Of a stretch of DNA of 64,000 bases, positions 1 to 64,000 are shown one piece after another (the stretch's first letter is position 1; each line of letters opens with the position of its first letter). Under the pieces are notes generated by a model, which was given only the letters and a program-made list of their open reading frames with translations, had not been told where the DNA came from and did not search any database. The position numbers were made by a program, and so were the translations under genes. The stretch is from a bacterium (GTDB taxonomy: Bacteria; Vulcanimicrobiota; Vulcanimicrobiia; Vulcanimicrobiales; Vulcanimicrobiaceae): positions 35,907-99,906 of the forward strand of contig JAJZED010000008.1 in the NCBI GenBank assembly GCA_021805775.1. Reading direction: 5' to 3'.

Positions 1-155
1 AAATGCTGCTGCGCAGCCTACTCGGGCTGACAAATGCTGCTGCGCAGCCTACTCGGGCTGACAAATGCTGCTGCGCAGCCTACTCGGGCTGACAAATGCT
101 GCTGCGCAGCCTACTCGGGCTGACAAATGCTGCTGCGCAGCCTACTCGGGCTGAC
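1..155. repeat. Five tandem copies of a 31-bp palindromic repeat
   Basis: Five essentially identical 31-bp units lie head to tail from base 1, and the array may continue left of the window. Each unit contains the self-complementary core GCTGCGCAGC. Read on the minus strand the unit begins GTCAGCCCGAGTAGG, which matches the GTCACGCCGAGTAGG units at 24955-25569, so both belong to one dispersed family. The array lies directly downstream of the carboxylase stop codon. It is probably a REP-like element rather than coding sequence. Confidence 0.9.
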
Positions 156-173
156 AAACGCTGCGCATGCGCG

Positions 174-1754
174 CTACATGCGAAAGATGCCGAATCGCGT
201 CGGCGGTTGCGGCGCGTGAGCTGCAGCTTCGAGTCCGAGCGCGATCGTTCGGCGCGTATCGAGCGGGTCGATAATGCCGTCGTCCCAAAGCCGCGCGGTT
301 GAATAGTACGGGTTCCCCTCGCGTTCGTATTTTTCGAGAATTGGAGCTTCGAAGGCGGCCTTTTCTTCCGGCGACATATCACCGCGTACCGTCGAGAGCA
401 CGCCGGCGGCCTGCGGCCCGCCCATCACGCTGATACGTGCGTTCGGCCACATCCAGAGCTGGCGCGGAGAATAGGCGCGCCCGCACATGCCGTAATTCCC
501 GGCTCCGAAACTGCCGCCGATAACGACCGTGAATTTCGGTACTTCGGCGCACGCGACCGCCGTGACGAGCTTCGCGCCGTCTTTGGCGATGCCGCCGTTC
601 TCGTATTCGCGCCCAACCATGAACCCGGTAATGTTCTGTAAGAAGAGCAGCGGTGTGCCGCGCTGCGCGCAGAGTTCGATAAAATGCGCGCCCTTCACGG
701 CGCTCTCGCTAAAGAGGATGCCGTTGTTGGCAACGATGCCGATGGGGTGCCCTTCGATTCGCGCGAAGCCGCAGACGAGCGTCGTTCCGTACCGCGCTTT
801 GAACTCGTGAAACTCCGATGCGTCGACGAGCCGGGCGATGACTTCGCGGACGTCGTAGCTCGCGCGACTATCATCGGGAATGATGCCGTAAATTTCGCGC
901 GGATCGTAGGCCGGAGGCTGGGGTTGCGCGGTATCCCATTGGCGCGGGTTTTCGCGATGGAGGTTGCGTGCGATCTCGCGCACGATCGCGAGCGCCTGTT
1001 CGTCGTTCTCGGCAAAATGGTCGGCGACGCCCGAGATGCGGGTGTGAACGTCCGCACCGCCGAGATCCTCCGCGCTCACTTCCTCCCCCGTTGCAGCCTT
1101 TACTAACGGCGGGCCGCCGAGGAATATCGTCCCATTTCCCTTGACGATGACGGTCTCATCGCTCATCGCCGGAACGTAGGCGCCGCCGGCAGTACAGGAG
1201 CCCATCACCGCTGCAATCTGCGGAATGCGCTTGCCCGACATTCGCGCTTGATTGTAGAAGATACGACCGAAATGCTCGCGGTCGGGAAAAACGTCGGCCT
1301 GCAGCGGTAAAAATGCGCCGCCGGAATCGACGAGGTAGATGCACGGTAGATGGTTCTGTTCGGCGATCTCTTGCGCGCGCAGATGTTTTTTGACCGTGAG
1401 CGGATAGTACGTTCCGCCTTTCACCGTCGCATCGTTGGCCACGATGACCGCCTGCTGCCCTTCGACGAAACCGATTCCGGTAACGACTCCCGCGGAGGGC
1501 GCTTCGTCGTTATACATTCCGCCCGCGGCGAGCGCCCCGAGTTCGAGAAAATCAGTGCCCGGATCGATCAGGCGCTCGATGCGTTCGCGTGCCGTGAGTT
1601 TCCCGCGCTTGCGGTGTTTTGCGACGGCGTCGGGGCCGCCTCCGGCCTGCACGCGCCGCAGGCGGTCGCGCAATTCGGCGACCAGCCCTTCCATGCGGGC
1701 GGCATTACGGGTAAAGCGATCGTCGGTCGTGTCGAGATGGGTCGGCAATTGCAT
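174..1754 (-). CDS. Acyl-CoA carboxylase carboxyltransferase (beta) subunit, methylcrotonyl-CoA type
   Basis: This 526-residue protein has the full length of the carboxyltransferase subunit of biotin-dependent acyl-CoA carboxylases, which moves carboxyl from carboxybiotin to an acyl-CoA in the cytosol. Visible family features are the N-terminal [18 protein letters not shown] segment, the [11 protein letters not shown] oxyanion region, [15 protein letters not shown], and the C-terminal [16 protein letters not shown] and FGIFRM. The GSCTAGGAY and FGIFRM segments favour methylcrotonyl-CoA carboxylase (MccB, leucine breakdown) over propionyl-CoA carboxylase. The biotin carboxylase partner is not in the window and would be expected to the left. 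The start has AAGGCG 6 bases upstream. Substrate identity is inferred from sequence resemblance only. Confidence 0.9.
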
Positions 1755-1875
1755 GGTCGCCTTGGTTCGCGTTCGGGACGCAAAAAGCCCCGGCGCTTTT
1801 CATCGCCCTCTCATGCTTCGCTCCGCTTGAAGACCTAGAGTGATAAAAGTTCGCGCAATCGAGAGGAGGTGCCCG

Positions 1876-3366
1876 ATGGGAGAGGCTCTGCGGATTCCGA
1901 GGCATGTCGATATTCCGGGGCTCGTGCGGCCCGCGGGAGCGCTCGACGAGCGCACTGCGCTGACGAGTTATCGCGGCCCGTGGACGCCACGGCTCGCCGC
2001 GCACCTGCTTCGCCGCGCCGGTTTCGGCGGAACCCCGACCGAGATCGCTCGCGTCGCCGCAACGGGCATGGAACGGAGCGTCGGTACGTTGATGCAACTT
2101 CCGTCGGCCGAGAACGTCGCACCGCCCGGCGAGCTCTTCGACGCCGTCGCGTACGTCGAGGCGAACGGTGGTTTTCGCGCGCTCCGTCACGACGCCGCCG
2201 AACGGCAGATGCTTTTCAAACACATTCGTATGGGCGAGCGCCGATCGATACTCGCGCTGCAGCAGTGGTGGTTACAACGGATGCTTGAGAGCGGCTCTCC
2301 GCTACAAGAAAAAATGAGCTTCTACTTCCACGGTCACTTTACGACCGCGTCGCTGCAAAAGGGCGTCACGGCAAAGATGACCTTCGACCAAAACCAACTT
2401 TTTCGCGGCTTCGCGCTCGGCAATCTGCGCGATCTCACCAAGGCGCTCTCTCGCGATCCGGCGATGCTGCTCTATCTCGATAACGCCCGCAACAATAAAG
2501 CGCATCCCAACGAAAATTACGCACGGGAGCTCATGGAGCTCTTTACCTTGGGCCTAGGAGCGTACACCGAAGAGGACGTGCGCCAGGCGGCGCGTGCTTG
2601 GACGGGCTATGAAGTTTTTCCGTTGCGCGGGATAGCGCGCTACAATCCGCGCAAGCACGATGACGGCATAAAAACTTTTCTCGGGCATACGGGAAACCTC
2701 AGCGGTGACGATATCGTCGATATCATCTACGAACAACCGCCGTGCGCGCGCTTCTGGGCGACGAGCCTCTTGAATGCATTTCTCTACAACGATCCCGAGG
2801 ATGGGCTCGTGAACGCAACGGCATCGTTGCTGCGCGAACACGATTACGAACTGCGTCCGGTTCTCGGGACGCTCCTCCGCAGCAACGCCTTTTACTCCGA
2901 GCGCGCCTATCGCGCGCTGGTGAAGAGCCCGGTGGAATTCCTCGTCGGCGCGCACAAGGCCGCCGGCCTTACGCGCATCGATCCGCGTTCGCGCCCGGCG
3001 CTACGCGCGATGGGGCAAGTGCTCTTCTTTCCGCCCAACGTCGCCGGGTGGCCGGGCGGAGAGAATTGGATCACCAGCGACATGGCGATCGCCCGCGATA
3101 ATTTTCTCGCCGGGCTCATCACCGGCCGAGCGATCGAGCGTTCGTGGCTCGCGAACGCGCCGACCGATGCGCGGCAGGCCGCCGAAGCGATGCTGGCGGG
3201 AATGCTCCAGAGCGATGCTTCGCCTGCAGCGCGGAGCGCGTTAGAGCGATACCTCGGCGGCTCGGAGAGCTCGGCGCTCGGGGCGCTCTCAAGTGAGAAC
3301 TTCGACCAACGCATGCGCGGCGGCGCTTACCTTACGCTGGCCATGCCGGCCTTCACGCTCGCGTGA
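1876..3366 (+). CDS. DUF1800 family protein
   Basis: 496 residues. An in-frame ATG exists at 1840, but the ATG at 1876 follows a strong GAGGAGGT (1863-1870) and is chosen. The protein shows the DUF1800 pattern: an N-terminal AAHLLRRAGFGGTPTEI segment, a middle NENYARELMELFTLGLGAYTEEDVRQAARAWTGY block and a C-terminal FFPPNVAGWPGG motif. It sits 25 bp upstream of a DUF1501 gene, the usual partner. The pair is common in planctomycetes, proteobacteria and uncultured phyla and is thought to act outside the cytoplasm, but its biochemistry is unknown. No clear signal peptide is visible here, whereas the partner has one. Confidence 0.88.
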   Translation: MGEALRIPRHVDIPGLVRPAGALDERTALTSYRGPWTPRLAAHLLRRAGFGGTPTEIARVAATGMERSVGTLMQLPSAENVAPPGELFDAVAYVEANGGFRALRHDAAERQMLFKHIRMGERRSILALQQWWLQRMLESGSPLQEKMSFYFHGHFTTASLQKGVTAKMTFDQNQLFRGFALGNLRDLTKALSRDPAMLLYLDNARNNKAHPNENYARELMELFTLGLGAYTEEDVRQAARAWTGYEVFPLRGIARYNPRKHDDGIKTFLGHTGNLSGDDIVDIIYEQPPCARFWATSLLNAFLYNDPEDGLVNATASLLREHDYELRPVLGTLLRSNAFYSERAYRALVKSPVEFLVGAHKAAGLTRIDPRSRPALRAMGQVLFFPPNVAGWPGGENWITSDMAIARDNFLAGLITGRAIERSWLANAPTDARQAAEAMLAGMLQSDASPAARSALERYLGGSESSALGALSSENFDQRMRGGAYLTLAMPAFTLA

Positions 3367-3391
3367 GGCGCGGAGAAAGTACGGTGACTCG

Positions 3392-4612
3392 ATGAAACGT
3401 TCGAAATTCGTTCTCGGAACGCTCGGAGGTTTGGCGCTCGTCGCAAACCCGCAACATGTCTTCGCGCGCGCGCTCTCGGGCGCGCAGCGCCCCGGCCTCC
3501 CCGGTGCGGAGAATCGCGTCTTCGTGCTGATCAATCTGCAGGGCGGGAACGACGGCCTCAACTGCGTCGTGCCGCACGGCGACCCGCTCTATTACCAACT
3601 GCGTCCGCATCTGGCGATCCCGGCGAGCGAGGTGCTCGCGCTCGATGCTCGCATCGGTTTTAACCCGGCGATGCGCTCCATGAAGGCGCTCTACGATCGC
3701 GGAACGATCGCCGTCGTTCAGGGCGTCGGCTATCCACATCCGAATCACTCGCATTTTCGCTCGACCGAGATCTGGCAGACCGCCGCTCCCGAGCGCTACG
3801 AACATACGGGCTGGCTCGGGCGCTACCTCGACGAAGCGGAGATTCCGAAGGGCGAGCTTTTTGCCGGCGTCTCGATCGCCGAGGTGCTCCCCGAGGTGAT
3901 GATCGGCATTCGCGTCGACGTACCAGCGATTCCTCGCGCGCGCGGCTACGGATTCGTCGGCAATCGCTATGCGCCGGTGCGGCGCGCGTTTGGCGGTATC
4001 CTCGAAGATCGCGCGCTACCGTTCTCTTCGCCCTATCTCGCGCACGTTACGGAGATTACTGAGAACGCCGAGAGCGGAGCGCAGGAGTTGCCGAAGCTGA
4101 TCGCCGGCTACCGAACGAAAGCGAGCTATCCGACGACGTCCTTGGGACGCAGCCTTGCCTTGGCCGCGCAGATCGCCGCGAAGAGTACCGGTACGCGCGT
4201 CCTCTACGTCGCGCACGGTTCCTTCGACACGCACGTGAATCAACAGCCGACGCAGAACCGTCTGCTCGGCGAGCTCTCCGATGCGCTCGCGGCGTTCTAC
4301 GACGATCTCGGCGAGCACGGCAACGACGGGCGCGTGCTGACGATGACTTTCTCGGAGTTCGGGCGGCGCATCGCGCAGAACGGTAACGCCGGAACCGACC
4401 ATGGCGAAGCATCCCCGCTCTTCCTCATCGGCAAATCCCTGAAGGGCGGCATCTACGGTGCGTACCCCGACCTCGCCGATCACGACTCCGGAAATCTCCG
4501 TTTTACGACCGATTTTCGCAGCGTCTATGCGACGGTTCTGGAGCGCTGGTTGGGCCGACCGGCGCGCCCGGTCCTCGCCGGAGATTTTCCGATGCTGCCG
4601 ATGCTCGGGTGA
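3392..4612 (+). CDS. DUF1501 family secreted protein
   Basis: 406 residues starting with MKRSKFVLGTLGGLALVA, a hydrophobic export signal ending near VFA. The mature part carries DUF1501 hallmarks: VFVLINLQGGNDGLNCVVPHGD, the GYPHPNHSHFRSTEIWQT block, VLYVAHGSFDTHVNQ, TFSEFGRRIAQNGNAGTDHG and a final fall to a short C-terminus. DUF1501 proteins belong to the alkaline phosphatase/sulfatase-like fold; the Asp and His residues in GGNDG, SFDTH and TDHG are the likely metal ligands. The ATG at 3392 is preferred over the upstream 3293 because it places the signal peptide first and follows the DUF1800 stop by 25 bp. The substrate is unknown. Confidence 0.88.
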   Translation: MKRSKFVLGTLGGLALVANPQHVFARALSGAQRPGLPGAENRVFVLINLQGGNDGLNCVVPHGDPLYYQLRPHLAIPASEVLALDARIGFNPAMRSMKALYDRGTIAVVQGVGYPHPNHSHFRSTEIWQTAAPERYEHTGWLGRYLDEAEIPKGELFAGVSIAEVLPEVMIGIRVDVPAIPRARGYGFVGNRYAPVRRAFGGILEDRALPFSSPYLAHVTEITENAESGAQELPKLIAGYRTKASYPTTSLGRSLALAAQIAAKSTGTRVLYVAHGSFDTHVNQQPTQNRLLGELSDALAAFYDDLGEHGNDGRVLTMTFSEFGRRIAQNGNAGTDHGEASPLFLIGKSLKGGIYGAYPDLADHDSGNLRFTTDFRSVYATVLERWLGRPARPVLAGDFPMLPMLG

Positions 4613-4763
4613 GCCAAAAGGCGCAGGAGCGCTCTCAGGAACCTCTAATCTTGTAGGACGTCACAGAACCCGTCGGAGGCTGTCCGCGCGAGTGGACAGA
4701 AGTGGTTTTTTGTACCTACGCGATGAGAATAGCGTCGTCCCGGTGATCGGCCGGGAGAGCGGA

Positions 4764-5126
4764 ATGCCGCCCCGCGGCATGCCGAAGAATTTTATGCTCG
4801 CGTGGCTGCTGGTCATGCTCAACCACAGCGACCTGCACGGATATGAAATAATGAAAACATTGCGCGAACGCTTCGACGTCAGCACGGACCCTAGCTCGCT
4901 CTATCGGGCGCTCCGCCGCCTCGAACGCGATGGGTATATCTCGTCGTGGTGGGATTCGCGTGAGTGCGGGCCGGCGCGGCGCGTCTACCAAATCACCGTG
5001 ACCGGGCGCTCGACGCTCGCGCTTTGGAACGAAGCGCTCGAGCAGTATCGCTCCCATCTCGACTCCTTCTTCGAACTCTACAACGGCGCAGAGCCCGGAA
5101 CGACATCCTCGGCGGTCGGCGCATAG
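4764..5126 (+). CDS. PadR-family transcriptional regulator
   Basis: 120 residues. The winged-helix core is clear: NFMLAWLLVMLNHSDLHGYEI, then LYRALRRLERDGYISSWWD, then a wing with ARRVYQITVTGRSTLALW, as in PadR proteins. It lacks the long PadR C-terminal dimerisation helices, so it resembles the short PadR-s2/AphA-type class. The open frame extends upstream to 4458, but GGGAGA at 4753-4758 and the conserved domain boundary select the ATG at 4764. It lies 14 bp upstream of the hydrolase gene and may regulate it or an unlinked target. The target and ligand are unknown. Confidence 0.85.
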   Translation: MPPRGMPKNFMLAWLLVMLNHSDLHGYEIMKTLRERFDVSTDPSSLYRALRRLERDGYISSWWDSRECGPARRVYQITVTGRSTLALWNEALEQYRSHLDSFFELYNGAEPGTTSSAVGA

Positions 5127-5140
5127 CCGGAGATCCGAAC

Positions 5141-5944
5141 GTGCCCTCCGAAGCTCGCGTGCTCTTTCTCGGCAGCGGCGGCGCGCGTTTCGTCGTCGCT
5201 CGACAGTTGCGTGCCTCGGGCGGCATGTGGTTTCACTTCGGCGCCACCCAGGTGCAGGTCGATCCCGGTCCCGGCGCGCTGGTGCGCGCGCTCTCCCACG
5301 TTCCTGCGCGCAACCCGCGCGAGCTCGATGCAATCGTTCTCTCGCACAAACACCTCGACCATGCAGGCGATATCAATGCGATGATCGAGGCGATGACCGC
5401 CGGCGGTTTTCGTCGACGCGGGGCGCTCTTCGCGCCGCGCGACGCCTTCAAAGGTGCCTCGCTGCTCCAGCCATACGCCGCGGCGTTCGTCGAACGATGC
5501 GAGATTCTCGAGCCCTCGAGCGCCGGGTATCGGGTCGGCGAGGTGAATATCGCGAGCTCTCCGCTCCACCATCATGCCGTCGAGACGCTCGGCATTCATT
5601 TCGAGTATCGCGGCCTGCGCGTCGCCTACCTCCCCTGCGGACGATACGACGAAGCGATCGTCGCCGACTATGCCGCGCATCGCCCCGACGTTTTAATCGT
5701 CAACGTCCTGCGTTTCGATGATACGATGCAGGTCGATCACCTCACGTGGTCGCAGGCGCGCGCGATTGTTGCGAGCGTTCGGCCGAGCCTCGCGATTTTT
5801 CAGCACTTCGGAACGAAGATGCTCGAACAGAACCCGGCACGGCTCGCACAAGAAGTGGAGGACGATCTCGGCCTGCGCGCGATTGCCGCCTACGACGGCC
5901 TTGAGATCGATCTCTCCACCCAGGTCGCGGCCGTCCGTGGCTGA
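5141..5944 (+). CDS. Metallo-beta-lactamase-fold hydrolase
   Basis: 267 residues from a GTG start preceded by GGAG with 8-base spacing. It begins with the RVLFLGSGGARF strand-turn of RNase Z/beta-CASP-like enzymes and has the metal motif SHKHLDHAGD (HxHxDH form with K in the second position), later HHHA, and a C-terminal HFGTKM. These are the expected zinc ligands of the fold. The GSGGA start and HLDH motif resemble cytoplasmic tRNase Z/PhnP-like hydrolases, but the substrate cannot be assigned. Its stop overlaps the start of the following acetyltransferase by 8 bp, so they are probably co-translated. Confidence 0.82.
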   Translation: MPSEARVLFLGSGGARFVVARQLRASGGMWFHFGATQVQVDPGPGALVRALSHVPARNPRELDAIVLSHKHLDHAGDINAMIEAMTAGGFRRRGALFAPRDAFKGASLLQPYAAAFVERCEILEPSSAGYRVGEVNIASSPLHHHAVETLGIHFEYRGLRVAYLPCGRYDEAIVADYAAHRPDVLIVNVLRFDDTMQVDHLTWSQARAIVASVRPSLAIFQHFGTKMLEQNPARLAQEVEDDLGLRAIAAYDGLEIDLSTQVAAVRG

Positions 5945-6359
5945 GATCGTTCGCTCTGCCGACGAACGCGCGGATGCGTTCTATCTGGCGCACGCCCGCG
6001 AAGCACTGAAAAGCGCATGGGCCTTTACGGTCGTGTGGCACGAGCAGAGCGTCGATCTGCTTGCACTCGAAGAGGATGCCGTCGTCGGAACCGCGCGGCT
6101 GCGCATCGCTGCCTCGCTCGGGCACGTCGAGCGCGTCGTCGTCGATCCGCAGTTTCGGCGCCGCGGAATCGGGCGCGCGCTGCTCCTCCAACTCGACGAC
6201 GTCGCGAATTACTATAACTGCCACAAGATGACGGTCGGCGTTCTCGCCGGTGGCGAAGCGCAGCGATTTTTCGAGGCCTGCGGTTACCATCAAGAAGCGT
6301 TGCTCCCGCAGCACGATTTCAAACTCGACGTCGCGATGTTGCGGAAGTTTCTCCTCTAG
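5937..6359 (+). CDS. GNAT-family N-acetyltransferase
   Basis: 140 residues starting at a GTG inside the hydrolase stop region. The acetyl-CoA-binding signature is visible as VERVVVDPQFRRRGIGRALL, followed by KMTVGVLAGGEAQRFFEACGY, a typical motif A/B arrangement of ElaA-like and small-molecule GNATs. The gene is tightly coupled to the preceding hydrolase. Its stop overlaps that of the convergent DUF4097-like gene by 4 bp. The substrate is unknown. Confidence 0.85.
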   Translation: MAEIVRSADERADAFYLAHAREALKSAWAFTVVWHEQSVDLLALEEDAVVGTARLRIAASLGHVERVVVDPQFRRRGIGRALLLQLDDVANYYNCHKMTVGVLAGGEAQRFFEACGYHQEALLPQHDFKLDVAMLRKFLL

Positions 6360-7498
6360 CCGAAGCTTCGAGGCGGCCTGCGCCGGCGCGGGGGAATCCG
6401 GCGGTTTGGGGGAAAGCGCCCGTGCATCGCGTTTCTGCGTGGCGGCGCCATCCGGCGCACCGCGCGGATCGTTCCGCCGCGCGGTGCGCGTTTCGGCACT
6501 CTCTCCACTCGTGCGCGCGCCTGGCGGAAGGCGCGCGCGATCGCCGGCACGTGCCGCGCGAGACGCGGATGCGATGCAATCGAGCCGTCGAAGAGCAGGA
6601 CGCGCCCGCGCGGGCTCAGTGCGGTGACGATTGGCCCGCCGCCGTCGACGACGGCGCGCGCGCCGCTTCCCGAACGCGATATTTGGTGCGCGTCGTGAAA
6701 GCTCGTGGCGATCGCTCGCGCTCCGCGCCCTTGCGCGTTGACCTGCGCCGCACCGCTCACGCCAAGGACGACATTTCCGCGCTGTGACTGAAAGCGCGCG
6801 AGCCCGGTGCGGAAGCGCATGTTTTCGGCGAGAATCGAGCCCCCGACGCTGCCGACGTCGATCTGCGTCGCCGTTACGCCGCGCATGAAGATGTTCCCGA
6901 GCGCGTTGCGGGCGCGGAGGCGACCGAACGTGGAGTTCTCGGCGAGAATCGGCCCGCGCCCCACCTGAGCGACGCCGCTGGAGTGCACGCCCTCGAGCGC
7001 GATTCCGCCCTGGTGGACGAGCGCGGCAAATGCGGTGCCGCGATAGCCTTCGATGCGTACGATGCCGCTGCCGGCGATGCGCACCGCAAGCATCTGTGTC
7101 GATGCAGGCAGGTGGATGACGGTCGGCCCTCCGCCGCGAATGACGAGCGCGTCGTGATTTCCCGGCGGAAGGGTGGGGAGTACGAACTGCTCCGCCGGTA
7201 AATTAAAACTCTCGCCGCGCGCGTTGGTAACGTGTTGGGCCCAGAGCGTGATGTCGTGCGGAATATGCCCGCGCACGCTGGCAGCATCGAAATGCTGCCA
7301 ACCGATATGTCCTCCGGTCTCGACCTCGACATCGGGGCGATTCCAGGTAACGACGCGCAGGTATCCGGAGCGCAATTGAACGCTAACCACCGGGGAGGCT
7401 CCCACGGCAATATCGGCGGCGCGCGCGCACGCCGCTGAAGTGAGTGCGAGCGCAACGGCGAGGGCCGCTGACGCCGCTCCCTGCCCGAACGCTTTCAT
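6356..7498 (-). CDS. Secreted DUF4097-like beta-strand protein with a basic tail
   Basis: 380 residues with an N-terminal export signal (AAALAVALALTSAACARAADI). The body is a repetitive series of short beta strands (GSGIVRIEGYRG, GGIALEGVHSSG, GPILAENSTFGRL, GGSILAENMRF, RGNVVLGVSG), like DUF4097/DUF2807 putative adhesins, which form right-handed beta structures. The last 60 or so residues are extremely rich in Arg and Pro, which is unusual for the family and could bind an anionic surface polymer. It is the last gene of a minus-strand cluster with an ECF sigma factor and two-component genes, which suggests an envelope-stress output. Function unproven. Confidence 0.65.
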   Translation of the reverse strand: MKAFGQGAASAALAVALALTSAACARAADIAVGASPVVSVQLRSGYLRVVTWNRPDVEVETGGHIGWQHFDAASVRGHIPHDITLWAQHVTNARGESFNLPAEQFVLPTLPPGNHDALVIRGGGPTVIHLPASTQMLAVRIAGSGIVRIEGYRGTAFAALVHQGGIALEGVHSSGVAQVGRGPILAENSTFGRLRARNALGNIFMRGVTATQIDVGSVGGSILAENMRFRTGLARFQSQRGNVVLGVSGAAQVNAQGRGARAIATSFHDAHQISRSGSGARAVVDGGGPIVTALSPRGRVLLFDGSIASHPRLARHVPAIARAFRQARARVERVPKRAPRGGTIRAVRRMAPPRRNAMHGRFPPNRRIPPRRRRPPRSFG

Positions 7499-7532
7499 CG
7501 TGCCTTTAGGGTAGCGCCGGGGAAGGGCCGCG

Positions 7533-8957
7533 TCATGAGGGTTCGGTGAACTCTTCGGGGAGTCGAGGGAGCGTCACGCGGAGCAGTGCCCCGCCGCCGG
7601 GGAGGTTCTCGGCGCTCACCTCACCGTGGTGGACCCGGGCGATCGACCGGACGATAGCGAGCCCAAGCCCGGTGCCGGGTACGGCGCGAGCGTGCGCGCT
7701 ATCGCCGCGGTAGAAACGTTCGAAGATCTGCGACTGCTGCTCTTCGGGAATACCGCTACCGCTATCGATCACCTCGACGACCGCGCGTTCCTCCGCGGCA
7801 CGCACGCGAACCTCGATCGCGCCCTTCTCGGTAAACTTGACGGCGTTTTCGATGAGGTTGGCGATCGCCTGACGCAACAGATGTGCTTCGCCCAATACGA
7901 AGACGCCGTTCTCGGCCTCGATGCGGAGCGCGAGCCCTTTGCCGGTCGCCACGGCGCGTTCGGATTCGGCTGCTTCGGCGGCAAGGGTGCCGAGGGCAAT
8001 CGGTTCCATCGGAATTGCGTCACCACGATCGGCTTTCGCGAGCAGCAGCATGCCGCCGACCATCTGCGAGAGCTCGGCGCTCTCGGCGACGATCGTGTTG
8101 AGACTCTCGCGCAGAATCGCCGGATCGCGATCTCCCCAGCGGAGCAGCATTTGCGCGTTGGCATGAATCGAGGTGAGCGGGGTTCGCAACTCGTGCGATG
8201 CATCGCTGATAAACTGTCGTTCGCGAGCGAAGGCCTCCTGAAGGCGCGCGAGCAGGTCGTCGAAGCTCTCGGCGAGCCGTCCGATCTCGTCGTCGCGTTT
8301 CGCCCAATGCAGGCGACGGTCGAGCCGTTCCGACCCAATCTCGCGCATCGCCGCTGCGAGCCGTTCGAGCGGATCGAATGCCCGCCCGGCGAGCCACCAC
8401 GATAGGGCGAGAATTGCGAGCATCGCTGCGAGCACGGCGAGCGCGATGCTTTCGCGGGTCTGGGCGATGCTGCGTTCGAGTGCGTCGATTCGTTCGGCGA
8501 CGTGGACGATGACGCGGTGCGAACCGAGGGAGAAAAAACGATCCTCGACGAGGAGCGTGCCGATCGGCAGCACGATCTGTCGGCTGGCGATCGGCACGCG
8601 GGCATCGAGCCCGACGGCTTTCGGGATGGTGGTGCCGCCGAGGTTACTGCTCTTGGCCAGCGGATATCCGTGGCTCGAATCGATCTGCACGAACGTCGTC
8701 GGCGAGGACCACGTGGTGAGATTATTTGCGTCGGTGAGCAGCGCATAGGCATCGGAGCCGCCGAATCCCAACGAGAACGGTTCCTCGCTTGCCTGCACGG
8801 AGGAGGCAATTTGCGCCATCGTTTCGGAGACGCGCGAACGTGCCTGTGCGAAGAGTATCGACTGCAAGCGCATGCCGACGACCGCGCTCACGATGAGCAG
8901 CACGGCGATGAGTAAACCCGCATACCAAGCGGCGACCCGCCACTTTAGCGAGTTCAT
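7533..8957 (-). CDS. Sensor histidine kinase of a two-component system
   Basis: 474 residues. An N-terminal membrane helix (residues about 8-28), a periplasmic sensor region of roughly 120 residues, a second membrane helix (ALAVLAAMLAILALSWWLAG), and a HAMP linker come first. The HisKA phospho-acceptor box FISDASHELRTPLTSIHANA and the HATPase_c boxes follow: NLIENAVKF (N), DSGSGIPEEQ (G1), ERFYRGD (F) and GTGLGLAIV (G2). All catalytic motifs are intact. It lies 27 bp downstream of its response regulator, the EnvZ/OmpR-type arrangement. The signal is unknown; the neighbouring sigma factor points to envelope state. Confidence 0.93.
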   Translation of the reverse strand: MNSLKWRVAAWYAGLLIAVLLIVSAVVGMRLQSILFAQARSRVSETMAQIASSVQASEEPFSLGFGGSDAYALLTDANNLTTWSSPTTFVQIDSSHGYPLAKSSNLGGTTIPKAVGLDARVPIASRQIVLPIGTLLVEDRFFSLGSHRVIVHVAERIDALERSIAQTRESIALAVLAAMLAILALSWWLAGRAFDPLERLAAAMREIGSERLDRRLHWAKRDDEIGRLAESFDDLLARLQEAFARERQFISDASHELRTPLTSIHANAQMLLRWGDRDPAILRESLNTIVAESAELSQMVGGMLLLAKADRGDAIPMEPIALGTLAAEAAESERAVATGKGLALRIEAENGVFVLGEAHLLRQAIANLIENAVKFTEKGAIEVRVRAAEERAVVEVIDSGSGIPEEQQSQIFERFYRGDSAHARAVPGTGLGLAIVRSIARVHHGEVSAENLPGGGALLRVTLPRLPEEFTEPS

Positions 8958-8984
8958 ATCGTGCGGAGCGCCGAACGCATGCCG

Positions 8985-9665
8985 CTAATCCTTCATCGAG
9001 TAACCGATGCCGCGCACCGTCGTAATAAGTTTCTCTTCAAATCCCTCTTCGAGCTTCCCGCGCAAATACCGAATGTAGACGTCGATGAGGTTCGAGTCTC
9101 CGAGAAAATCGCTACCCCAGACGCCGTTGAAGAGCTCGTCGCGCGTGTGTACTTTGTTGCGATGGAGCAGAAGATACTCGAGTAGCGCGTACTCCTTTGC
9201 GGTAAGTGCGATCTCTTTCCCACCGCGCCGCACTTCGTGCCGATCGCGATCCATAACGACATCCTTAAATCGGATCGAGCGATCTTGCGGTTCGCGTTCG
9301 CGCAACTGCGCGCGCACGCGCGCGAGCAGCTCCTCGGTGGCGAAAGGTTTGGTGAGATAATCGTTCGCGCCGATATCGAGCCCGGCGACGCGATCGGGAA
9401 TGCGATCTTTTGCCGTTAGCATGACGATCGGAACGCGGCTCTTCGCGCGAATGCGACGACAGACTTCCATGCCGTCCATGCGGGGCAGCATGATGTCGAG
9501 AATGACGAGGTCGGGCTCCTTGAGCGCAAGCTCGAGCCCCTCGACGCCGTTTGTGGCGAGTTCGACGAGGTAGCCTTCGTGCTGAAGTTCCAACTGGAGC
9601 ACGCGCGCGATCGCCGCGTCGTCTTCGACGACGACGATGCGGTGCTGCTTTTCGGTAGCATCCAT
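8985..9665 (-). CDS. OmpR/PhoB-family response regulator
   Basis: 226 residues. The receiver domain has the acidic pair VVVEDDAA, the phospho-acceptor Asp in LVILDIMLPRMDGMEV, the Thr switch in VMLTAK and the conserved Lys in GANDYLTKPF. The C-terminal winged helix includes EVRRGGKEIALTAKEYALLEYLLLHRNKVHTRDELFNGVWG and a final IRYLRGKLEEGFEEKLITTVRGIGY wing. All phosphorelay residues are present. It is followed by the cognate kinase and preceded, 24 bp away, by the small membrane gene of the sigma-factor pair, so all may be one operon. Confidence 0.95.
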   Translation of the reverse strand: MDATEKQHRIVVVEDDAAIARVLQLELQHEGYLVELATNGVEGLELALKEPDLVILDIMLPRMDGMEVCRRIRAKSRVPIVMLTAKDRIPDRVAGLDIGANDYLTKPFATEELLARVRAQLREREPQDRSIRFKDVVMDRDRHEVRRGGKEIALTAKEYALLEYLLLHRNKVHTRDELFNGVWGSDFLGDSNLIDVYIRYLRGKLEEGFEEKLITTVRGIGYSMKD

Positions 9666-9689
9666 GGGGCGGTTCTACCCGCCGCGGGC

Positions 9690-10043
9690 CTAGCGCCCCT
9701 TGCGCGCGAGATGAATCCGGGGTGAGAAATCCGGTATCGCCGAGGCTGCGAAGGCGGCGACGCTGCCGACGGTGAGCCAGATCAGCGTCGTGGGCTGCGC
9801 GAGCGTGAAGGCAACACGGTCGATCGTCCCGATGATGCCGTTGAGATCGGAGAGATGCGGAATGACCCAGGCTGCGAACGCCAGGAGCAGGCCCCAGGCT
9901 CCCGCCTCCCACGGATCGATCGGTTCTGCGGGAACGCGCCGCACGGTCGCTGCGAGAATCGAGGCGCGTAACTCGGCGGGCGGCTCCTCGAGTGGGAGCG
10001 CTGCGAGCAGTCGGTCGAGTTCGTCGTCAGTCCGGTCGTTCAT
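9690..10043 (-). CDS. Probable membrane anti-sigma factor
   Basis: 117 residues. The N-terminus (TDDELDRLLAALPLEEPPAELRASILAAT) is an acidic amphipathic region like the sigma-binding part of small anti-sigma factors. Two membrane segments follow (GLLLAFAAWVIPHL and LIWLTVGSVAAFAASAI). It lacks the HxxxCxxC zinc motif of ZAS-type anti-sigma factors. Its ATG overlaps the sigma-factor stop (ATGA), the standard coupling for such pairs. Assignment rests on size, topology and position; no catalytic signature exists. Confidence 0.6.
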   Translation of the reverse strand: MNDRTDDELDRLLAALPLEEPPAELRASILAATVRRVPAEPIDPWEAGAWGLLLAFAAWVIPHLSDLNGIIGTIDRVAFTLAQPTTLIWLTVGSVAAFAASAIPDFSPRIHLARKGR

Positions 10044-10624
10044 GGTTGCTTCTCCGAGGCGGCGAGAATCTGCCGCAGTTGCTCCTTGGCGCGAAAGAGG
10101 TGTGTCTTGACGGTTCCAAGCGGTACTCCCAACACCGAGGCGATCTCATCGTACTGCTTTCCCTGCAGATGGTACAAGGTAATGACGCTGCGATATTTTT
10201 CCGGGAGCGACTCGATCGCCGCGCGCAGACGTCCCGCGTCGTCGTTGGCGATTGCCTGCGCCTCCGGCCCTGGGGCGGCGTCGGCCCGGTCGGGGATCTC
10301 CTCTCCGGAGTACCGTCGCGAGCGCTTGAGGCGGTCGCAGCAGGAGTGGTAGCAGATCGAGAAGATCCAGGTCGAGAACTTCGCATCGGGGCGGAAGGTG
10401 TGAAGCGAGCGATAGGCTTTCACGAACGCTTCCTGGGTGGCGTCGCGTGCCTCTTCGCGGTCGCGCATGGTCCGCACGGCGAGCGTAAAGAGGGAGCGCT
10501 CGTAGCGTTCCACCAAGACGGTGAAACCGGCGGGGTCGCCGGCGAGCGTCCGCATAACCAACTCGGCATCGCTCGTTCGTGGCCGCTCGACCTCGATATG
10601 CACCTCCACCGCCATCGCTGACAT
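10040..10624 (-). CDS. ECF-type RNA polymerase sigma factor
   Basis: 194 residues. Region 2 is seen as FTVLVERYERSLFTLAVRTMRDREEARDATQEAFVKAYRSL with DAKFSTWIFSICYHSCCDRLKR. Region 4 is seen as ESLPEKYRSVITLYHLQGKQYDEIASVLGVPLGTVKTHLFRAKEQL. The frame is open to 10819, but the ATG at 10624 has GAGGAAG just upstream and starts the conserved region, so it is chosen. A potential ECF-type promoter lies in the divergent intergenic region. It would control envelope genes together with the adjacent anti-sigma and two-component genes. Confidence 0.93.
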   Translation of the reverse strand: MSAMAVEVHIEVERPRTSDAELVMRTLAGDPAGFTVLVERYERSLFTLAVRTMRDREEARDATQEAFVKAYRSLHTFRPDAKFSTWIFSICYHSCCDRLKRSRRYSGEEIPDRADAAPGPEAQAIANDDAGRLRAAIESLPEKYRSVITLYHLQGKQYDEIASVLGVPLGTVKTHLFRAKEQLRQILAASEKQP

Positions 10625-10671
10625 GCTTCCTCTACGCGCGCACTGCCGGGATTGTTTCGTCGGCCGGCGTT

Positions 10672-10698
10672 GAAACCTGGGGCGAGCCTTCGACGTAT
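10672..10698 (+). promoter_or_regulatory. Possible ECF-sigma promoter (GAAACC-N16-CGTAT)
   Basis: Between the divergent sigma-factor and membrane-protein genes, the plus strand has GAAACC at 10672-10677 and CGTAT at 10694-10698. This fits the general ECF pattern of an AAC-type -35 and a CGT-type -10. The ATG of the next gene lies about 35 bases downstream. The match is short and could be chance. Confidence 0.4.
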
Positions 10699-10733
10699 GT
10701 GGGGTATGATGAAACCAGGCAAGGAGTTCGGGT

Positions 10734-11309
10734 ATGAGTGACAACGCAGTCGGTGCGATCGCCGTCTTCTGTATCTTCGGGCTGCCGATCGTGGCCATGA
10801 TGGTCCATCGGGTGCTCAAACACCAGGAACGGATCGCGATGATCCAGCACGGCTTCCCGGTCGACGCCGATCCCCGCGACGCCTATCGAGCGATGAAGAT
10901 GGCGGCAAAGATGGGCGTGCCGCCCTCGGTCGACGGCGACGCTGCCTACCTCTTCTATGCCAACGCGCGGCTCCAGCGCGGCATCACGACCACCTTCGTC
11001 GGCATGGCGATCGTCGTCGGGCTCTCGTTCATCGGCTACCACCACGGCACGATTTCACCCGGGCCCTGGCTCATCGCGGGGCTGATCCCGCTCTTCATCG
11101 GGCTCGCTCAGGTGAGCGGAGCCGTGCTCTCCGGCGCGCAGATCGGTGGCTTCGGCATCGGGCGCTCGTACCGCATGCCGCCGCCGGGGCCGGTCCCTCC
11201 GAGTGGAATGCCGCCGAATGCCCCACCGCCGAGCGGATCGCCATGGGGCTGGCGCCCCGGATCTACGCCGGGGCTTGACCAGCCGCCGAAGCCGCCGAAC
11301 CGCCGCTAA
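10734..11309 (+). CDS. Membrane protein with proline-rich tail
   Basis: 191 residues, AAGGAG 8 bases upstream of the ATG. An N-terminal membrane helix (AVGAIAVFCIFGLPIVAMMV) is followed by HRVLKHQERIAMIQHGFPVD, which resembles the DUF6249-type short cytoplasmic segment. Two further helices follow (TTTFVGMAIVVGLSFIGYHH and WLIAGLIPLFIGLAQVSGAV), then about 50 residues rich in Pro and Gly. It is divergent from the ECF sigma gene and preceded by a possible ECF promoter, so it may be a sigma-dependent target. Function unknown. Confidence 0.7.
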   Translation: MSDNAVGAIAVFCIFGLPIVAMMVHRVLKHQERIAMIQHGFPVDADPRDAYRAMKMAAKMGVPPSVDGDAAYLFYANARLQRGITTTFVGMAIVVGLSFIGYHHGTISPGPWLIAGLIPLFIGLAQVSGAVLSGAQIGGFGIGRSYRMPPPGPVPPSGMPPNAPPPSGSPWGWRPGSTPGLDQPPKPPNRR

Positions 11310-11328
11310 AGGTGAAGCGGGAAGGATA

Positions 11329-11364
11329 CGAAGAGGCCGCCGGACTGATCCGGCGGCCTCTTCG
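11329..11364 (+). terminator. Perfect 16-bp hairpin, probable transcription terminator
   Basis: CGAAGAGGCCGCCGGA at 11329-11344 pairs perfectly with 11349-11364 around a CTGA loop, 20 bases after the membrane-protein stop. A clear U tract is lacking, so it may act only partly or in both directions, between this gene and the convergent 47-residue gene. Confidence 0.6.
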
Positions 11365-11412
11365 CTTGCTGCTACGTTTCGTTGAAGGAGACGTTCGTGA
11401 TTTGGAAAGAGA

Positions 11413-11556
11413 CTACGGTTTGCAGTTCACCAGTGCGAGTGCCCAACCCGCATCGGTTCGGGTCCGAACCAAATACCCTTCATTCGTGCGTTCGTACACT
11501 TGGTAACCTGCGCGTAACGCCTCTGCCAAGCTGGTGAAGACCATTACTCCGGACAT
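11413..11556 (-). CDS. Small protein of 47 residues, unknown function
   Basis: This minus-strand ORF starts MSGVMVFTSLAEALRAG and ends ALALVNCKP. It is preceded by a G-rich Shine-Dalgarno-like stretch (AAGGGGGG). The composition is protein-like: an amphipathic helix (SLAEALRAGYQVYE) followed by strands GYLVRTRT and GWALALV, suggesting a small alpha-beta fold. The start lies 120 bp from the divergent pyr operon start. I do not recognise a family. The balanced composition and ribosome-binding site make it more likely real than chance. Confidence 0.55.
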   Translation of the reverse strand: MSGVMVFTSLAEALRAGYQVYERTNEGYLVRTRTDAGWALALVNCKP

Positions 11557-11676
11557 TTGTCGGTCCCCCCTTTCCTACTGAGTCCTCCGACTCTACTACG
11601 TATAACGGCTAAAACGATGAGAAGGTTCAGTGATAATCCCGAGAGTTTTTTTAAGATTTGGAGAAAAAGCCTGCCC

Positions 11677-12501
11677 GTGGCGCTCGCATCACCGATTTCG
11701 GCTCTCGTTCCTACCCGCATCCTCGACCGTTCGGAGGTTGCGCGCGACGTCATACTCCTCGGCGTTGAGGCGCCGGAGCTCGTGAAGCGAGTGCGCCCCG
11801 GTCACTTTGCGATGGCATTACTCCCCGGCGGCCAGGCCGCCGGCGTTGCATTAGGTATCTACGAAGCACGCGGCGAGCGCTGTTCGCTTCTTTTTTTTCT
11901 CGCCGGCGATCGCACGCGTCGTCTGGGTGCATTGCGCGTCGGCGATCGGCTCGATCTCGTGGCTCCGCTCGGGAACGGCTTCGACTGCGAGGGAGCGGAA
12001 CGCGACGTTGCGATCGTCGCGGGGGGCGTCGGAATCGCGTCGGTGCTCTTGCCGGCGCAGGCGTTGCTTGCGCGCGGCGCGCGCGTGCGATTATTTTACG
12101 GAGCGCGAACGGCGGAGCGGCTCGTCGAAGCCGAACGCTTCGCCGCCGAGGGCTGCGAACTGCTGCTTGCAACCGACGACGGCTCGCGAGGATATAACGG
12201 GGTGGTGACCGAGCTGCTCGCGCGCGAAGATGCCGCCGAAGCGGTTTTCGCCTGCGGTCCAACGCCGATGCTGCGCGCCGTCTCCGCCTACGCGCAAGAA
12301 CGCAACATTCCCGCGCAACTCTCGTTGGAAGAAGCGTTCGGCTGCGGGGTCGGCGGCTGCTGGGGTTGCGTCGTGCCGATCGTGCGCACGAGCGCGCAAG
12401 CGCCGTCCTTTCCTCCGAGTGACGCCGATGGAAGCGACGTCGTGCACGCGCGCGTCTGCGTCGAAGGCCCGGTCTTCCGGGCGCGTGAGTTGCGATGGTA
12501 G
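11677..12501 (+). CDS. pyrK: Dihydroorotate dehydrogenase electron-transfer subunit
   Basis: About 274 residues. It is a ferredoxin-reductase-type flavoprotein with an FAD-binding barrel (RPGHFAMALLPGG), an NAD-binding GGVGIASVLLPAQAL segment, FACGPTPMLRAV, and the C-terminal [2Fe-2S] cysteines in GCGVGGCWGC plus a distal ARVCVEGPVF. It passes electrons from the PyrD FMN to NAD+ in class 1B dihydroorotate oxidation. The frame is open from 11557; the GTG at 11677 is chosen because upstream residues do not look like PyrK, but an ATG at 11617 is possible. It overlaps pyrD by 7 bp. Confidence 0.88.
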   Translation: MALASPISALVPTRILDRSEVARDVILLGVEAPELVKRVRPGHFAMALLPGGQAAGVALGIYEARGERCSLLFFLAGDRTRRLGALRVGDRLDLVAPLGNGFDCEGAERDVAIVAGGVGIASVLLPAQALLARGARVRLFYGARTAERLVEAERFAAEGCELLLATDDGSRGYNGVVTELLAREDAAEAVFACGPTPMLRAVSAYAQERNIPAQLSLEEAFGCGVGGCWGCVVPIVRTSAQAPSFPPSDADGSDVVHARVCVEGPVFRARELRW

Positions 12502-13460
12502 AGCTTTCGAAATTCGACCTGAGCGCGCGGATCGGATCGCTCGTTCTTCCCTATCCAACCGTCGCGTTGAGCGGTTGTTACGGCAGCGGTGCGGAGTTCG
12601 CTCCCTACGTCGATCTTTCGCGTCTCGGTGCGGTCGTACTCAAGAGCGTGACGCGCCGACCGCGCATGGGGAACTCGACGCCGCGCATCGTGCATACCCC
12701 CGCGGGAATGCTCAATGCAATCGGGTTGCAGAATCCGGGCATCGAATGGTACCTGCAGCACGATGTCGCGAAGTTCGCGCAGACGCCGTGCGCGACGATC
12801 GGCAGCGTCGCCGGTTTCAGCGTCGACGATTACGCGTACGTCTGCGAACGGCTCGCTGCCCGTAGCGAGATCGCCGCGATCGAGCTCAATATTTCGTGCC
12901 CGAACGTCGCACACGAAGGCGAGACATTTGCTTGCGACCCCGAGTTAACGGCACGCGTCGTGCGGGCCGCGCGCGCGACGACCGATAAGCCGCTCATCGC
13001 AAAGCTCTCGCCGAACGTTACCGACATCGCCACGATCGCGCGTTCGGCGGTCGCGGCCGGAGCAGATGCGCTCGCGGTCGTCAATACCGTTCGTGGGATG
13101 GCGATCGATATTTACCAACGCAAACCACGCTTGGGAAATGTAACCGGCGGGCTCTCCGGCGCGGCGATTCGGCCGATCGCGCTCCTCGCAGTCTACGAAG
13201 TCGCGCGCGCGGTCTCGGTGCCGATCGTCGGGCAAGGCGGCATCGCGACGGCGAGCGATGCGCTGGAGTTTATCCTTGCCGGCGCGAGCGCCGTCGGAGT
13301 GGGGACTGCGAACTTTGCCGACCCGCGCGCGCCGATGGGAATTCTCGATGGAATCGTCGAGTACATGACGCAGCAAAACGTTCGCCGCCTGCGCGACCTC
13401 GTCGGCACGGCGAACACCGGTTTTGCCAACATCAATCAAATCGAAGGAGATGAAGGATAA
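12495..13460 (+). CDS. pyrD: Dihydroorotate dehydrogenase, class 1B catalytic subunit
   Basis: 321 residues, soluble, with FMN-barrel features: the substrate loop NAIGLQNPG, NISCPNV with the class 1 catalytic Cys, AKLSPNVTDI (FMN Lys), NTVRGMAIDI, GGLSGAAIRPIAL and the phosphate-binding GQGGI and VGVGTANF. Cys rather than Ser as the base, plus the adjacent pyrK, identifies the NAD-linked 1B type. It oxidises dihydroorotate to orotate, the fourth step of pyrimidine synthesis. It is followed at 4 bp by pyrF. Confidence 0.95.
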   Translation: MVELSKFDLSARIGSLVLPYPTVALSGCYGSGAEFAPYVDLSRLGAVVLKSVTRRPRMGNSTPRIVHTPAGMLNAIGLQNPGIEWYLQHDVAKFAQTPCATIGSVAGFSVDDYAYVCERLAARSEIAAIELNISCPNVAHEGETFACDPELTARVVRAARATTDKPLIAKLSPNVTDIATIARSAVAAGADALAVVNTVRGMAIDIYQRKPRLGNVTGGLSGAAIRPIALLAVYEVARAVSVPIVGQGGIATASDALEFILAGASAVGVGTANFADPRAPMGILDGIVEYMTQQNVRRLRDLVGTANTGFANINQIEGDEG

Positions 13461-13464
13461 CTAC

Positions 13465-14178
13465 ATGGCCCAATTAATCGTGGCGCTCGATCTGCCGACC
13501 GCCGAGGAAGCAGAACGCTGCATCGATGAGCTCTACGAAACCGATGTTATTTTCAAGATCGGACTCGAAGGGCTCTGCGGCTACCCCGAACGGATCTTCG
13601 CGCATGCGGAGGCACGCGACGTGCGGCTCTTTATCGACGTCAAGTTGCACGATATTCCGCGCACCGTCGGTGCGGCGATGGAACGGCTCGTTCGACCGAA
13701 CGCATCGATCGTCAACGTTCACGCGCTTGGAGGCTCGCGGATGATGCATGCCGCCGTCGACGCGGCGGCGCATCGCGCGGAGCAACTGGGAATCGCGCGC
13801 CCCGAGATATTTGCCGTGACGATGCTCACGAGCATGGAGCAGCGCGACGCCGACGAGTTGGGGATCGGTGGAGATATCGGCGGCATTGCGATGCGCCTGG
13901 CGGGCATCGCACGGAGTGCGGGCTGCGACGGTGCGATCTGCAGCGTTCACGAAGTTGCCGCGCTGAAGGCGGCGTACGGCGGAAACTTTCTCGCGCTTAC
14001 GCCGGGGATTCGCCCCGAAAACGCCGAGTCGCACGACCAACGGCGCATCGCGACCCCGCGTAGTGCGGTCGCTGCGGGGAGCGATTATATCGTGGTCGGG
14101 CGCCCGATTCTCACCGCCCCGGATCGTCTCGCCGCCACGCGCGCGATTCTCGATGAGATCGTCGAGGCGCGGGCATGA
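13465..14178 (+). CDS. pyrF: Orotidine 5'-phosphate decarboxylase
   Basis: 237 residues. The catalytic signature DVKLHDIPRTV, with the D-K-D/H charge network, is intact, and the TIM-barrel start IVALDLPTAEEA and the phosphate-loop GRPIL are present. It decarboxylates OMP to UMP. The ATG at 13465 is selected because the PyrF core begins immediately after it and GAAGGAG precedes it; the frame is open to 13423. It overlaps pyrE by 4 bp (ATGA). Confidence 0.94.
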   Translation: MAQLIVALDLPTAEEAERCIDELYETDVIFKIGLEGLCGYPERIFAHAEARDVRLFIDVKLHDIPRTVGAAMERLVRPNASIVNVHALGGSRMMHAAVDAAAHRAEQLGIARPEIFAVTMLTSMEQRDADELGIGGDIGGIAMRLAGIARSAGCDGAICSVHEVAALKAAYGGNFLALTPGIRPENAESHDQRRIATPRSAVAAGSDYIVVGRPILTAPDRLAATRAILDEIVEARA

Positions 14179-14744
14179 TCGACGCGGCCCAACTGCGCGC
14201 GGCACTGCGCGAACGCGGCGCGCTCTTAGAGGGACATTTCCGCCTCTCTTCGGGGCGGCATAGCGACCGCTTCGTGCAGAAATTTCGTATTCTCGAAGAG
14301 CCGAAGCTCGTCGCGCCCGTCGCCGAAGCGCTCGCCGCGCGATTCGCGGCGGAGCGGCCGACGATCGTCGTGAGCGCGGCGGTCGGCGGAATTATTTTGG
14401 GTTACGAGACGGCGCGCGCGTTGGAGCTGCGCGCGATCTTCGTCGAGAAAGAAGGCGGCGTTCCGGTCTTGCGCCGCGGTTTTTCGCTCGCTCCCGAGGA
14501 CCGCGCGCTCGTCGTCGAAGATGTCGTCACGACCGGCGGATCGGTTCGCGAGGTGCTCGATCTGGTTCGAGCGACCGGCGCGCAGTGCGTCGGCGTCGGT
14601 GCGATCGTCGCGCGCTCCGTTCCCGATTTCGGCGTGCGATTCGAAGCGCTCTTAGAGATGCCGATCGAGTCCTTCGCCGCCGAAGAGTGCCCGCTCTGCG
14701 CTCGCGGCGAGCCGATTAACGATCCGGGGTCGCGCCGGGCGTGA
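14175..14744 (+). CDS. pyrE: Orotate phosphoribosyltransferase
   Basis: 189 residues. It has the N-terminal GHFRLSSGRHSDRFVQK of the OPRTase family, the FVEKEGGVPVLRRGF flexible loop region and the PRPP motif LVVEDVVTTGGSVRE. It converts orotate and PRPP to OMP, the substrate of the preceding gene. A C-terminal pair of cysteines (EECPLCARGEP) matches the extended form found in several phyla. It overlaps hisC by 4 bp (GTGA). Confidence 0.95.
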   Translation: MIDAAQLRAALRERGALLEGHFRLSSGRHSDRFVQKFRILEEPKLVAPVAEALAARFAAERPTIVVSAAVGGIILGYETARALELRAIFVEKEGGVPVLRRGFSLAPEDRALVVEDVVTTGGSVREVLDLVRATGAQCVGVGAIVARSVPDFGVRFEALLEMPIESFAAEECPLCARGEPINDPGSRRA

Positions 14745-15826
14745 GCCGATCGGCGGTTCGTGCGATCGCACCGTACGTGGCGGGCAACAGCATCGAAGAG
14801 GTGCGCCGCCGTTTCGGGCACGCGCGAATCGTCAAGCTCGCGTCGAACGAAAATCCGCTCGGCTCCTCGCCGCTCGCACTTGCGGCGCTACGCTCGGCCG
14901 ACTTGCTCCATCTCTATCTTGACGACGCGTACGAAGAATTGCGCGAGCGATTGGGAGCGCGCGAAGGGCTGCATGCCGAAAACGTCGTGCTGGGGCACGG
15001 TAGTAACGAGCTCATCAACACGATCGCGCAGAGTTTCCTCGACCCGGGCGACGAAGCAATCATCGCCGATCCGACGTTCTCGCTCTATCGATCGGCGGTA
15101 TCGCTCGTCGGTGCGATACCGGTTGAAGTGCCGCTGCTCAACGGCATGCACGATATCGAGCGGATGCTCGCGGCGGTCGGAGCACGCACGAAAGCGTTTT
15201 TTGTTTGCGACCCCAACAACCCAACCGGAACGTTTCTTTCGGCACCGGTTTGGAACGTGCTCTTCGAGCGCCTTCCGCCCGACGTGCTGTTGGTGATCGA
15301 CCGAGCGTATGCGGAGTATCTCGAGAAGCCGGGTTTCGATCTCGCTCGGGCAATACGCGAGCGCGGTAACGTCGTCGTGCTGCGCACGATGTCGAAAGCA
15401 TACGGTCTTGCGAGCCTGCGGTTTGGGTATGCGTACGGCGATCGCGAGAGTATCGGTTGGCTCCAACGGGTGCGCCTACCGTTTAACGTTTCGCGCCCGG
15501 CCGCGATCGGCGCGGCGGCGGCGCTCGATGATATTGCCTTTCTCGAAAAAAGCGTGGCGCTTAACGCATCGGAGCGCTCGCGCGTAACGGCAGAACTCGA
15601 GCGACGCGGGCATCATTGCTACCCGAGCGGCGCCAACTTTTATGCCGTCACGGTGCCGATCGCGGCGCACGCCGCCTACGAAGCGCTTCTCGAACGCGGC
15701 ATTATCGTGCGTTCGGGCGACGCACTGCGTATGCCGGGGCGATTACGGGTGACGGTGGGAACGCCCGAGGAGAACGATGCCTTTCTTACCGCACTCGACG
15801 ACGTGAGCTCGGGAGGGGGCGAATGA
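14741..15826 (+). CDS. hisC: Histidinol-phosphate aminotransferase
   Basis: 361 residues from a GTG start. Class-II PLP aminotransferase features: KLASNENPLGSS, GHGSNELI, the FFVCDPNNPTGTF substrate-binding loop, DRAYAEY, and TMSKAYGLASLRFGY with the Schiff-base lysine. It transaminates imidazole acetol phosphate in histidine synthesis, although HisC homologues can also act on aromatic keto acids. No other his gene lies nearby; it sits inside a pyrimidine operon. Confidence 0.88.
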   Translation: MSRSAVRAIAPYVAGNSIEEVRRRFGHARIVKLASNENPLGSSPLALAALRSADLLHLYLDDAYEELRERLGAREGLHAENVVLGHGSNELINTIAQSFLDPGDEAIIADPTFSLYRSAVSLVGAIPVEVPLLNGMHDIERMLAAVGARTKAFFVCDPNNPTGTFLSAPVWNVLFERLPPDVLLVIDRAYAEYLEKPGFDLARAIRERGNVVVLRTMSKAYGLASLRFGYAYGDRESIGWLQRVRLPFNVSRPAAIGAAAALDDIAFLEKSVALNASERSRVTAELERRGHHCYPSGANFYAVTVPIAAHAAYEALLERGIIVRSGDALRMPGRLRVTVGTPEENDAFLTALDDVSSGGGE

Positions 15827-16290
15827 GCGCGCCGACGGTGCGCCGGGCCGCGGGTGCGGCCGACCGTGCATTTATCGAACGTTGTGGAGCTGAATCGCTC
15901 GAAAGTAGCGCTTCGCCGCTGCGCGAAGCGCCGATGGAGGCGTTGCGAACGAATTTTCTGCGTCTACTCGATATCGTCCACTCGCGGTCGCACGCGATCC
16001 TCGTTGCCGCCGAGGGAGAGTTACGCTTGGGCTTTGCCATGGTGGTCTTCGATCTTCCCGATGAGGTGACCGGGCTATCGCAGGCATTCCTCGCCTATAT
16101 GGCTGTCGAGGTTGGGCAACGCGGGCACGGTATTGGGAGCTTGCTTCTCGACGCCTGCGAAGAAGAGGCTCGCCGACACGAAACCCCGTATCTCGGGCTT
16201 ATGGTGACCGAGGGGAATGCCGCCGCCCAGCGGCTCTACGAACGTGCGGGATATCGCACCGAACGCCGGTTGCTCGGGAAGAAGCTATGA
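15823..16290 (+). CDS. GNAT-family N-acetyltransferase
   Basis: 155 residues; ATGA overlap with hisC fixes the start at 15823. The acetyl-CoA core reads AYMAVEVGQRGHGIGSLLLDACEEEARR, followed by LGLMVTEGNAAAQRLYERAGY, the RimI-like arrangement. The N-terminal half has LREAPMEALRTNFLRLLD. It is translationally coupled both ways in the pyr operon, so expression follows pyrimidine/histidine enzymes, but the substrate is unknown. Confidence 0.85.
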   Translation: MSAPTVRRAAGAADRAFIERCGAESLESSASPLREAPMEALRTNFLRLLDIVHSRSHAILVAAEGELRLGFAMVVFDLPDEVTGLSQAFLAYMAVEVGQRGHGIGSLLLDACEEEARRHETPYLGLMVTEGNAAAQRLYERAGYRTERRLLGKKL

Positions 16291-17348
16291 GTTTCCCTTG
16301 GCGTCGGGCGCTCATGGTCGGTGCCGGCGTCCTGCTCGCCGTTCTCGCCTACTTCTTTGCGATGCATATTCCGCGAACGCTCGCGGTCTTTATCATCGCG
16401 GCCTTTATTGCCGCCGGCGTGCGCCCGATCGTTAAACGGCTCGAAGCGATGCGCGTGCCGAAGCCGTTGGCCGTCGCGATCGTTTTCGTCGTTTTAATTC
16501 TCCTCGTCGTCGTCACGTTGCTGGTCATCGTTCCGCTCATGGTGGTGCAGATGCAGGGAATCGCGCAAAATCTGCCCGCGATTACCGCTGCGGTCGAAGC
16601 GTGGACGGTATCCGTCGAACAATCGCTCCAGCAACATTTCCCGCAAATGAACATTCCGACGAACGGCCTCGATCTCACGCATATCGGCACGGGTTCGCTG
16701 CAACGTTTCGCCGGCACGACGCTTGGTTCGGTCGGACAAATTTTGGTCGGTACGGCGACGGGGCTATTCGTAGCCTTTGCATCGTTGGTGCTATCGATAT
16801 TTTTCCTGTTGAACGATGCCGGCATCGCCGATGGTATCGCATCGCTCTTCCCTGCGAGTCGCCGCCCGGTCGCGCATAAGGTGTTGACCGAGATCGCGGG
16901 CACTTTTGGCAGTTATATATCCGGGCAAGTGATCGTCAGCGCGATTACCGGCATCGCCGTGTGGGTGCTCTCGGCGATCGTTGGATTCAAATTTGCGCTA
17001 TTGCTCGGCGTCATCGTCGCTATTTCATATGCGATTCCGATGTTGGGCTCGGTGATCGGCCAACTCATCGCCGTCATTCTGTGCGCGCCGCAGGGCTGGT
17101 GGATGGTGCTGTGGGTGCAGATCATCATCTTCGTCGTCGAACGCATCAGCGACAACGTGCTGGTTCCGAAAATTATGGGCGATTCCGTCGGTGTCTCCCC
17201 GATTGCGGTGATGTTCGCCGTTTTTGCCGGCGGCGAGCTTTTCGGCATCCCGGGGCTGCTGCTCGGTATCCCCGCGGCGGCATTGATCAAGATTCTCTGG
17301 CGTTACTTCATCGATCCGTGGCTGAGCGCTCAGCTCGAGCGCCGTTAG
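16287..17348 (+). CDS. AI-2E family transporter / permease
   Basis: 353 residues with about eight membrane helices, including LMVGAGVLLAVLAYFFAMHI, LAVAIVFVVLILLVVVTLLV and the C-terminal VGVSPIAVMFAVFAGGELFGIPGLLLGIPAAALIKI, a classic motif of the YdiK/PerM/TqsA superfamily. These export small molecules or act as Na+/H+ antiporters; the autoinducer-2 name does not prove substrate. ATGA overlap with the upstream acetyltransferase makes it the last gene of the pyrK-initiated operon. Confidence 0.9.
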   Translation: MSFPWRRALMVGAGVLLAVLAYFFAMHIPRTLAVFIIAAFIAAGVRPIVKRLEAMRVPKPLAVAIVFVVLILLVVVTLLVIVPLMVVQMQGIAQNLPAITAAVEAWTVSVEQSLQQHFPQMNIPTNGLDLTHIGTGSLQRFAGTTLGSVGQILVGTATGLFVAFASLVLSIFFLLNDAGIADGIASLFPASRRPVAHKVLTEIAGTFGSYISGQVIVSAITGIAVWVLSAIVGFKFALLLGVIVAISYAIPMLGSVIGQLIAVILCAPQGWWMVLWVQIIIFVVERISDNVLVPKIMGDSVGVSPIAVMFAVFAGGELFGIPGLLLGIPAAALIKILWRYFIDPWLSAQLERR

Positions 17349-17527
17349 CGGCGGGTCGATCCGCCGGTCTGACACGTGCCGCTACTCGGCGCGACAGAAA
17401 TGAACCCTACGCCGCAAGGGCCGGCTAGCACGGCGATTGCGGATTGTGTTGAAAACGTAAAGTATTCCCAGGATTGTTTAAGCTTCGCGCTCTCGGGGAA
17501 GGATAGGCGACACAAAGGAGAGCGCCC

Positions 17528-18664
17528 ATGTCCAGACGTCCGTTCGCATCACTCGTGCCTTTAGCCGCAGTAACCACCGCCGCGCTTCTGCTCGCCGCCT
17601 GCGGCGGGGGCGGAGCCGCCGGCGCAGGAGGCGGAGCTCCGAATCTTCCCAGTGCTCCGCAGAGCAGTCCCTCGCACCTCGGCCTGACGGTCGCCGCGGC
17701 GCCGGGTTCCTCGCTACCATTCGCCGTCGCCCGGCATACGATGTCATCGAGCACGTCGTCGGGCGCAGCGGTAACCGTTGCCTATAATGGGACGATCGTC
17801 GCAAGCGGCACGCTCGACGGCAGCGGATTTGCCGACCTCACGTTTTCGCAGAGCGTTCCGGCGGGCGCGGTGCTCACCGTTACCATCGGTAGCGGCGCGA
17901 GCGCCGTCGTCATTACCGTCACGGTCGCTTCGGCGGTGAACGGAACCTCGGCCGATGTCACCTACAACGCCGGACCTCCGCCGAGCGTGACCGTGACGAG
18001 CTCCGCCGACAATAACGGCGATGGGAAAGTCGACCCCGGTGACGCCTCGCAACAGACCGAGAGTGAGAACCCGAGCGACGGTCAGGCGACCGATGTCAAT
18101 AGCAACGATAATGGACTGCTTCCGGCGAATCTGCCGATCGTCATCTCTGCCTGCGCGACGACGCTTACGATTGCACCGGCAGCTGGCGCACCGCCGAACC
18201 TCTCGCTCAACGTTGAAGAGAAGCAGAACGACTCCGAGAATGCGGCGCAATTCGAGCAAAGCTTCTCGCCGTTCGATGCTCCGATTAGCGTGCCGATTCT
18301 CGCCGCGTCGGCGCGGCTCGATCTCGAACTCTTCTCGAACGGACAGAAGATTCTCTCGATCGAAGCGCCGTTGACTGCGGTCACCGCGCAGAGCGGCTCG
18401 CCTGCACCGAGCACGACCTGCGCCCCGAGTCCGTCGCCGAGCGCTGCCCCGAGTGCATCGCCGAGCGCGTCACCGAGCGCATCGCCGAGCGCCGCCCCGA
18501 GTGCATCGCCGAGCGCCGCCCCGAGTGCATCGCCGAGCGCCGCCCCGAGTGCATCGCCGAGCGCCGCCCCGAGTGCATCGCCGAGCGCCGCCCCGAGTGC
18601 GTCGCCGAGCGCCGCCCCGAGTGCGTCGCCGAGCGCGATGCCCTCACCAACCGCTACTCCGTAA
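17528..18664 (+). CDS. Lipoprotein with EF-hand-like motif and Ser/Pro/Ala repeat tail
   Basis: 378 residues. Signal peptide ends with lipobox LLLAACGGGG. The mature part has a beta-sandwich-like domain and an EF-hand-like calcium loop (DNNGDGKVDPGD) near residue 160. The tail is a low-complexity PSAAPSAS repeat encoded by six 24-bp units at 18491-18634, probably a cell-surface stalk. AAAGGAG lies about 6-7 bases upstream of the ATG. I see no recognised enzymatic domain. Confidence 0.75.
   Translation: MSRRPFASLVPLAAVTTAALLLAACGGGGAAGAGGGAPNLPSAPQSSPSHLGLTVAAAPGSSLPFAVARHTMSSSTSSGAAVTVAYNGTIVASGTLDGSGFADLTFSQSVPAGAVLTVTIGSGASAVVITVTVASAVNGTSADVTYNAGPPPSVTVTSSADNNGDGKVDPGDASQQTESENPSDGQATDVNSNDNGLLPANLPIVISACATTLTIAPAAGAPPNLSLNVEEKQNDSENAAQFEQSFSPFDAPISVPILAASARLDLELFSNGQKILSIEAPLTAVTAQSGSPAPSTTCAPSPSPSAAPSASPSASPSASPSAAPSASPSAAPSASPSAAPSASPSAAPSASPSAAPSASPSAAPSASPSAMPSPTATP
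18491..18634 (+). repeat. Six tandem 24-bp units encoding (Ala/Pro/Ser) repeats
   Basis: Units begin GCCGCCCCGAGTGC and start every 24 bases from 18491 to 18611. The last two have a G-for-A change in one codon. The array lies in frame within the lipoprotein gene and could vary in copy number by slippage. Confidence 0.85.
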
Positions 18665-18699
18665 TGTAGCGGTTCAAAGATCCCAGGACGGGAGCGAGA

Positions 18700-18737
18700 G
18701 CGAATCGCCGGCGATCCTCCGATCGTCGGCGATTCGC
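18700..18737. terminator. Hairpin between convergent genes
   Basis: GCGAATCGCCG at 18700-18710 pairs with 18727-18737, and the intervening bases extend the stem. Placed between the converging lipoprotein and peptidase genes, it may terminate both. No strong U tract is visible. Confidence 0.5.
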
Positions 18738-18756
18738 GCGTGCAGCTTGCGTGGGT

Positions 18757-19956
18757 TTATGCAAGAACGCCGGCGAGTTGATCCTCGTCGGTGGCATGGT
18801 AGAACGCATTCGCCGTCTCGCTCACTTTCGGCGCCCACGGATCGACCTGCGAATGCGAGGTCGGCAGATGCACGGTTGGGCCGACGGCATCGCGATAATC
18901 GCTGCCGCCGAACGGGGCGTAGGCGCTCGATTCGGTATGTGCGAGCACGAGGTGCTGAACTGCGCTCGCCGCAGTCGTTGCGTCGGCGCGCACCTCGGCG
19001 GAGAGGCGCGAATCGGCGGCGATGCGATCGTAGGTCGCAATCGCCGGGCGATCGGCGTGCCACGGTAATCCATCGGAGCCTGGGAAGCGCACCATTCCGT
19101 CTTCGCGCGCAACGTCGCTGCGGATCGCAGTGCGCTCGCCCCGATGCGCCGCGCGCACCAGCGCGTCGTCGAGCTTTTTGATGGCGTTCTCTGCAACGCC
19201 GATTTTTTGCGGCGCAAGATCGAGCACGTCGTATGCCGCAGCGGGTGCGTACGGCATGCCGTCGATGCGGTAGTCGGCTTTCATGACATCGTTGACGACG
19301 CCGCGCGCCATCGCCGATGGATTCTCGACGTTATCGGCGATACTCGCGGCAACGGTGCTCGGCGTCCCCGGCGAGATCATCGTTTCGGGGGATGCCGCGA
19401 GATATTTGACGCCGACTTTGGAGAGCGCGTCGGCGAAACCCATCGTTGACATCAGGCATTGATTGGCAACGACGCCGTCGATGCCCCGGCCCGCATCTTC
19501 GGGATGGGCGGCTGCATGCATTCGTTCGCCCTCGGCGATCGCAGAAGCGATAGCGGGCATCGACATCAATGCGTGCTTGCTATCCGCTTCGAGCCCGCCG
19601 CCGTCGCCGCCGCCATGATCGACGAGTTCGATCCAGCTCCGCTTCGCGCCGCTGCGTTGCGCGTCGTCGAGCGTTTGCGCGACGAACGCCGCGAGATTCT
19701 TCGGGTCGGCCATATCGTGTGCTTTGCCGACCTGGACGCCTTGCACGCGACCGCCGGCGATCTGGTAGCTATTGGTGTGCAATGCTTCGCCGTTTCGTGC
19801 GGTGGTATCTTGCACCGTAAAACCGACGGCTCCGTCGTGCTTGCTGACCGCGACGGCTTGGCCGAGCACGTTACATTGATTCGAATCGAGGTTGTTGTCG
19901 CCATCGCGATAGATGCCGAATTGCACCGCGCGGGGCTGAAGGGTGAGTGCGTCCAT
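18757..19956 (-). CDS. Clostripain-like (C11 family) cysteine peptidase
   Basis: 399 residues. The start VQFGIYRDGDNNLD is the characteristic first strand of clostripain-like caspase-fold peptidases. The catalytic His is in ELVDHGGGDGGG and the catalytic Cys in VVANQCLMSTMGFAD, both expected for peptidase family C11. No signal peptide is visible in the assigned frame, so export, if any, uses another route. It would cleave after basic residues if it resembles clostripain, but specificity is not deducible. The 233-bp divergent gap to the next gene holds the promoters. Confidence 0.75.
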   Translation of the reverse strand: MDALTLQPRAVQFGIYRDGDNNLDSNQCNVLGQAVAVSKHDGAVGFTVQDTTARNGEALHTNSYQIAGGRVQGVQVGKAHDMADPKNLAAFVAQTLDDAQRSGAKRSWIELVDHGGGDGGGLEADSKHALMSMPAIASAIAEGERMHAAAHPEDAGRGIDGVVANQCLMSTMGFADALSKVGVKYLAASPETMISPGTPSTVAASIADNVENPSAMARGVVNDVMKADYRIDGMPYAPAAAYDVLDLAPQKIGVAENAIKKLDDALVRAAHRGERTAIRSDVAREDGMVRFPGSDGLPWHADRPAIATYDRIAADSRLSAEVRADATTAASAVQHLVLAHTESSAYAPFGGSDYRDAVGPTVHLPTSHSQVDPWAPKVSETANAFYHATDEDQLAGVLA

Positions 19957-20189
19957 GGCTCCTCCGAAACGAGACGAGTGATTCGGAGCCCCTCTGCGAC
20001 GAAGCCGTCGAACGACAAGAGCCCGCCGTCGGCTGCGATCGGCGGGATCGCATGCAACACGCGAATTATTGCTTCGCTTGTAATGCTTATCTGCTTAACC
20101 GAGCATTCCGTCGTTTTGCAAGAGGCCAGGATGTCGCACGCGTGCGGACGAAGTGCGGCGGTTCGCATCGTCGCGCCCCGGAAGGTACC

Positions 20190-20903
20190 ATGAAACAAAT
20201 TCTTGCGATGACGACCGCTCTGTTCGCATTTGCACTGTCGGCGTGCTCGGGCGTCACCGGTGGCGCCCCGACGAATGCCGCCATTGCGATCTCGCTACCG
20301 AATGGGGCGTCGTCGCTTGCGCTGATTGGAATCGGAAGCAGCGCCGCGATCGGCGTGAATGAAAGCGGTTATATCGGTCAATTCCGGCTGACGTCGACGA
20401 ACGCGAAGGTCGCCACGGTCACGCCCTCGACGATCCAAGCGAGCGCAGTTGCCCGCAACCCGCTGCAAGTACACTCCGGTACCGGTTCTTTTACCGTTAC
20501 GGCGATCGGCGACGGGGCAACGACGATATGGGTCAGCGACTGGTTCGGAGACCGCGCGCAATTTGCGGTTACGGTGTCGACGCCGAGCCCGGTTCCGACG
20601 CCGATCCCGACGCCGGTTCCGACGCCCGGTGCAGTCGCTCTGACGCCGTCGGCGCTTACCTTTACTGCGACTGGGGCGGCATACGCGCTAAGCACGACGG
20701 CCTCACAGTCACAGTTCAGCGGAAGCTTTAGCGCTTCGACGGCGACATGCAGCGGAATCGCGACGATCTCGCCGAGTAGCGGAACGACCTTTACCGTAAC
20801 GCCGGTTGCGGCCGGGAGTTGCACGTTCACGATCGCCGGAGCAAACGGCATATCAGCGACACTTTCGGTCGGTGTGACGACCACCACGGTAGGAGGATCG
20901 TAA
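20190..20903 (+). CDS. Lipoprotein with Ig-like domains
   Basis: 237 residues. The signal peptide MTTALFAFALSACSGVTGG ends in a lipobox. Two short beta domains follow, separated by a Pro-Thr linker (PVPTPIPTPVPTP); the second has GSFTVTAIGDG and AGSCTFTIAGANGISATL, like bacterial Ig-like (BIG2) modules. GGAAGG precedes the ATG at 20190. Its stop is 2 bp before the next gene start, indicating a joint transcript. Confidence 0.7.
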   Translation: MKQILAMTTALFAFALSACSGVTGGAPTNAAIAISLPNGASSLALIGIGSSAAIGVNESGYIGQFRLTSTNAKVATVTPSTIQASAVARNPLQVHSGTGSFTVTAIGDGATTIWVSDWFGDRAQFAVTVSTPSPVPTPIPTPVPTPGAVALTPSALTFTATGAAYALSTTASQSQFSGSFSASTATCSGIATISPSSGTTFTVTPVAAGSCTFTIAGANGISATLSVGVTTTTVGGS

Positions 20904-20905
20904 AC

Positions 20906-23128
20906 GTGAAAGCCTTTCGCGTATTCGCGTGCATCGTCGCCACAGCGCTTATAACCGGCTGCGGCGGCTCGGGCTCGCCGAGCAATCCCATACAATCGGC
21001 GATGCCTCCCGTAGCGGGCTCGCGAACGGCCAACGTCACGTTCTCGATCTCGGTCCCCGCGAAAACCGTCGCACGCCGTCCGGCCTACGTTTCACCGAGC
21101 ACGCAATCGGCCTCGGTGACGGTGACGCCGAGCGGTGGGAGCGCCGGAACGCCGGTGGTCGTCAATTGCACGAGCGTTTGTAGCGGAACGGTCAGCGCTC
21201 CCGTCGGCAGCGATATTTTTGCAGCGCATCTCTACAGCGGCACGAACGGCGGCGGAAGTCTGCTCTCGACGGGAAGCCTCACGCAGAGCATCGTCGCCAA
21301 TCGAGCAAACACCGTGACGATGACGTTCAACGGCGTCGTGGCGTCGATTGCGGTGTCGCTTCCGACGATCGCTCCGGGCGCGGCCGGCTCGGCTGCGGTT
21401 ACCGTGAAGGCGTTGGATGCCTCCGGCAACACCATCGTGGGACCGGGCACATACGTCGACGCGAACGGAAATCCGATGACGATCTCATTGGGCGACTCGG
21501 ATACGTCAGGTAATTCCTCGCTTTCGCAGAGCACCATCACGCAGCCGGGGAGCAGTGTTACGCTGAATTACACGGCGAGCTTCGATACGAATCCGACGAT
21601 AACGGCTCGATCTTCGTCGGCAAGCGTCGCGACTGCGAGCACCGTGGTGGCATTTCCCGCGCCGACCCTCTCGGCTTTGCAGAAATGGTCGGCGACGGCG
21701 GGTTCGACGTTTACGCAAACCTTGACCGGAACGAATTTTGTGGCCGGGAGTGCGACGGTAAGCTCCGGAGCGGGGGTCACGGTCACCGGCGTGAACGTGA
21801 CGAGCGCGACGACGTTGACGGCCACGTTTACGGTTGCCGCCGGTGCGACGTTCGGAACGCAAGGCGTCACCGTCACGACGAACAACGGTACGAGCGGCGC
21901 GCAGCCGTTTGCCATTGCAAACGGATCGACGTTGACGGTGACGACCTTCACCGATGCGAACGCCGGATCGCCTGCAGGGACCGGAAGCGGAGCCTCGGGG
22001 GATCTGCGTAGCGCGATCCTTGCTGCCAACGCCGCGCCGGGGAGCGCGATCGTGTTTAGTGGATGTACGCCCGCCGCTCCTTGCTCGATCGCGCTAAGCG
22101 GAGCGCTTCCGCCGATCGCTGCAAATACGGTGATCGACGGCGGTGCGTACGGCAGCGTGATCGTAAGCGGGCAGAATCTCTATCGCGCGTTCTGGGTGAG
22201 CGCCGGCACCGTCATTCTCGCGAATATGGAGATCGCCGATGCAAACGCGACCGGCGGAAGCGGCGGCAATGGAACGGGGAACGACGGGGGCGGAGGCGGA
22301 GCCGGACTTGGAGCGGGGCTCTTTATCTCCGGCGGTAATGTGACGCTGGTAAACGATTTTTTTAGCGCGAATACCGTGCTCGGCGGTAACGGCGGTATCG
22401 CGAACGGCAGCGGCGCCCGCGGCTGGGGCGATGCGGGCGCGGGTGGTGGCGGCGGGCTCGGCGGCAACGGCGGTAGTGCGAACCTTTCCAGCGGCGGCGG
22501 TGGCGGTCTCCTCGGCACCGGCCAGCCAGGTAGTAGCTCCAGCGGCGGCAACGGCGGTGGCGGCTTCGCCGGCGGCGGTGGGAGCGGAAGCACGAGCGCC
22601 GCCGGCTCGGCCGGTGGATTCGGCGGCGGCGGGGGCGGTGCGTTCTATGCCCTGAGCGGCCCAGCCATCGGCGGGGCCGGCGGCTTCGGCGGTGGAGGCG
22701 GCGGCGGCGAAGGAGCAGGCGGCGCCGCCGGTTTCGGCGGCGGCGGCGGCGGTGTCGACTTCGGGAACGGCACCAACGGTGGGCCCGGCGGCGGCAGCAG
22801 CGGCTGCAGCTCGGCGACCTTTACGCCGGGGTTGGGAGGTGCGCTCTCGACGACGCTCTCCGGTGGGAGCGGCGACACGACCGGCAACGGCGGGGGCGGT
22901 GCGGCGGCAGGTCCGGCGATCCTCGTTTATGCCGGAACGTTGACCACGTTGAATTCGGGGGCGACCGGTTCTCATGCGACGGGGGGAGCGGGAGGCGGTG
23001 GCAGTGCTACTGCAGGCGCGGCCGACGCAACGCCGGTCTTCAATTACGGCGGCACGGTGAACGGCGTCGCGCTCTTTGCAGGGAGCGGCGGCCCGGTTCC
23101 AAGCGCGCTCGGGACGCTCGTTCCCTAG
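20906..23128 (+). CDS. Large lipoprotein with Ig-like module, CSLREA-like domain and Gly-rich region
   Basis: 740 residues from a GTG preceded by AGGAGGA. Signal peptide with lipobox ITGCGG. The N-terminal module (RRPAYVSPSTQSASVTVT, SDIFAAHLYSG, DASGNTIVG) is shared with the lipoproteins at 28683-41324. An IPT/TIG-like domain and a segment like LTVTTFTDANAGSPAGTGSG with DLRSAILAANAAPGSAIVF match CSLREA/parallel beta-helix proteins. The last 270 residues contain long Gly-Gly-X stretches reminiscent of PE_PGRS proteins. Likely a surface structural protein. Confidence 0.75.
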   Translation: MKAFRVFACIVATALITGCGGSGSPSNPIQSAMPPVAGSRTANVTFSISVPAKTVARRPAYVSPSTQSASVTVTPSGGSAGTPVVVNCTSVCSGTVSAPVGSDIFAAHLYSGTNGGGSLLSTGSLTQSIVANRANTVTMTFNGVVASIAVSLPTIAPGAAGSAAVTVKALDASGNTIVGPGTYVDANGNPMTISLGDSDTSGNSSLSQSTITQPGSSVTLNYTASFDTNPTITARSSSASVATASTVVAFPAPTLSALQKWSATAGSTFTQTLTGTNFVAGSATVSSGAGVTVTGVNVTSATTLTATFTVAAGATFGTQGVTVTTNNGTSGAQPFAIANGSTLTVTTFTDANAGSPAGTGSGASGDLRSAILAANAAPGSAIVFSGCTPAAPCSIALSGALPPIAANTVIDGGAYGSVIVSGQNLYRAFWVSAGTVILANMEIADANATGGSGGNGTGNDGGGGGAGLGAGLFISGGNVTLVNDFFSANTVLGGNGGIANGSGARGWGDAGAGGGGGLGGNGGSANLSSGGGGGLLGTGQPGSSSSGGNGGGGFAGGGGSGSTSAAGSAGGFGGGGGGAFYALSGPAIGGAGGFGGGGGGGEGAGGAAGFGGGGGGVDFGNGTNGGPGGGSSGCSSATFTPGLGGALSTTLSGGSGDTTGNGGGGAAAGPAILVYAGTLTTLNSGATGSHATGGAGGGGSATAGAADATPVFNYGGTVNGVALFAGSGGPVPSALGTLVP

Positions 23129-23143
23129 TTTACGCGTTCTCTT

Positions 23144-23923
23144 TTATGGGCAGGGTTTGAGCACGGTGAATCCCTCCGGCGTCGAGTGCGCGATCACGTA
23201 TTGCACGAGCGGAGGCTCCGTTGCGCGCAGCTCCGGCGGCGGCGTTTGAAAGGTGACCGGATACTTTGGATCGTTCAGGTGCGCGGGTGAGAACGGGTCG
23301 CCGACGTCGTTCGGGTAAAGAAACGGATAATCGAGACGCGCGATCTGCGCGCTGCCGTCGCTTAAACGCACGGAGATCTCGACGCGCACGCGCACGTATT
23401 CGCCGACGCGTTCGCGTTGCAGTGCGATGATGTTGACGTAGCCGCACGGCGTAACTCCCGCACTCGCGCCGCTGCCGCTTCCCGTACTCGCCGCACCGCT
23501 CCCGGTGCCGCCGGCTCCGAGGCTTCCTGCACCACTCTTTGTGCCCGCTCCGGCGCTCTGCCCCGCACTCGATGGGAGCGGCGCCGGGGCTATCGGCGTC
23601 GCAATCGGTGGCGGCACGACGCTCGCCCCGCCCGCTTCGTGCAGCTTCCGCCGCGCTGCCTGCGCGCCGCTCAGCGTCTGCGGGATCGGCTGCACCGCTT
23701 GCGATGCGTGGGGAGCGATCGGCGCCGGGCTCGGCGTCGGCTGCGGTGTTGGGATGACGCGTGCCACCCGAATGATGTGAATTCGCACCGGGGGAACGGC
23801 GCGGCGCGAGGTGCGAAGCGACGGAAAACCGGGAAGGATGCTTGCGAGCAGCGCGTGGAGGGCAATGGCGGCTACCAGCGCCAGGGCGAAGCGACGTGCC
23901 TCGCCTCGTTCGCTACTATGCAT
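23144..23923 (-). CDS. TonB-like envelope protein
   Basis: 259 residues; the ATG at 23923 gives an N-terminal anchor (ALALVAAIALHALLASIL) followed by a Pro-rich periplasmic stretch (PTPQPTPSPAPIAPH), a Gly/Ser spacer and a folded C-terminal domain of about 100 residues. This layout matches TonB/TolA-type energy transducers, which span the periplasm. The C-terminal domain is not clearly a TonB fold by eye, so the function is tentative. It is divergent from apt with an 88-bp gap. Confidence 0.5.
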   Translation of the reverse strand: MHSSERGEARRFALALVAAIALHALLASILPGFPSLRTSRRAVPPVRIHIIRVARVIPTPQPTPSPAPIAPHASQAVQPIPQTLSGAQAARRKLHEAGGASVVPPPIATPIAPAPLPSSAGQSAGAGTKSGAGSLGAGGTGSGAASTGSGSGASAGVTPCGYVNIIALQRERVGEYVRVRVEISVRLSDGSAQIARLDYPFLYPNDVGDPFSPAHLNDPKYPVTFQTPPPELRATEPPLVQYVIAHSTPEGFTVLKPCP

Positions 23924-24011
23924 CGAGCAGAGGTTTCGCGGCACGCATGCGTTTCGCTTGCGCTCGATCCCGCGGAGGCCTCGGCGGGCGAGCACCGAAT
24001 CTGCCCGCCTC

Positions 24012-24527
24012 GTGAGCATCGAAGAACATATCCGCGCGATTCCCGACTTTCCGATTCCCGGGATTCTCTTTCGCGACATTACGCCGTTGCTTGGCGACGC
24101 AAAGGGATTCAAGGAAGCAATCGACCTCTTCGTCGCGCGTTTTCGCGGCGCAAAGATCGATTACGTCGTCGGCGTTGAGGCGCGCGGCTACATGCTTGGC
24201 GCGCCGCTGGCCTATGCGATCGGCGCCGGCTTCGTGCCGGTGCGCAAGCCCGGCAAGTTGCCGTTCAGTAAACTCGCGGAATCCTATGCCCTCGAATATG
24301 GTACGAACTCGCTGGAGATTCATGCCGACGCATTGAGTGCCGGGCATCGCGTGGTCGTCGTCGACGATTTGCTCGCGACCGGCGGCACCGCGGCGGCCAC
24401 GAAGCGGCTCATCGAACGGCTCGGCGCGGAGATCGTTTCCTTCGCGTTTCTGATCGAACTCGAAGCGCTCAACGGCCGCGCCTCGCTCGCCGGGCACGAT
24501 ATCGTTTCATTCTTGAGGTACCCATAA
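24012..24527 (+). CDS. apt: Adenine phosphoribosyltransferase
   Basis: 171 residues from a GTG start. It has the family opening IRAIPDFPIPGILFRDITPLL, the adenine-binding region DYVVGVEARGYMLGAPLAY and the PRPP loop VVVVDDLLATGGTAAATKRL. It salvages adenine to AMP with PRPP. All key residues are present and the length is typical. Its stop overlaps the start of a secreted-protein gene by 1 bp. Confidence 0.95.
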   Translation: MSIEEHIRAIPDFPIPGILFRDITPLLGDAKGFKEAIDLFVARFRGAKIDYVVGVEARGYMLGAPLAYAIGAGFVPVRKPGKLPFSKLAESYALEYGTNSLEIHADALSAGHRVVVVDDLLATGGTAAATKRLIERLGAEIVSFAFLIELEALNGRASLAGHDIVSFLRYP

Positions 24528-24940
24528 TGCGCATCGCGCGTCTCGGCGCGATTTTCGCGCTCTTCCTCGCGCTCGGCGCCGCAGCGAAAACGGCCCCGAC
24601 CCCGACGCCGGTCGCCGCTCCGCGCATCGTTGACGCTGCCCGCCGCGAATTTCTCGCCTGGCAATTGGGGAGCATCGATCCGACGCACTACGTCGGCCCG
24701 CTCGCCGTCGAGGCCACGCCCGCTCGCGTTAAGGTTACCTCGCGCGAGCTCGGGCATCTCGGCGCGCTCGATCACCTCGTCTATCTCGGCCTCGTTCGGG
24801 ACGGATCGTTTCCGGGGGGCGGAATCGCGCATCTCTTTCGGGCGATCTGCTCCAACGGCCGAGTCTACGAAGAGATCGCGCTGACGAAGGCTGGTCTGGT
24901 TCGCGGCATTCTCTTTCGCGACACCCTTAAAAGCAAATAG
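24527..24940 (+). CDS. Secreted protein of unknown function
   Basis: 137 residues with an N-terminal signal (LGAIFALFLALGAAAKTAP). The mature part contains a compact alpha-beta pattern (REFLAWQLGSIDPTHYVGPL, LGHLGALDHLVYLGLV, GRVYEEIALTKAGLVRGILF) that resembles small DUF3887/SnoaL-like lumenal proteins, but I cannot assign a family. It is co-transcribed with apt. Just beyond it the repeat region begins. Confidence 0.65.
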   Translation: MRIARLGAIFALFLALGAAAKTAPTPTPVAAPRIVDAARREFLAWQLGSIDPTHYVGPLAVEATPARVKVTSRELGHLGALDHLVYLGLVRDGSFPGGGIAHLFRAICSNGRVYEEIALTKAGLVRGILFRDTLKSK

Positions 24941-24954
24941 CCTCCGCCGCCTCT

Positions 24955-25569
24955 GTCACGCCGAGTAGATTGCGTTGTCACGCCGAGTAGATTGCGTTGT
25001 CACGCCGAGTAGGTTGCGAAGCAACCGTATCGAGGCGCCGCTTCTGTCACGCCGAGTAGATTGCGTTGTCACGCCGAGTAGATTGCATTTGTCACGCCGA
25101 GTAGATTGCATTTGTCACGCCGAGTAGGTTGCGAAGCAACCGTATCGAGGCGCCGCGTGCGCTTACGTTCGCCTGCGCTGCACCGCTCCTCGCTAGACGC
25201 TCGCGGCTCGGACAAGCAATGTCAGGGTCCTCGCCGCTCGCTTAAGCGCTCGTCGGATGCACGCAGGCTCCGCTCGCGCTCTCGGGTGCGCTCTCACGCC
25301 ATAGAAGCATTTGTCATGCCGAGTAGATTGCGTTGTCACGCCGAGTAGATTGCGTTGTCACGCCGAGTAGGTTGCGAAGCAACCGTATCGAGGCGCCGCG
25401 TGCGCTTACGTTCGCCTGCGCTGCACCGCTCCTCGCTAGACGCTCGCGGCTCGGACAAGCAATGTCAGGGTCCTCGCCGCTCGCTTAAGCGCTCGTCGGA
25501 TGCACGCAGGCTCCGCTCGCGCTCTCGGGTGCGCTCTCACGCCATAGAAGCATTTGTCATGCCGAGTAG
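24955..25569. repeat. Palindromic repeat array plus duplicated 215-bp segment
   Basis: About eleven copies of GTCAYGCCGAGTAG lie here, mostly spaced 22-23 bp. Some carry the hairpin GGTTGC-GAA-GCAACC followed by GTATCGAGGCG. A 215-bp stretch is duplicated without visible change at 25112-25326 and 25355-25569 (offset 243). The array fills the gap between the apt operon and relA. ORFs within it are chance readings of the repeats. It is the same family as bases 1-155. Confidence 0.9.
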
Positions 25570-25661
25570 GGCGCGTTCGCGGTCGTATCAGGCGCCCACC
25601 CTCGCCTCCGAGGTGACAATCGTCGCGGCTTTATGGCACAATGGAGCCATAGGCGAATGAA

Positions 25662-27827
25662 ATGACGATTGCGGAGCTCATATCCAAGGTGCAGACCTAC
25701 GACCCGTCGCTCGACGGGTCGTGGCTTATGCGGGTCTACGAGCTCGCCGATCGGGCCCACGACGGCCAGCACCGCGCCTCGGGCGAATCTTACATCGAAC
25801 ATCCGCTCGCGGTCGCCGCGATTCTCGCCGACCTCCAAATGGATCGCCAGACGATCGCCGCGGCACTCTTGCACGACGTCGTCGAAGACACGACGATCAC
25901 CAGCGAGCAGGTCTCCGCCGAGTTCGGAGAAGAGATCGCCGCTCTGGTCGAGGGGGTGACCAAGCTCACCCGCATTCCCTACCAATCGAAGGAAGACGCA
26001 CAGGTCGAGAACCTTCGTAAAATGTTCATGGCGATGGCCAAAGACATTCGCGTCATCATCATCAAACTCGCCGACCGTCTGCACAACATGCGCACGCTCG
26101 GAAGTCTCCGCGAAGAAAAGCAACGGGCGATCGCGCGCGAGACGCTCGATATCTACTCGCCGATCGCCCATCGGCTCGGTATTTGGCGCGTGAAGTGGGA
26201 GATTGAAGATCTCTGCTTGCGCTATCTAGAGCCCGCCGCCTATCAAGATATCGTCGATCGCGTTAATAAGACCCGATCGAATCGCGAAGAGGACGTGCGC
26301 GAAGCGATCGCTTCGCTCAAAGATGATTTCGAGCAGTTGCACATCGACGCCGAAATTCACGGTCGCCCGAAGCACTTCTATTCTATCTATTCAAAGATGA
26401 AGAAGGGGCGCGACTTTTCGACGATCTACGATCTTACTGCGGTGCGCATTCTCGTCGACAACGTCAAAGATTGCTACGGCGCCCTGGGGGCCGTCCATTC
26501 GAAATGGACGCCGTTGCCGGGGCGTTTCAAAGATTATATCGCGATGCCCAAACCGAACATGTACCAGTCGTTGCATACGACGGTGATCGGGCCGCAGGGC
26601 GAACCTCTCGAAATCCAAATTCGCACGCGCGAAATGCATCGCATCTGCGAGTACGGCATCGCGGCGCACTGGCGCTATAAAGAGGGCGGCAAAGCCGACA
26701 ACTTCGAGAACAAACTTTCGTGGTTGCGGGCGTTGCTCGAGTGGCAGAAGGATATGCGCGATTCGCGCACGTTCATGGAGAGCCTCAAGCTCGATCTCTT
26801 CGATTCGCAGGTCTTTATTTTCTCGCCGCGCGGCGACGTGTTCTCCGTCCCCGCCGGCGGAACGCCGATCGATTTCGCCTATAGCGTCCACACCGATGTC
26901 GGCAATCACTGCGTCGGCGCGAAAGTGAACGGGCGCATCGTTCCGCTCGACTCGCAGTTGCAGAACGGCGACATCTGCGAAATTCTCGTCAACAAATCGA
27001 GCGGGCGACCGTCGCTCGATTGGCTCTCGATCGTTAAAACCGGCGGGGCGAAGCACCGCATCAAGCAGTGGTTCCGTAAAGAACGGCGCGAAGAAAACGT
27101 AATTGCCGGGCAAGAGGCGGTTGAGAACGAACTCGCGCGCAACCACCTGCGCGTCGATCTCGCGCGTGGATCGACGATCGAACGGATCGCCGCGAAGATG
27201 AATTTTAGCAACCCGACCGATCTCTACGCCTCGATCGGCTTCGGCGACGCGTCGGCGAGCTCGGTCGTCAACCGCATTCGGGAAGAGCTTAAATCGGAGA
27301 ACGTCGTCGATCTCACCAAGGTCATACGGAAAACGACGGCGCGACGCGGCGTTCGCAAGCGCAGCGGCGTGCTGATCGCCGGCGTCGACGACGTGGTGGT
27401 GCGGCTCTCGAAGTGTTGCTCGCCGGTGCCGGGCGACCCGATTATCGGCTACGTGACGATCGGGCGCGGGGTGAGCGTGCATCGCGCCGATTGTCCGAAC
27501 GTCGCCTTTATGAACGCGACCCCCGAGCGAATTCTGCAAGCGGAATGGAGCAACGAAGCCGACCAAACGCATGCCGTCGATGTCGAAGTCGAAGCCGACG
27601 ACCGCGCGCAGTTGCTCGGTGACATCATGGGCGTCTTCGCCGAGTTGAAGACCTCGGTGAGCTCGGTGACGGCGCGTGCGCGCAAAGACGGCAGCGCGGT
27701 AACCAGCCTCACGGTACAAATTCGCGACCTCGAACATCTCCACAAACTGCTGACCAAGATCGAGAACCTGCGCGGCGTGCGGCGCGTCTATCGCGTCACC
27801 AAGCGCGAGCGTACCGCAACATCGTAG
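25662..27827 (+). CDS. Bifunctional (p)ppGpp synthetase/hydrolase
   Basis: 721 residues with the complete RelA/SpoT layout. An HD hydrolase domain comes first (YIEHPLAVAAILAD, LLHDVVEDT, KLADRLHNMRTL). The synthetase domain follows (GRPKHFYSIYSKMKKG, DLTAVRILVDNVKDCYGALG, KPNMYQSLHTTVIG). A TGS domain (FIFSPRGDVFSVPAGGTPIDFAYSVHTDVG), a helical/zinc-finger-like region (CCSPVPGDPIIGYVTIGRGVSVHR) and a C-terminal ACT domain complete it. Both active sites appear intact, so it should both make and degrade the stringent-response alarmone. The TauE gene follows 2 bp downstream. Confidence 0.96.
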   Translation: MTIAELISKVQTYDPSLDGSWLMRVYELADRAHDGQHRASGESYIEHPLAVAAILADLQMDRQTIAAALLHDVVEDTTITSEQVSAEFGEEIAALVEGVTKLTRIPYQSKEDAQVENLRKMFMAMAKDIRVIIIKLADRLHNMRTLGSLREEKQRAIARETLDIYSPIAHRLGIWRVKWEIEDLCLRYLEPAAYQDIVDRVNKTRSNREEDVREAIASLKDDFEQLHIDAEIHGRPKHFYSIYSKMKKGRDFSTIYDLTAVRILVDNVKDCYGALGAVHSKWTPLPGRFKDYIAMPKPNMYQSLHTTVIGPQGEPLEIQIRTREMHRICEYGIAAHWRYKEGGKADNFENKLSWLRALLEWQKDMRDSRTFMESLKLDLFDSQVFIFSPRGDVFSVPAGGTPIDFAYSVHTDVGNHCVGAKVNGRIVPLDSQLQNGDICEILVNKSSGRPSLDWLSIVKTGGAKHRIKQWFRKERREENVIAGQEAVENELARNHLRVDLARGSTIERIAAKMNFSNPTDLYASIGFGDASASSVVNRIREELKSENVVDLTKVIRKTTARRGVRKRSGVLIAGVDDVVVRLSKCCSPVPGDPIIGYVTIGRGVSVHRADCPNVAFMNATPERILQAEWSNEADQTHAVDVEVEADDRAQLLGDIMGVFAELKTSVSSVTARARKDGSAVTSLTVQIRDLEHLHKLLTKIENLRGVRRVYRVTKRERTATS

Positions 27828-27829
27828 CG

Positions 27830-28582
27830 TTGCTCCCCCACGCGTGGTGGCTGCTCGCAATCGCCGCTTTTATCGGCGGTGCGATCAATAGCGTCGCAGG
27901 CGGCGGATCCTTTCTTTCGTTTCCGGCACTGCTTTTCGTCGGCGTTCCGCCGATCGTCGCGAACGCAACGAACAACACGGCGATGTGGGTTGGGGTAATC
28001 GGGAGCGCACGCGGATATCGCAGAGAGATCGCCGAGCAACGTCGCTTGATCGCTCCGCTCTTCGTCGTCAGCCTCGTCGGCGCGACGCTTGGGGCGCTGC
28101 TGCTCCTGCGCACGCCCTCGACGCTCTTCGAACGGATGGTGCCGTGGCTGCTGCTCGCCGCCGTCGCACTCTTCGCGTTCGGGCCGCGCATCGTCGCCGC
28201 CGAGCGGGCACGCGCCGAGCATAAGGCGAGTTGGGTGCAACTCGCCGCGCAATTCGGCGTTGCGATCTACGGCGGCTATTTCGGTGCCGGAATGGGCTAC
28301 GCGATGCTCGCGCTGCTCGCGTTCTTTCCGTTGCCGAGCGTTCACGCCGCGAACGGCATCAAGAACGCGCTCGCGATTGCGATCAACGGCATCGCAATCG
28401 TTCCGTTTGCGATCGCACGGGTTATTTGGTGGCCGCAAGCGATCTTGATGGCGCTGGCGGCGATGCTCGGCGGCTACGTCGGCGCGCGGCTCGCGCTACG
28501 CGTCAGTTCCTCGGTGATGCGCGCCGCGGTCATCGCGCTCGGCATCACGATGGCACTCGCGATTTTTCTCCGCGGCGTATAG
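27830..28582 (+). CDS. TauE/SafE-family sulfite/anion exporter
   Basis: 250 residues from a TTG start 2 bp after the relA-like gene. Seven or eight membrane helices include AGGGSFLSFPALLFVGVPPIVANATNNTAMWVGVIGS, the N-terminal motif of the TauE/SafE (DUF81) family, and GGYFGAGMGYAMLALLAF as its second repeat. These permeases export sulfite, sulfoacetate or other organic anions; the substrate is not evident. It is probably co-transcribed with relA. Confidence 0.9.
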   Translation: MLPHAWWLLAIAAFIGGAINSVAGGGSFLSFPALLFVGVPPIVANATNNTAMWVGVIGSARGYRREIAEQRRLIAPLFVVSLVGATLGALLLLRTPSTLFERMVPWLLLAAVALFAFGPRIVAAERARAEHKASWVQLAAQFGVAIYGGYFGAGMGYAMLALLAFFPLPSVHAANGIKNALAIAINGIAIVPFAIARVIWWPQAILMALAAMLGGYVGARLALRVSSSVMRAAVIALGITMALAIFLRGV

Positions 28583-28682
28583 TACCAAAGCTATTATCGC
28601 GGGTTTAGGGCGGACTCTGCGTGAAAGATCCGAGGTCGCTTGCTTCGCAGCCCGCAGCGCGGCTCCTTGGGGCGAGATTCGG

Positions 28683-30803
28683 CTACGGCGAGATCACGAA
28701 ACCGTAGATCGCTCCGGATGGCAAGGCCATCGGGTTGAGTTGTGCGTCGGGAACGAGGCTGCCGCCCGACAGCGTGTAGCGAGAAATACCTTGATACGAA
28801 TCACCAGCCCAGAGCGCACCGTCGGGAGCGATCGCGAAGGGCGAATCGGCGTTCGAATAACCGAATCCGCTGCCGTAGAAAGGATAAGGAGCGCTCGCCG
28901 TTGGCGCGAAGCCAGGCGAGAATCCAAAAGAGAGAGCTCCACCGCCGAGCGAGGGCGTCCACATGCCGATGAGTGGGGCTTGGGTGAGCGGCGTGCCGGT
29001 CGTATTCCCGACATCGACGGAGTAGATGTTATCGTTTGCATCGACGGCAATCGGCGGATCGGGAACGGGAATTGCGCTATTCGCAACGGCTGTTGAATTG
29101 TACGCAGTTCCGAATTGCGCCCAGTTTGAAGATATCCCGAGGCTCGGTGCAGATGGGCTCGCCGTCGTAATCGGAATTTCGCGTGCGTAGAACGTCGAAA
29201 TGGTCGAAGTGCCGACGGAGTTTGCTGCCATCGCGAGCCAGAGGTTCGTGCCACCCGGCTGAACGGCGATGGCGATGGGAGTGCGTACTGCACCGGCTGG
29301 CGGAAGGCTGAGGGGAAGCGTAACATTCGGCGTTGCAAACGGGGCGGTCCCGGCTGCTTGGAGATCGTATCCCTCGATCGTATCGGTGGTGCTATCGACA
29401 CACCAGAGCGTATCGTAACGATCGATCGTACAGCCGGAAAAAACATCGGTTGACGAAAGCAGTCGCATCGAATTCGGCAGCGGTTGTGGAGGGTTTGCAT
29501 TATTTTGAATGGCGAAGCCTTCGACGCATGAAGATTGTCCGGGACTCGCTGCCAAACTGAATTGCGTAACGACCAGCAGCCATAGATTCCCCGATGGATC
29601 GGCCGACACGTTCGTACTGCTACCGAACGGAGCAGCGGTCGCTCCGCTTGGGATCGGACATGGTGCGAGCGCCGTGGAGGCGACTGAATCGGCCGGCAGT
29701 GGAATCGGCGAAATCGACAGCGTTCCGCTCGTCGGCGGGATTTCGGCGCCGGCGAGTAACGATGATGCAGAGGCGATCATTTGCGGGCCGCGCCCGGTCG
29801 TCCCGGCCGGCCCGTTGTTACCCGGAACCCAGAGCTCTTGTGCGGGTTGAATCGCAATCGCTGTCGAGACCGGCGTGCCGCTCGGCGTCGAAGCGGTCGC
29901 CGTTAGCGCAAACGATGACGAGAACGCAGCGAGATTTGTTAACAGGGGCGCGATGCTCACATTCGTCGGAAGGCCGCTAACGATGTTTCCAGCGAGCGCC
30001 GACGCGCCGTTCTGGGTGATCTGCCATTGCACGGTCGGAGCGCCGTTCCCGATAATCGTGTTCCCATCGGCATCGAGTGCGTCGAACGTTACGCTGACCG
30101 GACCGGCGCCGATCTCGGTATAGGTCGCAGGTGCACCCGCGCTTCCGTTGCCCGCGGGAACGAAGTGTGTCTGCTGCGGGCTCGGGACGATACGCAACGC
30201 GGCCGCTATGCCGTCGAGCACGAGCGCAATCGTCGGGCCGGGCGCACCGCCGGTGACCGTTACCGGTGCAGCCGCGCTCGACAGCAACTGCGCCGTCGGC
30301 GAAAAGCTCGTGCCTCCGGCGGTGGGAGCGGCGTCCCAAGCGTTCACGAATATTTCGGCGACATCGGTCGGCAACGAGAGGGTAATCGTACAATCTTGCC
30401 CGGGTTGCGGCGATGTAACCGCCGTACAGGCGATCGTTTGTCCGTTCGGCCCGAGATCGCCGACGATCGAGATCGTCGTTGTCGTGAGATTGATGGCAAC
30501 GTTAGGTGAAGTCAGCGTCGCCGGGTTCGTCGGTGCACTCTGCCCTTGGAGGACCAGTGAGATGCCGATACCCTTGGTTGCAATCGATGTATATTGCGGT
30601 GCGCGGCGGCTGTTCGCATACCCCTTGGCGGGAATCAACAGCGAAAGTTTTTGCGCGATCCTTCCCGTTAGCGGACTCTGCGGGGAGGCTCCGCCTGCAT
30701 TTGGCAGTGCCGACGAAGCGCCGCCGCATCCCGTCAGCAGCGCGAGCGCAACCGCGCCCGCCGTCAGCGCACGCGAGCGAGTGAACGCCGAGTGTCGATG
30801 CAT
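28683..30803 (-). CDS. Lipoprotein with Ig-like module and beta-propeller region
   Basis: 706 residues. The ATG at 30803 has AGGAG 9 bases upstream, better than a GTG at 30809. Signal peptide with lipobox LLTGCGG. It has the shared N-terminal module (SRRAPQYTSIATKGIGISLV, DGIAAALRIVP, DADGNTIIGNG), then propeller blades such as NLWLLVVTQF, NLWLAMAANS and GALWAGDSYQGISRY. This is a C-terminal NHL/streptogramin-lyase-like fold. It is the most downstream member of a seven-gene minus-strand array. Confidence 0.75.
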   Translation of the reverse strand: MHRHSAFTRSRALTAGAVALALLTGCGGASSALPNAGGASPQSPLTGRIAQKLSLLIPAKGYANSRRAPQYTSIATKGIGISLVLQGQSAPTNPATLTSPNVAINLTTTTISIVGDLGPNGQTIACTAVTSPQPGQDCTITLSLPTDVAEIFVNAWDAAPTAGGTSFSPTAQLLSSAAAPVTVTGGAPGPTIALVLDGIAAALRIVPSPQQTHFVPAGNGSAGAPATYTEIGAGPVSVTFDALDADGNTIIGNGAPTVQWQITQNGASALAGNIVSGLPTNVSIAPLLTNLAAFSSSFALTATASTPSGTPVSTAIAIQPAQELWVPGNNGPAGTTGRGPQMIASASSLLAGAEIPPTSGTLSISPIPLPADSVASTALAPCPIPSGATAAPFGSSTNVSADPSGNLWLLVVTQFSLAASPGQSSCVEGFAIQNNANPPQPLPNSMRLLSSTDVFSGCTIDRYDTLWCVDSTTDTIEGYDLQAAGTAPFATPNVTLPLSLPPAGAVRTPIAIAVQPGGTNLWLAMAANSVGTSTISTFYAREIPITTASPSAPSLGISSNWAQFGTAYNSTAVANSAIPVPDPPIAVDANDNIYSVDVGNTTGTPLTQAPLIGMWTPSLGGGALSFGFSPGFAPTASAPYPFYGSGFGYSNADSPFAIAPDGALWAGDSYQGISRYTLSGGSLVPDAQLNPMALPSGAIYGFVISP

Positions 30804-30815
30804 TATCACGATCTC

Positions 30816-33263
30816 CTAGTGCAGTTGGAGCGCGCCGTACATGCCGCCGGCCTCAGTGAACCAAATATTCCCATCGCCGCCGGGCGCGAGTTCGATTGGG
30901 ACGCCGGCGAGCGGCGTCTGCGGAAAGGCGCTCACCGCAGGGGTCGCCGTTCCAACGAGCGTCGGTGCGAGGCGATAGATCTGTGGAACGCCGGGCACGA
31001 TAAACCAGAGGTTGCCGTCGGGGCCCAAGAGGATCTGCGATGCGACCGCCGATGTCGGCACCGGTACGATCGCTCTCCCGCAGAGCCCGGTCGAGAGCGG
31101 TGCGATCTCGACGAATACCTGCGCGTTTGTGGGTGCCGTCGTGAGCGCCGAGAGCCAGAGGTTCCCTTGCGCATCGGTGGCGATCGCACCGGCCTTTGCA
31201 ACCGTGCCGGTTACGGCAACGCCACCGGGCGAGCACGCCAGGATCGAGGTCCCGGTCGGGCTCCCGACGCCTAAATTATAGGAGCCGACTATCTGGAGGC
31301 TCGCCGGTGCGAGGGCCTGGAGCATCCAACCATAGGTCGATGTATTCGTTGCCGAGTAGACGTCGGTCGTTCCATAGGAGGCGGCAGATGATGTGGCGGC
31401 CGCGGCGGCGAGCCCCGTCGCCGGCCCGGCCGGGCCACCGCCGGTCGGAGTGAAGGTACTCAGCGTGAACGGCGGGATGAATGCGTTGACCGATGCCTCG
31501 AGGAGGCCCGCCCCGTCACTCGGGTTCGAGTCGTTCGTTGCAATGACGGTGTCGCCGACAACGCCGAGGATGGCGTTGTAGGATGGCCCACTCGCGGGCG
31601 GCGTGAAGGTCGTCGGCGGGCCCTGCGCGAGGAGACATGGCGGAATCGCCGCGACACTACAGGGGAGCCCCATATCGGTGAGGACATCGGAGCTGTTATC
31701 GGCGACCCAAAGATGCCCGTCGCCGCCGAGCGCGATGTAGCCGGGGTGCGGATTGAGGAAACCGTTGGTCGCAGGGGCTGTTCCGGAGCTTGGATTCGGT
31801 GTCGGCTGCGCGTAGCTTGTCAGCGTCGGCGCGCAACCGGCGCTCGAACATCCGTTGGAAGAAATTGCCACGAGCGATACGTTATCGTAGGCAGTCGGAG
31901 CGCTCAGCCCCGGTGAAGCGACCGCGATCGTGTAGAGCGTCTGCCCGTCTGGGCCGAGCGCGATTCCCCCGAGCGAGGTCGCGGCATATCCGCTCGGCGG
32001 CGTCACGGCAAGCTGCGTAACGGCGTAGCTGGTCGGGAACGTCGGCGCGGTACCCGATTGCCCGGCCACCGATGCGGCAAGATTGAAAGAGGCGCCGTGC
32101 CCGTCGCCGATCGTAAAGGTCGTGGTGCCGGAGATCGCCGCGTTGGGAACGATCGTGAGCCCGCCGACCACCCCGTTCGTTGCGGTGCACGTGAGCGTCG
32201 ATGCATTCGTACTGCACACCGACGACGGCCCGGTTATCGTTGCCGGAGTCGTCGTGCCGAGGCCGGCGATGCTAAATGCGGTCGCTCCGGCTTCCTGCAG
32301 TTGCAATGCCTGCGGATAGCCGCCGGCGACGAGGTTTGCGGGGCCCGGCGATGCGGTCGCGACGACGAACGGAACGACCTCGGTGGTTACTGCATTGCTG
32401 CCTGCACCGATGGTAATACTTCCGGAGCCACTTGCCGTAATCACTCCGCCGGGTTGGCCGGTGTAACTTGCGGTAAAGGTTGCGGTTATTTGCGCGGGCG
32501 ATTGATCGATGGTCGTCGTGCCGCTTTGGAATGCACTCGAACTTACCGCGATGCCGCTACCCGAGACCGCAACGGGAATCGGCGACGCAATCGGTCCGAC
32601 GATCTCATTGTTGCTCGCATCGCGGAAAACCGCGGTGATGGTGATGCCGTGCGGGGTGCCGTCGGCGATGGGGTAGAGGGAGACGCCGGTTCCCGAAACG
32701 GCGATACCGATCGCGGGGTTGGGGCTTGGCGAGGCGATCGCGAAACTCGAAACGACACCGCTGAGCGTGAACGTTGATGGTGCGGGTGTCGTGCCGCTCG
32801 CGGCGACGGTGAAGGTGATGCTGCCGGTCGAGAGCAGTTGCCCGCTCTGGTTCGCACCACTGTAGGCTTGAATCGTGAAGGTGTCGTTGCCCGCGACGGC
32901 ACCGACGATGGCAGTGCAACTGAAACTCTGCTGCCCCGGTGGCCCGGTGAGCGGCTTGCATGGAGCGACTCCTGGAGTGATTTCGATGATAGTCGAAGGA
33001 ATCGTTGGCGTCGGCGGGGTTCCGTTCACTGCGGTAATCGTGATGACCACCGATTTCGTGTCCGCCGAGAGATAGCGCGGGGATCGACTCGCGCTCGCCG
33101 TCGACGACGGCGGCGGAAAATGAAACGTCATCGCCGCGTTACTCCCGGCGAGCGTGGCACCGCCTCCGGAGTTTGGCGGCAGCGAACTCGACGCGCCACC
33201 GCACCCGGCGATCGCGATAGCGAGAGCCAGGATGGAAACAGAAAAACCAACGGCTCGGAGCAT
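30816..33263 (-). CDS. Lipoprotein with Ig-like module and beta-propeller
   Basis: 815 residues; the ATG at 33263 has GAGG six bases upstream. Lipobox IAIAGCGGASS. Shared module: SRSPRYLSADTKSVVITITAVNG, AGNDTFTIQAYSG, NQSGQLLSTGSITF. A second beta domain (NLVAGGYPQALQLQEAG) precedes propeller blades with GGIALGPDGQTLYTIAV, GYIALGGDGHLWVADNSS and GGDGNIWFTEAGGMYG. It closely resembles the protein at 39057. The next gene starts 12 bp downstream. Role likely surface binding; no catalytic motif seen. Confidence 0.75.
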   Translation of the reverse strand: MLRAVGFSVSILALAIAIAGCGGASSSLPPNSGGGATLAGSNAAMTFHFPPPSSTASASRSPRYLSADTKSVVITITAVNGTPPTPTIPSTIIEITPGVAPCKPLTGPPGQQSFSCTAIVGAVAGNDTFTIQAYSGANQSGQLLSTGSITFTVAASGTTPAPSTFTLSGVVSSFAIASPSPNPAIGIAVSGTGVSLYPIADGTPHGITITAVFRDASNNEIVGPIASPIPVAVSGSGIAVSSSAFQSGTTTIDQSPAQITATFTASYTGQPGGVITASGSGSITIGAGSNAVTTEVVPFVVATASPGPANLVAGGYPQALQLQEAGATAFSIAGLGTTTPATITGPSSVCSTNASTLTCTATNGVVGGLTIVPNAAISGTTTFTIGDGHGASFNLAASVAGQSGTAPTFPTSYAVTQLAVTPPSGYAATSLGGIALGPDGQTLYTIAVASPGLSAPTAYDNVSLVAISSNGCSSAGCAPTLTSYAQPTPNPSSGTAPATNGFLNPHPGYIALGGDGHLWVADNSSDVLTDMGLPCSVAAIPPCLLAQGPPTTFTPPASGPSYNAILGVVGDTVIATNDSNPSDGAGLLEASVNAFIPPFTLSTFTPTGGGPAGPATGLAAAAATSSAASYGTTDVYSATNTSTYGWMLQALAPASLQIVGSYNLGVGSPTGTSILACSPGGVAVTGTVAKAGAIATDAQGNLWLSALTTAPTNAQVFVEIAPLSTGLCGRAIVPVPTSAVASQILLGPDGNLWFIVPGVPQIYRLAPTLVGTATPAVSAFPQTPLAGVPIELAPGGDGNIWFTEAGGMYGALQLH

Positions 33264-33484
33264 TTCAAACCTCACGCGGCGCTTCGGTGACGAAGGACTA
33301 GGTTTGCCGCGCACGGGCGCGCGTTCCTGCAGGAAAAAGGAGAACCTACCCATCGACGTGGTTGGAGCGCCAATTAAGCGAGTGTAGCCATAGGTGACCC
33401 GACGGGACCTTTGACGACGCGTCAGCGCAGGGCGACTTGCCGAAGCATTTGCGTCGACGGGGTGCGGCTGCGTCGAGTCGATTG

Positions 33485-35230
33485 CTACGGAGTGATTTTA
33501 CCGATTTTGTTTCCGCTCAATTCGGTAAACCAGAGATTGCCGTCGGGGCCTGCCGTGATGTCTGCAGGACCTGCACTGCTCGTCGGAAGCGGGAACTCGG
33601 TAATCGTGCCAGCGGTGGTAATTTTGCCGATGTTGTTCCCGTTGTCTTCGGTAAACCAGAGATTCCCGTCGGGCCCTGCCGTGATGCTAACAGGATATGC
33701 GCCGCTCGTCGGAAGGGGGAACTCGGTAATCACGCCCGTGGTGGTGATTTTACCAATTTTGTTCGCGGTAGTCTCGGTAAACCAGAGATTGCCGTCCGGC
33801 CCGGCCGTGATGCCATCAGGATTTGCGGCGCTTGTTGGAAGGGGGAACTCGGTAATCACGCCCGTGGTGGTGATTTTACCAATTTTGTTCGCGGTAGTCT
33901 CGGTAAACCAGAGATTGCCGTCCGGCCCGGCCGTGATGCCATCAGGATTTGCGGCGCTTGTTGGAAGGGGGAACTCGGTAATCATGCCGGCGGTGGTAAT
34001 TTTGCCGATTCCGAAGAATTCGGTAAACCAAAGGTTACCGTTGGGCCCGGTCGCGATGCCAAAAGGAAATGGGCCGGTGGTCGGAACGGGGAACTCGGTA
34101 ATCGCGCCGGCGGTCGTGATCTTGCTAATATTATTTCCGCTCCATTCGGTAAACCAGAGGTTGCCGTCGGGCCCCTTCGTGATACCTTCAGGATTTGCAG
34201 GACTCGTCGGAATGGGAAATTCGGTAATTGCACCGGCGGTGGTGATTTTGCCGATTTTTCCCGCGTTGTATTCGGTAAACCATAGATTGCCATCAGGCCC
34301 ACTCGCGATGCCCAAAGGACCTGCGCTCGTCGTCGGAACGGGGTACTCGGTGATGCGGGTCATGTCGACCGTCACCATTATTGCGGCGCAATTTGCGCCC
34401 GGCTGCGCACAACCGTTGGTCGCTTGGCCCACGAATGTCGGCGTAACCGTGAATGATGCGGTGCCAGGAGAGTACGTCGTCGGTGGTGTCACCGTAAATG
34501 AGTCCGGCGCGCTGATGGTTGTCGTCGTAGGTGAGGTGGTAACGCCAGCGAGTGTGCCGGAGGGCGTCCCAATGTTGAAGCGTGGTGCGCCGGGGCCGAC
34601 GATGACGTTACCATCGGCATCAAGTGTCTCGGCCACGAACGTGTGCGGACCCTGGTCGGGCATATTGAAACCGCCGCTGCCATTTGGGGTGCTGTATGGA
34701 GAAGCCGGTGCGACACGCGTACTCACCGGCACGCCCGCGAGCGTTAACGTGATGTGATTCGCTCCGCCGATCGATATCGTTTCGGCAATCGTCGTTGCGG
34801 CGGAGAGCAGGTTGCCGCTCTGCACGCCGCCTGAATACGTGCCGTCGTAGGTTGCAACCGTAAAGACGTCGGTGCCGGATGGTACGTTCGGCCCCGGAAG
34901 CACGCACGGACATCCCGAGAGCGTCACGTTGTCGTGCGCCGTCGCGGTCGGCCCGGTCGGCGGCGGCGCGCCATTCACGCTGACCAACGTGATGGTTACC
35001 GAGCGCGTTCCCGCACCGACGTACTGTGGCCCACGCTGCGAACTCGCGTGCGTTGCGCCCGCGAGCGTGAACGTCGTTGGAACGAGCGTTGCGTTGGTGC
35101 TCGGTGAGGGAATCGCCGGCCCGGGCGGCTGCGCGCCGCCGGGGGTTAGCGGTGTACCCGCAGCACCGCCGCAGGCAGTGATGCTCGCAACAACAATCGC
35201 CGCTGCTGCGAGCCGCGCTCCTAACCGCAT
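33485..35230 (-). CDS. Lipoprotein with virginiamycin B lyase-like beta-propeller
   Basis: 581 residues with lipobox SITACGG. The N-terminal module (GTRSVTITLVSVNGAPPP, PSGTDVFTVATYDG, DADGNVIVGPG) is followed by seven propeller units of 42 residues with consensus GxxxGPDGNLWFTE-GNKIGKITTAG-ITEFPLPT. This consensus matches streptogramin B lyase (Vgb)/NHL-type blades. Vgb linearises streptogramin B antibiotics, but the catalytic residues of Vgb cannot be confirmed here, so enzymatic activity is unproven. Two adjacent units are identical at DNA level (33711-33962). Confidence 0.85.
   Translation of the reverse strand: MRLGARLAAAAIVVASITACGGAAGTPLTPGGAQPPGPAIPSPSTNATLVPTTFTLAGATHASSQRGPQYVGAGTRSVTITLVSVNGAPPPTGPTATAHDNVTLSGCPCVLPGPNVPSGTDVFTVATYDGTYSGGVQSGNLLSAATTIAETISIGGANHITLTLAGVPVSTRVAPASPYSTPNGSGGFNMPDQGPHTFVAETLDADGNVIVGPGAPRFNIGTPSGTLAGVTTSPTTTTISAPDSFTVTPPTTYSPGTASFTVTPTFVGQATNGCAQPGANCAAIMVTVDMTRITEYPVPTTSAGPLGIASGPDGNLWFTEYNAGKIGKITTAGAITEFPIPTSPANPEGITKGPDGNLWFTEWSGNNISKITTAGAITEFPVPTTGPFPFGIATGPNGNLWFTEFFGIGKITTAGMITEFPLPTSAANPDGITAGPDGNLWFTETTANKIGKITTTGVITEFPLPTSAANPDGITAGPDGNLWFTETTANKIGKITTTGVITEFPLPTSGAYPVSITAGPDGNLWFTEDNGNNIGKITTAGTITEFPLPTSSAGPADITAGPDGNLWFTELSGNKIGKITP
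33711..33962 (-). repeat. Two tandem 126-bp units within the propeller gene
   Basis: Positions 33711-33836 and 33837-33962 look identical base for base, each encoding one 42-residue blade. Neighbouring blades differ at many third positions, so this pair appears to be a recent duplication. Confidence 0.85.
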
Positions 35231-35245
35231 TCCCCAAACCCCTCG

Positions 35246-36379
35246 CTACTGAATCCCGATACCGGTGCTGGTGTAGGTTCCGGTGACCGACTTCGTCTGG
35301 CCGACCGGGTCGCTCACCGTCATCGTGCAGGTTCCCGCAACCGGTGATGCGATTGCAGTGACGGCGATCGGCGTTCCGCTCGCCGGAACATCGACGCCTG
35401 CGGTTGCCGTCGCAAACGTGCTGCACGTGCTTGCGTTTACTGCTAGCGACTTGCCGTACGGGGCATTCGTCCAGCCAACTTCGGATGCGTTGAACGAGAA
35501 CGTCGATCCGTACCCGCTGCTTGCGTAGAGATCGATCTCCGGCGTCGAGCCATTGAGCGGGCCGCTGTATACGATCGGTTGGAGCGTCGGCGTGAAGGTT
35601 GCAGTAGCATTGGTTGCACCGGATGCGCTTGCGGTGAGTGTCGCCGTTGGGATCGCTAAGCCGCCGTAATTGAGTGCGAGCGTGTCGGTGCTCGCCGTGC
35701 TCACAACGCTCAGCGCACCGGCTCCGCCATTGACGGCAAGTGCGGTGCCCTGCGTCAGGCTACTGCTATCGCTATCGGCGATCGTCACCGGATTTGCGTA
35801 GGTTCCGGTAATGGTGTTGCCGTCGGCGTCTTTCACTGCGAGCGTAAAACTCTTCGCCGTGCCGAACGCGGTTCCGGCAGTTCCACTCGGAAGTGCGGCG
35901 ATCGTAAAGGAGACCGGGATGCCGTCGAGCACGACCGAGAGGCTGTTCGCGACTCCCGGCGTAATCGTGAAGAGCGGGTTCGCGGTTGAAATTGCGTGGC
36001 CGCCTGCGTCGTAGGTTGTTAGCGTGAGGCGGTCGCTACCCGGTGGAATCGCTGGCCCCTGAACCGTTGCGGTGCACGTGGTCGAGCAGGTCGGCGTGAA
36101 ATTGGAGGTCACGCTTGCGATGAGGCCAGATGGCGGAGCTGCGCCGTTGACGCTATCGAGCGTTATCACAACCGAGGCAACGCTCGAAGTGAGATATTTC
36201 GGGCTGCGGCCGGTTGTCGAGCCGTTTTTCGGAAGCGTGAACGTGAAACTCGTTGGAACGAGCCCGTTGGTTTTCAACGGCGGGTTCGCTGGCGCGGCGG
36301 GATTCGATCCGGTCGATGCGCCCCCGCCGCACGCGGCGAGTGCGAAGAGACTGCAAAGTAGGAGCGAGCGAAGTTGCAC
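35246..36379 (-). CDS. Lipoprotein with Ig-like modules
   Basis: 377 residues from a GTG at 36379 with AAAGGA eight bases upstream; lipobox ALAACGGG. It carries the shared module (RSPKYLTSSVASVVITLDSVNG, PGSDRLTLTTYDAGGHAI, LDGIPVSFTIAALPSG, DADGNTITGTYANPV) and then a BIG2-like end (GTCTMTVSDPVGQTKSVTGTYT). It lacks propeller blades, so it resembles a shortened member of the family. A separate gene follows 15 bp downstream. Confidence 0.72.
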   Translation of the reverse strand: MQLRSLLLCSLFALAACGGGASTGSNPAAPANPPLKTNGLVPTSFTFTLPKNGSTTGRSPKYLTSSVASVVITLDSVNGAAPPSGLIASVTSNFTPTCSTTCTATVQGPAIPPGSDRLTLTTYDAGGHAISTANPLFTITPGVANSLSVVLDGIPVSFTIAALPSGTAGTAFGTAKSFTLAVKDADGNTITGTYANPVTIADSDSSSLTQGTALAVNGGAGALSVVSTASTDTLALNYGGLAIPTATLTASASGATNATATFTPTLQPIVYSGPLNGSTPEIDLYASSGYGSTFSFNASEVGWTNAPYGKSLAVNASTCSTFATATAGVDVPASGTPIAVTAIASPVAGTCTMTVSDPVGQTKSVTGTYTSTGIGIQ

Positions 36380-36380
36380 G

Positions 36381-36818
36381 TTAGCGGTCCTTTCGAATGT
36401 GCGGTAGTGGGGCTGAACTAATACTGATTCCACCGGTCGTTACGACGACCGAGGTGGAGGCTTTCTGGCCGAGCGTATCGGTGAAGCTCGCAGAGCAGGT
36501 GCCCGCTGCAACTCCCACGGCGGTGTACGTTGCGGTTGGGCCGTTGCTGCTGCTCGGCGGAGAAATCGTTGCAATGCCGGAGCAGGTGTCGCTCTCGGTG
36601 AAGGCGCCGCTATACCCGGTCTGCTGCACCGAGATGCTCGTCGTGCTGCTCGGGCCCGTTCCGGTGACGTTGATGGGGTTCGGGCTGACGGTGAGGACGC
36701 TCGGCGGCGCGCTGCTCGGCGAGGCGGCAGGAACGACAATCGGCGTACTGCCGGGGCCGCAGGCGACCAGCGCAAACAGCAACCCGTAGGTCAGGCAGCA
36801 GTAGCCCAGCCGCTTCAA
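36381..36818 (-). CDS. Small lipoprotein, TTG start
   Basis: 145 residues. Reading from a TTG at 36818 with GGAGG at the right distance gives a signal peptide (CCLTYGLLFALVACGPGS) with lipobox and then a Pro/Ser stretch and one Ig-like domain (SVLTVSPNPINVTGTG, CSGIATISPP, AAGTCSASFTDTLGQKAST). The frame stays open upstream into a second signal-like sequence (37088), which is treated separately. It ends 1 bp before the next lipoprotein start. Confidence 0.6.
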   Translation of the reverse strand: MKRLGYCCLTYGLLFALVACGPGSTPIVVPAASPSSAPPSVLTVSPNPINVTGTGPSSTTSISVQQTGYSGAFTESDTCSGIATISPPSSSNGPTATYTAVGVAAGTCSASFTDTLGQKASTSVVVTTGGISISSAPLPHIRKDR

Positions 36819-37088
36819 AAAAAACGTTCCTCCACCGAAATAGTAGTAGCCGCGCGTACTTCGGGGCTTCGGCTTGGCTCCCTGTCGCTCTATTCTCTGG
36901 TACACATGGCGACGACAGGTTGATTCGCAGCAACGACAGAGGTCGCGGAAGGCCATCGAGGCGTTGCTCGTCGTGGTCGATCCGGGGCGGGCTGGATTTG
37001 GAACCGCTCCGCTGCCGACGCCGCTACCGCCGCCGCACGCGGAAAACGCCGCGGCGAATGCGAGCAGAAAAAACAGGCGGAAGACCAT
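36819..37088 (-). pseudogene. Possible lipoprotein gene remnant with its own lipobox
   Basis: An ATG at 37088 opens MVFRLFFLLAFAAAFSACGGG, a good signal peptide and lipobox. About 45 residues later the sequence becomes Cys/Arg-rich and unlike a lipoprotein (FRDLCRCCESTCRRHVYQR), and it then continues without stop into the next lipoprotein. A +1 shift would give a plausible short ending. I read it as the broken 5' end of another family member or a fortuitous fusion. Confidence 0.3.
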
Positions 37089-37152
37089 TGAGCGCGCTCA
37101 GAAACCTCCGTACTCGTACGGACTCTTTCGGCGCGAAAGCTGGCGCGTGCAT

Positions 37153-39060
37153 TTAGGGGGCGATCGCTACCCCGTACTGCGCCGCAGCTGCGCCGCCAGA
37201 AGTCTGCAAGAAAACTAGGTTACCGGAGAACCCTAATGACCCGGAGGCATTTGCATATTCGCAGGCCGTATCCGACGTACCGCCGGTTGCGTTCCAAAGC
37301 GTATTGGTAAACGAGACGGCCATCTGGTCCCCGAATCCTTGGAAAGAGCCCGTCGGGCTGCTGCACGCAGTGGTGGTCGCCGTGACCAACGTGGGCGAAC
37401 TACCTACCGCGATCACGTCGTACAGATCGAGGCTCTGAGTCCCGAAAGGCACCGGCGATTGGAGAGTCCACAAGGTTTTACCGGAGTTCGAAAAGGCAAA
37501 GCCAGTCGGGGTAACCGATGGGAGCGCTAGTACCGTCGATGTCGAAGAGCTCGCCGAGAATGGTGGGTCAATTGCGATGATTTCAGTCGGAGGCGCTCCA
37601 CTTTTGGTCTCGGCGATCACCACGATATCGTTCGCGTACGGGCCATTCTGAGGGATCTGAATCTCGGTTTGCGAGGTGGATGCGAGCGACACCAACGCTG
37701 AAGCAGCGATAGTAGAGGTAACCCTACTATAGCTTGGGGCGGCGTACTCGTACAAATTTCCAGCGATCGGATCGAACGCCCAGAGGTTTGACTGGGCATC
37801 GAACGCGATGGTCGTTGCCGACGAGAATGCCGTAGATGGTGGGGCTAATGTTTGCGCGATGGCAAGGGGGCCGCTATTCGTTGGAACTCCAAATTCTTCG
37901 ATCACCACCAGCGACGAATATGAGTCGACGGCCCACAGGTTTCCGTGTGGATCGACAGCCACGTCATCATCGGCGTACAAGCCAGTTGGGGGAACGCCGA
38001 TATATTCATCAATCGGTGTCGAGTTGAACGCAGAACCGCTTCCTGTCGATGGTGGTGCGAAGCCAGCACCGCTTGATTCTGGAAGTAGCGCATATCCGGC
38101 GATTCCTCCGATCGGTGAGCCTGCGTCGCTCATCCCAGTCCAGAGTTCTTGGATCGTTTCGATATTGATCGACGCGTTCGGCGAGGCAGTTACGCCATTA
38201 GCCGGTGTGACGGTTATAGGAATCGAGAGTACGGTGGGGCTCCATCCGACAACCTGTGCGGTAATCTCACTTGGGATCGTGGATGGAAATGGTTGCAAGA
38301 GCGCGACGTCCGGATGCGAGGCCGTTGGTAGCGCGATGGTCGGCGCACCTTGTCCCACAATGATGTTTCCCGCCGCATCAACCGGTTCGACGAGAAAGTT
38401 AATCGGCGACATTCCGACGATCTCGTACGCCTGGCCGACTTGCGCGACGTGCGATTGCCCCGGCAATGGAGTGACCGCGACATTCGCGGGAATCCCATCG
38501 AGAGAAGCGCTGATGTTACCCAGAGCCGCGCCGGCGCCGGCGACAACTTGCACTACCGGCAGTATTGTCTGCGAAAGTTCCTGTGTTGAGGTGAACGTAT
38601 TATTGCTAGCGTTCGGTGCGCCATCCCAAGTTGTGATTGCAACGCTGTAGGTTCCCGGGATTAGTGAGACGTTGACGGCGCAGGTTTTCTGACCGGTGCT
38701 CGCATTCGACGTACAGACACCCGACGACGATACGGAGAATGCCGGGACGCTCGGCGTCAATAGCTGTGTTGGCGAAAACCCTGAATTTGGAACCGGCAGG
38801 TAATTAATCCCGATATACTGCGTATCGGGTGAAACGTATTTTGGCGATCGCAGTTGGACTTGCTGCGCCGGCGCGGGGACGTGGATCGTGATCGAGAGCG
38901 TCCCACTGCCGCCGACGCTCGGTAACGCATGCGACGGCATGCCCGCCCCCGCGCCTCCTCCGCCACAACCGGCGAGCAGCGCGAGCGCGAGCCCCGATGC
39001 CGCGAGTTCGCGGCGTAGCGATTGGAGATGCTTGAGAATGTTGCGCCGGATGCGTCTCAT
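37153..39060 (-). CDS. Lipoprotein with Ig-like module and beta-propeller
   Basis: 635 residues; start ATG overlaps the upstream gene stop by 4 bp. Signal ends with LLAGCGGGG. Shared features: LRSPKYVSPDTQYIGINYL, PGTYSVAITTWDGAPN, LDGIPANVAVTPLPG, DAAGNIIVGQGAP. The C-terminal half has blade-like motifs such as DDDVAVDPHGNLWAVDSY and SNLWAFDPIAGNLYEYA. It is closest to the 28683 gene (TWDGAPNA versus WDAAPTAGG). Confidence 0.73.
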   Translation of the reverse strand: MRRIRRNILKHLQSLRRELAASGLALALLAGCGGGGAGAGMPSHALPSVGGSGTLSITIHVPAPAQQVQLRSPKYVSPDTQYIGINYLPVPNSGFSPTQLLTPSVPAFSVSSSGVCTSNASTGQKTCAVNVSLIPGTYSVAITTWDGAPNASNNTFTSTQELSQTILPVVQVVAGAGAALGNISASLDGIPANVAVTPLPGQSHVAQVGQAYEIVGMSPINFLVEPVDAAGNIIVGQGAPTIALPTASHPDVALLQPFPSTIPSEITAQVVGWSPTVLSIPITVTPANGVTASPNASINIETIQELWTGMSDAGSPIGGIAGYALLPESSGAGFAPPSTGSGSAFNSTPIDEYIGVPPTGLYADDDVAVDPHGNLWAVDSYSSLVVIEEFGVPTNSGPLAIAQTLAPPSTAFSSATTIAFDAQSNLWAFDPIAGNLYEYAAPSYSRVTSTIAASALVSLASTSQTEIQIPQNGPYANDIVVIAETKSGAPPTEIIAIDPPFSASSSTSTVLALPSVTPTGFAFSNSGKTLWTLQSPVPFGTQSLDLYDVIAVGSSPTLVTATTTACSSPTGSFQGFGDQMAVSFTNTLWNATGGTSDTACEYANASGSLGFSGNLVFLQTSGGAAAAQYGVAIAP

Positions 39061-41324
39061 TGCAGTACGACCTCGCCGATGTTGTGGGTGTTATATTCGG
39101 TGAACCATAGATTTCCATCGGGGCCGACGATGATATCATATGGACTCGCGCTAGCACTAGGAATAGAAATCGCGGTGACGGCACCGCTTGGTGTGATGCG
39201 ATCGATTGAGTTGTTCGGTGGGTCGGTAATCCAAATGTTTCCGTCGGGTCCCTCGACGGCCGTGTATACGTCAGGGATTGGGAGCGTGCCGGGTGGAGGG
39301 GTTGGAAGCGGATACTGCGCGACGACGCAGGGAGGCGCACCGGCGGTCGCGCCGGCGGTCGAGAGAACATCGACTTTCCGGGAGGTCCCTTCGACGACCC
39401 AGAGGTTCCCGTCGCTGCCGGTTGCGAGTCCGCTGAGATCGTTATTCGGATCGGAGATCGTTCCTGAAGATGGCGCGCAGAAGCTCAACGAGTTGTAGCT
39501 GAAGTCGGTCGTCGGTGCTCCCGGCGATATGATTTCACCAAGGGATGGGCCCCCGGTCGTCGGCTTTTCTGTAACGAACGCGTTGCCGTTCGGGCCTAAT
39601 GCCGCTTGGACGAGTTGGTTCGCTTCGGAGACCGTGGTCCATGACTGCGAAATGGGACTGTATGCGTAGTACGCGGCTAATTGCGTCGAAAAGAGCATGA
39701 AGCCCGAGGGCGAGACGACGAAGTCACCCGTGACCGATGATACTGCTGAAAGTGACGTCGTGACATTGCACGTGATTGATGTCGTGCCCGAGCACGCGGT
39801 CGATGGGGCGAGGTTAAATATTCCATTCGCCGATGCGTCGGTGTACCAGAGCAACCCTTGGTACGACGCGAGGTTGACCGGATAGTGCGACGTACCGGGG
39901 GAAAGCGAAACGCTCGATATGCACGATGTCGGCGAACCGACGCAGCTTGCGGGGCTGAAGACCTCCAGGTTCCCATTTGAGCCGCCGAACCAGATGTGGT
40001 TTCCGGTTGGCCCGACGCTCAAACCTTCTGCGTTGACGAAGATCGCGCCCGAAACTTCACGTATCGTGTGCGGTGGAACGTTGATGCCGCCGCCAGTTTG
40101 CGGCGTTACATCGAATGACTGCGTGACGCTGACGCCATTCGCGTCGGTAATCACATATCCGCCAGCGCCTTGGCCGAAAGGCATAACGTCAAACGTGACG
40201 ATACCCGAGTTCGCCGAACACGGCGTCGTAGCTCCGGTCGGCGGGGGTGCTGGCGGCGGACACACCGCATGCAGGGTGCCGCCGCTCGATGCCGCGGCCG
40301 CGGTGAAGGTCGCACCGGAGACTCCCGCTTCGGTTGCGGTGACGTTGAATGGAATCCCGACCGTCGCGTTCGTGAGTGAGATCGACGCCGCGACCTGAAG
40401 TGGGGCGATCGCGATTGTCATCGGAGTACTTCCGATGCCGACTTGCAGCGTACCTGACTTCAGATTCGTTCCCGACGTTGGCGTGCCGGGGGCATAAAAA
40501 CTTGCGCCGGAGTAGGTCAGCGTGATGTTCGCCGGGACTGCGATAATGTTCGTACCGTTTGCGCTCGCACTTGGCGTTGCGTTCGCAGCTGGGTAGACGG
40601 AGTACGAGAGCGTGCCGTTGCTGGGGGTCGTTCCGCTGGGATCGGTGAGCGCAATCGGTATCGGCGATGCGAGCGCGCCGACGATGGTGTTGCCGGAAGC
40701 ATCGGTTGCAGAGATCGTAAATGTTAGCGTGTTCGTTTTCCCATCGACCGGCGGAATCCAGGTGCCCTGCGTGGCGTTGTATACCGAGCCGGCGCTCGGG
40801 GCGGGTGTGGAGATGCTCGCTGAGGTGGTCACCGCGCCGAGCACGAGCTGCTGCGTGACGATGGTGGTCGCAACGCCCGGATTCACCGCGACCGTGAGGG
40901 TTCCCGAGGAGAGCAGGGCGCCGGTGCTGCTATACGCCTGAATCAGGAAGGTGTCGTTACCGGCGACGGCGCCGACGGTCACGGTGCAGGTGAAACCACT
41001 GCTGGTGAGTGCGGTGCAACTGCCTTGCCCCGGCGCGATGGCGATCGTCGTCGGCGGGATCGCCGGGCTTGGCGGCACGCCGTTGACGGCGGTGATCGTG
41101 ATCTTCACCGAGGTGGTGTTCCGCGAAAGATAGCGCGGGGTGCGAGCGGCGCTCGCCGTCGAGGGCGCGGGAAAGTGGAAGGTCATCGCGGCGCTCGGCC
41201 CCGTGCTCCCGACCGTCGGGTTGCTCGCCGACGGAATCGAGCCGCTCCCGCCTCCGCCGCATGCGGCGAGAACGGCCGCCGCTCCGAGGAGCGCGAGAAT
41301 TCCGAGACCGGCGCGATGGAGCAT
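39057..41324 (-). CDS. Lipoprotein with Ig-like modules and beta-propeller
   Basis: 755 residues, lipobox VLAACGGGGS. The N-terminal module reads ARTPRYLSRNTTSVKITITAVNGVPPSPA, AGNDTFLIQAYSSTGALL, TDASGNTIVGALASPIPIAL, nearly the same as the 30816 protein. The C-terminal propeller contains SVGPTGNHIWFGGSNGNLEVF, GSDGNLWVVEGTSR, EGPDGNIWITDPPNNSI and VGPDGNLWFTEYNTHNI, which is Vgb-like. It is the first lipoprotein after the glycosyltransferase. Confidence 0.78.
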   Translation of the reverse strand: MLHRAGLGILALLGAAAVLAACGGGGSGSIPSASNPTVGSTGPSAAMTFHFPAPSTASAARTPRYLSRNTTSVKITITAVNGVPPSPAIPPTTIAIAPGQGSCTALTSSGFTCTVTVGAVAGNDTFLIQAYSSTGALLSSGTLTVAVNPGVATTIVTQQLVLGAVTTSASISTPAPSAGSVYNATQGTWIPPVDGKTNTLTFTISATDASGNTIVGALASPIPIALTDPSGTTPSNGTLSYSVYPAANATPSASANGTNIIAVPANITLTYSGASFYAPGTPTSGTNLKSGTLQVGIGSTPMTIAIAPLQVAASISLTNATVGIPFNVTATEAGVSGATFTAAAASSGGTLHAVCPPPAPPPTGATTPCSANSGIVTFDVMPFGQGAGGYVITDANGVSVTQSFDVTPQTGGGINVPPHTIREVSGAIFVNAEGLSVGPTGNHIWFGGSNGNLEVFSPASCVGSPTSCISSVSLSPGTSHYPVNLASYQGLLWYTDASANGIFNLAPSTACSGTTSITCNVTTSLSAVSSVTGDFVVSPSGFMLFSTQLAAYYAYSPISQSWTTVSEANQLVQAALGPNGNAFVTEKPTTGGPSLGEIISPGAPTTDFSYNSLSFCAPSSGTISDPNNDLSGLATGSDGNLWVVEGTSRKVDVLSTAGATAGAPPCVVAQYPLPTPPPGTLPIPDVYTAVEGPDGNIWITDPPNNSIDRITPSGAVTAISIPSASASPYDIIVGPDGNLWFTEYNTHNIGEVVLQ

Positions 41325-41375
41325 TAGAAGTACCTCCGAAAGAAGTAAGGTGCCCCTTCGCCGCCGTTGCGATTA

Positions 41376-42194
41376 CTACTTCTCACGCAGAGCGAGCCGC
41401 TCCGCTGCTACCATAAAGAGGCGGTCGAGGCTCGCGCCATATCGGCGGCGAGCTCGGATATCCTTATCGCGCCATTCCGCGGCGATCTCTAAGCTGCTGC
41501 GAGGGTCAGGGCGCACGACGAAACGGTTCTCGACGATATTGCCGGGGCGTCGATAGGGGATGAACGCCGAACCCGTTTCGATATCGACGTGCGCGACGGT
41601 GGCGCCGGTGTCGGTCGCAATCCTTGCGCCCGCGCGCTTTGCGCGCATGCAGAAATTAAAATCTTCGCTGACGCCGCTCTTCGGTGCAAGGCTAAACGAC
41701 AGCGCTCCGGTGCGTTCGAGAAGTGAAGTGCGCATTAGCACGCAGTGAAACGCACACACGTCGATCTCGACGATCTCGCCGATGGTAAAGCGCGGCGCAT
41801 ACTGCTGAACCTGAACCGTCGTGGGCATGCCCTTTTCGACGATTGCGTAGAGCGCGCCGTCGCGAGCGACATAAGAACTAGGCGAGCAGAAGGGCCTTCG
41901 ATCGCATGAATAGGTGCCGAGTATATCGATCTCGTCGTGTTGTCGCAGCGAAGCGATGAGGCGCTCGATGGTGCCGGGTTCGAAGAACGCATCGTCGTCG
42001 AGCCAAAGTGTAAATTCGGCGTTGACGGCAAGCGCCGCCAGCGCGAGTTCGTTGCGAGCCTCGATGACGGGTTTTCCGCGAACATTGCGAATTTCGTACG
42101 CGATGTTGCCGAGATTGCCCGCAAGGGCGGCGCTCGTTTCGCTCGAAAGTTCCGCGCGCGATGGGATGCAAATGAGGATGTCGCGGTAGCGCAC
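41376..42194 (-). CDS. GT2-like glycosyltransferase
   Basis: 272 residues. A GT-A start (RYRDILICIPSRA) leads to the DxD-type metal motif LWLDDDAFFEPGTIERLI, and KSGVSEDFNFCMRAKRAG contains the ED motif seen as catalytic base in GT2 enzymes. The C-terminus is basic. It would transfer a sugar to an unknown acceptor. Placed between the RND pump and the lipoprotein array, it may glycosylate surface material; this is inference. Confidence 0.72.
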   Translation of the reverse strand: MRYRDILICIPSRAELSSETSAALAGNLGNIAYEIRNVRGKPVIEARNELALAALAVNAEFTLWLDDDAFFEPGTIERLIASLRQHDEIDILGTYSCDRRPFCSPSSYVARDGALYAIVEKGMPTTVQVQQYAPRFTIGEIVEIDVCAFHCVLMRTSLLERTGALSFSLAPKSGVSEDFNFCMRAKRAGARIATDTGATVAHVDIETGSAFIPYRRPGNIVENRFVVRPDPRSSLEIAAEWRDKDIRARRRYGASLDRLFMVAAERLALREK

Positions 42195-42197
42195 GGA

Positions 42198-45100
42198 TCA
42201 GCGCGAGCTTCCCGCGACCTCGGTAGCCTCACCCGCGGGGGCGATCCTCTCGCCGCCGGAACGACGATGCATGCGCGGTTCGACGTGCGTCGCTACCCAC
42301 AGGTAGAGCGTTGGAATCACCAGCAACGAGAGCGTCGTCGAAACGAGCAAGCCGCCGATAACGACGGTGCCGAGCGGGGCCTGCGTTTGGCTGCCCTGTT
42401 CGATGCCGATCGCGATCGGCAGCATGCCGCCGACCGTCGCGAGGGTCGTCATCACGATCGGGCGCAGCCGCAGCGGCGCGGCTTGCAGCACGGCATCGCG
42501 GGCGCTTAACCCACGCGAACGCAGACGGTTCGTAAACTCGACGACGAGAATCGCGTTCTTCACGACGATGCCGACGAGCATCAAGACGCCGATAAACGCG
42601 GTGAGGCCGAACGAGCGATGCGTCAGCAGGAGCGCCAGCACGACGCCGATGCTCGCCAGCGGCACCGAGAGCATGATAACCAACGGATGGAGCAACGATT
42701 CGAATTGCGCCGCGAGCAACATATAGACCAGTAAAATCGCGAGTGCGACGATCAGCCCTAGGCTCGCGAAGGTGTTGGCTTGGTCGGTCACCGATTGCCC
42801 GAACTGCCAGCTATAACCCGGGGGCAAGGTGATGCGCGACATGGCGGCGGTCGCCTCGTCGACGACCTGGCCGAGCGGCGCATTGAGAAGCGTCGCCGTG
42901 ACGTCCATCTCGCGCTGTTTGTTCTGTCGCGTTATCTCCGATGGGCCGACGCCGAACGTCAGGTTCGCCAGCTCGCCTAGCGGCATCGTCGGCAGCGTGG
43001 TTTGGGTGAGCGGCGCGCTCGGCGTCACGCTCTGCGAAAGCGCACTCGAGGTCGTCGAAATCGGGACGCCGAGCATCGCAATCGCCGCCTCGCTGCGCCG
43101 TTGCGTGGGCGGTAATTGCACGACGATCGGGTACTGCGTGCCGTCGATTTGGAGATACGATGCGATGCTGCCGGCGGTCGCGGTGTCGATAGTCTGCGAA
43201 ATATCGGCAGTCGAAACGCCGAGTCGAGCGGCGGTGGTGCGTTTGATGTTGACGTCGAGTTCGGGCTGCGTGGCGGTAATGCCGAGATCGGGGCGTGAAA
43301 TGCCGCGAATCTTCTCCACGACGGGAAGCACCTGATCTTTAGCGATAGAGTAAAGTTTCGTGAAACTCGGGCCGTAGATCTGAATGTCGAGATCGCTCTG
43401 CCCGCGCGAAATAATGTTCGAAACGATATCGACGGTGTGTCCAAACGAAAGCAGACCGGGGATGTTTTCGAGCTTTTTTTGCCACTGCGCGACGTACGCG
43501 GCCGCCGCGTTGCCGACGATATTGGGTTTCAGCGTCACCGAGAGCGTCGCTTGATTGGTCACCGGAAGCGCGTTGAAGAGCCCTTGCGTGCCGACGATGA
43601 TACCGACGTTCTGCACGCGCGGGTCGCGCAGCATCGCGTTTTCAATTTTTTGCACTTCGGCGTTGGTGATGGCGAGCGCGGTGCCGTTGGGCGTGCGCAA
43701 AAAGAAGCGAACGTAGCGGGAATTCGAGGGCGGGAAAGTCTCGGTGGGAATGAGCCCGAGTTTTACAACGCCTATCGTCGCGATCACCAGCAGCAACGCG
43801 ATTCCCGCGACGAGCCGTGGCCGATCGACGGCGTGCGCGAGGAGCGAGCGATAGGTCCGCTCGAACCGCGCGTATTGCACTTCGAAACGCGCCGAAAAGC
43901 GCTTGAACGGATCGCGCGAAAGCTTTCCGTTGCCGGCGGCGATCTCGTTGCCGGCGAGCGAACTGAGCATCGGCACCGTCGTCACCGCCACCAGCAGCGA
44001 GAGCGCGACCGCGAGCATTACCATCACCGCAAAGGGCGTGAAGATAAGGCCCTGCAAGCCCGGAATCAGTACGAGCGGAACGAAGACGGTGATGACGGTG
44101 ATCGACGACGCGATGACCGCCGTAAGAATCTCGCCGGTCGCATCGATCGAGGCGCTCTTCGCATCTTTGCCCATCGCGCGATGGCGCGCGATGTTTTCGA
44201 TCACCACGATAGCGTCGTCGACGATGAGGCCGACCGCGAGCGCGAGCCCGCCGAGCGTCATGACGTTGAGCGAATAGCCGAAGACATACGCACCGAAGAG
44301 CGTGCCGAGCACGCTGATCGGCAGCGAGATTGCGACCACCAGCGTCGAACGCCAGGAATGCAGGAAGAGGAAGATGACGAGCACCGCGAGGATCGCGCCG
44401 TAGATAGCGGTGTGTTCGAGTGCGTTGACCGCTTGTAAGATAAAGGTGCGCTGGCCGAAGACGATGCCGATATGCATGCCGGGATAGCGCTTTTCGAGCT
44501 GCGCGATTTTTCCGTAGATGCCGGCGGCGGTCGCGACGATATTGGCGTCGGGCTGCGCGTTGATGGTGATGCCGAGCGCGGGCTTACCATCGAGCCGTTC
44601 GAAACTGCGCTGCTCTTCGATCGCGTCTTTGACGCTGGCAACATCGCGCAGGTAGATCGGCACGCCGTTTTTGGTCGCGACGACGATGTCGCCGATCTGC
44701 GCGGCATCTTTGAAGAGCGCGTTCGTGCGAACCTGATATTCGTTCGTGCCGACGCGAATGATGCCGGCGGGGAGATTGACGTTCTCCTGGCCGATGCGGC
44801 TTACGAGTTGGTCGAGCGAGAGGCCGTTAGCGGCGAGCAGACTTGCATCGGGCTCGACCATGACCGCCCGCTGTTGATCGACCCCGATGCTGACCTGCGC
44901 GACGCCGTTGACGGCGGAGAACTCATCGGCGATCTGGTTGGTGAAGAGCGAACCGAGATCGCGCAACGAGTAATTCGGATCGGTGACGTAGCCGCGAATC
45001 ACCGGCAGCGAATTGGCGTCGAATTTAAAGATCTGCGGTTGCTGCAGCGTCGGATCGTTCGGCAGCTGGTTGCGGATGCGATCGATCTGTTGCTGCACGT

Positions 45101-45425
45101 CGACGGCGGCGGTATCGAGGTTGGTGCCGTAATGGAAGGTGGCGCGGACCTGGCTCTGCCCCTGTTCGCTCGTCGAGTTAATCATCGAGATGCCGTTGAC
45201 GCGGCTGACGGCGTTTTCGATGGGGCGGGTGACGAGCGATTCGATTTGGTAGGGGCCGACGTTGGGGTAGTTGACGGTGACGGTGATCACCGGGGGCGAG
45301 AAGCTCGGCAGAAGAGCGACGGGGAGCCGCGGGATGGCGAAGACCCCCAAGACGACGAACGCTAAGGCGATCATCGAGACGGCGACGCGGCGGTTGACGG
45401 CGAAACGAGCTAAACCCACAGTCAA
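42198..45425 (-). CDS. RND-family efflux transporter (AcrB/HAE1-like)
   Basis: About 1075 residues. It shows the RND duplicated layout: TM1 (VAVSMIALAFVVLGVFAIP), the first porter domain, LGGLALAVGLIVDDAIVVIENIARHRA in TM4 with the two proton-relay Asp, and the matching C-terminal half with GVVLALLLTHRS, GIVVKNAILVVEFTNRLRSRG and GVLPLAIGIEQGSQTQAPLG-type ends. The frame is open to 45578, but the TTG at 45425 has GGGAGAGAGG upstream and yields the normal short N-terminus; a GTG six bases on is possible. No membrane-fusion partner is adjacent. Confidence 0.92.
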   Translation of the reverse strand: MTVGLARFAVNRRVAVSMIALAFVVLGVFAIPRLPVALLPSFSPPVITVTVNYPNVGPYQIESLVTRPIENAVSRVNGISMINSTSEQGQSQVRATFHYGTNLDTAAVDVQQQIDRIRNQLPNDPTLQQPQIFKFDANSLPVIRGYVTDPNYSLRDLGSLFTNQIADEFSAVNGVAQVSIGVDQQRAVMVEPDASLLAANGLSLDQLVSRIGQENVNLPAGIIRVGTNEYQVRTNALFKDAAQIGDIVVATKNGVPIYLRDVASVKDAIEEQRSFERLDGKPALGITINAQPDANIVATAAGIYGKIAQLEKRYPGMHIGIVFGQRTFILQAVNALEHTAIYGAILAVLVIFLFLHSWRSTLVVAISLPISVLGTLFGAYVFGYSLNVMTLGGLALAVGLIVDDAIVVIENIARHRAMGKDAKSASIDATGEILTAVIASSITVITVFVPLVLIPGLQGLIFTPFAVMVMLAVALSLLVAVTTVPMLSSLAGNEIAAGNGKLSRDPFKRFSARFEVQYARFERTYRSLLAHAVDRPRLVAGIALLLVIATIGVVKLGLIPTETFPPSNSRYVRFFLRTPNGTALAITNAEVQKIENAMLRDPRVQNVGIIVGTQGLFNALPVTNQATLSVTLKPNIVGNAAAAYVAQWQKKLENIPGLLSFGHTVDIVSNIISRGQSDLDIQIYGPSFTKLYSIAKDQVLPVVEKIRGISRPDLGITATQPELDVNIKRTTAARLGVSTADISQTIDTATAGSIASYLQIDGTQYPIVVQLPPTQRRSEAAIAMLGVPISTTSSALSQSVTPSAPLTQTTLPTMPLGELANLTFGVGPSEITRQNKQREMDVTATLLNAPLGQVVDEATAAMSRITLPPGYSWQFGQSVTDQANTFASLGLIVALAILLVYMLLAAQFESLLHPLVIMLSVPLASIGVVLALLLTHRSFGLTAFIGVLMLVGIVVKNAILVVEFTNRLRSRGLSARDAVLQAAPLRLRPIVMTTLATVGGMLPIAIGIEQGSQTQAPLGTVVIGGLLVSTTLSLLVIPTLYLWVATHVEPRMHRRSGGERIAPAGEATEVAGSSR

Positions 45426-45477
45426 CCAGTTTCGCCTCTCTCCCTGGATGGGCCCTGAGGGAAATCTCGCCGAGCCC

Positions 45478-45508
45478 TTGACGCTGGGAGGCTTTCGCGT
45501 GATAGACT
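45478..45508 (+). promoter_or_regulatory. Probable promoter of rpsF-ssb
   Basis: TTGACG (45478-45483) is followed by a 17-19 base spacer and GATAGA/TAGACT (45501-45508) as a partial -10 box. It lies about 115 bases upstream of the rpsF start, on the plus strand. It also overlaps the region upstream of the divergent RND gene. Confidence 0.5.
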
Positions 45509-45620
45509 CTTGGGGTTGTCCGGCGGTGCCATCAGGCGCCGTTCCACTGCTCGCCGCCTCGTTGCGGGGGGCCACCATACGACGGGCGCTCGCCTGCCGA
45601 GGTGTCCGAAGAAGGAAAAA

Positions 45621-45986
45621 ATGAACGACTACGAAGTGACTTACATCTTACGTCCCACCCTCGAAGAGGCCGACGTCGACGCGCGCGCGGAAGCGATCGC
45701 CGAGATCGTCAAGGGACAGGGCGGCGAGATCGTCGCAACCGAAAAGCTCGGGAAGAAGCGCCTCGCCTACGAGATCGACGATCTCCGCGAGGGCTCGTAC
45801 GTGACGATGCAGTTCCGCTCGAGCGCGGCTGCCTCGCACGAACTCGAGCGCCAACTCGGCCTTCATGAGGATGTGATGCGCGCGCTGGTGGTTCGTCTCG
45901 ATAAGCGTATGCTCGCGGCGATGGCCGCGATGGCTGCCCGCGCCGCCGCCCCCCAAACCACCGAATACCCGAGCGACCGCAACTAA
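45621..45986 (+). CDS. rpsF: Ribosomal protein bS6
   Basis: 121 residues. MNDYEVTYILRPTLEEAD is the classic bS6 opening, and KLGKKRLAYEIDDLREGSYVTMQF carries the RRLAYxI-like core. It binds the 30S platform. GAAGGA lies five bases before the ATG at 45621; the upstream open frame to 45510 is not conserved. Downstream is ssb, the usual order. Confidence 0.95.
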   Translation: MNDYEVTYILRPTLEEADVDARAEAIAEIVKGQGGEIVATEKLGKKRLAYEIDDLREGSYVTMQFRSSAAASHELERQLGLHEDVMRALVVRLDKRMLAAMAAMAARAAAPQTTEYPSDRN

Positions 45987-45997
45987 GCGTTTTCACC

Positions 45998-46015
45998 GTG
46001 CCAGGCACCTGGCAC
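45998..46015. other. Perfect inverted repeat between rpsF and ssb
   Basis: GTGCCAG-GCAC-CTGGCAC forms a seven-base-pair stem with a four-base loop, 12 bases after the rpsF stop. It may tune expression between the two genes by RNA processing or partial termination. Confidence 0.55.
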
Positions 46016-46086
46016 AGGAGCGCGAGAGAATCGCTCGTACACGTTGACTCGGGGCGCATGACGCTCCGAGCGAGGGGAGATGCATC

Positions 46087-46524
46087 ATGGCCGGTTCGTA
46101 CAATCGCGTTATTCTCGTCGGGAACCTGACCCGCGACCCCGAGCAGCGCGCGCTGCAGGGCGGCAAGAGCGTGACCAAATTTTCGTTGGCGGTGAATAAC
46201 CCGCGCAATAAAGAGGAAGTCACGTTCGTCGATATCGTCGCCTGGGATCGCTTGGGCGAGACCTGCAACACCTACCTCAAGAAGGGCAGCAACTGTCTGG
46301 TTGAGGGGCGACTCGTCGTGCGTTCGTACGACGATAAAGACGGCGTGAAACGGAAAGCCGTCGAGGTCGTGATCGATAACATGCAGATGCTTGGCTCGCG
46401 CCCGCAAGGCATGGGCGGCGATGATGCGCACGACGGCGGAGGTGGGTATTCGCGCCCGACTGCGAACGCTGCGCCCGCGAACAATTTCTCGCACGAGGAT
46501 CTCGACGACGAAATTCCGTTTTGA
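46087..46524 (+). CDS. ssb: Single-stranded DNA-binding protein
   Basis: 145 residues with the OB-fold markers YNRVILVGNLTRDPEQRAL, VTFVDIVAWDRLGETCNTYLKKGSNCLVEGRL and the flexible acidic tip DLDDEIPF, which recruits replication and repair partners. GAGGGGAG lies seven bases upstream of the ATG. It follows rpsF, but rpsR and rplI, which normally come next, are missing; instead a structured repeat and a restriction system follow. Confidence 0.96.
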   Translation: MAGSYNRVILVGNLTRDPEQRALQGGKSVTKFSLAVNNPRNKEEVTFVDIVAWDRLGETCNTYLKKGSNCLVEGRLVVRSYDDKDGVKRKAVEVVIDNMQMLGSRPQGMGGDDAHDGGGGYSRPTANAAPANNFSHEDLDDEIPF

Positions 46525-46526
46525 GT

Positions 46527-46597
46527 GGGCAGTAAGTTCGTTAAGTTAAGTTAGTCCACTGACGAACGAATAGTCCTTAGCATATAACGGATTGAGG
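46527..46597 (+). repeat. Left copy of conserved structured motif bounding the restriction island
   Basis: Two bases after the ssb stop starts a 44-base block (GGGCAGTA to GAACGAA, 46527-46570). It is followed by an 18-base variable spacer and the 9-mer GGATTGAGG (46589-46597). The block matches 56482-56525 at 40 of 44 positions; the differences fall in two 2-base patches. GTTAGT can pair with ACTGAC and TTCGTT with AACGAA, so it can form a stem. A terminator hairpin follows at once. Confidence 0.8.
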
Positions 46598-46601
46598 GCG
46601 G

Positions 46602-46641
46602 AAAGGGCTTGCGCTATGCGCGGGTCCTTTTTCTTTTTTCC
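46602..46641 (+). terminator. Rho-independent terminator of rpsF-ssb
   Basis: AAAGGGCTTGCGC at 46602-46614 pairs along 13 positions with 46618-46630 (G-U wobbles included) around a TAT loop and is followed by TTCTTTTTTCC. This is a strong intrinsic terminator and should end the rpsF-ssb transcript, so hsdM needs its own promoter. Confidence 0.85.
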
Positions 46642-46817
46642 TCACCCTCGTCGCCTTGTCGTCACTCGGACGATTTGCGGCGCGGCCGGCCCGGTCGCGG
46701 CTTCAGCGACTCATCGGGGCTTCGAGGGCAGTAATGGCCCCACGGATTATCGAAATCCGGTTCGGGCGCCTAGTGGGCTTCGTCGCCTTTCGTTTGGGTG
46801 GCGCACATAGGAGGACT

Positions 46818-48356
46818 ATGCTAACCGGTGAGATTCGTAGCCAAATCGATAGTATTTGGAACGATTTTTGGTCGGGCGGTGTATCCAACCCGCTCTCCGT
46901 TATCGAGCAGATCACTTATCTGCTTTTTATCAAGCGCCTTGACGAACTTCAAACCCTTGAAGAAAAAAAGGCGTTAGTTCTCAAGCGACCGCTCGAACGC
47001 CCAACCTTCCCCGAGGGAAACGATCCGGAGGGGCGCCCTTACCGTGACCTTCGCTGGTCTGTTTTCAAGTCGTTTGAGCCACGCGAGATGTTCGCGGTCG
47101 TCGACCGGCACGTTTTCCCATTTCTGCAGCGCCTCGGCGGTGAAGGTTCCGCGTTCGCGCAGCACATGAAAGATGCGCGGCTCGCGATCGCGACCCCGGC
47201 GCTCCTGTCGAAGGCGGTCGAGAAGCTTGACGCTGTCCCGATGGAAGACCGCGACACCAAAGGCGACGTCTACGAGTATATGCTCGGCAAAATCGCTAGC
47301 GCTGGACAGAACGGGCAATTTCGGACTCCGCGGCACATCATCGCCTTAATGGTTGAACTCGTTGCGCCGACGCCGACCGACATCATCTGCGACCCGGCCG
47401 CCGGGACGTGCGGCTTCCTCGTCGCCGCTTCAGAGTATTTGCGGCGCGAGTACCCCGAGGTGATGCAAGACCCGAAGCTTCGCCAGCACTTCCACGATGA
47501 AGCGTTCAACGGCTTCGATTTCGACGCCACGATGCTGCGGATCGGCGCGATGAACATGATGTTGCACGGCGTCGAGGGTGCCAATGTGGCGTATCGCGAT
47601 TCGCTCGCGGAGGATCACACGGCCGACTCAGGCCACTACAGCGTCATTCTCGCGAATCCGCCGTTCGCGGGATCGCTCGACTACGAGGCGACCGCTAAAG
47701 ACCTCCAGCAGATCGTCAAGACGAAAAAGACCGAACTTTTGTTTCTGGCGCTCTTCCTGCGACTGCTAAAGGTCGGCGGTAGGGCCGCGGTCATAGTCCC
47801 TGAAGGCGTGTTGTTCGGCTCCTCCAAAGCGCACAAAGAACTGCGCCGCATGCTCATCGAGGATCACAAACTCGACGCGGTGATCTCGCTCCCGAGCGGT
47901 GTCTTCCGGCCGTACGCCGGTGTCTCTACAGCAATTCTGGTTTTCACGAAGACTGGCGTCGGCGGGACGGACTTCGTTTGGTTCTACGATATCGAGGCCG
48001 ACGGCTGGTCCCTCGATGACAAACGCCAACCGTTGCTAAGCGACGACAAGCTCGGCCCACGTCCAGCCGCGGCGTTAAACGAGGGAGAACATGGGAAAAA
48101 CAACCTCCCCGACGTTGCAACGCGTTGGCGCGATCGTGCAACGTCGGAATGCGACAGGCCACGCACCGCTCAAAGCTTCTGCATGGACAAAGCCGCGATC
48201 GCGGCAAACAACTACGATCTCTCGATCAATCGCTACAAAGAATCTAGCCACGAGGAGATCGACCACGCGTCGCCCGCTGAGATCATCGTCGAACTACGTC
48301 GGCTAGAAAGCGAAATCAGCGAGAGCCTTTCCCGGCTCGAAGAGCATATCGCATGA
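46818..48356 (+). CDS. hsdM: Type I restriction-modification DNA methyltransferase subunit (HsdM)
   Basis: 512 residues. An N-terminal helical HsdM domain (SQIDSIWNDFWSGGVSNPLSVIEQITYLLFIKRLDE) precedes the Rossmann methylase core with GQFRTPRHII, the SAM-binding DPAAGTCGFL (residues 192-201) and the catalytic NPPF (280-283), typical of N6-adenine methylation. The third SAM-loop Gly is Cys (GTCGF instead of GTGGF), also seen in some HsdM. AGGAGG before the ATG at 46818 fixes the start over an upstream open frame. It overlaps hsdS by 4 bp. Confidence 0.95.
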   Translation: MLTGEIRSQIDSIWNDFWSGGVSNPLSVIEQITYLLFIKRLDELQTLEEKKALVLKRPLERPTFPEGNDPEGRPYRDLRWSVFKSFEPREMFAVVDRHVFPFLQRLGGEGSAFAQHMKDARLAIATPALLSKAVEKLDAVPMEDRDTKGDVYEYMLGKIASAGQNGQFRTPRHIIALMVELVAPTPTDIICDPAAGTCGFLVAASEYLRREYPEVMQDPKLRQHFHDEAFNGFDFDATMLRIGAMNMMLHGVEGANVAYRDSLAEDHTADSGHYSVILANPPFAGSLDYEATAKDLQQIVKTKKTELLFLALFLRLLKVGGRAAVIVPEGVLFGSSKAHKELRRMLIEDHKLDAVISLPSGVFRPYAGVSTAILVFTKTGVGGTDFVWFYDIEADGWSLDDKRQPLLSDDKLGPRPAAALNEGEHGKNNLPDVATRWRDRATSECDRPRTAQSFCMDKAAIAANNYDLSINRYKESSHEEIDHASPAEIIVELRRLESEISESLSRLEEHIA

Positions 48357-49585
48357 CAGCTACATTGCTGCCACTCGGATCAGTCGCTGATTTCATTCGT
48401 GGAATAACGTTCAGACCCGACGACTTAGTCCCACCTGATGCAGATGCGACGGTCGCATGTTTTCGGACCTCAAATGTCCAGGAGGATATTGAGCTCGAGG
48501 ACGTTTGGTATTTGCCGCGGTCATTTGCACGTCGACCCGACCTCTTTCTGCGCGAGGGCGATATACTTATATCAACCGCCAACAGCTGGAATCTCGTCGG
48601 CAAATGTGCCTGGGTTCCCAGTCTTCAATATGATGCCGTTCCTGGGGGGTTTATCGCCGCCATACGAACGGACGAGACTAAGGCAAGTCCACGCTATCTG
48701 TTCCACTGGCTAAGATTGCCGCAAACTCAGAATTCCTTGCGCAACTGTGCGAATAAAACGACGAACATTTCCAACTTGAGCATCGAACGCTGCCTCACGC
48801 TTAAGCTCCCGCTGCCCCCGCTAGATGAGCAGCACAGAATTGCCACAATCCTCGACCAGGTCGACGACCTCCGCCGCAAACGCCGCCTCGCCCTCGAAAA
48901 ACTCAACGCCCTTCCGCAAGCCATCTTCCAAGAAATGTTCGGGGACCTGTTCTTGCGAGGTAGTTTTTCTCGACTCGACTCTCTTATCGACGAGGACGAT
49001 CGAATCAATTACGGCGTAGTTCAGCCAGGTTCGGAAAGCCCCGAAGGCGTCCCGCTCGTGCGCGTGGCTAATATCGTTACGAACAATTTTAAGCTTGAGT
49101 CGTTAAAGCGAATATCAAGGGCGATTGAATCCAAGTATAAGCGATCTCGTCTTCGCGGCTCCGAAGTGCTAGTCGCCTGTGTTGGATCGATTGGTTCTGT
49201 TTCGCTTGTAACCCCTGATCTCGCAGGAATGAACATAGCGCGCGCGGTTGCCCGCGTTCCCGTCGATCCTAAGAAAGCGAATCGCATTTTTATCGCCGCA
49301 TTTCTAAGGCTTCCACAAACGCAGCGTTACTTCGTTAGCGAAACCAGAACGGTTGCGCAACCGACCCTGAATATCAAACAATTGGCCGAGACGCTGATTC
49401 TCGATGCGCCGCGTGATCTTCAGGACGTCTTTGCTCAGCGTCTCAGAGCAAGTGACACAATTATTGCTCACTGCGAGAATAGCCTGAATAAAATGGACGC
49501 TCTGTGCGCCTCGCTGCAACACCATGCGTTCGCAGGGACGTTGACGTCAGCCCCCATCGAAGCCACGCTTTCGGCGGTTCGATGA
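48353..49585 (+). CDS. hsdS: Type I restriction specificity subunit (HsdS)
   Basis: 410 residues with two target-recognition domains separated by the conserved helix region. The first runs about 1-150 (LLPLGSVADFIRG) and ends with LPLPPLDEQHRIATILDQVDDLRRKRRLALEKL, the typical coiled spacer. The second, from about 200, ends with the shorter helix SDTIIAHCENSLNKMDALCASLQHHAFAG. Each domain reads one half of a bipartite site. The recognition sequence cannot be deduced. Lower GC than the flanks fits a transferred gene. Confidence 0.93.
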   Translation: MTATLLPLGSVADFIRGITFRPDDLVPPDADATVACFRTSNVQEDIELEDVWYLPRSFARRPDLFLREGDILISTANSWNLVGKCAWVPSLQYDAVPGGFIAAIRTDETKASPRYLFHWLRLPQTQNSLRNCANKTTNISNLSIERCLTLKLPLPPLDEQHRIATILDQVDDLRRKRRLALEKLNALPQAIFQEMFGDLFLRGSFSRLDSLIDEDDRINYGVVQPGSESPEGVPLVRVANIVTNNFKLESLKRISRAIESKYKRSRLRGSEVLVACVGSIGSVSLVTPDLAGMNIARAVARVPVDPKKANRIFIAAFLRLPQTQRYFVSETRTVAQPTLNIKQLAETLILDAPRDLQDVFAQRLRASDTIIAHCENSLNKMDALCASLQHHAFAGTLTSAPIEATLSAVR

Positions 49586-49589
49586 TGTA

Positions 49590-52500
49590 ATGATTACCCA
49601 ATTCACCTTCCTCGCCGCCGACTTCCCGGACATCATTACGCATGCCGTGACGGCAGAACGCGCAGCGCGATCGGATCCGCGCGCGGCGTGCTTTTATGCG
49701 CGCCTAGCGCTCGAAGTCGCGGTGAACTGGATGTTTGCGAACGACGGCACCTTGAAATCGCCTTACGAGAACACGCTCGCAGCTCGTATTCACGAACCAA
49801 CATTCCGGAAGGTCGTCGGGCTGGGACGCTTCGCCAGCGCGAATATCATCCGCGACTTCGGTAATATCGCCGTTCACGGTACAAGGTCGGTGCAAGAGGG
49901 ACAGGCCGTCGCATCGGTCCGTGAACTCTTCAATTTTACGTATTGGCTCGCATGGACGTATGGGCGGAGCCAGCCGGATCCGAGTTTGGCGTTTTCACCG
50001 GCTGCCCTCCCGCAAACGGAGCAAGTCGCGAAAGCCACATTGGCACAACTTCAGGAGATCGCTAGGAACTTCGCGGCCGCCATGGAGGCGCTGGACGAGG
50101 CAAAGATGACGCGGCTCAAAAGCGAGGAGCACCGCGCGACGCTTGAAGCGGAACTCGCCGCGGCCCGGGCGGAGATTGCCGCCGTCAAGGCCGCCAATGC
50201 AGCCAAGGCGGACACCCACGACTACAACGAAGCGGAAACCCGCGACACCTTTATTGATACCTTGCTTCACGAAGCGGGCTGGCCGCTCGATAAAGAACAG
50301 GATCGGGAATTCCCCGTGACTGGAATGCCGAACGGGAGCGGAAATGGTTTCGTCGACTACGTTTTGTGGGGTGACGACGGAAAGCCGCTCGCTGTCGTCG
50401 AGGCCAAGCGGACGCGCAAAGATGCACGGGTTGGTCAGCAGCAGGCGAAGCTCTACGCCGACTGTCTCGAAGCGCAGTCCGGGCAGCGCCCGGTTATCTT
50501 CTACACGAACGGTTACGAACATTGGATGTGGGATGACCTGCGATCGCCACCCCGGGCGGTGGAAGGGTTTTACACGAGGGACGAGTTGCAGCTCATCGTT
50601 CAGCGCCGCCAGACTCGGCGTTCACCGTCGGCGCTCGATGTCGATGAGAAAATCGTCGAACGATATTACCAACATCGCGCGATCCGCAGAGTGGTGGAGA
50701 GCTTCGACCGCGACGGTTTGCGCAAGTCGTTGCTCGTCATGGCGACGGGGGCGGGCAAGACGCGCACGGCCGTAGCGTTGTGCGACCTCTTGTTGCGCGC
50801 GAACTGGATAAAACGCGTGCTTTTTCTTGCCGATCGCCGCGCGCTCGTCAAGCAGGCCGTCGCTGCTTTCAAACAGCATCTGCCGAGCGCGACGACCGTC
50901 AATTTCCTTACGGAGAAAAACGGAAATGGCCGGATATACGTATCGACCTACGCGACGATGATGGGCTTGATAGATGAAAAGGTCGACGGTCGCCGACCGT
51001 TCGGAGTCGGGCACTTCGATCTCGTGATTATCGACGAAGCCCATCGTTCCGTCTACCGCAAGTACGGCGCGATTTTTTCGTATTTCGATAGCTACCTTAT
51101 TGGCCTAACCGCAACGCCGAAGGACGAAGTTGACCGAGACACCTACCGGCTTTTTGATCTCCAGCGTGGCCTTCCAACGGATACCTACAGCCTCGATGAA
51201 GCCGTGAGCGATGGCTTCTTGGTTCCGGCGAACGCGGTCTCGGTACCGTTGAAGTTCATCCGTGACGGGATGACCTACGACGACCTGACCGAAGAAGAAA
51301 AAGAAGAGTGGGACGAGATCGATTGGGGTGAAGGAGGGCCGCCGCAATCCATCGACGCCGGAGCGCTAAACACTTGGCTCTTTAACATCGATACGGTGGA
51401 CAAAGTGCTCGAGTATCTGATGACGCACGGCATTAAAGTTGCTGCCGGCGATCGCCTTGGGAAAACGATCATTTTTGCGAAGAACCTCAATCACGCGAAG
51501 TTCATCGTTGAGCGCTTCGACAAAAACTACCCCAACCTCAAGGGCTCGTTCGCGCGTGTGATCGACACGACGAACTCGTATGTCGAGAATTTGATTGACG
51601 ATTTTTCGAATCCCGATAAGGCTCCGCATATCGCCGTATCGATTGATATGTTGGATACAGGTGTCGACATCCCTGAGATCGTCAACCTCGTTTTCTTCAA
51701 AGTCGTTCGGTCGAAGACGAAGTTTTGGCAGATGCTTGGGCGCGGGACGCGCCTTCGCCCTGATTTATTTGGTGCAGGGTTTCCAAAGCAGTTCTTCTAC
51801 GTCTTCGACTTCTGCATGAACTTTGAATTTTTCAATCAGAGTCCGAAGATTGCGGACGCGGCGATTGGCGAAACCCTCGCAAAACGGTTGTTCACTGCGC
51901 GTGTCGAGCTGATCGATAGCATCCGCACCGGAGGCTCGGAAGACGCTAAGCTCGACGCGCTCTCGAAGGCCACTGCGGATGGGCTTCGGTCCGAGATTTC
52001 AGCGATGACGGTCGACAATTTCCTCGTCCGCCCGAAGCGGCAGTTCGTCGAAAAGTATTCGCAACCGGCCGCTTGGGAGAATTGGGACCTGGCCACGCGC
52101 TCCGATCTGGTGAGCGAACTTGCCGGTTTGCCAACGACGTTGGCTGATGATGATGTCGATGCAAAGGAATTCGATCTCCTAATATTGCGAACGCAACTTG
52201 CCTTACTGCGATCGGAAAATCGGTTTCTGGAACTGCAGCGAAAGATCCGAGACCTTGCCGGCGCCTTAGAGGCAATTAGTAACATTCCGATGGTCGCGGC
52301 GGAGCTCGAGCTCATTCACGAGATTCAGACCGACGACTTTTGGCAAGACACCACCGCGCCAATGCTGGAACCGATTCGGCTTCGGCTGCGAAGTTTGATA
52401 AAGCTACTCGAATTCAAGAAGCGTGCACTTGTGGTGACAGATTTCACCGACGAGATCGGAATCGGAACCAAGTTTTCGTTCCTGGGCTCGCAGGTTGGTG

Positions 52501-52970
52501 CCGACATCGAACGGTTCCGCGCAAAAGCGCGGCAATTCTTCAAAGCTCACGCGGATCACATTGCGATCGCCAAGGTACGCCGTAACGAGCAGCTGACACC
52601 GTCCGACATCGCAGAGCTCGAACGCATGTTTAACGACGAAGGCCTTGGCGCTCGTGCCGAGATCGAGCGCATAAAGGCACAGGGCGGCCTCGGACTATTT
52701 ATCCGGTCGCTGGTTGGCATCGATCGGGAAGCGGCGAAGGCCGCTTTCGGCGGTTTCCTTGCCGGCCGGACATTGACGGCCAACCAGCTGGAGTTCGTGA
52801 ACATGCTCATCGAGCATCTTACCGCACGCGGGGTTGTCGACCCGGGTCTTTTATACGAATCGCCGTTCACGGACGTCGACCCGATGGGCGTCTCGGGCGT
52901 CTTTTCGGACGCCGACGCGTCGCAGATCGTCGACATTCTCGAAAAGGTCCGAAAGAATGCGGCGGCGTAG
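49590..52970 (+). CDS. hsdR: Type I restriction endonuclease subunit (HsdR) with N-terminal DUF4145-like domain
   Basis: 1126 residues. The first about 110 residues (ARLALEVAVNWMFAN, LGRFASANIIRDFGNIAVHG) look like a DUF4145 domain, followed by a coiled-coil. The PD-(D/E)xK nuclease region shows FVDYVLWGDDGKPLAVVEAKRTRKDA near residue 260. The SF2 translocase has Walker A MATGAGKT (about 384), DEAH (about 481) and LGRGTRLRPDLFG. The C-terminus matches the EcoEI R-type domain. It cuts unmethylated DNA after translocation, together with HsdM and HsdS. Confidence 0.94.
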   Translation: MITQFTFLAADFPDIITHAVTAERAARSDPRAACFYARLALEVAVNWMFANDGTLKSPYENTLAARIHEPTFRKVVGLGRFASANIIRDFGNIAVHGTRSVQEGQAVASVRELFNFTYWLAWTYGRSQPDPSLAFSPAALPQTEQVAKATLAQLQEIARNFAAAMEALDEAKMTRLKSEEHRATLEAELAAARAEIAAVKAANAAKADTHDYNEAETRDTFIDTLLHEAGWPLDKEQDREFPVTGMPNGSGNGFVDYVLWGDDGKPLAVVEAKRTRKDARVGQQQAKLYADCLEAQSGQRPVIFYTNGYEHWMWDDLRSPPRAVEGFYTRDELQLIVQRRQTRRSPSALDVDEKIVERYYQHRAIRRVVESFDRDGLRKSLLVMATGAGKTRTAVALCDLLLRANWIKRVLFLADRRALVKQAVAAFKQHLPSATTVNFLTEKNGNGRIYVSTYATMMGLIDEKVDGRRPFGVGHFDLVIIDEAHRSVYRKYGAIFSYFDSYLIGLTATPKDEVDRDTYRLFDLQRGLPTDTYSLDEAVSDGFLVPANAVSVPLKFIRDGMTYDDLTEEEKEEWDEIDWGEGGPPQSIDAGALNTWLFNIDTVDKVLEYLMTHGIKVAAGDRLGKTIIFAKNLNHAKFIVERFDKNYPNLKGSFARVIDTTNSYVENLIDDFSNPDKAPHIAVSIDMLDTGVDIPEIVNLVFFKVVRSKTKFWQMLGRGTRLRPDLFGAGFPKQFFYVFDFCMNFEFFNQSPKIADAAIGETLAKRLFTARVELIDSIRTGGSEDAKLDALSKATADGLRSEISAMTVDNFLVRPKRQFVEKYSQPAAWENWDLATRSDLVSELAGLPTTLADDDVDAKEFDLLILRTQLALLRSENRFLELQRKIRDLAGALEAISNIPMVAAELELIHEIQTDDFWQDTTAPMLEPIRLRLRSLIKLLEFKKRALVVTDFTDEIGIGTKFSFLGSQVGADIERFRAKARQFFKAHADHIAIAKVRRNEQLTPSDIAELERMFNDEGLGARAEIERIKAQGGLGLFIRSLVGIDREAAKAAFGGFLAGRTLTANQLEFVNMLIEHLTARGVVDPGLLYESPFTDVDPMGVSGVFSDADASQIVDILEKVRKNAAA

Positions 52971-53491
52971 CAGGGCAACGTGGTACGGCGAAACGGGAAT
53001 TTCCTTAACTCGTTTTTGTCTCCTATAGTCAGCGAAGCAAGCTAGCATCGGAGCGTCATATGCCTGCGAGAAACCACTTTTCGGTACTGGCTAATTTTGT
53101 TCAATGAGCGCTTGAAAAATATGTGTTAGAAATGCAACTGCTCGCCAGATGAGATGGCTCGAGGATCTCGAAATGCTCGCGGGTTCTTTGGTCCGATGGT
53201 TACGTGCCCCGAGGTGGGCCGTCCAATGTATTCCATCCGAGGGCTCATCAAGATATAGCTATCCGAGGATAGCAGAGATGCGGCAACGATCGGCGATGTG
53301 CGAGTAGTCGGTGGACGGGTAGCGTAATTTCGGGGCGTTGGCGACTTTTGCCGCAACAGCAGGGGCACGAGGGAGCGTCGTCCCAAGGTCACGAGCATAA
53401 GGTAGGCTGGTTGTAGCCGCTCGCCGCCGTAGAGACCTCGGGCACCAAGCAAGGAAGCAGCGTGGCTGTAGCAGGGGCGGTATAGTTTCGG
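52971..53491. other. Gene-free gap of about 520 bases
   Basis: Between hsdR and the three-gene operon I see no convincing gene. A 108-codon frame on the minus strand (53126-53452) has no ribosome-binding site and a composition rich in Ser, Arg and Pro. The stretch is less GC-rich than its surroundings and may be decayed or regulatory sequence. Confidence 0.5.
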
Positions 53492-53497
53492 TATAAT
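53492..53497 (+). promoter_or_regulatory. Consensus -10 box TATAAT just before the next gene
   Basis: A perfect TATAAT sits nine bases before the ATG at 53507, which would place the transcript start within a few bases of the ATG. A -35 box is not obvious (TGTAGC near 53467 is weak). No Shine-Dalgarno sequence precedes the ATG, so a leaderless message is likely. Confidence 0.55.
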
Positions 53498-53506
53498 AAG
53501 TCAGCC

Positions 53507-54292
53507 ATGTTCAATCGCCTGCCCGAGCCAGATACTACCCCCCTGGGTAATTCGCCCCTCGGTCTCGTTCTCTGCACCCTTGCTATCGATGAGGAACGGC
53601 CGCTCAAATCGCGTGACGCAACTCAATGGCAGCGTCGCCTGGCCGAGGCCTATTCGGCAGGGTCGCTAAATCGCGTCATTCAGCAAACCGTCAATCTCCG
53701 CATGGGCCCCCTTGGGGCTCAGGCGACCGGACAGCCCGAAATGCAGGAAGGGTGGCGTCTGGTACGGCGTGACGGCGCTGGCTATGCCGAGATGTTTGCC
53801 GGTAGCTGCACCGTCGCCGCGACGAGGTTCCCGGGGTTCGTAGTATTTCGCGAACAGTTGCGCGCCGTTTGGGCTGTCTACGCAGATATTCTCGATCCGC
53901 AGGTACGATCGCGCCTATCGATCCAGTACTTTAATGCCCTTAGCGAAGAGGGCGCCACGTCGGCTACGTATTGGGAAACACGTGTCCACGAGCGCTTCCT
54001 GGGGTTGGCCGCTGACGAGCGGTTTGCCGATATGCTAACTAACGAAATGGGAATCGTCGATTTTCAGGGTGAGCGGTTCTCATGTCGTTTGCGGCATGCG
54101 ATCCAGGCGGACGCCGCGATTGCCGGCAACATAGCGTACGTGTTCGACATCGAGGTTAAGGATGAAGCGCCGGTCGATCTCGATATGGCAGCATCGCTTG
54201 AGGAAGTTGAGCAGATGAACCGCGGTGCGCTTCAGATGTTTCAGGCCGTGCTAACGGAAAACTATTTACGCGAGCGCCGCGCAGATGTCTAA
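53507..54292 (+). CDS. TIGR04255-like protein, unknown function
   Basis: 261 residues. The overall plan (N-terminal short strand block, a middle with VVFREQLRAVWAVYADILDPQVRSRLSIQYFNAL, and a C-terminal DLDMAASLEEVEQMNRGALQMFQAVLTENYLRER helix pair) resembles TIGR04255, a conserved family often found near regulators in accessory regions, with no proven function. I cannot confirm the match without a profile search. The gene may be leaderless and overlaps the next by 8 bp. Confidence 0.6.
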   Translation: MFNRLPEPDTTPLGNSPLGLVLCTLAIDEERPLKSRDATQWQRRLAEAYSAGSLNRVIQQTVNLRMGPLGAQATGQPEMQEGWRLVRRDGAGYAEMFAGSCTVAATRFPGFVVFREQLRAVWAVYADILDPQVRSRLSIQYFNALSEEGATSATYWETRVHERFLGLAADERFADMLTNEMGIVDFQGERFSCRLRHAIQADAAIAGNIAYVFDIEVKDEAPVDLDMAASLEEVEQMNRGALQMFQAVLTENYLRERRADV

Positions 54293-55268
54293 ACGCACGT
54301 CGCTAGTTTCCCCACCGCCCTTTGGCAATAGCTTGGCCGCGGTCGATGTTGCCGCAATGGCAGGGTATATGGTCGAGGAGCAGGCCACGGCTTTGATCGA
54401 CTACGACGACTGGAGGACGTGGCGCCTTGCGCCTGAGCTGATAGGCTCCAATAGTAACTCGCTGTATGCGCGGCCGCCGCGCAACCTTAATCTTACCGAC
54501 GCCCATGCCGCGGTTCAGACGATGGGTTCTATGTTTGTTGATTCCGAATCCCTTTACGACATCATCGCATCTCAGCTTGACGTAGTGGAGCACGTTGTTA
54601 GTGATGCCGGCGTTTCCTCGCATGTTCTCGAAGTTGCGGACACGGTGCTTGAGGAAGGGGCCGATCGGGCGCGTGCCCATGCGGCGAATATAGATCGCTT
54701 CCGGGAGCAGTTTCGCGTGCGATTTACACGTGGCAGCGAGTCGCAGCCAGCGCCTTCTGAGGTGGTAATCAATCGGCTCGTCGACGATAAACCTTCGTTT
54801 CAGGTTCTACGGCATACCGAAACGGCGCCTGGCGAAGCTGTTGTTAATACTGCGTCGCGCGAGGACTATTGGGGGAAGATTCGTTCGTCATTACAGCGTT
54901 GGCTCGGACTCTCACTCGAGGATCTGGCCAAGCTACTCGACTTGTCCAAGGCTACGATAGTATACATCAACGCCCCCGACCGTAAGGTGCGGCCGATGAC
55001 AGCGAATAAAGTGCTTAATCTCTACGGCACCGTTGTGCCAATGGTTGAGGCGAAGGGCGAGGAATATACCCGTGCGTGGTTCGCAGCCACGGGTCGTGCC
55101 GCACTCGACCGAGGAACAGTCCAACTTGAGCGAGAGATAAGGTCAATTTTGGCGCGCGGCCGCATAAACGCAGAAGCGATAGCGATATCGCTGGAACCGG
55201 ACACCGATGTTGACGAGGAAGCTCCTGAGCCCGGACCCGTTCGTGCGCAAGGAATCCCCATTCATTGA
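54285..55268 (+). CDS. Protein with C-terminal helix-turn-helix, unknown function
   Basis: 327 residues. The N-terminal 200 residues are unrecognised. Residues about 210-255 (LQRWLGLSLEDLAKLLDLSKATIVYIN) form a clear helix-turn-helix of the Xre/MbcA (DUF2384-type) kind, followed by KVLNLYGTVVPMVEAKGEEYTRAWF, which is like the antitoxin DUF2384 helical core. A regulator or antitoxin role is suggested by this. It overlaps its neighbours at both ends, by 8 and 4 bp. Confidence 0.6.
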   Translation: MSKRTSLVSPPPFGNSLAAVDVAAMAGYMVEEQATALIDYDDWRTWRLAPELIGSNSNSLYARPPRNLNLTDAHAAVQTMGSMFVDSESLYDIIASQLDVVEHVVSDAGVSSHVLEVADTVLEEGADRARAHAANIDRFREQFRVRFTRGSESQPAPSEVVINRLVDDKPSFQVLRHTETAPGEAVVNTASREDYWGKIRSSLQRWLGLSLEDLAKLLDLSKATIVYINAPDRKVRPMTANKVLNLYGTVVPMVEAKGEEYTRAWFAATGRAALDRGTVQLEREIRSILARGRINAEAIAISLEPDTDVDEEAPEPGPVRAQGIPIH

Positions 55269-56125
55269 ACGCGGCACCCTTTTTGCTGAAAAAGACCTAT
55301 ACGTGGCCGGACGACGTCCTTGCCGCGCTTGAAGCAATTGATCAAGGCACCGTTATCCACGCGGTGCCTTGCGTATACACCGCAAATGGGAAGGTAGGCA
55401 TTACTGCCGAGGCACGCGAGGTAACGCCCGAGGGCGAAGGTGCGGTAATTCTCGATGAAATATCCGTGATTGTTCTTTCACAGACTTGCGACATCCGTGG
55501 CGGTCCTGCCCGTCGGAACCCGCTGCTGGCCGTTGCTCCGGTATACCCCGTGAAGCTAATTGACCTCGGTTTGGCGCGGAACCCAGGATCGATTGCCAAT
55601 GCGAAATACTTGTGTCGGCTGACCGGACCGGGATTGCAAGACGACGTGTATGTTGCCGACCTCCGTTTCGAGTTTACGATCGAGAAGAGTATGGTTGTTG
55701 GGCGGCGAGTTGAGCCAGGCTTTGCCGACATCGACAGCGCCTACACGTTTGCAAAGGTGCTTGGCGAACACCGCCGACGTGGGGCGTTCTCGCGCGGCCT
55801 AGAAGACCTCTTGCAATCGCTTGGGAAGTTCCTCCAGGAGAACGCCCTAGACGACCAGTTTTACGAGGTCCGCGTCTTCCCGCAACCATCGGCAGCAAGG
55901 GCAGATCGCGCGTCGATTTTGTGTATCAGTAATAGTCTTTCGAAGCAGCAAATTGTCGAGATTACCGAAATTCTCTCGTCATGGGTCCAAATTGCCGAGC
56001 AATTGAAATTCATTGAGCTGACGGGCTTCGATGTTCGCGATATCTGCGAAGTGACGTTGGCGGAAGTCGTCGACAGCTTGCCATTTTACTATCGAGAGTT
56101 GAGTGAGGATCCACCAGCACCGTAG
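55265..56125 (+). CDS. Unknown protein with SQTCD motif
   Basis: 286 residues from a TTG overlapping the preceding stop. It contains ISVIVLSQTCDIRGG near residue 75, a recurring motif in an uncharacterised protein group in which Cys and Asp are invariant, and LVVPVYPV-like strands after it. The C-terminal half is helical (LEDLLQSLGKFLQENALDDQFYEVRVF). I do not know its function. In the three-gene cassette it would be the third and possibly effector component; this is inference. Confidence 0.55.
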   Translation: MNAAPFLLKKTYTWPDDVLAALEAIDQGTVIHAVPCVYTANGKVGITAEAREVTPEGEGAVILDEISVIVLSQTCDIRGGPARRNPLLAVAPVYPVKLIDLGLARNPGSIANAKYLCRLTGPGLQDDVYVADLRFEFTIEKSMVVGRRVEPGFADIDSAYTFAKVLGEHRRRGAFSRGLEDLLQSLGKFLQENALDDQFYEVRVFPQPSAARADRASILCISNSLSKQQIVEITEILSSWVQIAEQLKFIELTGFDVRDICEVTLAEVVDSLPFYYRELSEDPPAP

Positions 56126-56198
56126 AGGATTAGCTGGGATATCAGAGCAGCAAACCGCTTAATTACATATTCATCCCAGCTCTTGGGGGGATTGACAG

Positions 56199-56345
56199 AT
56201 GGCATCGATCCAATTTCACCCGAGCCCCGAACGGCGAATCGAAGAGAAATATCGCCTTTCGGGCATCGCTCAGCCCACGCAGCCGGATTTGATCGGCGGC
56301 GCGATCTGGATCAGCGTAATAGGGTGGGCAGAGGTCGCTCGATAA
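56199..56345 (+). CDS. Possible small protein, 48 residues
   Basis: An ATG after GGGGGGA (56186-56191) opens MASIQFHPSPERRIEEKYR and ends WAEVAR. The sequence is balanced but has no recognised family. It lies between the cassette and the right-hand motif; the opposite strand has a similarly long frame, so it may be chance. Confidence 0.3.
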   Translation: MASIQFHPSPERRIEEKYRLSGIAQPTQPDLIGGAIWISVIGWAEVAR

Positions 56346-56355
56346 CACGGTCGGC

Positions 56356-56490
56356 ATGAAGCATCCCGATGCGTTCCTTGGGGAACTTGACGGTTTGGGA
56401 ATTTCCTTCAGGGAGGATAGCTCGCAGGAGCTGAGACCGGTCGATACATTAACAAATCTTGTTGCATATAACCCTTCTGACGGGCAGTAG
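56356..56490 (+). CDS. Possible small protein, 44 residues, ending in the right repeat
   Basis: MKHPDAFLGELDGLGISFRE opens at 56356 and its TAG (56488-56490) lies inside the GGGCAGTAG start of the right motif copy. It lacks a good ribosome-binding site but follows the preceding small ORF by 10 bases. It may be the surviving end of a larger gene cut at the island junction. Confidence 0.3.
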   Translation: MKHPDAFLGELDGLGISFREDSSQELRPVDTLTNLVAYNPSDGQ

Positions 56491-56552
56491 ATTCGTTAAG
56501 TTCGGTTAGTCCACTGACGAACGAAAAACGCCTGTCCGATCTGGGATTGAGG
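56482..56552 (+). repeat. Right copy of conserved structured motif
   Basis: The 44-base block (56482-56525) is a direct copy, 40/44 identical, of 46527-46570. The spacer to the invariant GGATTGAGG (56544-56552) is again exactly 18 bases but unrelated in sequence. A hairpin follows at 56559-56585. Same order and spacing as the left copy. Confidence 0.8.
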
Positions 56553-56558
56553 CCGAGA

Positions 56559-56585
56559 ACGGGCCCGCGCATCGAGCGGGCCCGT
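56559..56585 (+). terminator. 10-bp GC-rich hairpin after the right motif
   Basis: ACGGGCCCGC at 56559-56568 pairs perfectly with 56576-56585 around GCATCGA. There is no U tract and the next ATG is 25 bases on, so it could be a leader or attenuator stem of that gene rather than a terminator. Confidence 0.5.
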
Positions 56586-56609
56586 GTCGATTCCCGAGCG
56601 GAAGGCGAC

Positions 56610-57044
56610 ATGCGGCCGCGCTCGAAACGACCTCGTATGATCGACTGCCCGGAGTGTGATACTTCCGTTACGGGGAACGCAGGTTTTTGCACGAATTGCG
56701 GGCGGATGCTTCAGGCAGCGAACTCGCAGGGCCTCTCCGACTACCTCTCTGTGGTCGGCGGAGTTTTCCTCGGAGCCGTCGCGGCATGGGTTCTCAATAA
56801 CATGCTCGTCGGCCCGCTATCGCTTGCCATCCTTTTCACGACCACCCACCCGAATGAGGCAGCGCAACGCGTTGCGACCTTTCATTTGGTGCTTGGAATA
56901 GGGCTCCTGATCGGCATGCTTGTGTCGATCGTGCGCCGCCTTCGAATGCACACGTTGCTCGGCGCCTCGCTCTACACCACCGCCTTTGTTTTGGGCATCG
57001 GCTACACGCTTACGGCAGCATCCTCGCTGACCGCCATGCGATGA
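56610..57044 (+). CDS. Zinc-ribbon membrane protein
   Basis: 144 residues. An N-terminal zinc ribbon (MIDCPECDTSVTGNAGFCTNCGRML, four Cys) is followed by three membrane helices (VVGGVFLGAVAAWVLNNMLV, FHLVLGIGLLIGMLVSIV, SLYTTAFVLGIGYTLTAA). GGAAGG precedes the ATG at 56610; an internal ATG at 56637 is possible. It is coupled to the next gene, a related zinc-ribbon membrane protein, by ATGA. Function unknown. Confidence 0.72.
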   Translation: MRPRSKRPRMIDCPECDTSVTGNAGFCTNCGRMLQAANSQGLSDYLSVVGGVFLGAVAAWVLNNMLVGPLSLAILFTTTHPNEAAQRVATFHLVLGIGLLIGMLVSIVRRLRMHTLLGASLYTTAFVLGIGYTLTAASSLTAMR

Positions 57045-57466
57045 CTTGCCCGAACTGTGGTGCTGCTGGCGATGCAGATATACGCTATTGCGCGAACTGC
57101 GGCTACGCGGTCAATGCACCGCCGCGAAGCGCATCGGGGCGCGGAATCTTAGAATCCGGTACAGCTGGATTTCTAACAGGAATATTTACATCGCCGTTCT
57201 TCTATGTGGCCATATTGTCGTTCGGGAGCGCCTCCTTCGGTAATATAGGGCCGCCCCCGCCAAATACCGAATTTGGGGTTGCAAGAGGAGAGGCAGATTT
57301 CGATATGGTCGTGTCAATCGTTCTTGCGCTCTCGTTGATGGTGTTGTTCGTCTTTCAACGGCAAATGCGTCCGTTCTTACGGGCGTTCGCCATCACGGTC
57401 GCCTTTCTCTTACTCGGTGGCTTTTTGCTCTGTGACGTCTTCGTATATAGCGCGCTTGGCAACTAG
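57041..57466 (+). CDS. Zinc-ribbon membrane protein
   Basis: 141 residues. Opens with a zinc ribbon (TCPNCGAAGDADIRYCANCGYAV) and has hydrophobic segments (GFLTGIFTSPFFYVAILSF, MVVSIVLALSLMVLFVF, FAITVAFLLLGGFLLCDVFVY). It probably pairs with the preceding gene in the membrane. It is followed 35 bp later by the Lgt-like gene. Function unknown. Confidence 0.72.
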   Translation: MTCPNCGAAGDADIRYCANCGYAVNAPPRSASGRGILESGTAGFLTGIFTSPFFYVAILSFGSASFGNIGPPPPNTEFGVARGEADFDMVVSIVLALSLMVLFVFQRQMRPFLRAFAITVAFLLLGGFLLCDVFVYSALGN

Positions 57467-57501
57467 CGGTACCATCGTTAGCCCCATGGAGGTTCGCAGC
57501 G

Positions 57502-58212
57502 TTGGAATTCTTTGAAACTCATCTCCGAGCGTTCGTCGCCGCCCCGATCTACGGCCTCGCGTACCTCGTCGCGGCGCTCGTCTTCTGGCGTGTCGCCCGG
57601 CGACGGAATATGGCTACCGATGGGATATCCGTGCTTCTGGTAGTCGGGCTTGTCGGTGGTTTGGCGGCGGCTAATCTCGCGCAACTGATCTTTACGGGCC
57701 AGCCAGGCAAAAGCATTGAGGGCGGGATCGCCGGCGGGTGGATCGCGGTCATACTCGCAAAGCGCTATCTGCGCATTCGTCGCCCGACCGGCGATCTCTT
57801 CGCGCTCGCAATTTCGGCCGGAGAGTCGATAGGACGGATCGCGTGCTTCATCGGCGGCTGCTGTTACGGCAAAGCCGCCACGCTCGCATGGGCGACCTAC
57901 GAACGCGGCGCGCTTCGCCAGCCGACGCAGCTCTATCTCGCGGCGTGGGCGGCGCTGACTTATGGCCTCCTTGTCGTGCTCGACCGACGGCGGGTGCTGC
58001 CGGAGAACGGTTTGTTCATCGTGCAAGGGCTGCTTTTTTGTTCCGGGCGGTTCGTTATTGAATTTTACCGCGCCGCTCCAGCATTTGCCTTCAGCTTAAC
58101 CGCCGCGCAACTCGGCGCACTCGCCGGCATCGTCGTATTCGGAACGCTCGCCCTGCGGATGCACGCACGAACGCGGCAGACTTCTCGCGCGCTCGCGGCG
58201 GCTTCTGCATGA
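57502..58212 (+). CDS. Lgt-like (prolipoprotein diacylglyceryl transferase family) membrane protein
   Basis: 236 residues from a TTG with GGAGG about nine bases upstream. It has seven or so membrane helices and the family region SAGESIGRIACFIGGCCYG plus RQPTQLYLAAWAALTY. Canonical Lgt has GRxGNFIN-E and an essential His; here it is GRIACFIGGCCYGK, so it is a divergent homologue, not the housekeeping enzyme, and might act on another glycerophospholipid reaction. It overlaps the radical SAM gene by 4 bp. Confidence 0.75.
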   Translation: MEFFETHLRAFVAAPIYGLAYLVAALVFWRVARRRNMATDGISVLLVVGLVGGLAAANLAQLIFTGQPGKSIEGGIAGGWIAVILAKRYLRIRRPTGDLFALAISAGESIGRIACFIGGCCYGKAATLAWATYERGALRQPTQLYLAAWAALTYGLLVVLDRRRVLPENGLFIVQGLLFCSGRFVIEFYRAAPAFAFSLTAAQLGALAGIVVFGTLALRMHARTRQTSRALAAASA

Positions 58213-59720
58213 CGTTAGCAACGCACGACTATACGCTCCTGAAGAGCGTACGTGCGGTCTGCCCGCGATGCTTTGAGGAAAACGAAAACTTCGACCCTCA
58301 ATACCCGATCGACATCTGCGACGGCCATCTCGTCGAACGCGAAGGGCGCGTTTTCTTGCGTCGACATTGCCGCCGCGGGCACGGCGAGGTGTGGTCGCTC
58401 TACGAAGAAAACGCCGAACTCTGGCGCTATCTCCAGCAGTGGCGCGTTCCGACGAAGATCGTCAACCCCGACACCGAAACGATCTATCCCGTCCCGACCG
58501 GCTACGAGTACGGTTTAGGGCCGGCGCATTTGCAGCATTCCTGTATCTATCTGCTCGACATCACGACGCAGTGCAACCTCGAATGCCCGGCTTGTTACGC
58601 GAGCTCGAGCCCGGCATTCTCACACTACCTGCCGCTCGATGCGATCCTCCATGCCGTCGAGCGAGCGATCGAGCGGGAAGGAGGGCGGATCGATGTCGTC
58701 ATGCTCTCCGGAGGCGAACCTACCGTCCATCCGCAATTTCTCGAAATCGTCGAACGGCTCGCTGCACTTCCGGTAACCCGCGTACTCATCAATACCAACG
58801 GCATTCGCTTGGCGAACGAGGACGCTCTTCTCGGTGTCGTCGCCGGATTGCGAGACCGCGTCGAAGTCTATCTTCAATACGATGGGCAGAGCAAAGCGAC
58901 GCACGAGCGGATGCGTGCCGACGATCTGACGGAAGTAAAGGCGCGTGCCGTCGAACGGCTGAGCGGGCAACGTATTTTCACGACGCTCGTGATGACGGTC
59001 GACCGCTATAATGCCGGCCAGATCGGCGAGGTACTCGATACGGCTTTTGCGACGCCCTACGTCGGCGGCGTGATGTTCCAACCGCTGTTCGCTTCGGGAC
59101 GCGCGCCGCAACTCGATCCGATGGCGCGCATTACGACGACCGGCGTGCTCGAGCGTATCGAAGAACAGTCGAGCCACGGTCTCCGCGCACGCGACCTCAT
59201 CGCGCTCCCCTGTAGCCACCCGGACTGTTGCTCGATCGGTTATTTCCTCAAGGGGAAGGACGATCGTTTCGTCGGCCTGGCATCGCTTCTCGGCGAGGAA
59301 TCGTTGCGAGGATCGCTCAGCATTTTCGGCAATCAAATTGCTTTTAGCGAGGGACTTGAGGAGGTTCGAGCGGCGCTGACCGGCGTGATGTCGGAGAGCA
59401 TGACCCTCTCGCGCCCCGAGTTGGTGAAGCACTTGCGTACGCTGTGCAGCACGTGTGGTGTCGGCGGTCTCGGAGATCTGCTGCGCGCCGCATTCGGCGG
59501 CAATGCGACGGCTCGCTTCGTCGGCGAGCGCGTGAAGCGCGTCACCATTAAGCATTTCATGGACGCTCATACGCTGATTACCGAACGGTTGGAGCAGTGC
59601 TGCGTTCACGTCGCGGGCGCTGGGAATGACCCGGTGCGGATGCCGTTCTGTGCGGCACGACTTTTTCCAAAGGTCCGTGCGCGAGCGCGGGAAGGGATGG
59701 TAACGCGTGGATCGCTCTGA
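58209..59720 (+). CDS. Tes-like radical SAM protein
   Basis: 503 residues. An N-terminal cysteine/histidine set (C18, C21, C54, H58) looks rubredoxin-like. The radical SAM cluster motif CNLECPAC is at 122-129, followed by MLSGGEPTVHP. The C-terminal region has CSHPDCC, CSTCGVGG and the FMDAHTLITERLEQCCVHV-RMPFCAA ending. These features resemble archaeal tetraether synthase (Tes; MJ0619 family), which couples lipid tails. Bacterial relatives are known but few are characterised. Substrate here is unproven. Confidence 0.8.
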   Translation: MTLATHDYTLLKSVRAVCPRCFEENENFDPQYPIDICDGHLVEREGRVFLRRHCRRGHGEVWSLYEENAELWRYLQQWRVPTKIVNPDTETIYPVPTGYEYGLGPAHLQHSCIYLLDITTQCNLECPACYASSSPAFSHYLPLDAILHAVERAIEREGGRIDVVMLSGGEPTVHPQFLEIVERLAALPVTRVLINTNGIRLANEDALLGVVAGLRDRVEVYLQYDGQSKATHERMRADDLTEVKARAVERLSGQRIFTTLVMTVDRYNAGQIGEVLDTAFATPYVGGVMFQPLFASGRAPQLDPMARITTTGVLERIEEQSSHGLRARDLIALPCSHPDCCSIGYFLKGKDDRFVGLASLLGEESLRGSLSIFGNQIAFSEGLEEVRAALTGVMSESMTLSRPELVKHLRTLCSTCGVGGLGDLLRAAFGGNATARFVGERVKRVTIKHFMDAHTLITERLEQCCVHVAGAGNDPVRMPFCAARLFPKVRARAREGMVTRGSL

Positions 59721-59970
59721 GCGAGGGACAACGTTCGAGGGGTGGGCGTTTACCTTCTGCAAAGCCGCTTTTTTGGCGCTGCTTTGCGGGAAGTACGCCG
59801 TACTGGTGCTTTCGCTGGCCGCCGCGGCGCTCTACATCGCGGCATACGCCATGGGAGTGCGAAGTTGGCGCTGCTGGGTGAAGCCGCCGTGGGTGGTGAT
59901 CTTTTTCATCGCGGTCATCATCGCGCAAGTCTATTTTCTATTCTTTCACCATCCGCAGTGGGTGCTGTAG
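59707..59970 (+). CDS. Small membrane protein
   Basis: 87 residues from a GTG overlapping the radical SAM stop. Two hydrophobic stretches (FCKAAFLALLCGKYAVLVLSLAAAALYIAAYAMG and WVVIFFIAVIIAQVYFLFF) indicate a two- or three-helix membrane protein. As third gene of the Lgt-Tes set it may help the lipid enzyme. No family recognised. Confidence 0.6.
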   Translation: MDRSERGTTFEGWAFTFCKAAFLALLCGKYAVLVLSLAAAALYIAAYAMGVRSWRCWVKPPWVVIFFIAVIIAQVYFLFFHHPQWVL

Positions 59971-59993
59971 CGCTCTCGACGAAAATCCCCGCC

Positions 59994-60398
59994 ATGAATC
60001 GCCTTGCTTTCGTCACGACGTCGGCTGCGGGCGCACTCGCGGCCTCGGCAAAACCGCCCTCGGCGCGCGCGGTCGCCGGCCTGACCGGAGACTGGAGCAG
60101 CACCGCGAGCGGTGAAGGCTCCTGCGGAGACTCCGTCGGGCGCTTCCAACTGACCGTGACGCAGTCGGGGAAGAGCGTTACCGGGTCGTACTACGGTGGA
60201 ACGGCCTCGCTTTCAGGCACGCTCGACGGCAACGTGCTGGTGGGTACGTGGAAAGAAACCGACGGAACCGGCTCGCTGCGCTTTATCTTCTCCGACGACC
60301 GCAACGCGTTCGAAGGAAGTTGGAGCATTCCGGGTTCGACGTCGATGGGGGGCTGGAGCGGCGAGCGGGCGCAGCCGTCGCTGCCCGCGACCCCCTAA
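59994..60398 (+). CDS. Small secreted beta-barrel-like protein
   Basis: 134 residues with an N-terminal export signal (LAFVTTSAAGALAASAK). The rest alternates strand and turn (GKSVTGSYYGGTASLSG, NVLVGTWKETDGTGSLRFIF, SFEGSWSIPGS-like) and resembles small META/lipocalin-like or avidin-like barrels. No conserved ligand motif seen. It ends 3 bp before the convergent lipoprotein stop. Confidence 0.6.
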   Translation: MNRLAFVTTSAAGALAASAKPPSARAVAGLTGDWSSTASGEGSCGDSVGRFQLTVTQSGKSVTGSYYGGTASLSGTLDGNVLVGTWKETDGTGSLRFIFSDDRNAFEGSWSIPGSTSMGGWSGERAQPSLPATP

Positions 60399-60401
60399 GC
60401 G

Positions 60402-62042
60402 TTACGTGCTCGGGTAGGTGTTGCCGGCGGCGGCATTATACAGCGGCTGGTTCGGAATCGGGGTGAGACACTCCGAGCACGGGTCGCAGGACACGGTTCG
60501 CACCGTCAGCAAGGGCTCGACGAGATAGCTGATCGTGCAATTCGTATGCGTGGTACCGGTCCACGTTGAATTGACGTGGTCCCACGTGTCGAAACCGACG
60601 TCGCAGTTCGCGGCGTTGCAGTCGAGATAGGTGACGTTCGACGCAACGGTATTCTTAAAGTTGGGGCGCGGATCCGGAGCCCATCCGAATCCGATCCCGC
60701 GCATGTCGGGTACGTGGTTATCGTTCTGCACCGATACGTTCGATGCGTTGCAATTGGTGAATCCGATCGCGGGTCCCCACGAGCTAAAGCCCGCAGCCTG
60801 CAGGTCTTCGGGGTTAATCGCGCGGATGTCATTCGCAGTGCAATCCGTCGCGGTAATGCCTCCCAAACTATAGACTTCAAGCCCGGTCGCTTTTGCTCCG
60901 GAGGCGGGATGCGTTGCGAGGTCGTTGGAACCGTCAAGAACGCGCGTCGCGCTGAAGCTTTGAACGCTGCTCAACCAACAGAGAAAGAACGACATTCCAT
61001 GTGCGTCGTCGCAGCACCCGGTGATATCGGCCGCGGAACAATTCTGAAACGCTAAATTATTGCAGAATGTCGGTAGGAAGCCGATCGTCGTATGCCCTGA
61101 TGTCAGCACGTTGCTGTGGAAAAACGACTGAAGCGCCAAAGCTGTGCAGCCTGTCGTCGTCACGTAGGCGCAGCCGAGATAGCTGAAACCTTTCACGCCG
61201 CCGTCGTTATTCGTAAGTGCGTTTGCCGTACAATTGGTAATTGTCGAGAGATTCGTCGAGACCAATTGAAAGCCCGCGCTCGCGTCGGTCGTGACATTCA
61301 TATTCGTGACGCTGCAATTGGCGATCGCAACATCTTGCCCGTTCATAGCGAGAATGCCGCTGGGCGTGAGCTCGCGCACGTTGAGGTTTTGCATACAGAG
61401 GCCCGTGACCGTGAGGTTCGAGACGGCGAGGCCGCAGACGCCCGAGGCAAAAACCCCGTGCTCGGTAAACGACGCGAGGGTGCCGTTGGCGATCGTGACG
61501 TTGTCGACCGGCCCTACGACGCTGATGGCGCTGATCTGTGCGCTCTTATCGGCGATCGCTGCCGATAACGTGTAGCCGCCGAGATCGAGCGTGACGTTGC
61601 TGGCTTGAATTGTTATCGCCGCCATCGCGCTCGTGCTCGGGCTCCACGTGAGGTTGCCGCCGAGCGTGTACGTGCCGGGTGAGGTGATGCAGATCCCCGA
61701 GCTCGGAATAGACAAGATCGTGTTACCCTGCTGCACCTGTCCGCACGACGCGCTCAGGTAACGCCGATGGAGCGCTTCAAGCGCCGGTGCGACGTCGAAC
61801 GTATCGAGCAACCACTGCTTGTCGAGATGCGCGAGGGCCGGGTGCGAGAGGACGCCGTCTAAGCCGTATCGGCCGAACGAATTCGTCGGAAGCGGGACGC
61901 AGAGCCCGGTAAGCGGCGTCGGCGTGGCAATCGGGCTCGGCATCGAGCCTCCGCCTCCACCGCCGCACGCAGCGAGTGTGCCGGTTGCAAGAACGCCTTG
62001 GATCAATCGTGCCCGGGAAATATAATTTCCGTGCTCCGACAT
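60402..62042 (-). CDS. Lipoprotein with parallel beta-helix (Asn/Cys-rich)
   Basis: 546 residues; ATG at 62042 with a weak ribosome-binding site. Signal MSEHGNYISRARLIQGVLA ends in lipobox TLAACGGGG. The body has many short N-containing repeats (SNLTVTGLCMQNLNV, VAIANCSVTNMNV, NCTANALTNNDG), typical of right-handed parallel beta-helix/NosD-like proteins. About 25 Cys residues are spread regularly, unusual for the family. Follows the TlpA-like gene by 11 bp. Confidence 0.75.
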   Translation of the reverse strand: MSEHGNYISRARLIQGVLATGTLAACGGGGGGSMPSPIATPTPLTGLCVPLPTNSFGRYGLDGVLSHPALAHLDKQWLLDTFDVAPALEALHRRYLSASCGQVQQGNTILSIPSSGICITSPGTYTLGGNLTWSPSTSAMAAITIQASNVTLDLGGYTLSAAIADKSAQISAISVVGPVDNVTIANGTLASFTEHGVFASGVCGLAVSNLTVTGLCMQNLNVRELTPSGILAMNGQDVAIANCSVTNMNVTTDASAGFQLVSTNLSTITNCTANALTNNDGGVKGFSYLGCAYVTTTGCTALALQSFFHSNVLTSGHTTIGFLPTFCNNLAFQNCSAADITGCCDDAHGMSFFLCWLSSVQSFSATRVLDGSNDLATHPASGAKATGLEVYSLGGITATDCTANDIRAINPEDLQAAGFSSWGPAIGFTNCNASNVSVQNDNHVPDMRGIGFGWAPDPRPNFKNTVASNVTYLDCNAANCDVGFDTWDHVNSTWTGTTHTNCTISYLVEPLLTVRTVSCDPCSECLTPIPNQPLYNAAAGNTYPST

Positions 62043-62053
62043 CGCTTCAGGAC

Positions 62054-62827
62054 CTATGGCGCCGTGATGCCGAGCTTGCGAAGTTGCGCTGCGATTGGAT
62101 TCATCGAACTGTAATACCCCGTGATGTCGGCGCGGACGATTCCATGCCCATCGATCACAAACGTATGCGGCAGCGCAAGATAGGTTGGCGTCGTTTTCCC
62201 TGACGGCGAAGCGGATGCGTGAGGCGAAGCGCTTGCGTGCGGCGAAGCGGATGCGTGCGGCGCAACCGTGCCCCCCGGTGAGAGCACGACATGATGTGCC
62301 GAGGCGTATGCGAGGCACTGGGCATCCGTGTGTCCTTTGCAATAGGTTGCCACCTTCGAAACGATCGGGCGAATGAAGGCCGGGACTTTATTGCCTGACT
62401 GCGCGAAAATCGCGGGGAGCGTCTCGGGCGTGACGCCGTTGAGATGGAGTGTCATGTTCGGATCGGGGACATTCGCCTTCACAGGCGGCAGCGCAGTATT
62501 CGACGGGCGGTCGCTCACCACGGGAAATGGAATGTGGAACTTCTTTACGAGCGCTCTTCCGGCCGTAGGATTATCCATGTAATCGACGCCGAGAAAATCG
62601 ACGCGTCCTTTGAAGCGTTTGTAGTCGGCGACGACCTGCGGCAGTTCCTCGACGCAGCCGATGCACCACGAAGCGAAGGCAACGATCACGAGCGGTCGCC
62701 CCGCGGAGGCCGGAAGCCCGATTGCGGGCTTTCCAATCTGCAGGGCGCCGAGGTGAAAGGGCGCTCGAGGCATCGTTGCCAGGAGCAATACGGCAAGCGA
62801 TGCAATCGCTACAAAACGCAATTTCAT
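62054..62827 (-). CDS. TlpA-like thioredoxin-fold protein
   Basis: 257 residues. An N-terminal export signal (RFVAIASLAVLLLATMP) leads to the thioredoxin core RPLVIVAFASWCIGCVEELPQVV with a redox CxxC (C55, C58), and the later LPHTFVIDGHGIVRADITGYYS (cis-Pro region). It would reduce or exchange disulfides outside the cytoplasm. A proline/serine/histidine insert (HASASP repeated, 62206-62259) lies before the last domain. It may help the Cys-rich neighbour fold; inference. Confidence 0.82.
   Translation of the reverse strand: MKLRFVAIASLAVLLLATMPRAPFHLGALQIGKPAIGLPASAGRPLVIVAFASWCIGCVEELPQVVADYKRFKGRVDFLGVDYMDNPTAGRALVKKFHIPFPVVSDRPSNTALPPVKANVPDPNMTLHLNGVTPETLPAIFAQSGNKVPAFIRPIVSKVATYCKGHTDAQCLAYASAHHVVLSPGGTVAPHASASPHASASPHASASPSGKTTPTYLALPHTFVIDGHGIVRADITGYYSSMNPIAAQLRKLGITAP
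62206..62259 (-). repeat. Three tandem 18-bp units in the TlpA-like gene
   Basis: Units begin GGCGAAGCG on the plus strand and encode PHASAS repeats. The composition is like the lipoprotein repeat at 18491-18634, a flexible linker that may vary in length. Confidence 0.75.
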
Positions 62828-62865
62828 GCGGTGACATTCGCCGGAGGGCGACGGCTTCCCGGGCG

Positions 62866-63207
62866 CTATGGGTGCGGCGTATGCTGGGGCCGAATGACGA
62901 TCCGCGTCGTGCTGCCGTCGCTCCCGTGAATCGTAATACGCATCGCCCGCACGCGGGTGCTGCTCTCCTGAATCAACCCGAACTCCAAGCGCTCGCGCCC
63001 GTCGGGCGGCAGCGTGAGGCGCGCCTGCATCGGCATGCATACCGTCTCGGTGCAGAAGGCCGCGATCCACCCTGCGGGAAGGCCTTGCGTCGTCAGCGTC
63101 ACGTGTTTTTTGGGGCGCCCCGCGACGCGCAGCTCGTAACGGTAGGCTTCGCCGCTTACCGTCGGAAGATTTTTGCCGTGCCACGGGGAGAGCGTTAGCG
63201 TTACCAT
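62866..63207 (-). CDS. Small beta-rich protein of unknown function
   Basis: 113 residues from the ATG at 63207, one base after the acetyltransferase stop. Strands such as EAYRYELRVAGRPKKHVTLTTQ, ARLTLPPDGRERLEFGLI and VRAMRITIHGSDGSTTRIVI suggest an Ig-like sandwich of the kind seen in NEW3/COG1470 modules. No signal peptide seen; the longer frame to 63348 lies inside the neighbouring gene. Two Cys form CTETVC. Confidence 0.6.
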   Translation of the reverse strand: MVTLTLSPWHGKNLPTVSGEAYRYELRVAGRPKKHVTLTTQGLPAGWIAAFCTETVCMPMQARLTLPPDGRERLEFGLIQESSTRVRAMRITIHGSDGSTTRIVIRPQHTPHP

Positions 63208-63208
63208 G

Positions 63209-63778
63209 CTAGCTTTGGGTTTCGGCCGAGGCTCCGTGCGTTCCGCTTGCAGGGCGATAGCGCTCGAAGAAAAGTAACTCGGCGTTCTCCGTTGCAGCGG
63301 TGTCGAAGCGCACGAAGCCGCATTTTTCTGCGACGCGAACCGAAGCAAGGTTTTTCGCTTCGATCAGGCAGACGCTGCGTTCCGCAGCGAGATTGGCGTC
63401 GACCCACGCCGTCGCCGCGTGCAACGCTTCGGAGGCGTAGCCTCTGCCCCATACATCGGCGCAAAAGGCCCAGCCCGCTTCAAGAACACCCTGCATCGAC
63501 GCTGCGATCTCGCGTTGAAAATCGGCAAAGCCGATTTCGCCAATGAAGCGCGCCGACTGCTTTTCTTCGACGGCCCAGTATCCGTAACCCAAAAACTCCC
63601 ACAGTCCGACGTAGCCGCGCATCCGCGCCCAGGTTTGCAGGCGCGTCGACGGTGCCCCGATATGCAACGTGACGCGCGGGTCGGCCCACATTGCAACGCA
63701 TGCATCGAGATCCCCCGCTGCGTGCGGGCGCAGCCGCAGGCGCGGGGTTTCGAGGATCGGCGCGCGCTCGAATGGTAT
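63209..63778 (-). CDS. RimJ/RimL-type GNAT acetyltransferase with an apparent ATA start
   Basis: 189 residues. It has PILETPRLRLRPHAAGDLDACVAMWADPRV, ARFIGEIGFADFQRE, GWAFCADVWGRGYASEAL and LIEAKNLASVRVAEKCGFVRF, standard for N-terminal-protein or ribosomal-protein acetyltransferases. No ATG, GTG or TTG occurs near the conserved start. ATA at 63778 has GGGAGAG eight bases upstream, right after the previous stop. The only upstream ATG (63931) would overlap the preceding gene by over 130 bp. Confidence 0.82.
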   Translation of the reverse strand: MPFERAPILETPRLRLRPHAAGDLDACVAMWADPRVTLHIGAPSTRLQTWARMRGYVGLWEFLGYGYWAVEEKQSARFIGEIGFADFQREIAASMQGVLEAGWAFCADVWGRGYASEALHAATAWVDANLAAERSVCLIEAKNLASVRVAEKCGFVRFDTAATENAELLFFERYRPASGTHGASAETQS

Positions 63779-63792
63779 CGCTTCGTCTCTCC

Positions 63793-64000
63793 CTACTGCG
63801 CGCCGTCGATCGTTATATCGCCGCTCGTAGTCGAGAGGTTGGCTTTGGTCGTGCCGCTTCCCAACTGTGCCGACGCGTGCCGGTCTGCATATCGACCGCG
63901 AACGCGAATTCCGAGGTTCGTGTCGATCCATCCCGACGTGGTACGTGCGGTAAAACGCATCGACGGTTTTCGCGGCAGATAGAGCGAAATATCGCCGCTG
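63793..64000 (-). CDS. C-terminal part of a DUF4097-like protein (runs off window)
   Basis: Minus-strand frame ending TAG at 63793-63795. The visible part reads SGDISLYLPRKPSMRFTART, then LGSGTTKANLSTTSGDITIDGAQ. The SGDIS/TTSGDIT strand repeats match DUF4097/DUF2807 putative adhesins, as in the gene at 6356-7498. The start lies beyond base 64000. Confidence 0.7.
   Translation of the reverse strand, partial: SGDISLYLPRKPSMRFTARTTSGWIDTNLGIRVRGRYADRHASAQLGSGTTKANLSTTSGDITIDGAQ

Follow-up and report, generated by a model that had tools for sequence, protein, structure and literature searches.

A conserved gene cassette pairing a Tes-superfamily radical SAM protein with a divergent Lgt paralogue in Ca. 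Eremiobacterota, with a possible role in membrane-lipid remodelling

Does a bacterial radical SAM gene that resembles tetraether synthase (Tes) and overlaps a gene of the diacylglyceryl-transferase (Lgt) family encode a synthase of membrane-spanning lipids, as a sequence-only reading of this locus had proposed, or does it serve another purpose? The bacteria that make such lipids and the enzymes they use matter for brGDGT palaeothermometry, and similarity alone has been the ground for including bacterial Tes homologues among candidate lipid synthases (PMC8941075, PMC11868695). We focus here on this gene pair and its surroundings in a 64-kb stretch of DNA (the window, to whose numbering all positions refer unless a contig is named), which belongs to a 2.59 Mb genome of Ca. 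Eremiobacterota, the phylum being taken from named relatives. The host is an uncultured soil bacterium of a little-studied phylum.

Five genes run in the same direction in the window. The first, zn1 (56547–57044, +), is an open reading frame of 165 residues with a weak Pfam zinc-ribbon match and, by hydropathy, at least two hydrophobic segments; its true start is probably the ATG at 56611 or that at 56637. It overlaps by 4 nt the second gene, zn2 (57041–57466, +), whose product has a zinc ribbon and three transmembrane segments by Pfam and hydropathy and ends in GGFLLCD. After a gap of 35 nt comes LgtL (57502–58212, +), a divergent Lgt paralogue of 236 residues recognised from its Pfam LGT match, a residue table and its orthologues; it starts with TTG, and direct reading places a GGAGG ribosome-binding site (57488–57492, +) 9 nt upstream. 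LgtL overlaps by 4 nt the gene for a Tes-superfamily radical SAM protein of 503 residues (rSAM; 58209–59720, +), and this gene overlaps by 14 nt TM87 (59707–59970, +), which encodes 87 residues with two transmembrane helices predicted from hydropathy. The sequence-only reading had described an Lgt homologue overlapping a 503-residue radical SAM gene, with a small membrane protein behind it, and all of this holds, Pfam matching both LGT and Radical_SAM; zn1 and zn2 upstream in the same run had been missed, as had a canonical Lgt elsewhere in the genome.

First of all, what can LgtL still do? Its membership of the Pfam LGT family is secure (80.9 bits against a gathering threshold of 24.9, E=1e-22), and its TIGR00544 equivalog score of 44.1 bits lies below the cut-off of 118.9. 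In E. coli Lgt, R143 and R239 are essential and, with E243 and R246, bind phosphatidylglycerol (PG) and activate its C3-O bond; mutants of H103 (HGGL) and of E151 (in the signature motif) are inactive, and H103 has been proposed to serve the acceptor cysteine (PMC4728403). LgtL retains Y26, Y30, D129, R143, G154, R239, E243 and R246 (E. coli numbering) and has H103 changed to E, N146 to C, E151 to C and E202 to L; this mapping was made on sequence alone, the AlphaFold model of LgtL giving no significant PDB match, Lgt included. The same pattern extends to all LgtL proteins aligned, in which H103 has become E or L, N146 is C and E151 is C or A, while R143, R239, E243 and R246 are present almost throughout; Y26 is retained in those of Eremiobacterota and is H in the actinobacterial ones. 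We infer that LgtL is still able to handle PG in some role other than that of an ordinary lipobox transferase, ordinary Lgt activity being unlikely because the catalytic His103 is lost. A plain duplication of Lgt was rejected, since no aligned copy retains H103 or E151 and the same genome has a canonical Lgt (G000:C3:49443-50225) with every residue that LgtL has lost.

Second, the partnership of LgtL and rSAM recurs. Orthologues of rSAM (at least 67% identity, or a comparable long fragment) are present in 19 of 149 Ca. Eremiobacterota genomes, those in the 18 genomes other than the window's being 67–79% identical, apart from a 269-residue fragment that is 98% identical; LgtL orthologues (at least 50% identity) occur in 17 of the 149. 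Both genes are present in 16 genomes, rSAM alone in 3, LgtL alone in 1 and neither in 129 (Fisher p=1e-17, ignoring kinship), and where both are present they are adjacent in 15 of 16; in genome G018, LgtL and TM87 lie on a different contig from rSAM. Among the three genomes with rSAM alone, one has the gene at a contig end and two are 82–84% complete, and the single LgtL without rSAM also stands at a contig end. TM87 is found in 16 of the 149 genomes, every one a cassette carrier, and zn2 homologues sit inside the cassette in several. Because 18 further genomes of the phylum have orthologues and gene order is conserved, the LgtL-rSAM-TM87 set is not a chance grouping; the order also varies between LgtL-zn-rSAM-TM87 and rSAM-TM87-zn-LgtL, which speaks for selection to stay together and not for mere inheritance of a neighbourhood. 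The genes are inherited together as a cassette. It is missing from nine genomes of the window's own genus, and in genome G089, assigned to another genus, 3.1 kb of contig C265 is 96% identical to window positions 58911–62021, which fits recent transfer or mis-binning. The cassette is thus an old accessory unit that has sometimes moved.

Outside Ca. Eremiobacterota the cassette is known from plasmid records. The closest matches of rSAM in the plasmid collection come from Nonomuraea gerenzanensis, Mycobacterium avium (pS2b) and M. branderi (pJCM12687), with 44% identity over 95% of the length, and all three adjoin an Lgt-family gene, with small multi-transmembrane proteins between or beside them. 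The pairing with a glycerolipid-type transferase, to which a lipid role had first been tied, is conserved across two distant phyla, and a shared role involving glycerolipid is therefore reasonable. On the two mycobacterial plasmids, two related small transmembrane proteins without a Pfam name share GLGLxIGWALxSIxxxGxCTGLNP. The literature searched yielded no description of an Lgt-radical SAM cassette. Viral carriage was rejected, a search of viral contigs for the cassette giving no match and phages giving a weak match at the level of the core.

Within the window the cassette adjoins a type I restriction system in a lower-GC stretch. This system is complete (hsdM, hsdS and hsdR; 46656–52970) and is followed at 53507–56125 by a TIGR04255 protein and two uncharacterised proteins, in a variable, low-GC segment with conserved flanks. 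At the corresponding site the congener G002 has 5.7 kb of unrelated genes between the same flanks, apparently encoding a cytosine methyltransferase and a Vsr-like nuclease. The cassette lies near groEL in G019, G087, G102 and G103 (recognised by reading), and groEL/groES are found beside it in several relatives; a role in defence was rejected on this ground and because PADLOC matches the rSAM core to viperin in no more than a weak and generic way. Elsewhere in the window, short repeated units at 24954–25594 (matches of roughly 40–110 bp) also occur in G002, and a large open reading frame at 60402–62342 (−), with an apparent lipobox (LAAC), Asn/Thr-rich repeats and no Pfam match, reads like a surface lipoprotein.

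Third, how close is rSAM to Tes? It matches Pfam Radical_SAM (E=3e-18) and carries CPRC...CRRGH at its N terminus, CNLECPAC, and CCVH...PFC at its C terminus; residues 40–484 match the Tes crystal-structure sequence 7tol over nearly its whole length (E=4e-33). The best PDB match of its AlphaFold model (pLDDT 66, from a shallow alignment) is Tes 7tom at full length (TM 0.64–0.65, E=5e-22), other radical SAM enzymes matching over the core only. Residues were mapped onto MJ0619, with reference cluster ligands from PMC9433317. The rubredoxin site C18/C21/C54/H58 is equivalent to Tes C9, C12, C33 and H36, with an insertion and with C-X3-H in place of C-X2-H, and the RS cluster CX3CX2C is formed by C122/C126/C129, so that the rubredoxin-like cysteines and the CNLECPAC noticed in the sequence-only reading are both present and both map onto Tes. 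The SAM-pocket residues Y195, D199, R210, Q268 and R275 of Tes are retained, S271 being F. Among the C-terminal cysteines (C335/C340/C341/C413/C416/C464/C465/C481), equivalents of Tes C338, C455/C456 and C470 are retained; from conservation we infer C338, C455 and C470 to be ligands of the C-terminal cluster in Tes. The additional C335, C341, C413 and C416, of which C341 is specific to the rSAM clade, point to a possible further metal site within the C-terminal half of the protein. The region of the lipid-binding pocket is poorly conserved, and the AlphaFold model is weak there.

A Tes-fold radical SAM protein that adjoins a PG-handling transferase and small membrane proteins argues for a role in lipid remodelling, and the reading we favour, with our confidence evenly balanced, is that the cassette remodels membrane lipids by Tes-type chemistry on a PG-derived lipid, judging from its parts and their linkage. 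LgtL would take the diacylglyceryl group of PG and either transfer it to some acceptor that is not a lipobox cysteine or present it to rSAM. rSAM would then abstract a hydrogen from a saturated acyl-chain carbon, the carbon radical would be held at its C-terminal [4Fe-4S] cluster, as in Tes, and a C-C (or C-S) bond would be formed on the lipid, while TM87 and the zinc-ribbon proteins may tether rSAM, otherwise soluble, to the membrane. The reaction could join two chains end to end into a membrane-spanning lipid, an outcome that we regard as somewhat unlikely overall; alternatively, the new bond could form inside a single lipid or link it to a small acceptor. Homology to Tes and its fold, the conserved clusters and SAM pocket, the PG residues of LgtL, the tight linkage, the recurrence of the pair in Actinobacteria and the iso-branched fatty acids of a cultivated member of the phylum all count for remodelling, and Tes binds ordinary bacterial phospholipids non-specifically (PMC9433317). 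Against it count the position of rSAM, which by score, by shared cysteines and in the tree is closer to TrsS-like proteins than to Tes, the loss of its N-terminal cluster cysteines, and the H at the position of Y26 in actinobacterial LgtL.

The closeness to TrsS raises a different possibility, which we consider unlikely, namely that rSAM is a TrsS-like enzyme for the synthesis of a cofactor or small molecule, and that LgtL has lost lipid transfer and serves as a scaffold or transporter in the membrane. rSAM scores higher against NCBIfam TrsS (NF045646, 210.1 bits) than against Tes (NF045702, 168.9 bits), and C335 with C413/C416, in the motifs PCxxPxC and CxxC, is common to most TrsS-like proteins and absent from Tes. 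The TrsS score, on the other hand, is far under the cut-off of 490, and the rSAM frame is open without TGA, leaving no selenocysteine. The TrsS-like relatives examined, from Mycolicibacterium and haloarchaea, adjoin a methyltransferase, whereas the neighbours of rSAM are LgtL and membrane proteins, with no methyltransferase among them; furthermore, LgtL retains catalytic arginines that a mere scaffold would not need. These radical SAM and methyltransferase pairs are borne on haloarchaeal and Mycolicibacterium plasmids, and the haloarchaeal TrsS-like copies also lack the N-terminal cluster cysteines.

The small membrane proteins could themselves be the substrate, rSAM cross-linking or modifying one of them and LgtL lipidating it in a lipoprotein-like or RiPP-like maturation, which we hold to be distinctly unlikely. 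Cysteines are the natural target of Lgt, and TM87 has invariant ones in its invariant motifs FTFCKAAF and WRC(W/F)(V/A)KPPW; a cysteine near the C terminus is conserved in zn2 and in the actinobacterial small proteins, the zinc-ribbon proteins having a conserved C-terminal GG-x-x-C. However, LgtL is without His103, to which a role in serving the acceptor cysteine has been ascribed (PMC4728403), no lipobox is present in TM87 or the zinc-ribbon proteins, and the best fold match of rSAM is Tes and not a peptide-modifying radical SAM enzyme.

Finally, rSAM is Tes-like as a full-length member of the Tes superfamily, by sequence and by predicted fold, but it is not Tes itself, which its score (168.9 bits against a cut-off of 450) and residues rule out. 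In 12 of 12 members of the rSAM clade aligned, the cysteines of the N-terminal auxiliary [4Fe-4S] cluster (Tes C73, C77 and C80) are all replaced, Met439 is K and Tyr459 is V. Both of the latter are invariant in 1000 archaeal Tes homologues, and the MJ0619 variants M439A and Y459F/L remain active (PMC9433317), so these changes speak against Tes identity and not against Tes-type coupling chemistry. The CCVH/PFC pattern, earlier taken as a mark of Tes, is present but does not indicate Tes, because the whole superfamily has it, TrsS-like proteins included; nor are C338, C455 and C470 diagnostic, most TrsS-like relatives carrying them too. In a maximum-likelihood tree with few Tes and TrsS references, the LgtL-linked rSAM proteins form a clade of their own (100/100) on a long branch, with Tes apart (100/99), and the AU test of a joint clade of the two gives p=0.08 with all rows and p=0.023 without two long branches.

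The phylum has a genuine Tes elsewhere. In genome G057 a true Tes homologue (G057:C214:15000-29584, positions 10768–12342) scores 560 bits, above the NF045702 cut-off, and PF09989, which we take to be the marker domain of Ger/PlsA proteins, occurs twice, in open reading frames of about 1420 residues. Ger/PlsA proteins are linked to bacterial membrane-spanning ethers. PF09989 is absent from 10 of 10 cassette genomes searched, so the window organism is unlikely to make ether-linked brGDGTs by way of Ger, though it could make tetraesters; from gene content, G057 would be a better candidate maker of membrane-spanning ether lipids. Iso-branched fatty acids predominate in the phylum's one cultivated member (PMC9758169), and their termini are similar to those of the chains that Tes joins (PMC8941075). 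A true bacterial synthase that joins two phospholipid tails end to end, as first proposed for this locus, can draw on these fatty acids and on radical-cluster and C-terminal cysteines and a SAM pocket as in Tes, and is improbable in view of the failed score, N-terminal cluster and invariant residues, the separate clade, the missing Ger/PlsA marker in ten cassette genomes (though tetraesters need none) and the presence of real Tes in a genome that has that marker.

Membrane-lipid remodelling could also take a more far-reaching form, which we offer as a long shot: a further, Ger-independent bacterial route, in two phyla, to cross-linked and possibly membrane-spanning lipids, in which the end of a tail would be activated at the C-terminal cluster of rSAM and would receive a PG-derived diacylglyceryl group from LgtL, perhaps via a thiol, giving a C-C or thioether-linked product. 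The natural acceptor of Lgt is a thiol. Under limiting SAM, Tes builds up a lipid that contains sulfur (PMC9433317).

The cassette probably remodels membrane lipids by an undescribed route. Its conserved tie to an Lgt paralogue without the acceptor histidine is a concrete substrate clue for the rSAM clade, and the link between LgtL and rSAM suggests functions for Lgt-fold enzymes beyond the lipidation of proteins. Since a whole clade of Tes matches lacks the Tes-defining features and has partner genes of its own, counts of bacterial Tes homologues should separate that clade.

Among the closest known systems are the cassettes of Nonomuraea, M. avium and M. branderi, with the same rSAM clade, an Lgt-family protein with N146C and H103L, and small multi-transmembrane proteins; they differ in having Pro-rich tails that replace the zinc ribbon, and in TM87, for which Nonomuraea has an uncertain homologue and the mycobacterial genes have none beside them. 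With Lgt (PF01790, E. coli 5azb), LgtL has in common the family, Y26, R143, R239, E243, R246 and G154, whereas it is without H103, N146, E151 and E202, has a short periplasmic head and is a second copy besides the canonical enzyme. TrsS (NF045646) gives rSAM its best NCBIfam score and shares PCxxPxC and CxxC in the C-terminal half; rSAM, on the other hand, falls below the cut-off, has no selenocysteine and no N-terminal cluster, and is partnered by LgtL and not by a methyltransferase. Tes (GDGT-MAS; MJ0619, 7tol/7tom) shares with rSAM full-length homology, the rubredoxin domain, the RS cluster, the SAM-binding residues and the C-terminal cysteines, and differs in having C73/C77/C80, M439 and Y459, where rSAM has extra cysteines, an Lgt-like partner and a separate clade. 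Mss, reportedly a bacterial membrane-spanning lipid synthase for which Sahonero-Canavesi and colleagues are said to have proposed, in 2022, the radical coupling of bacterial fatty-acid chains, resembles the cassette in proposed chemistry.
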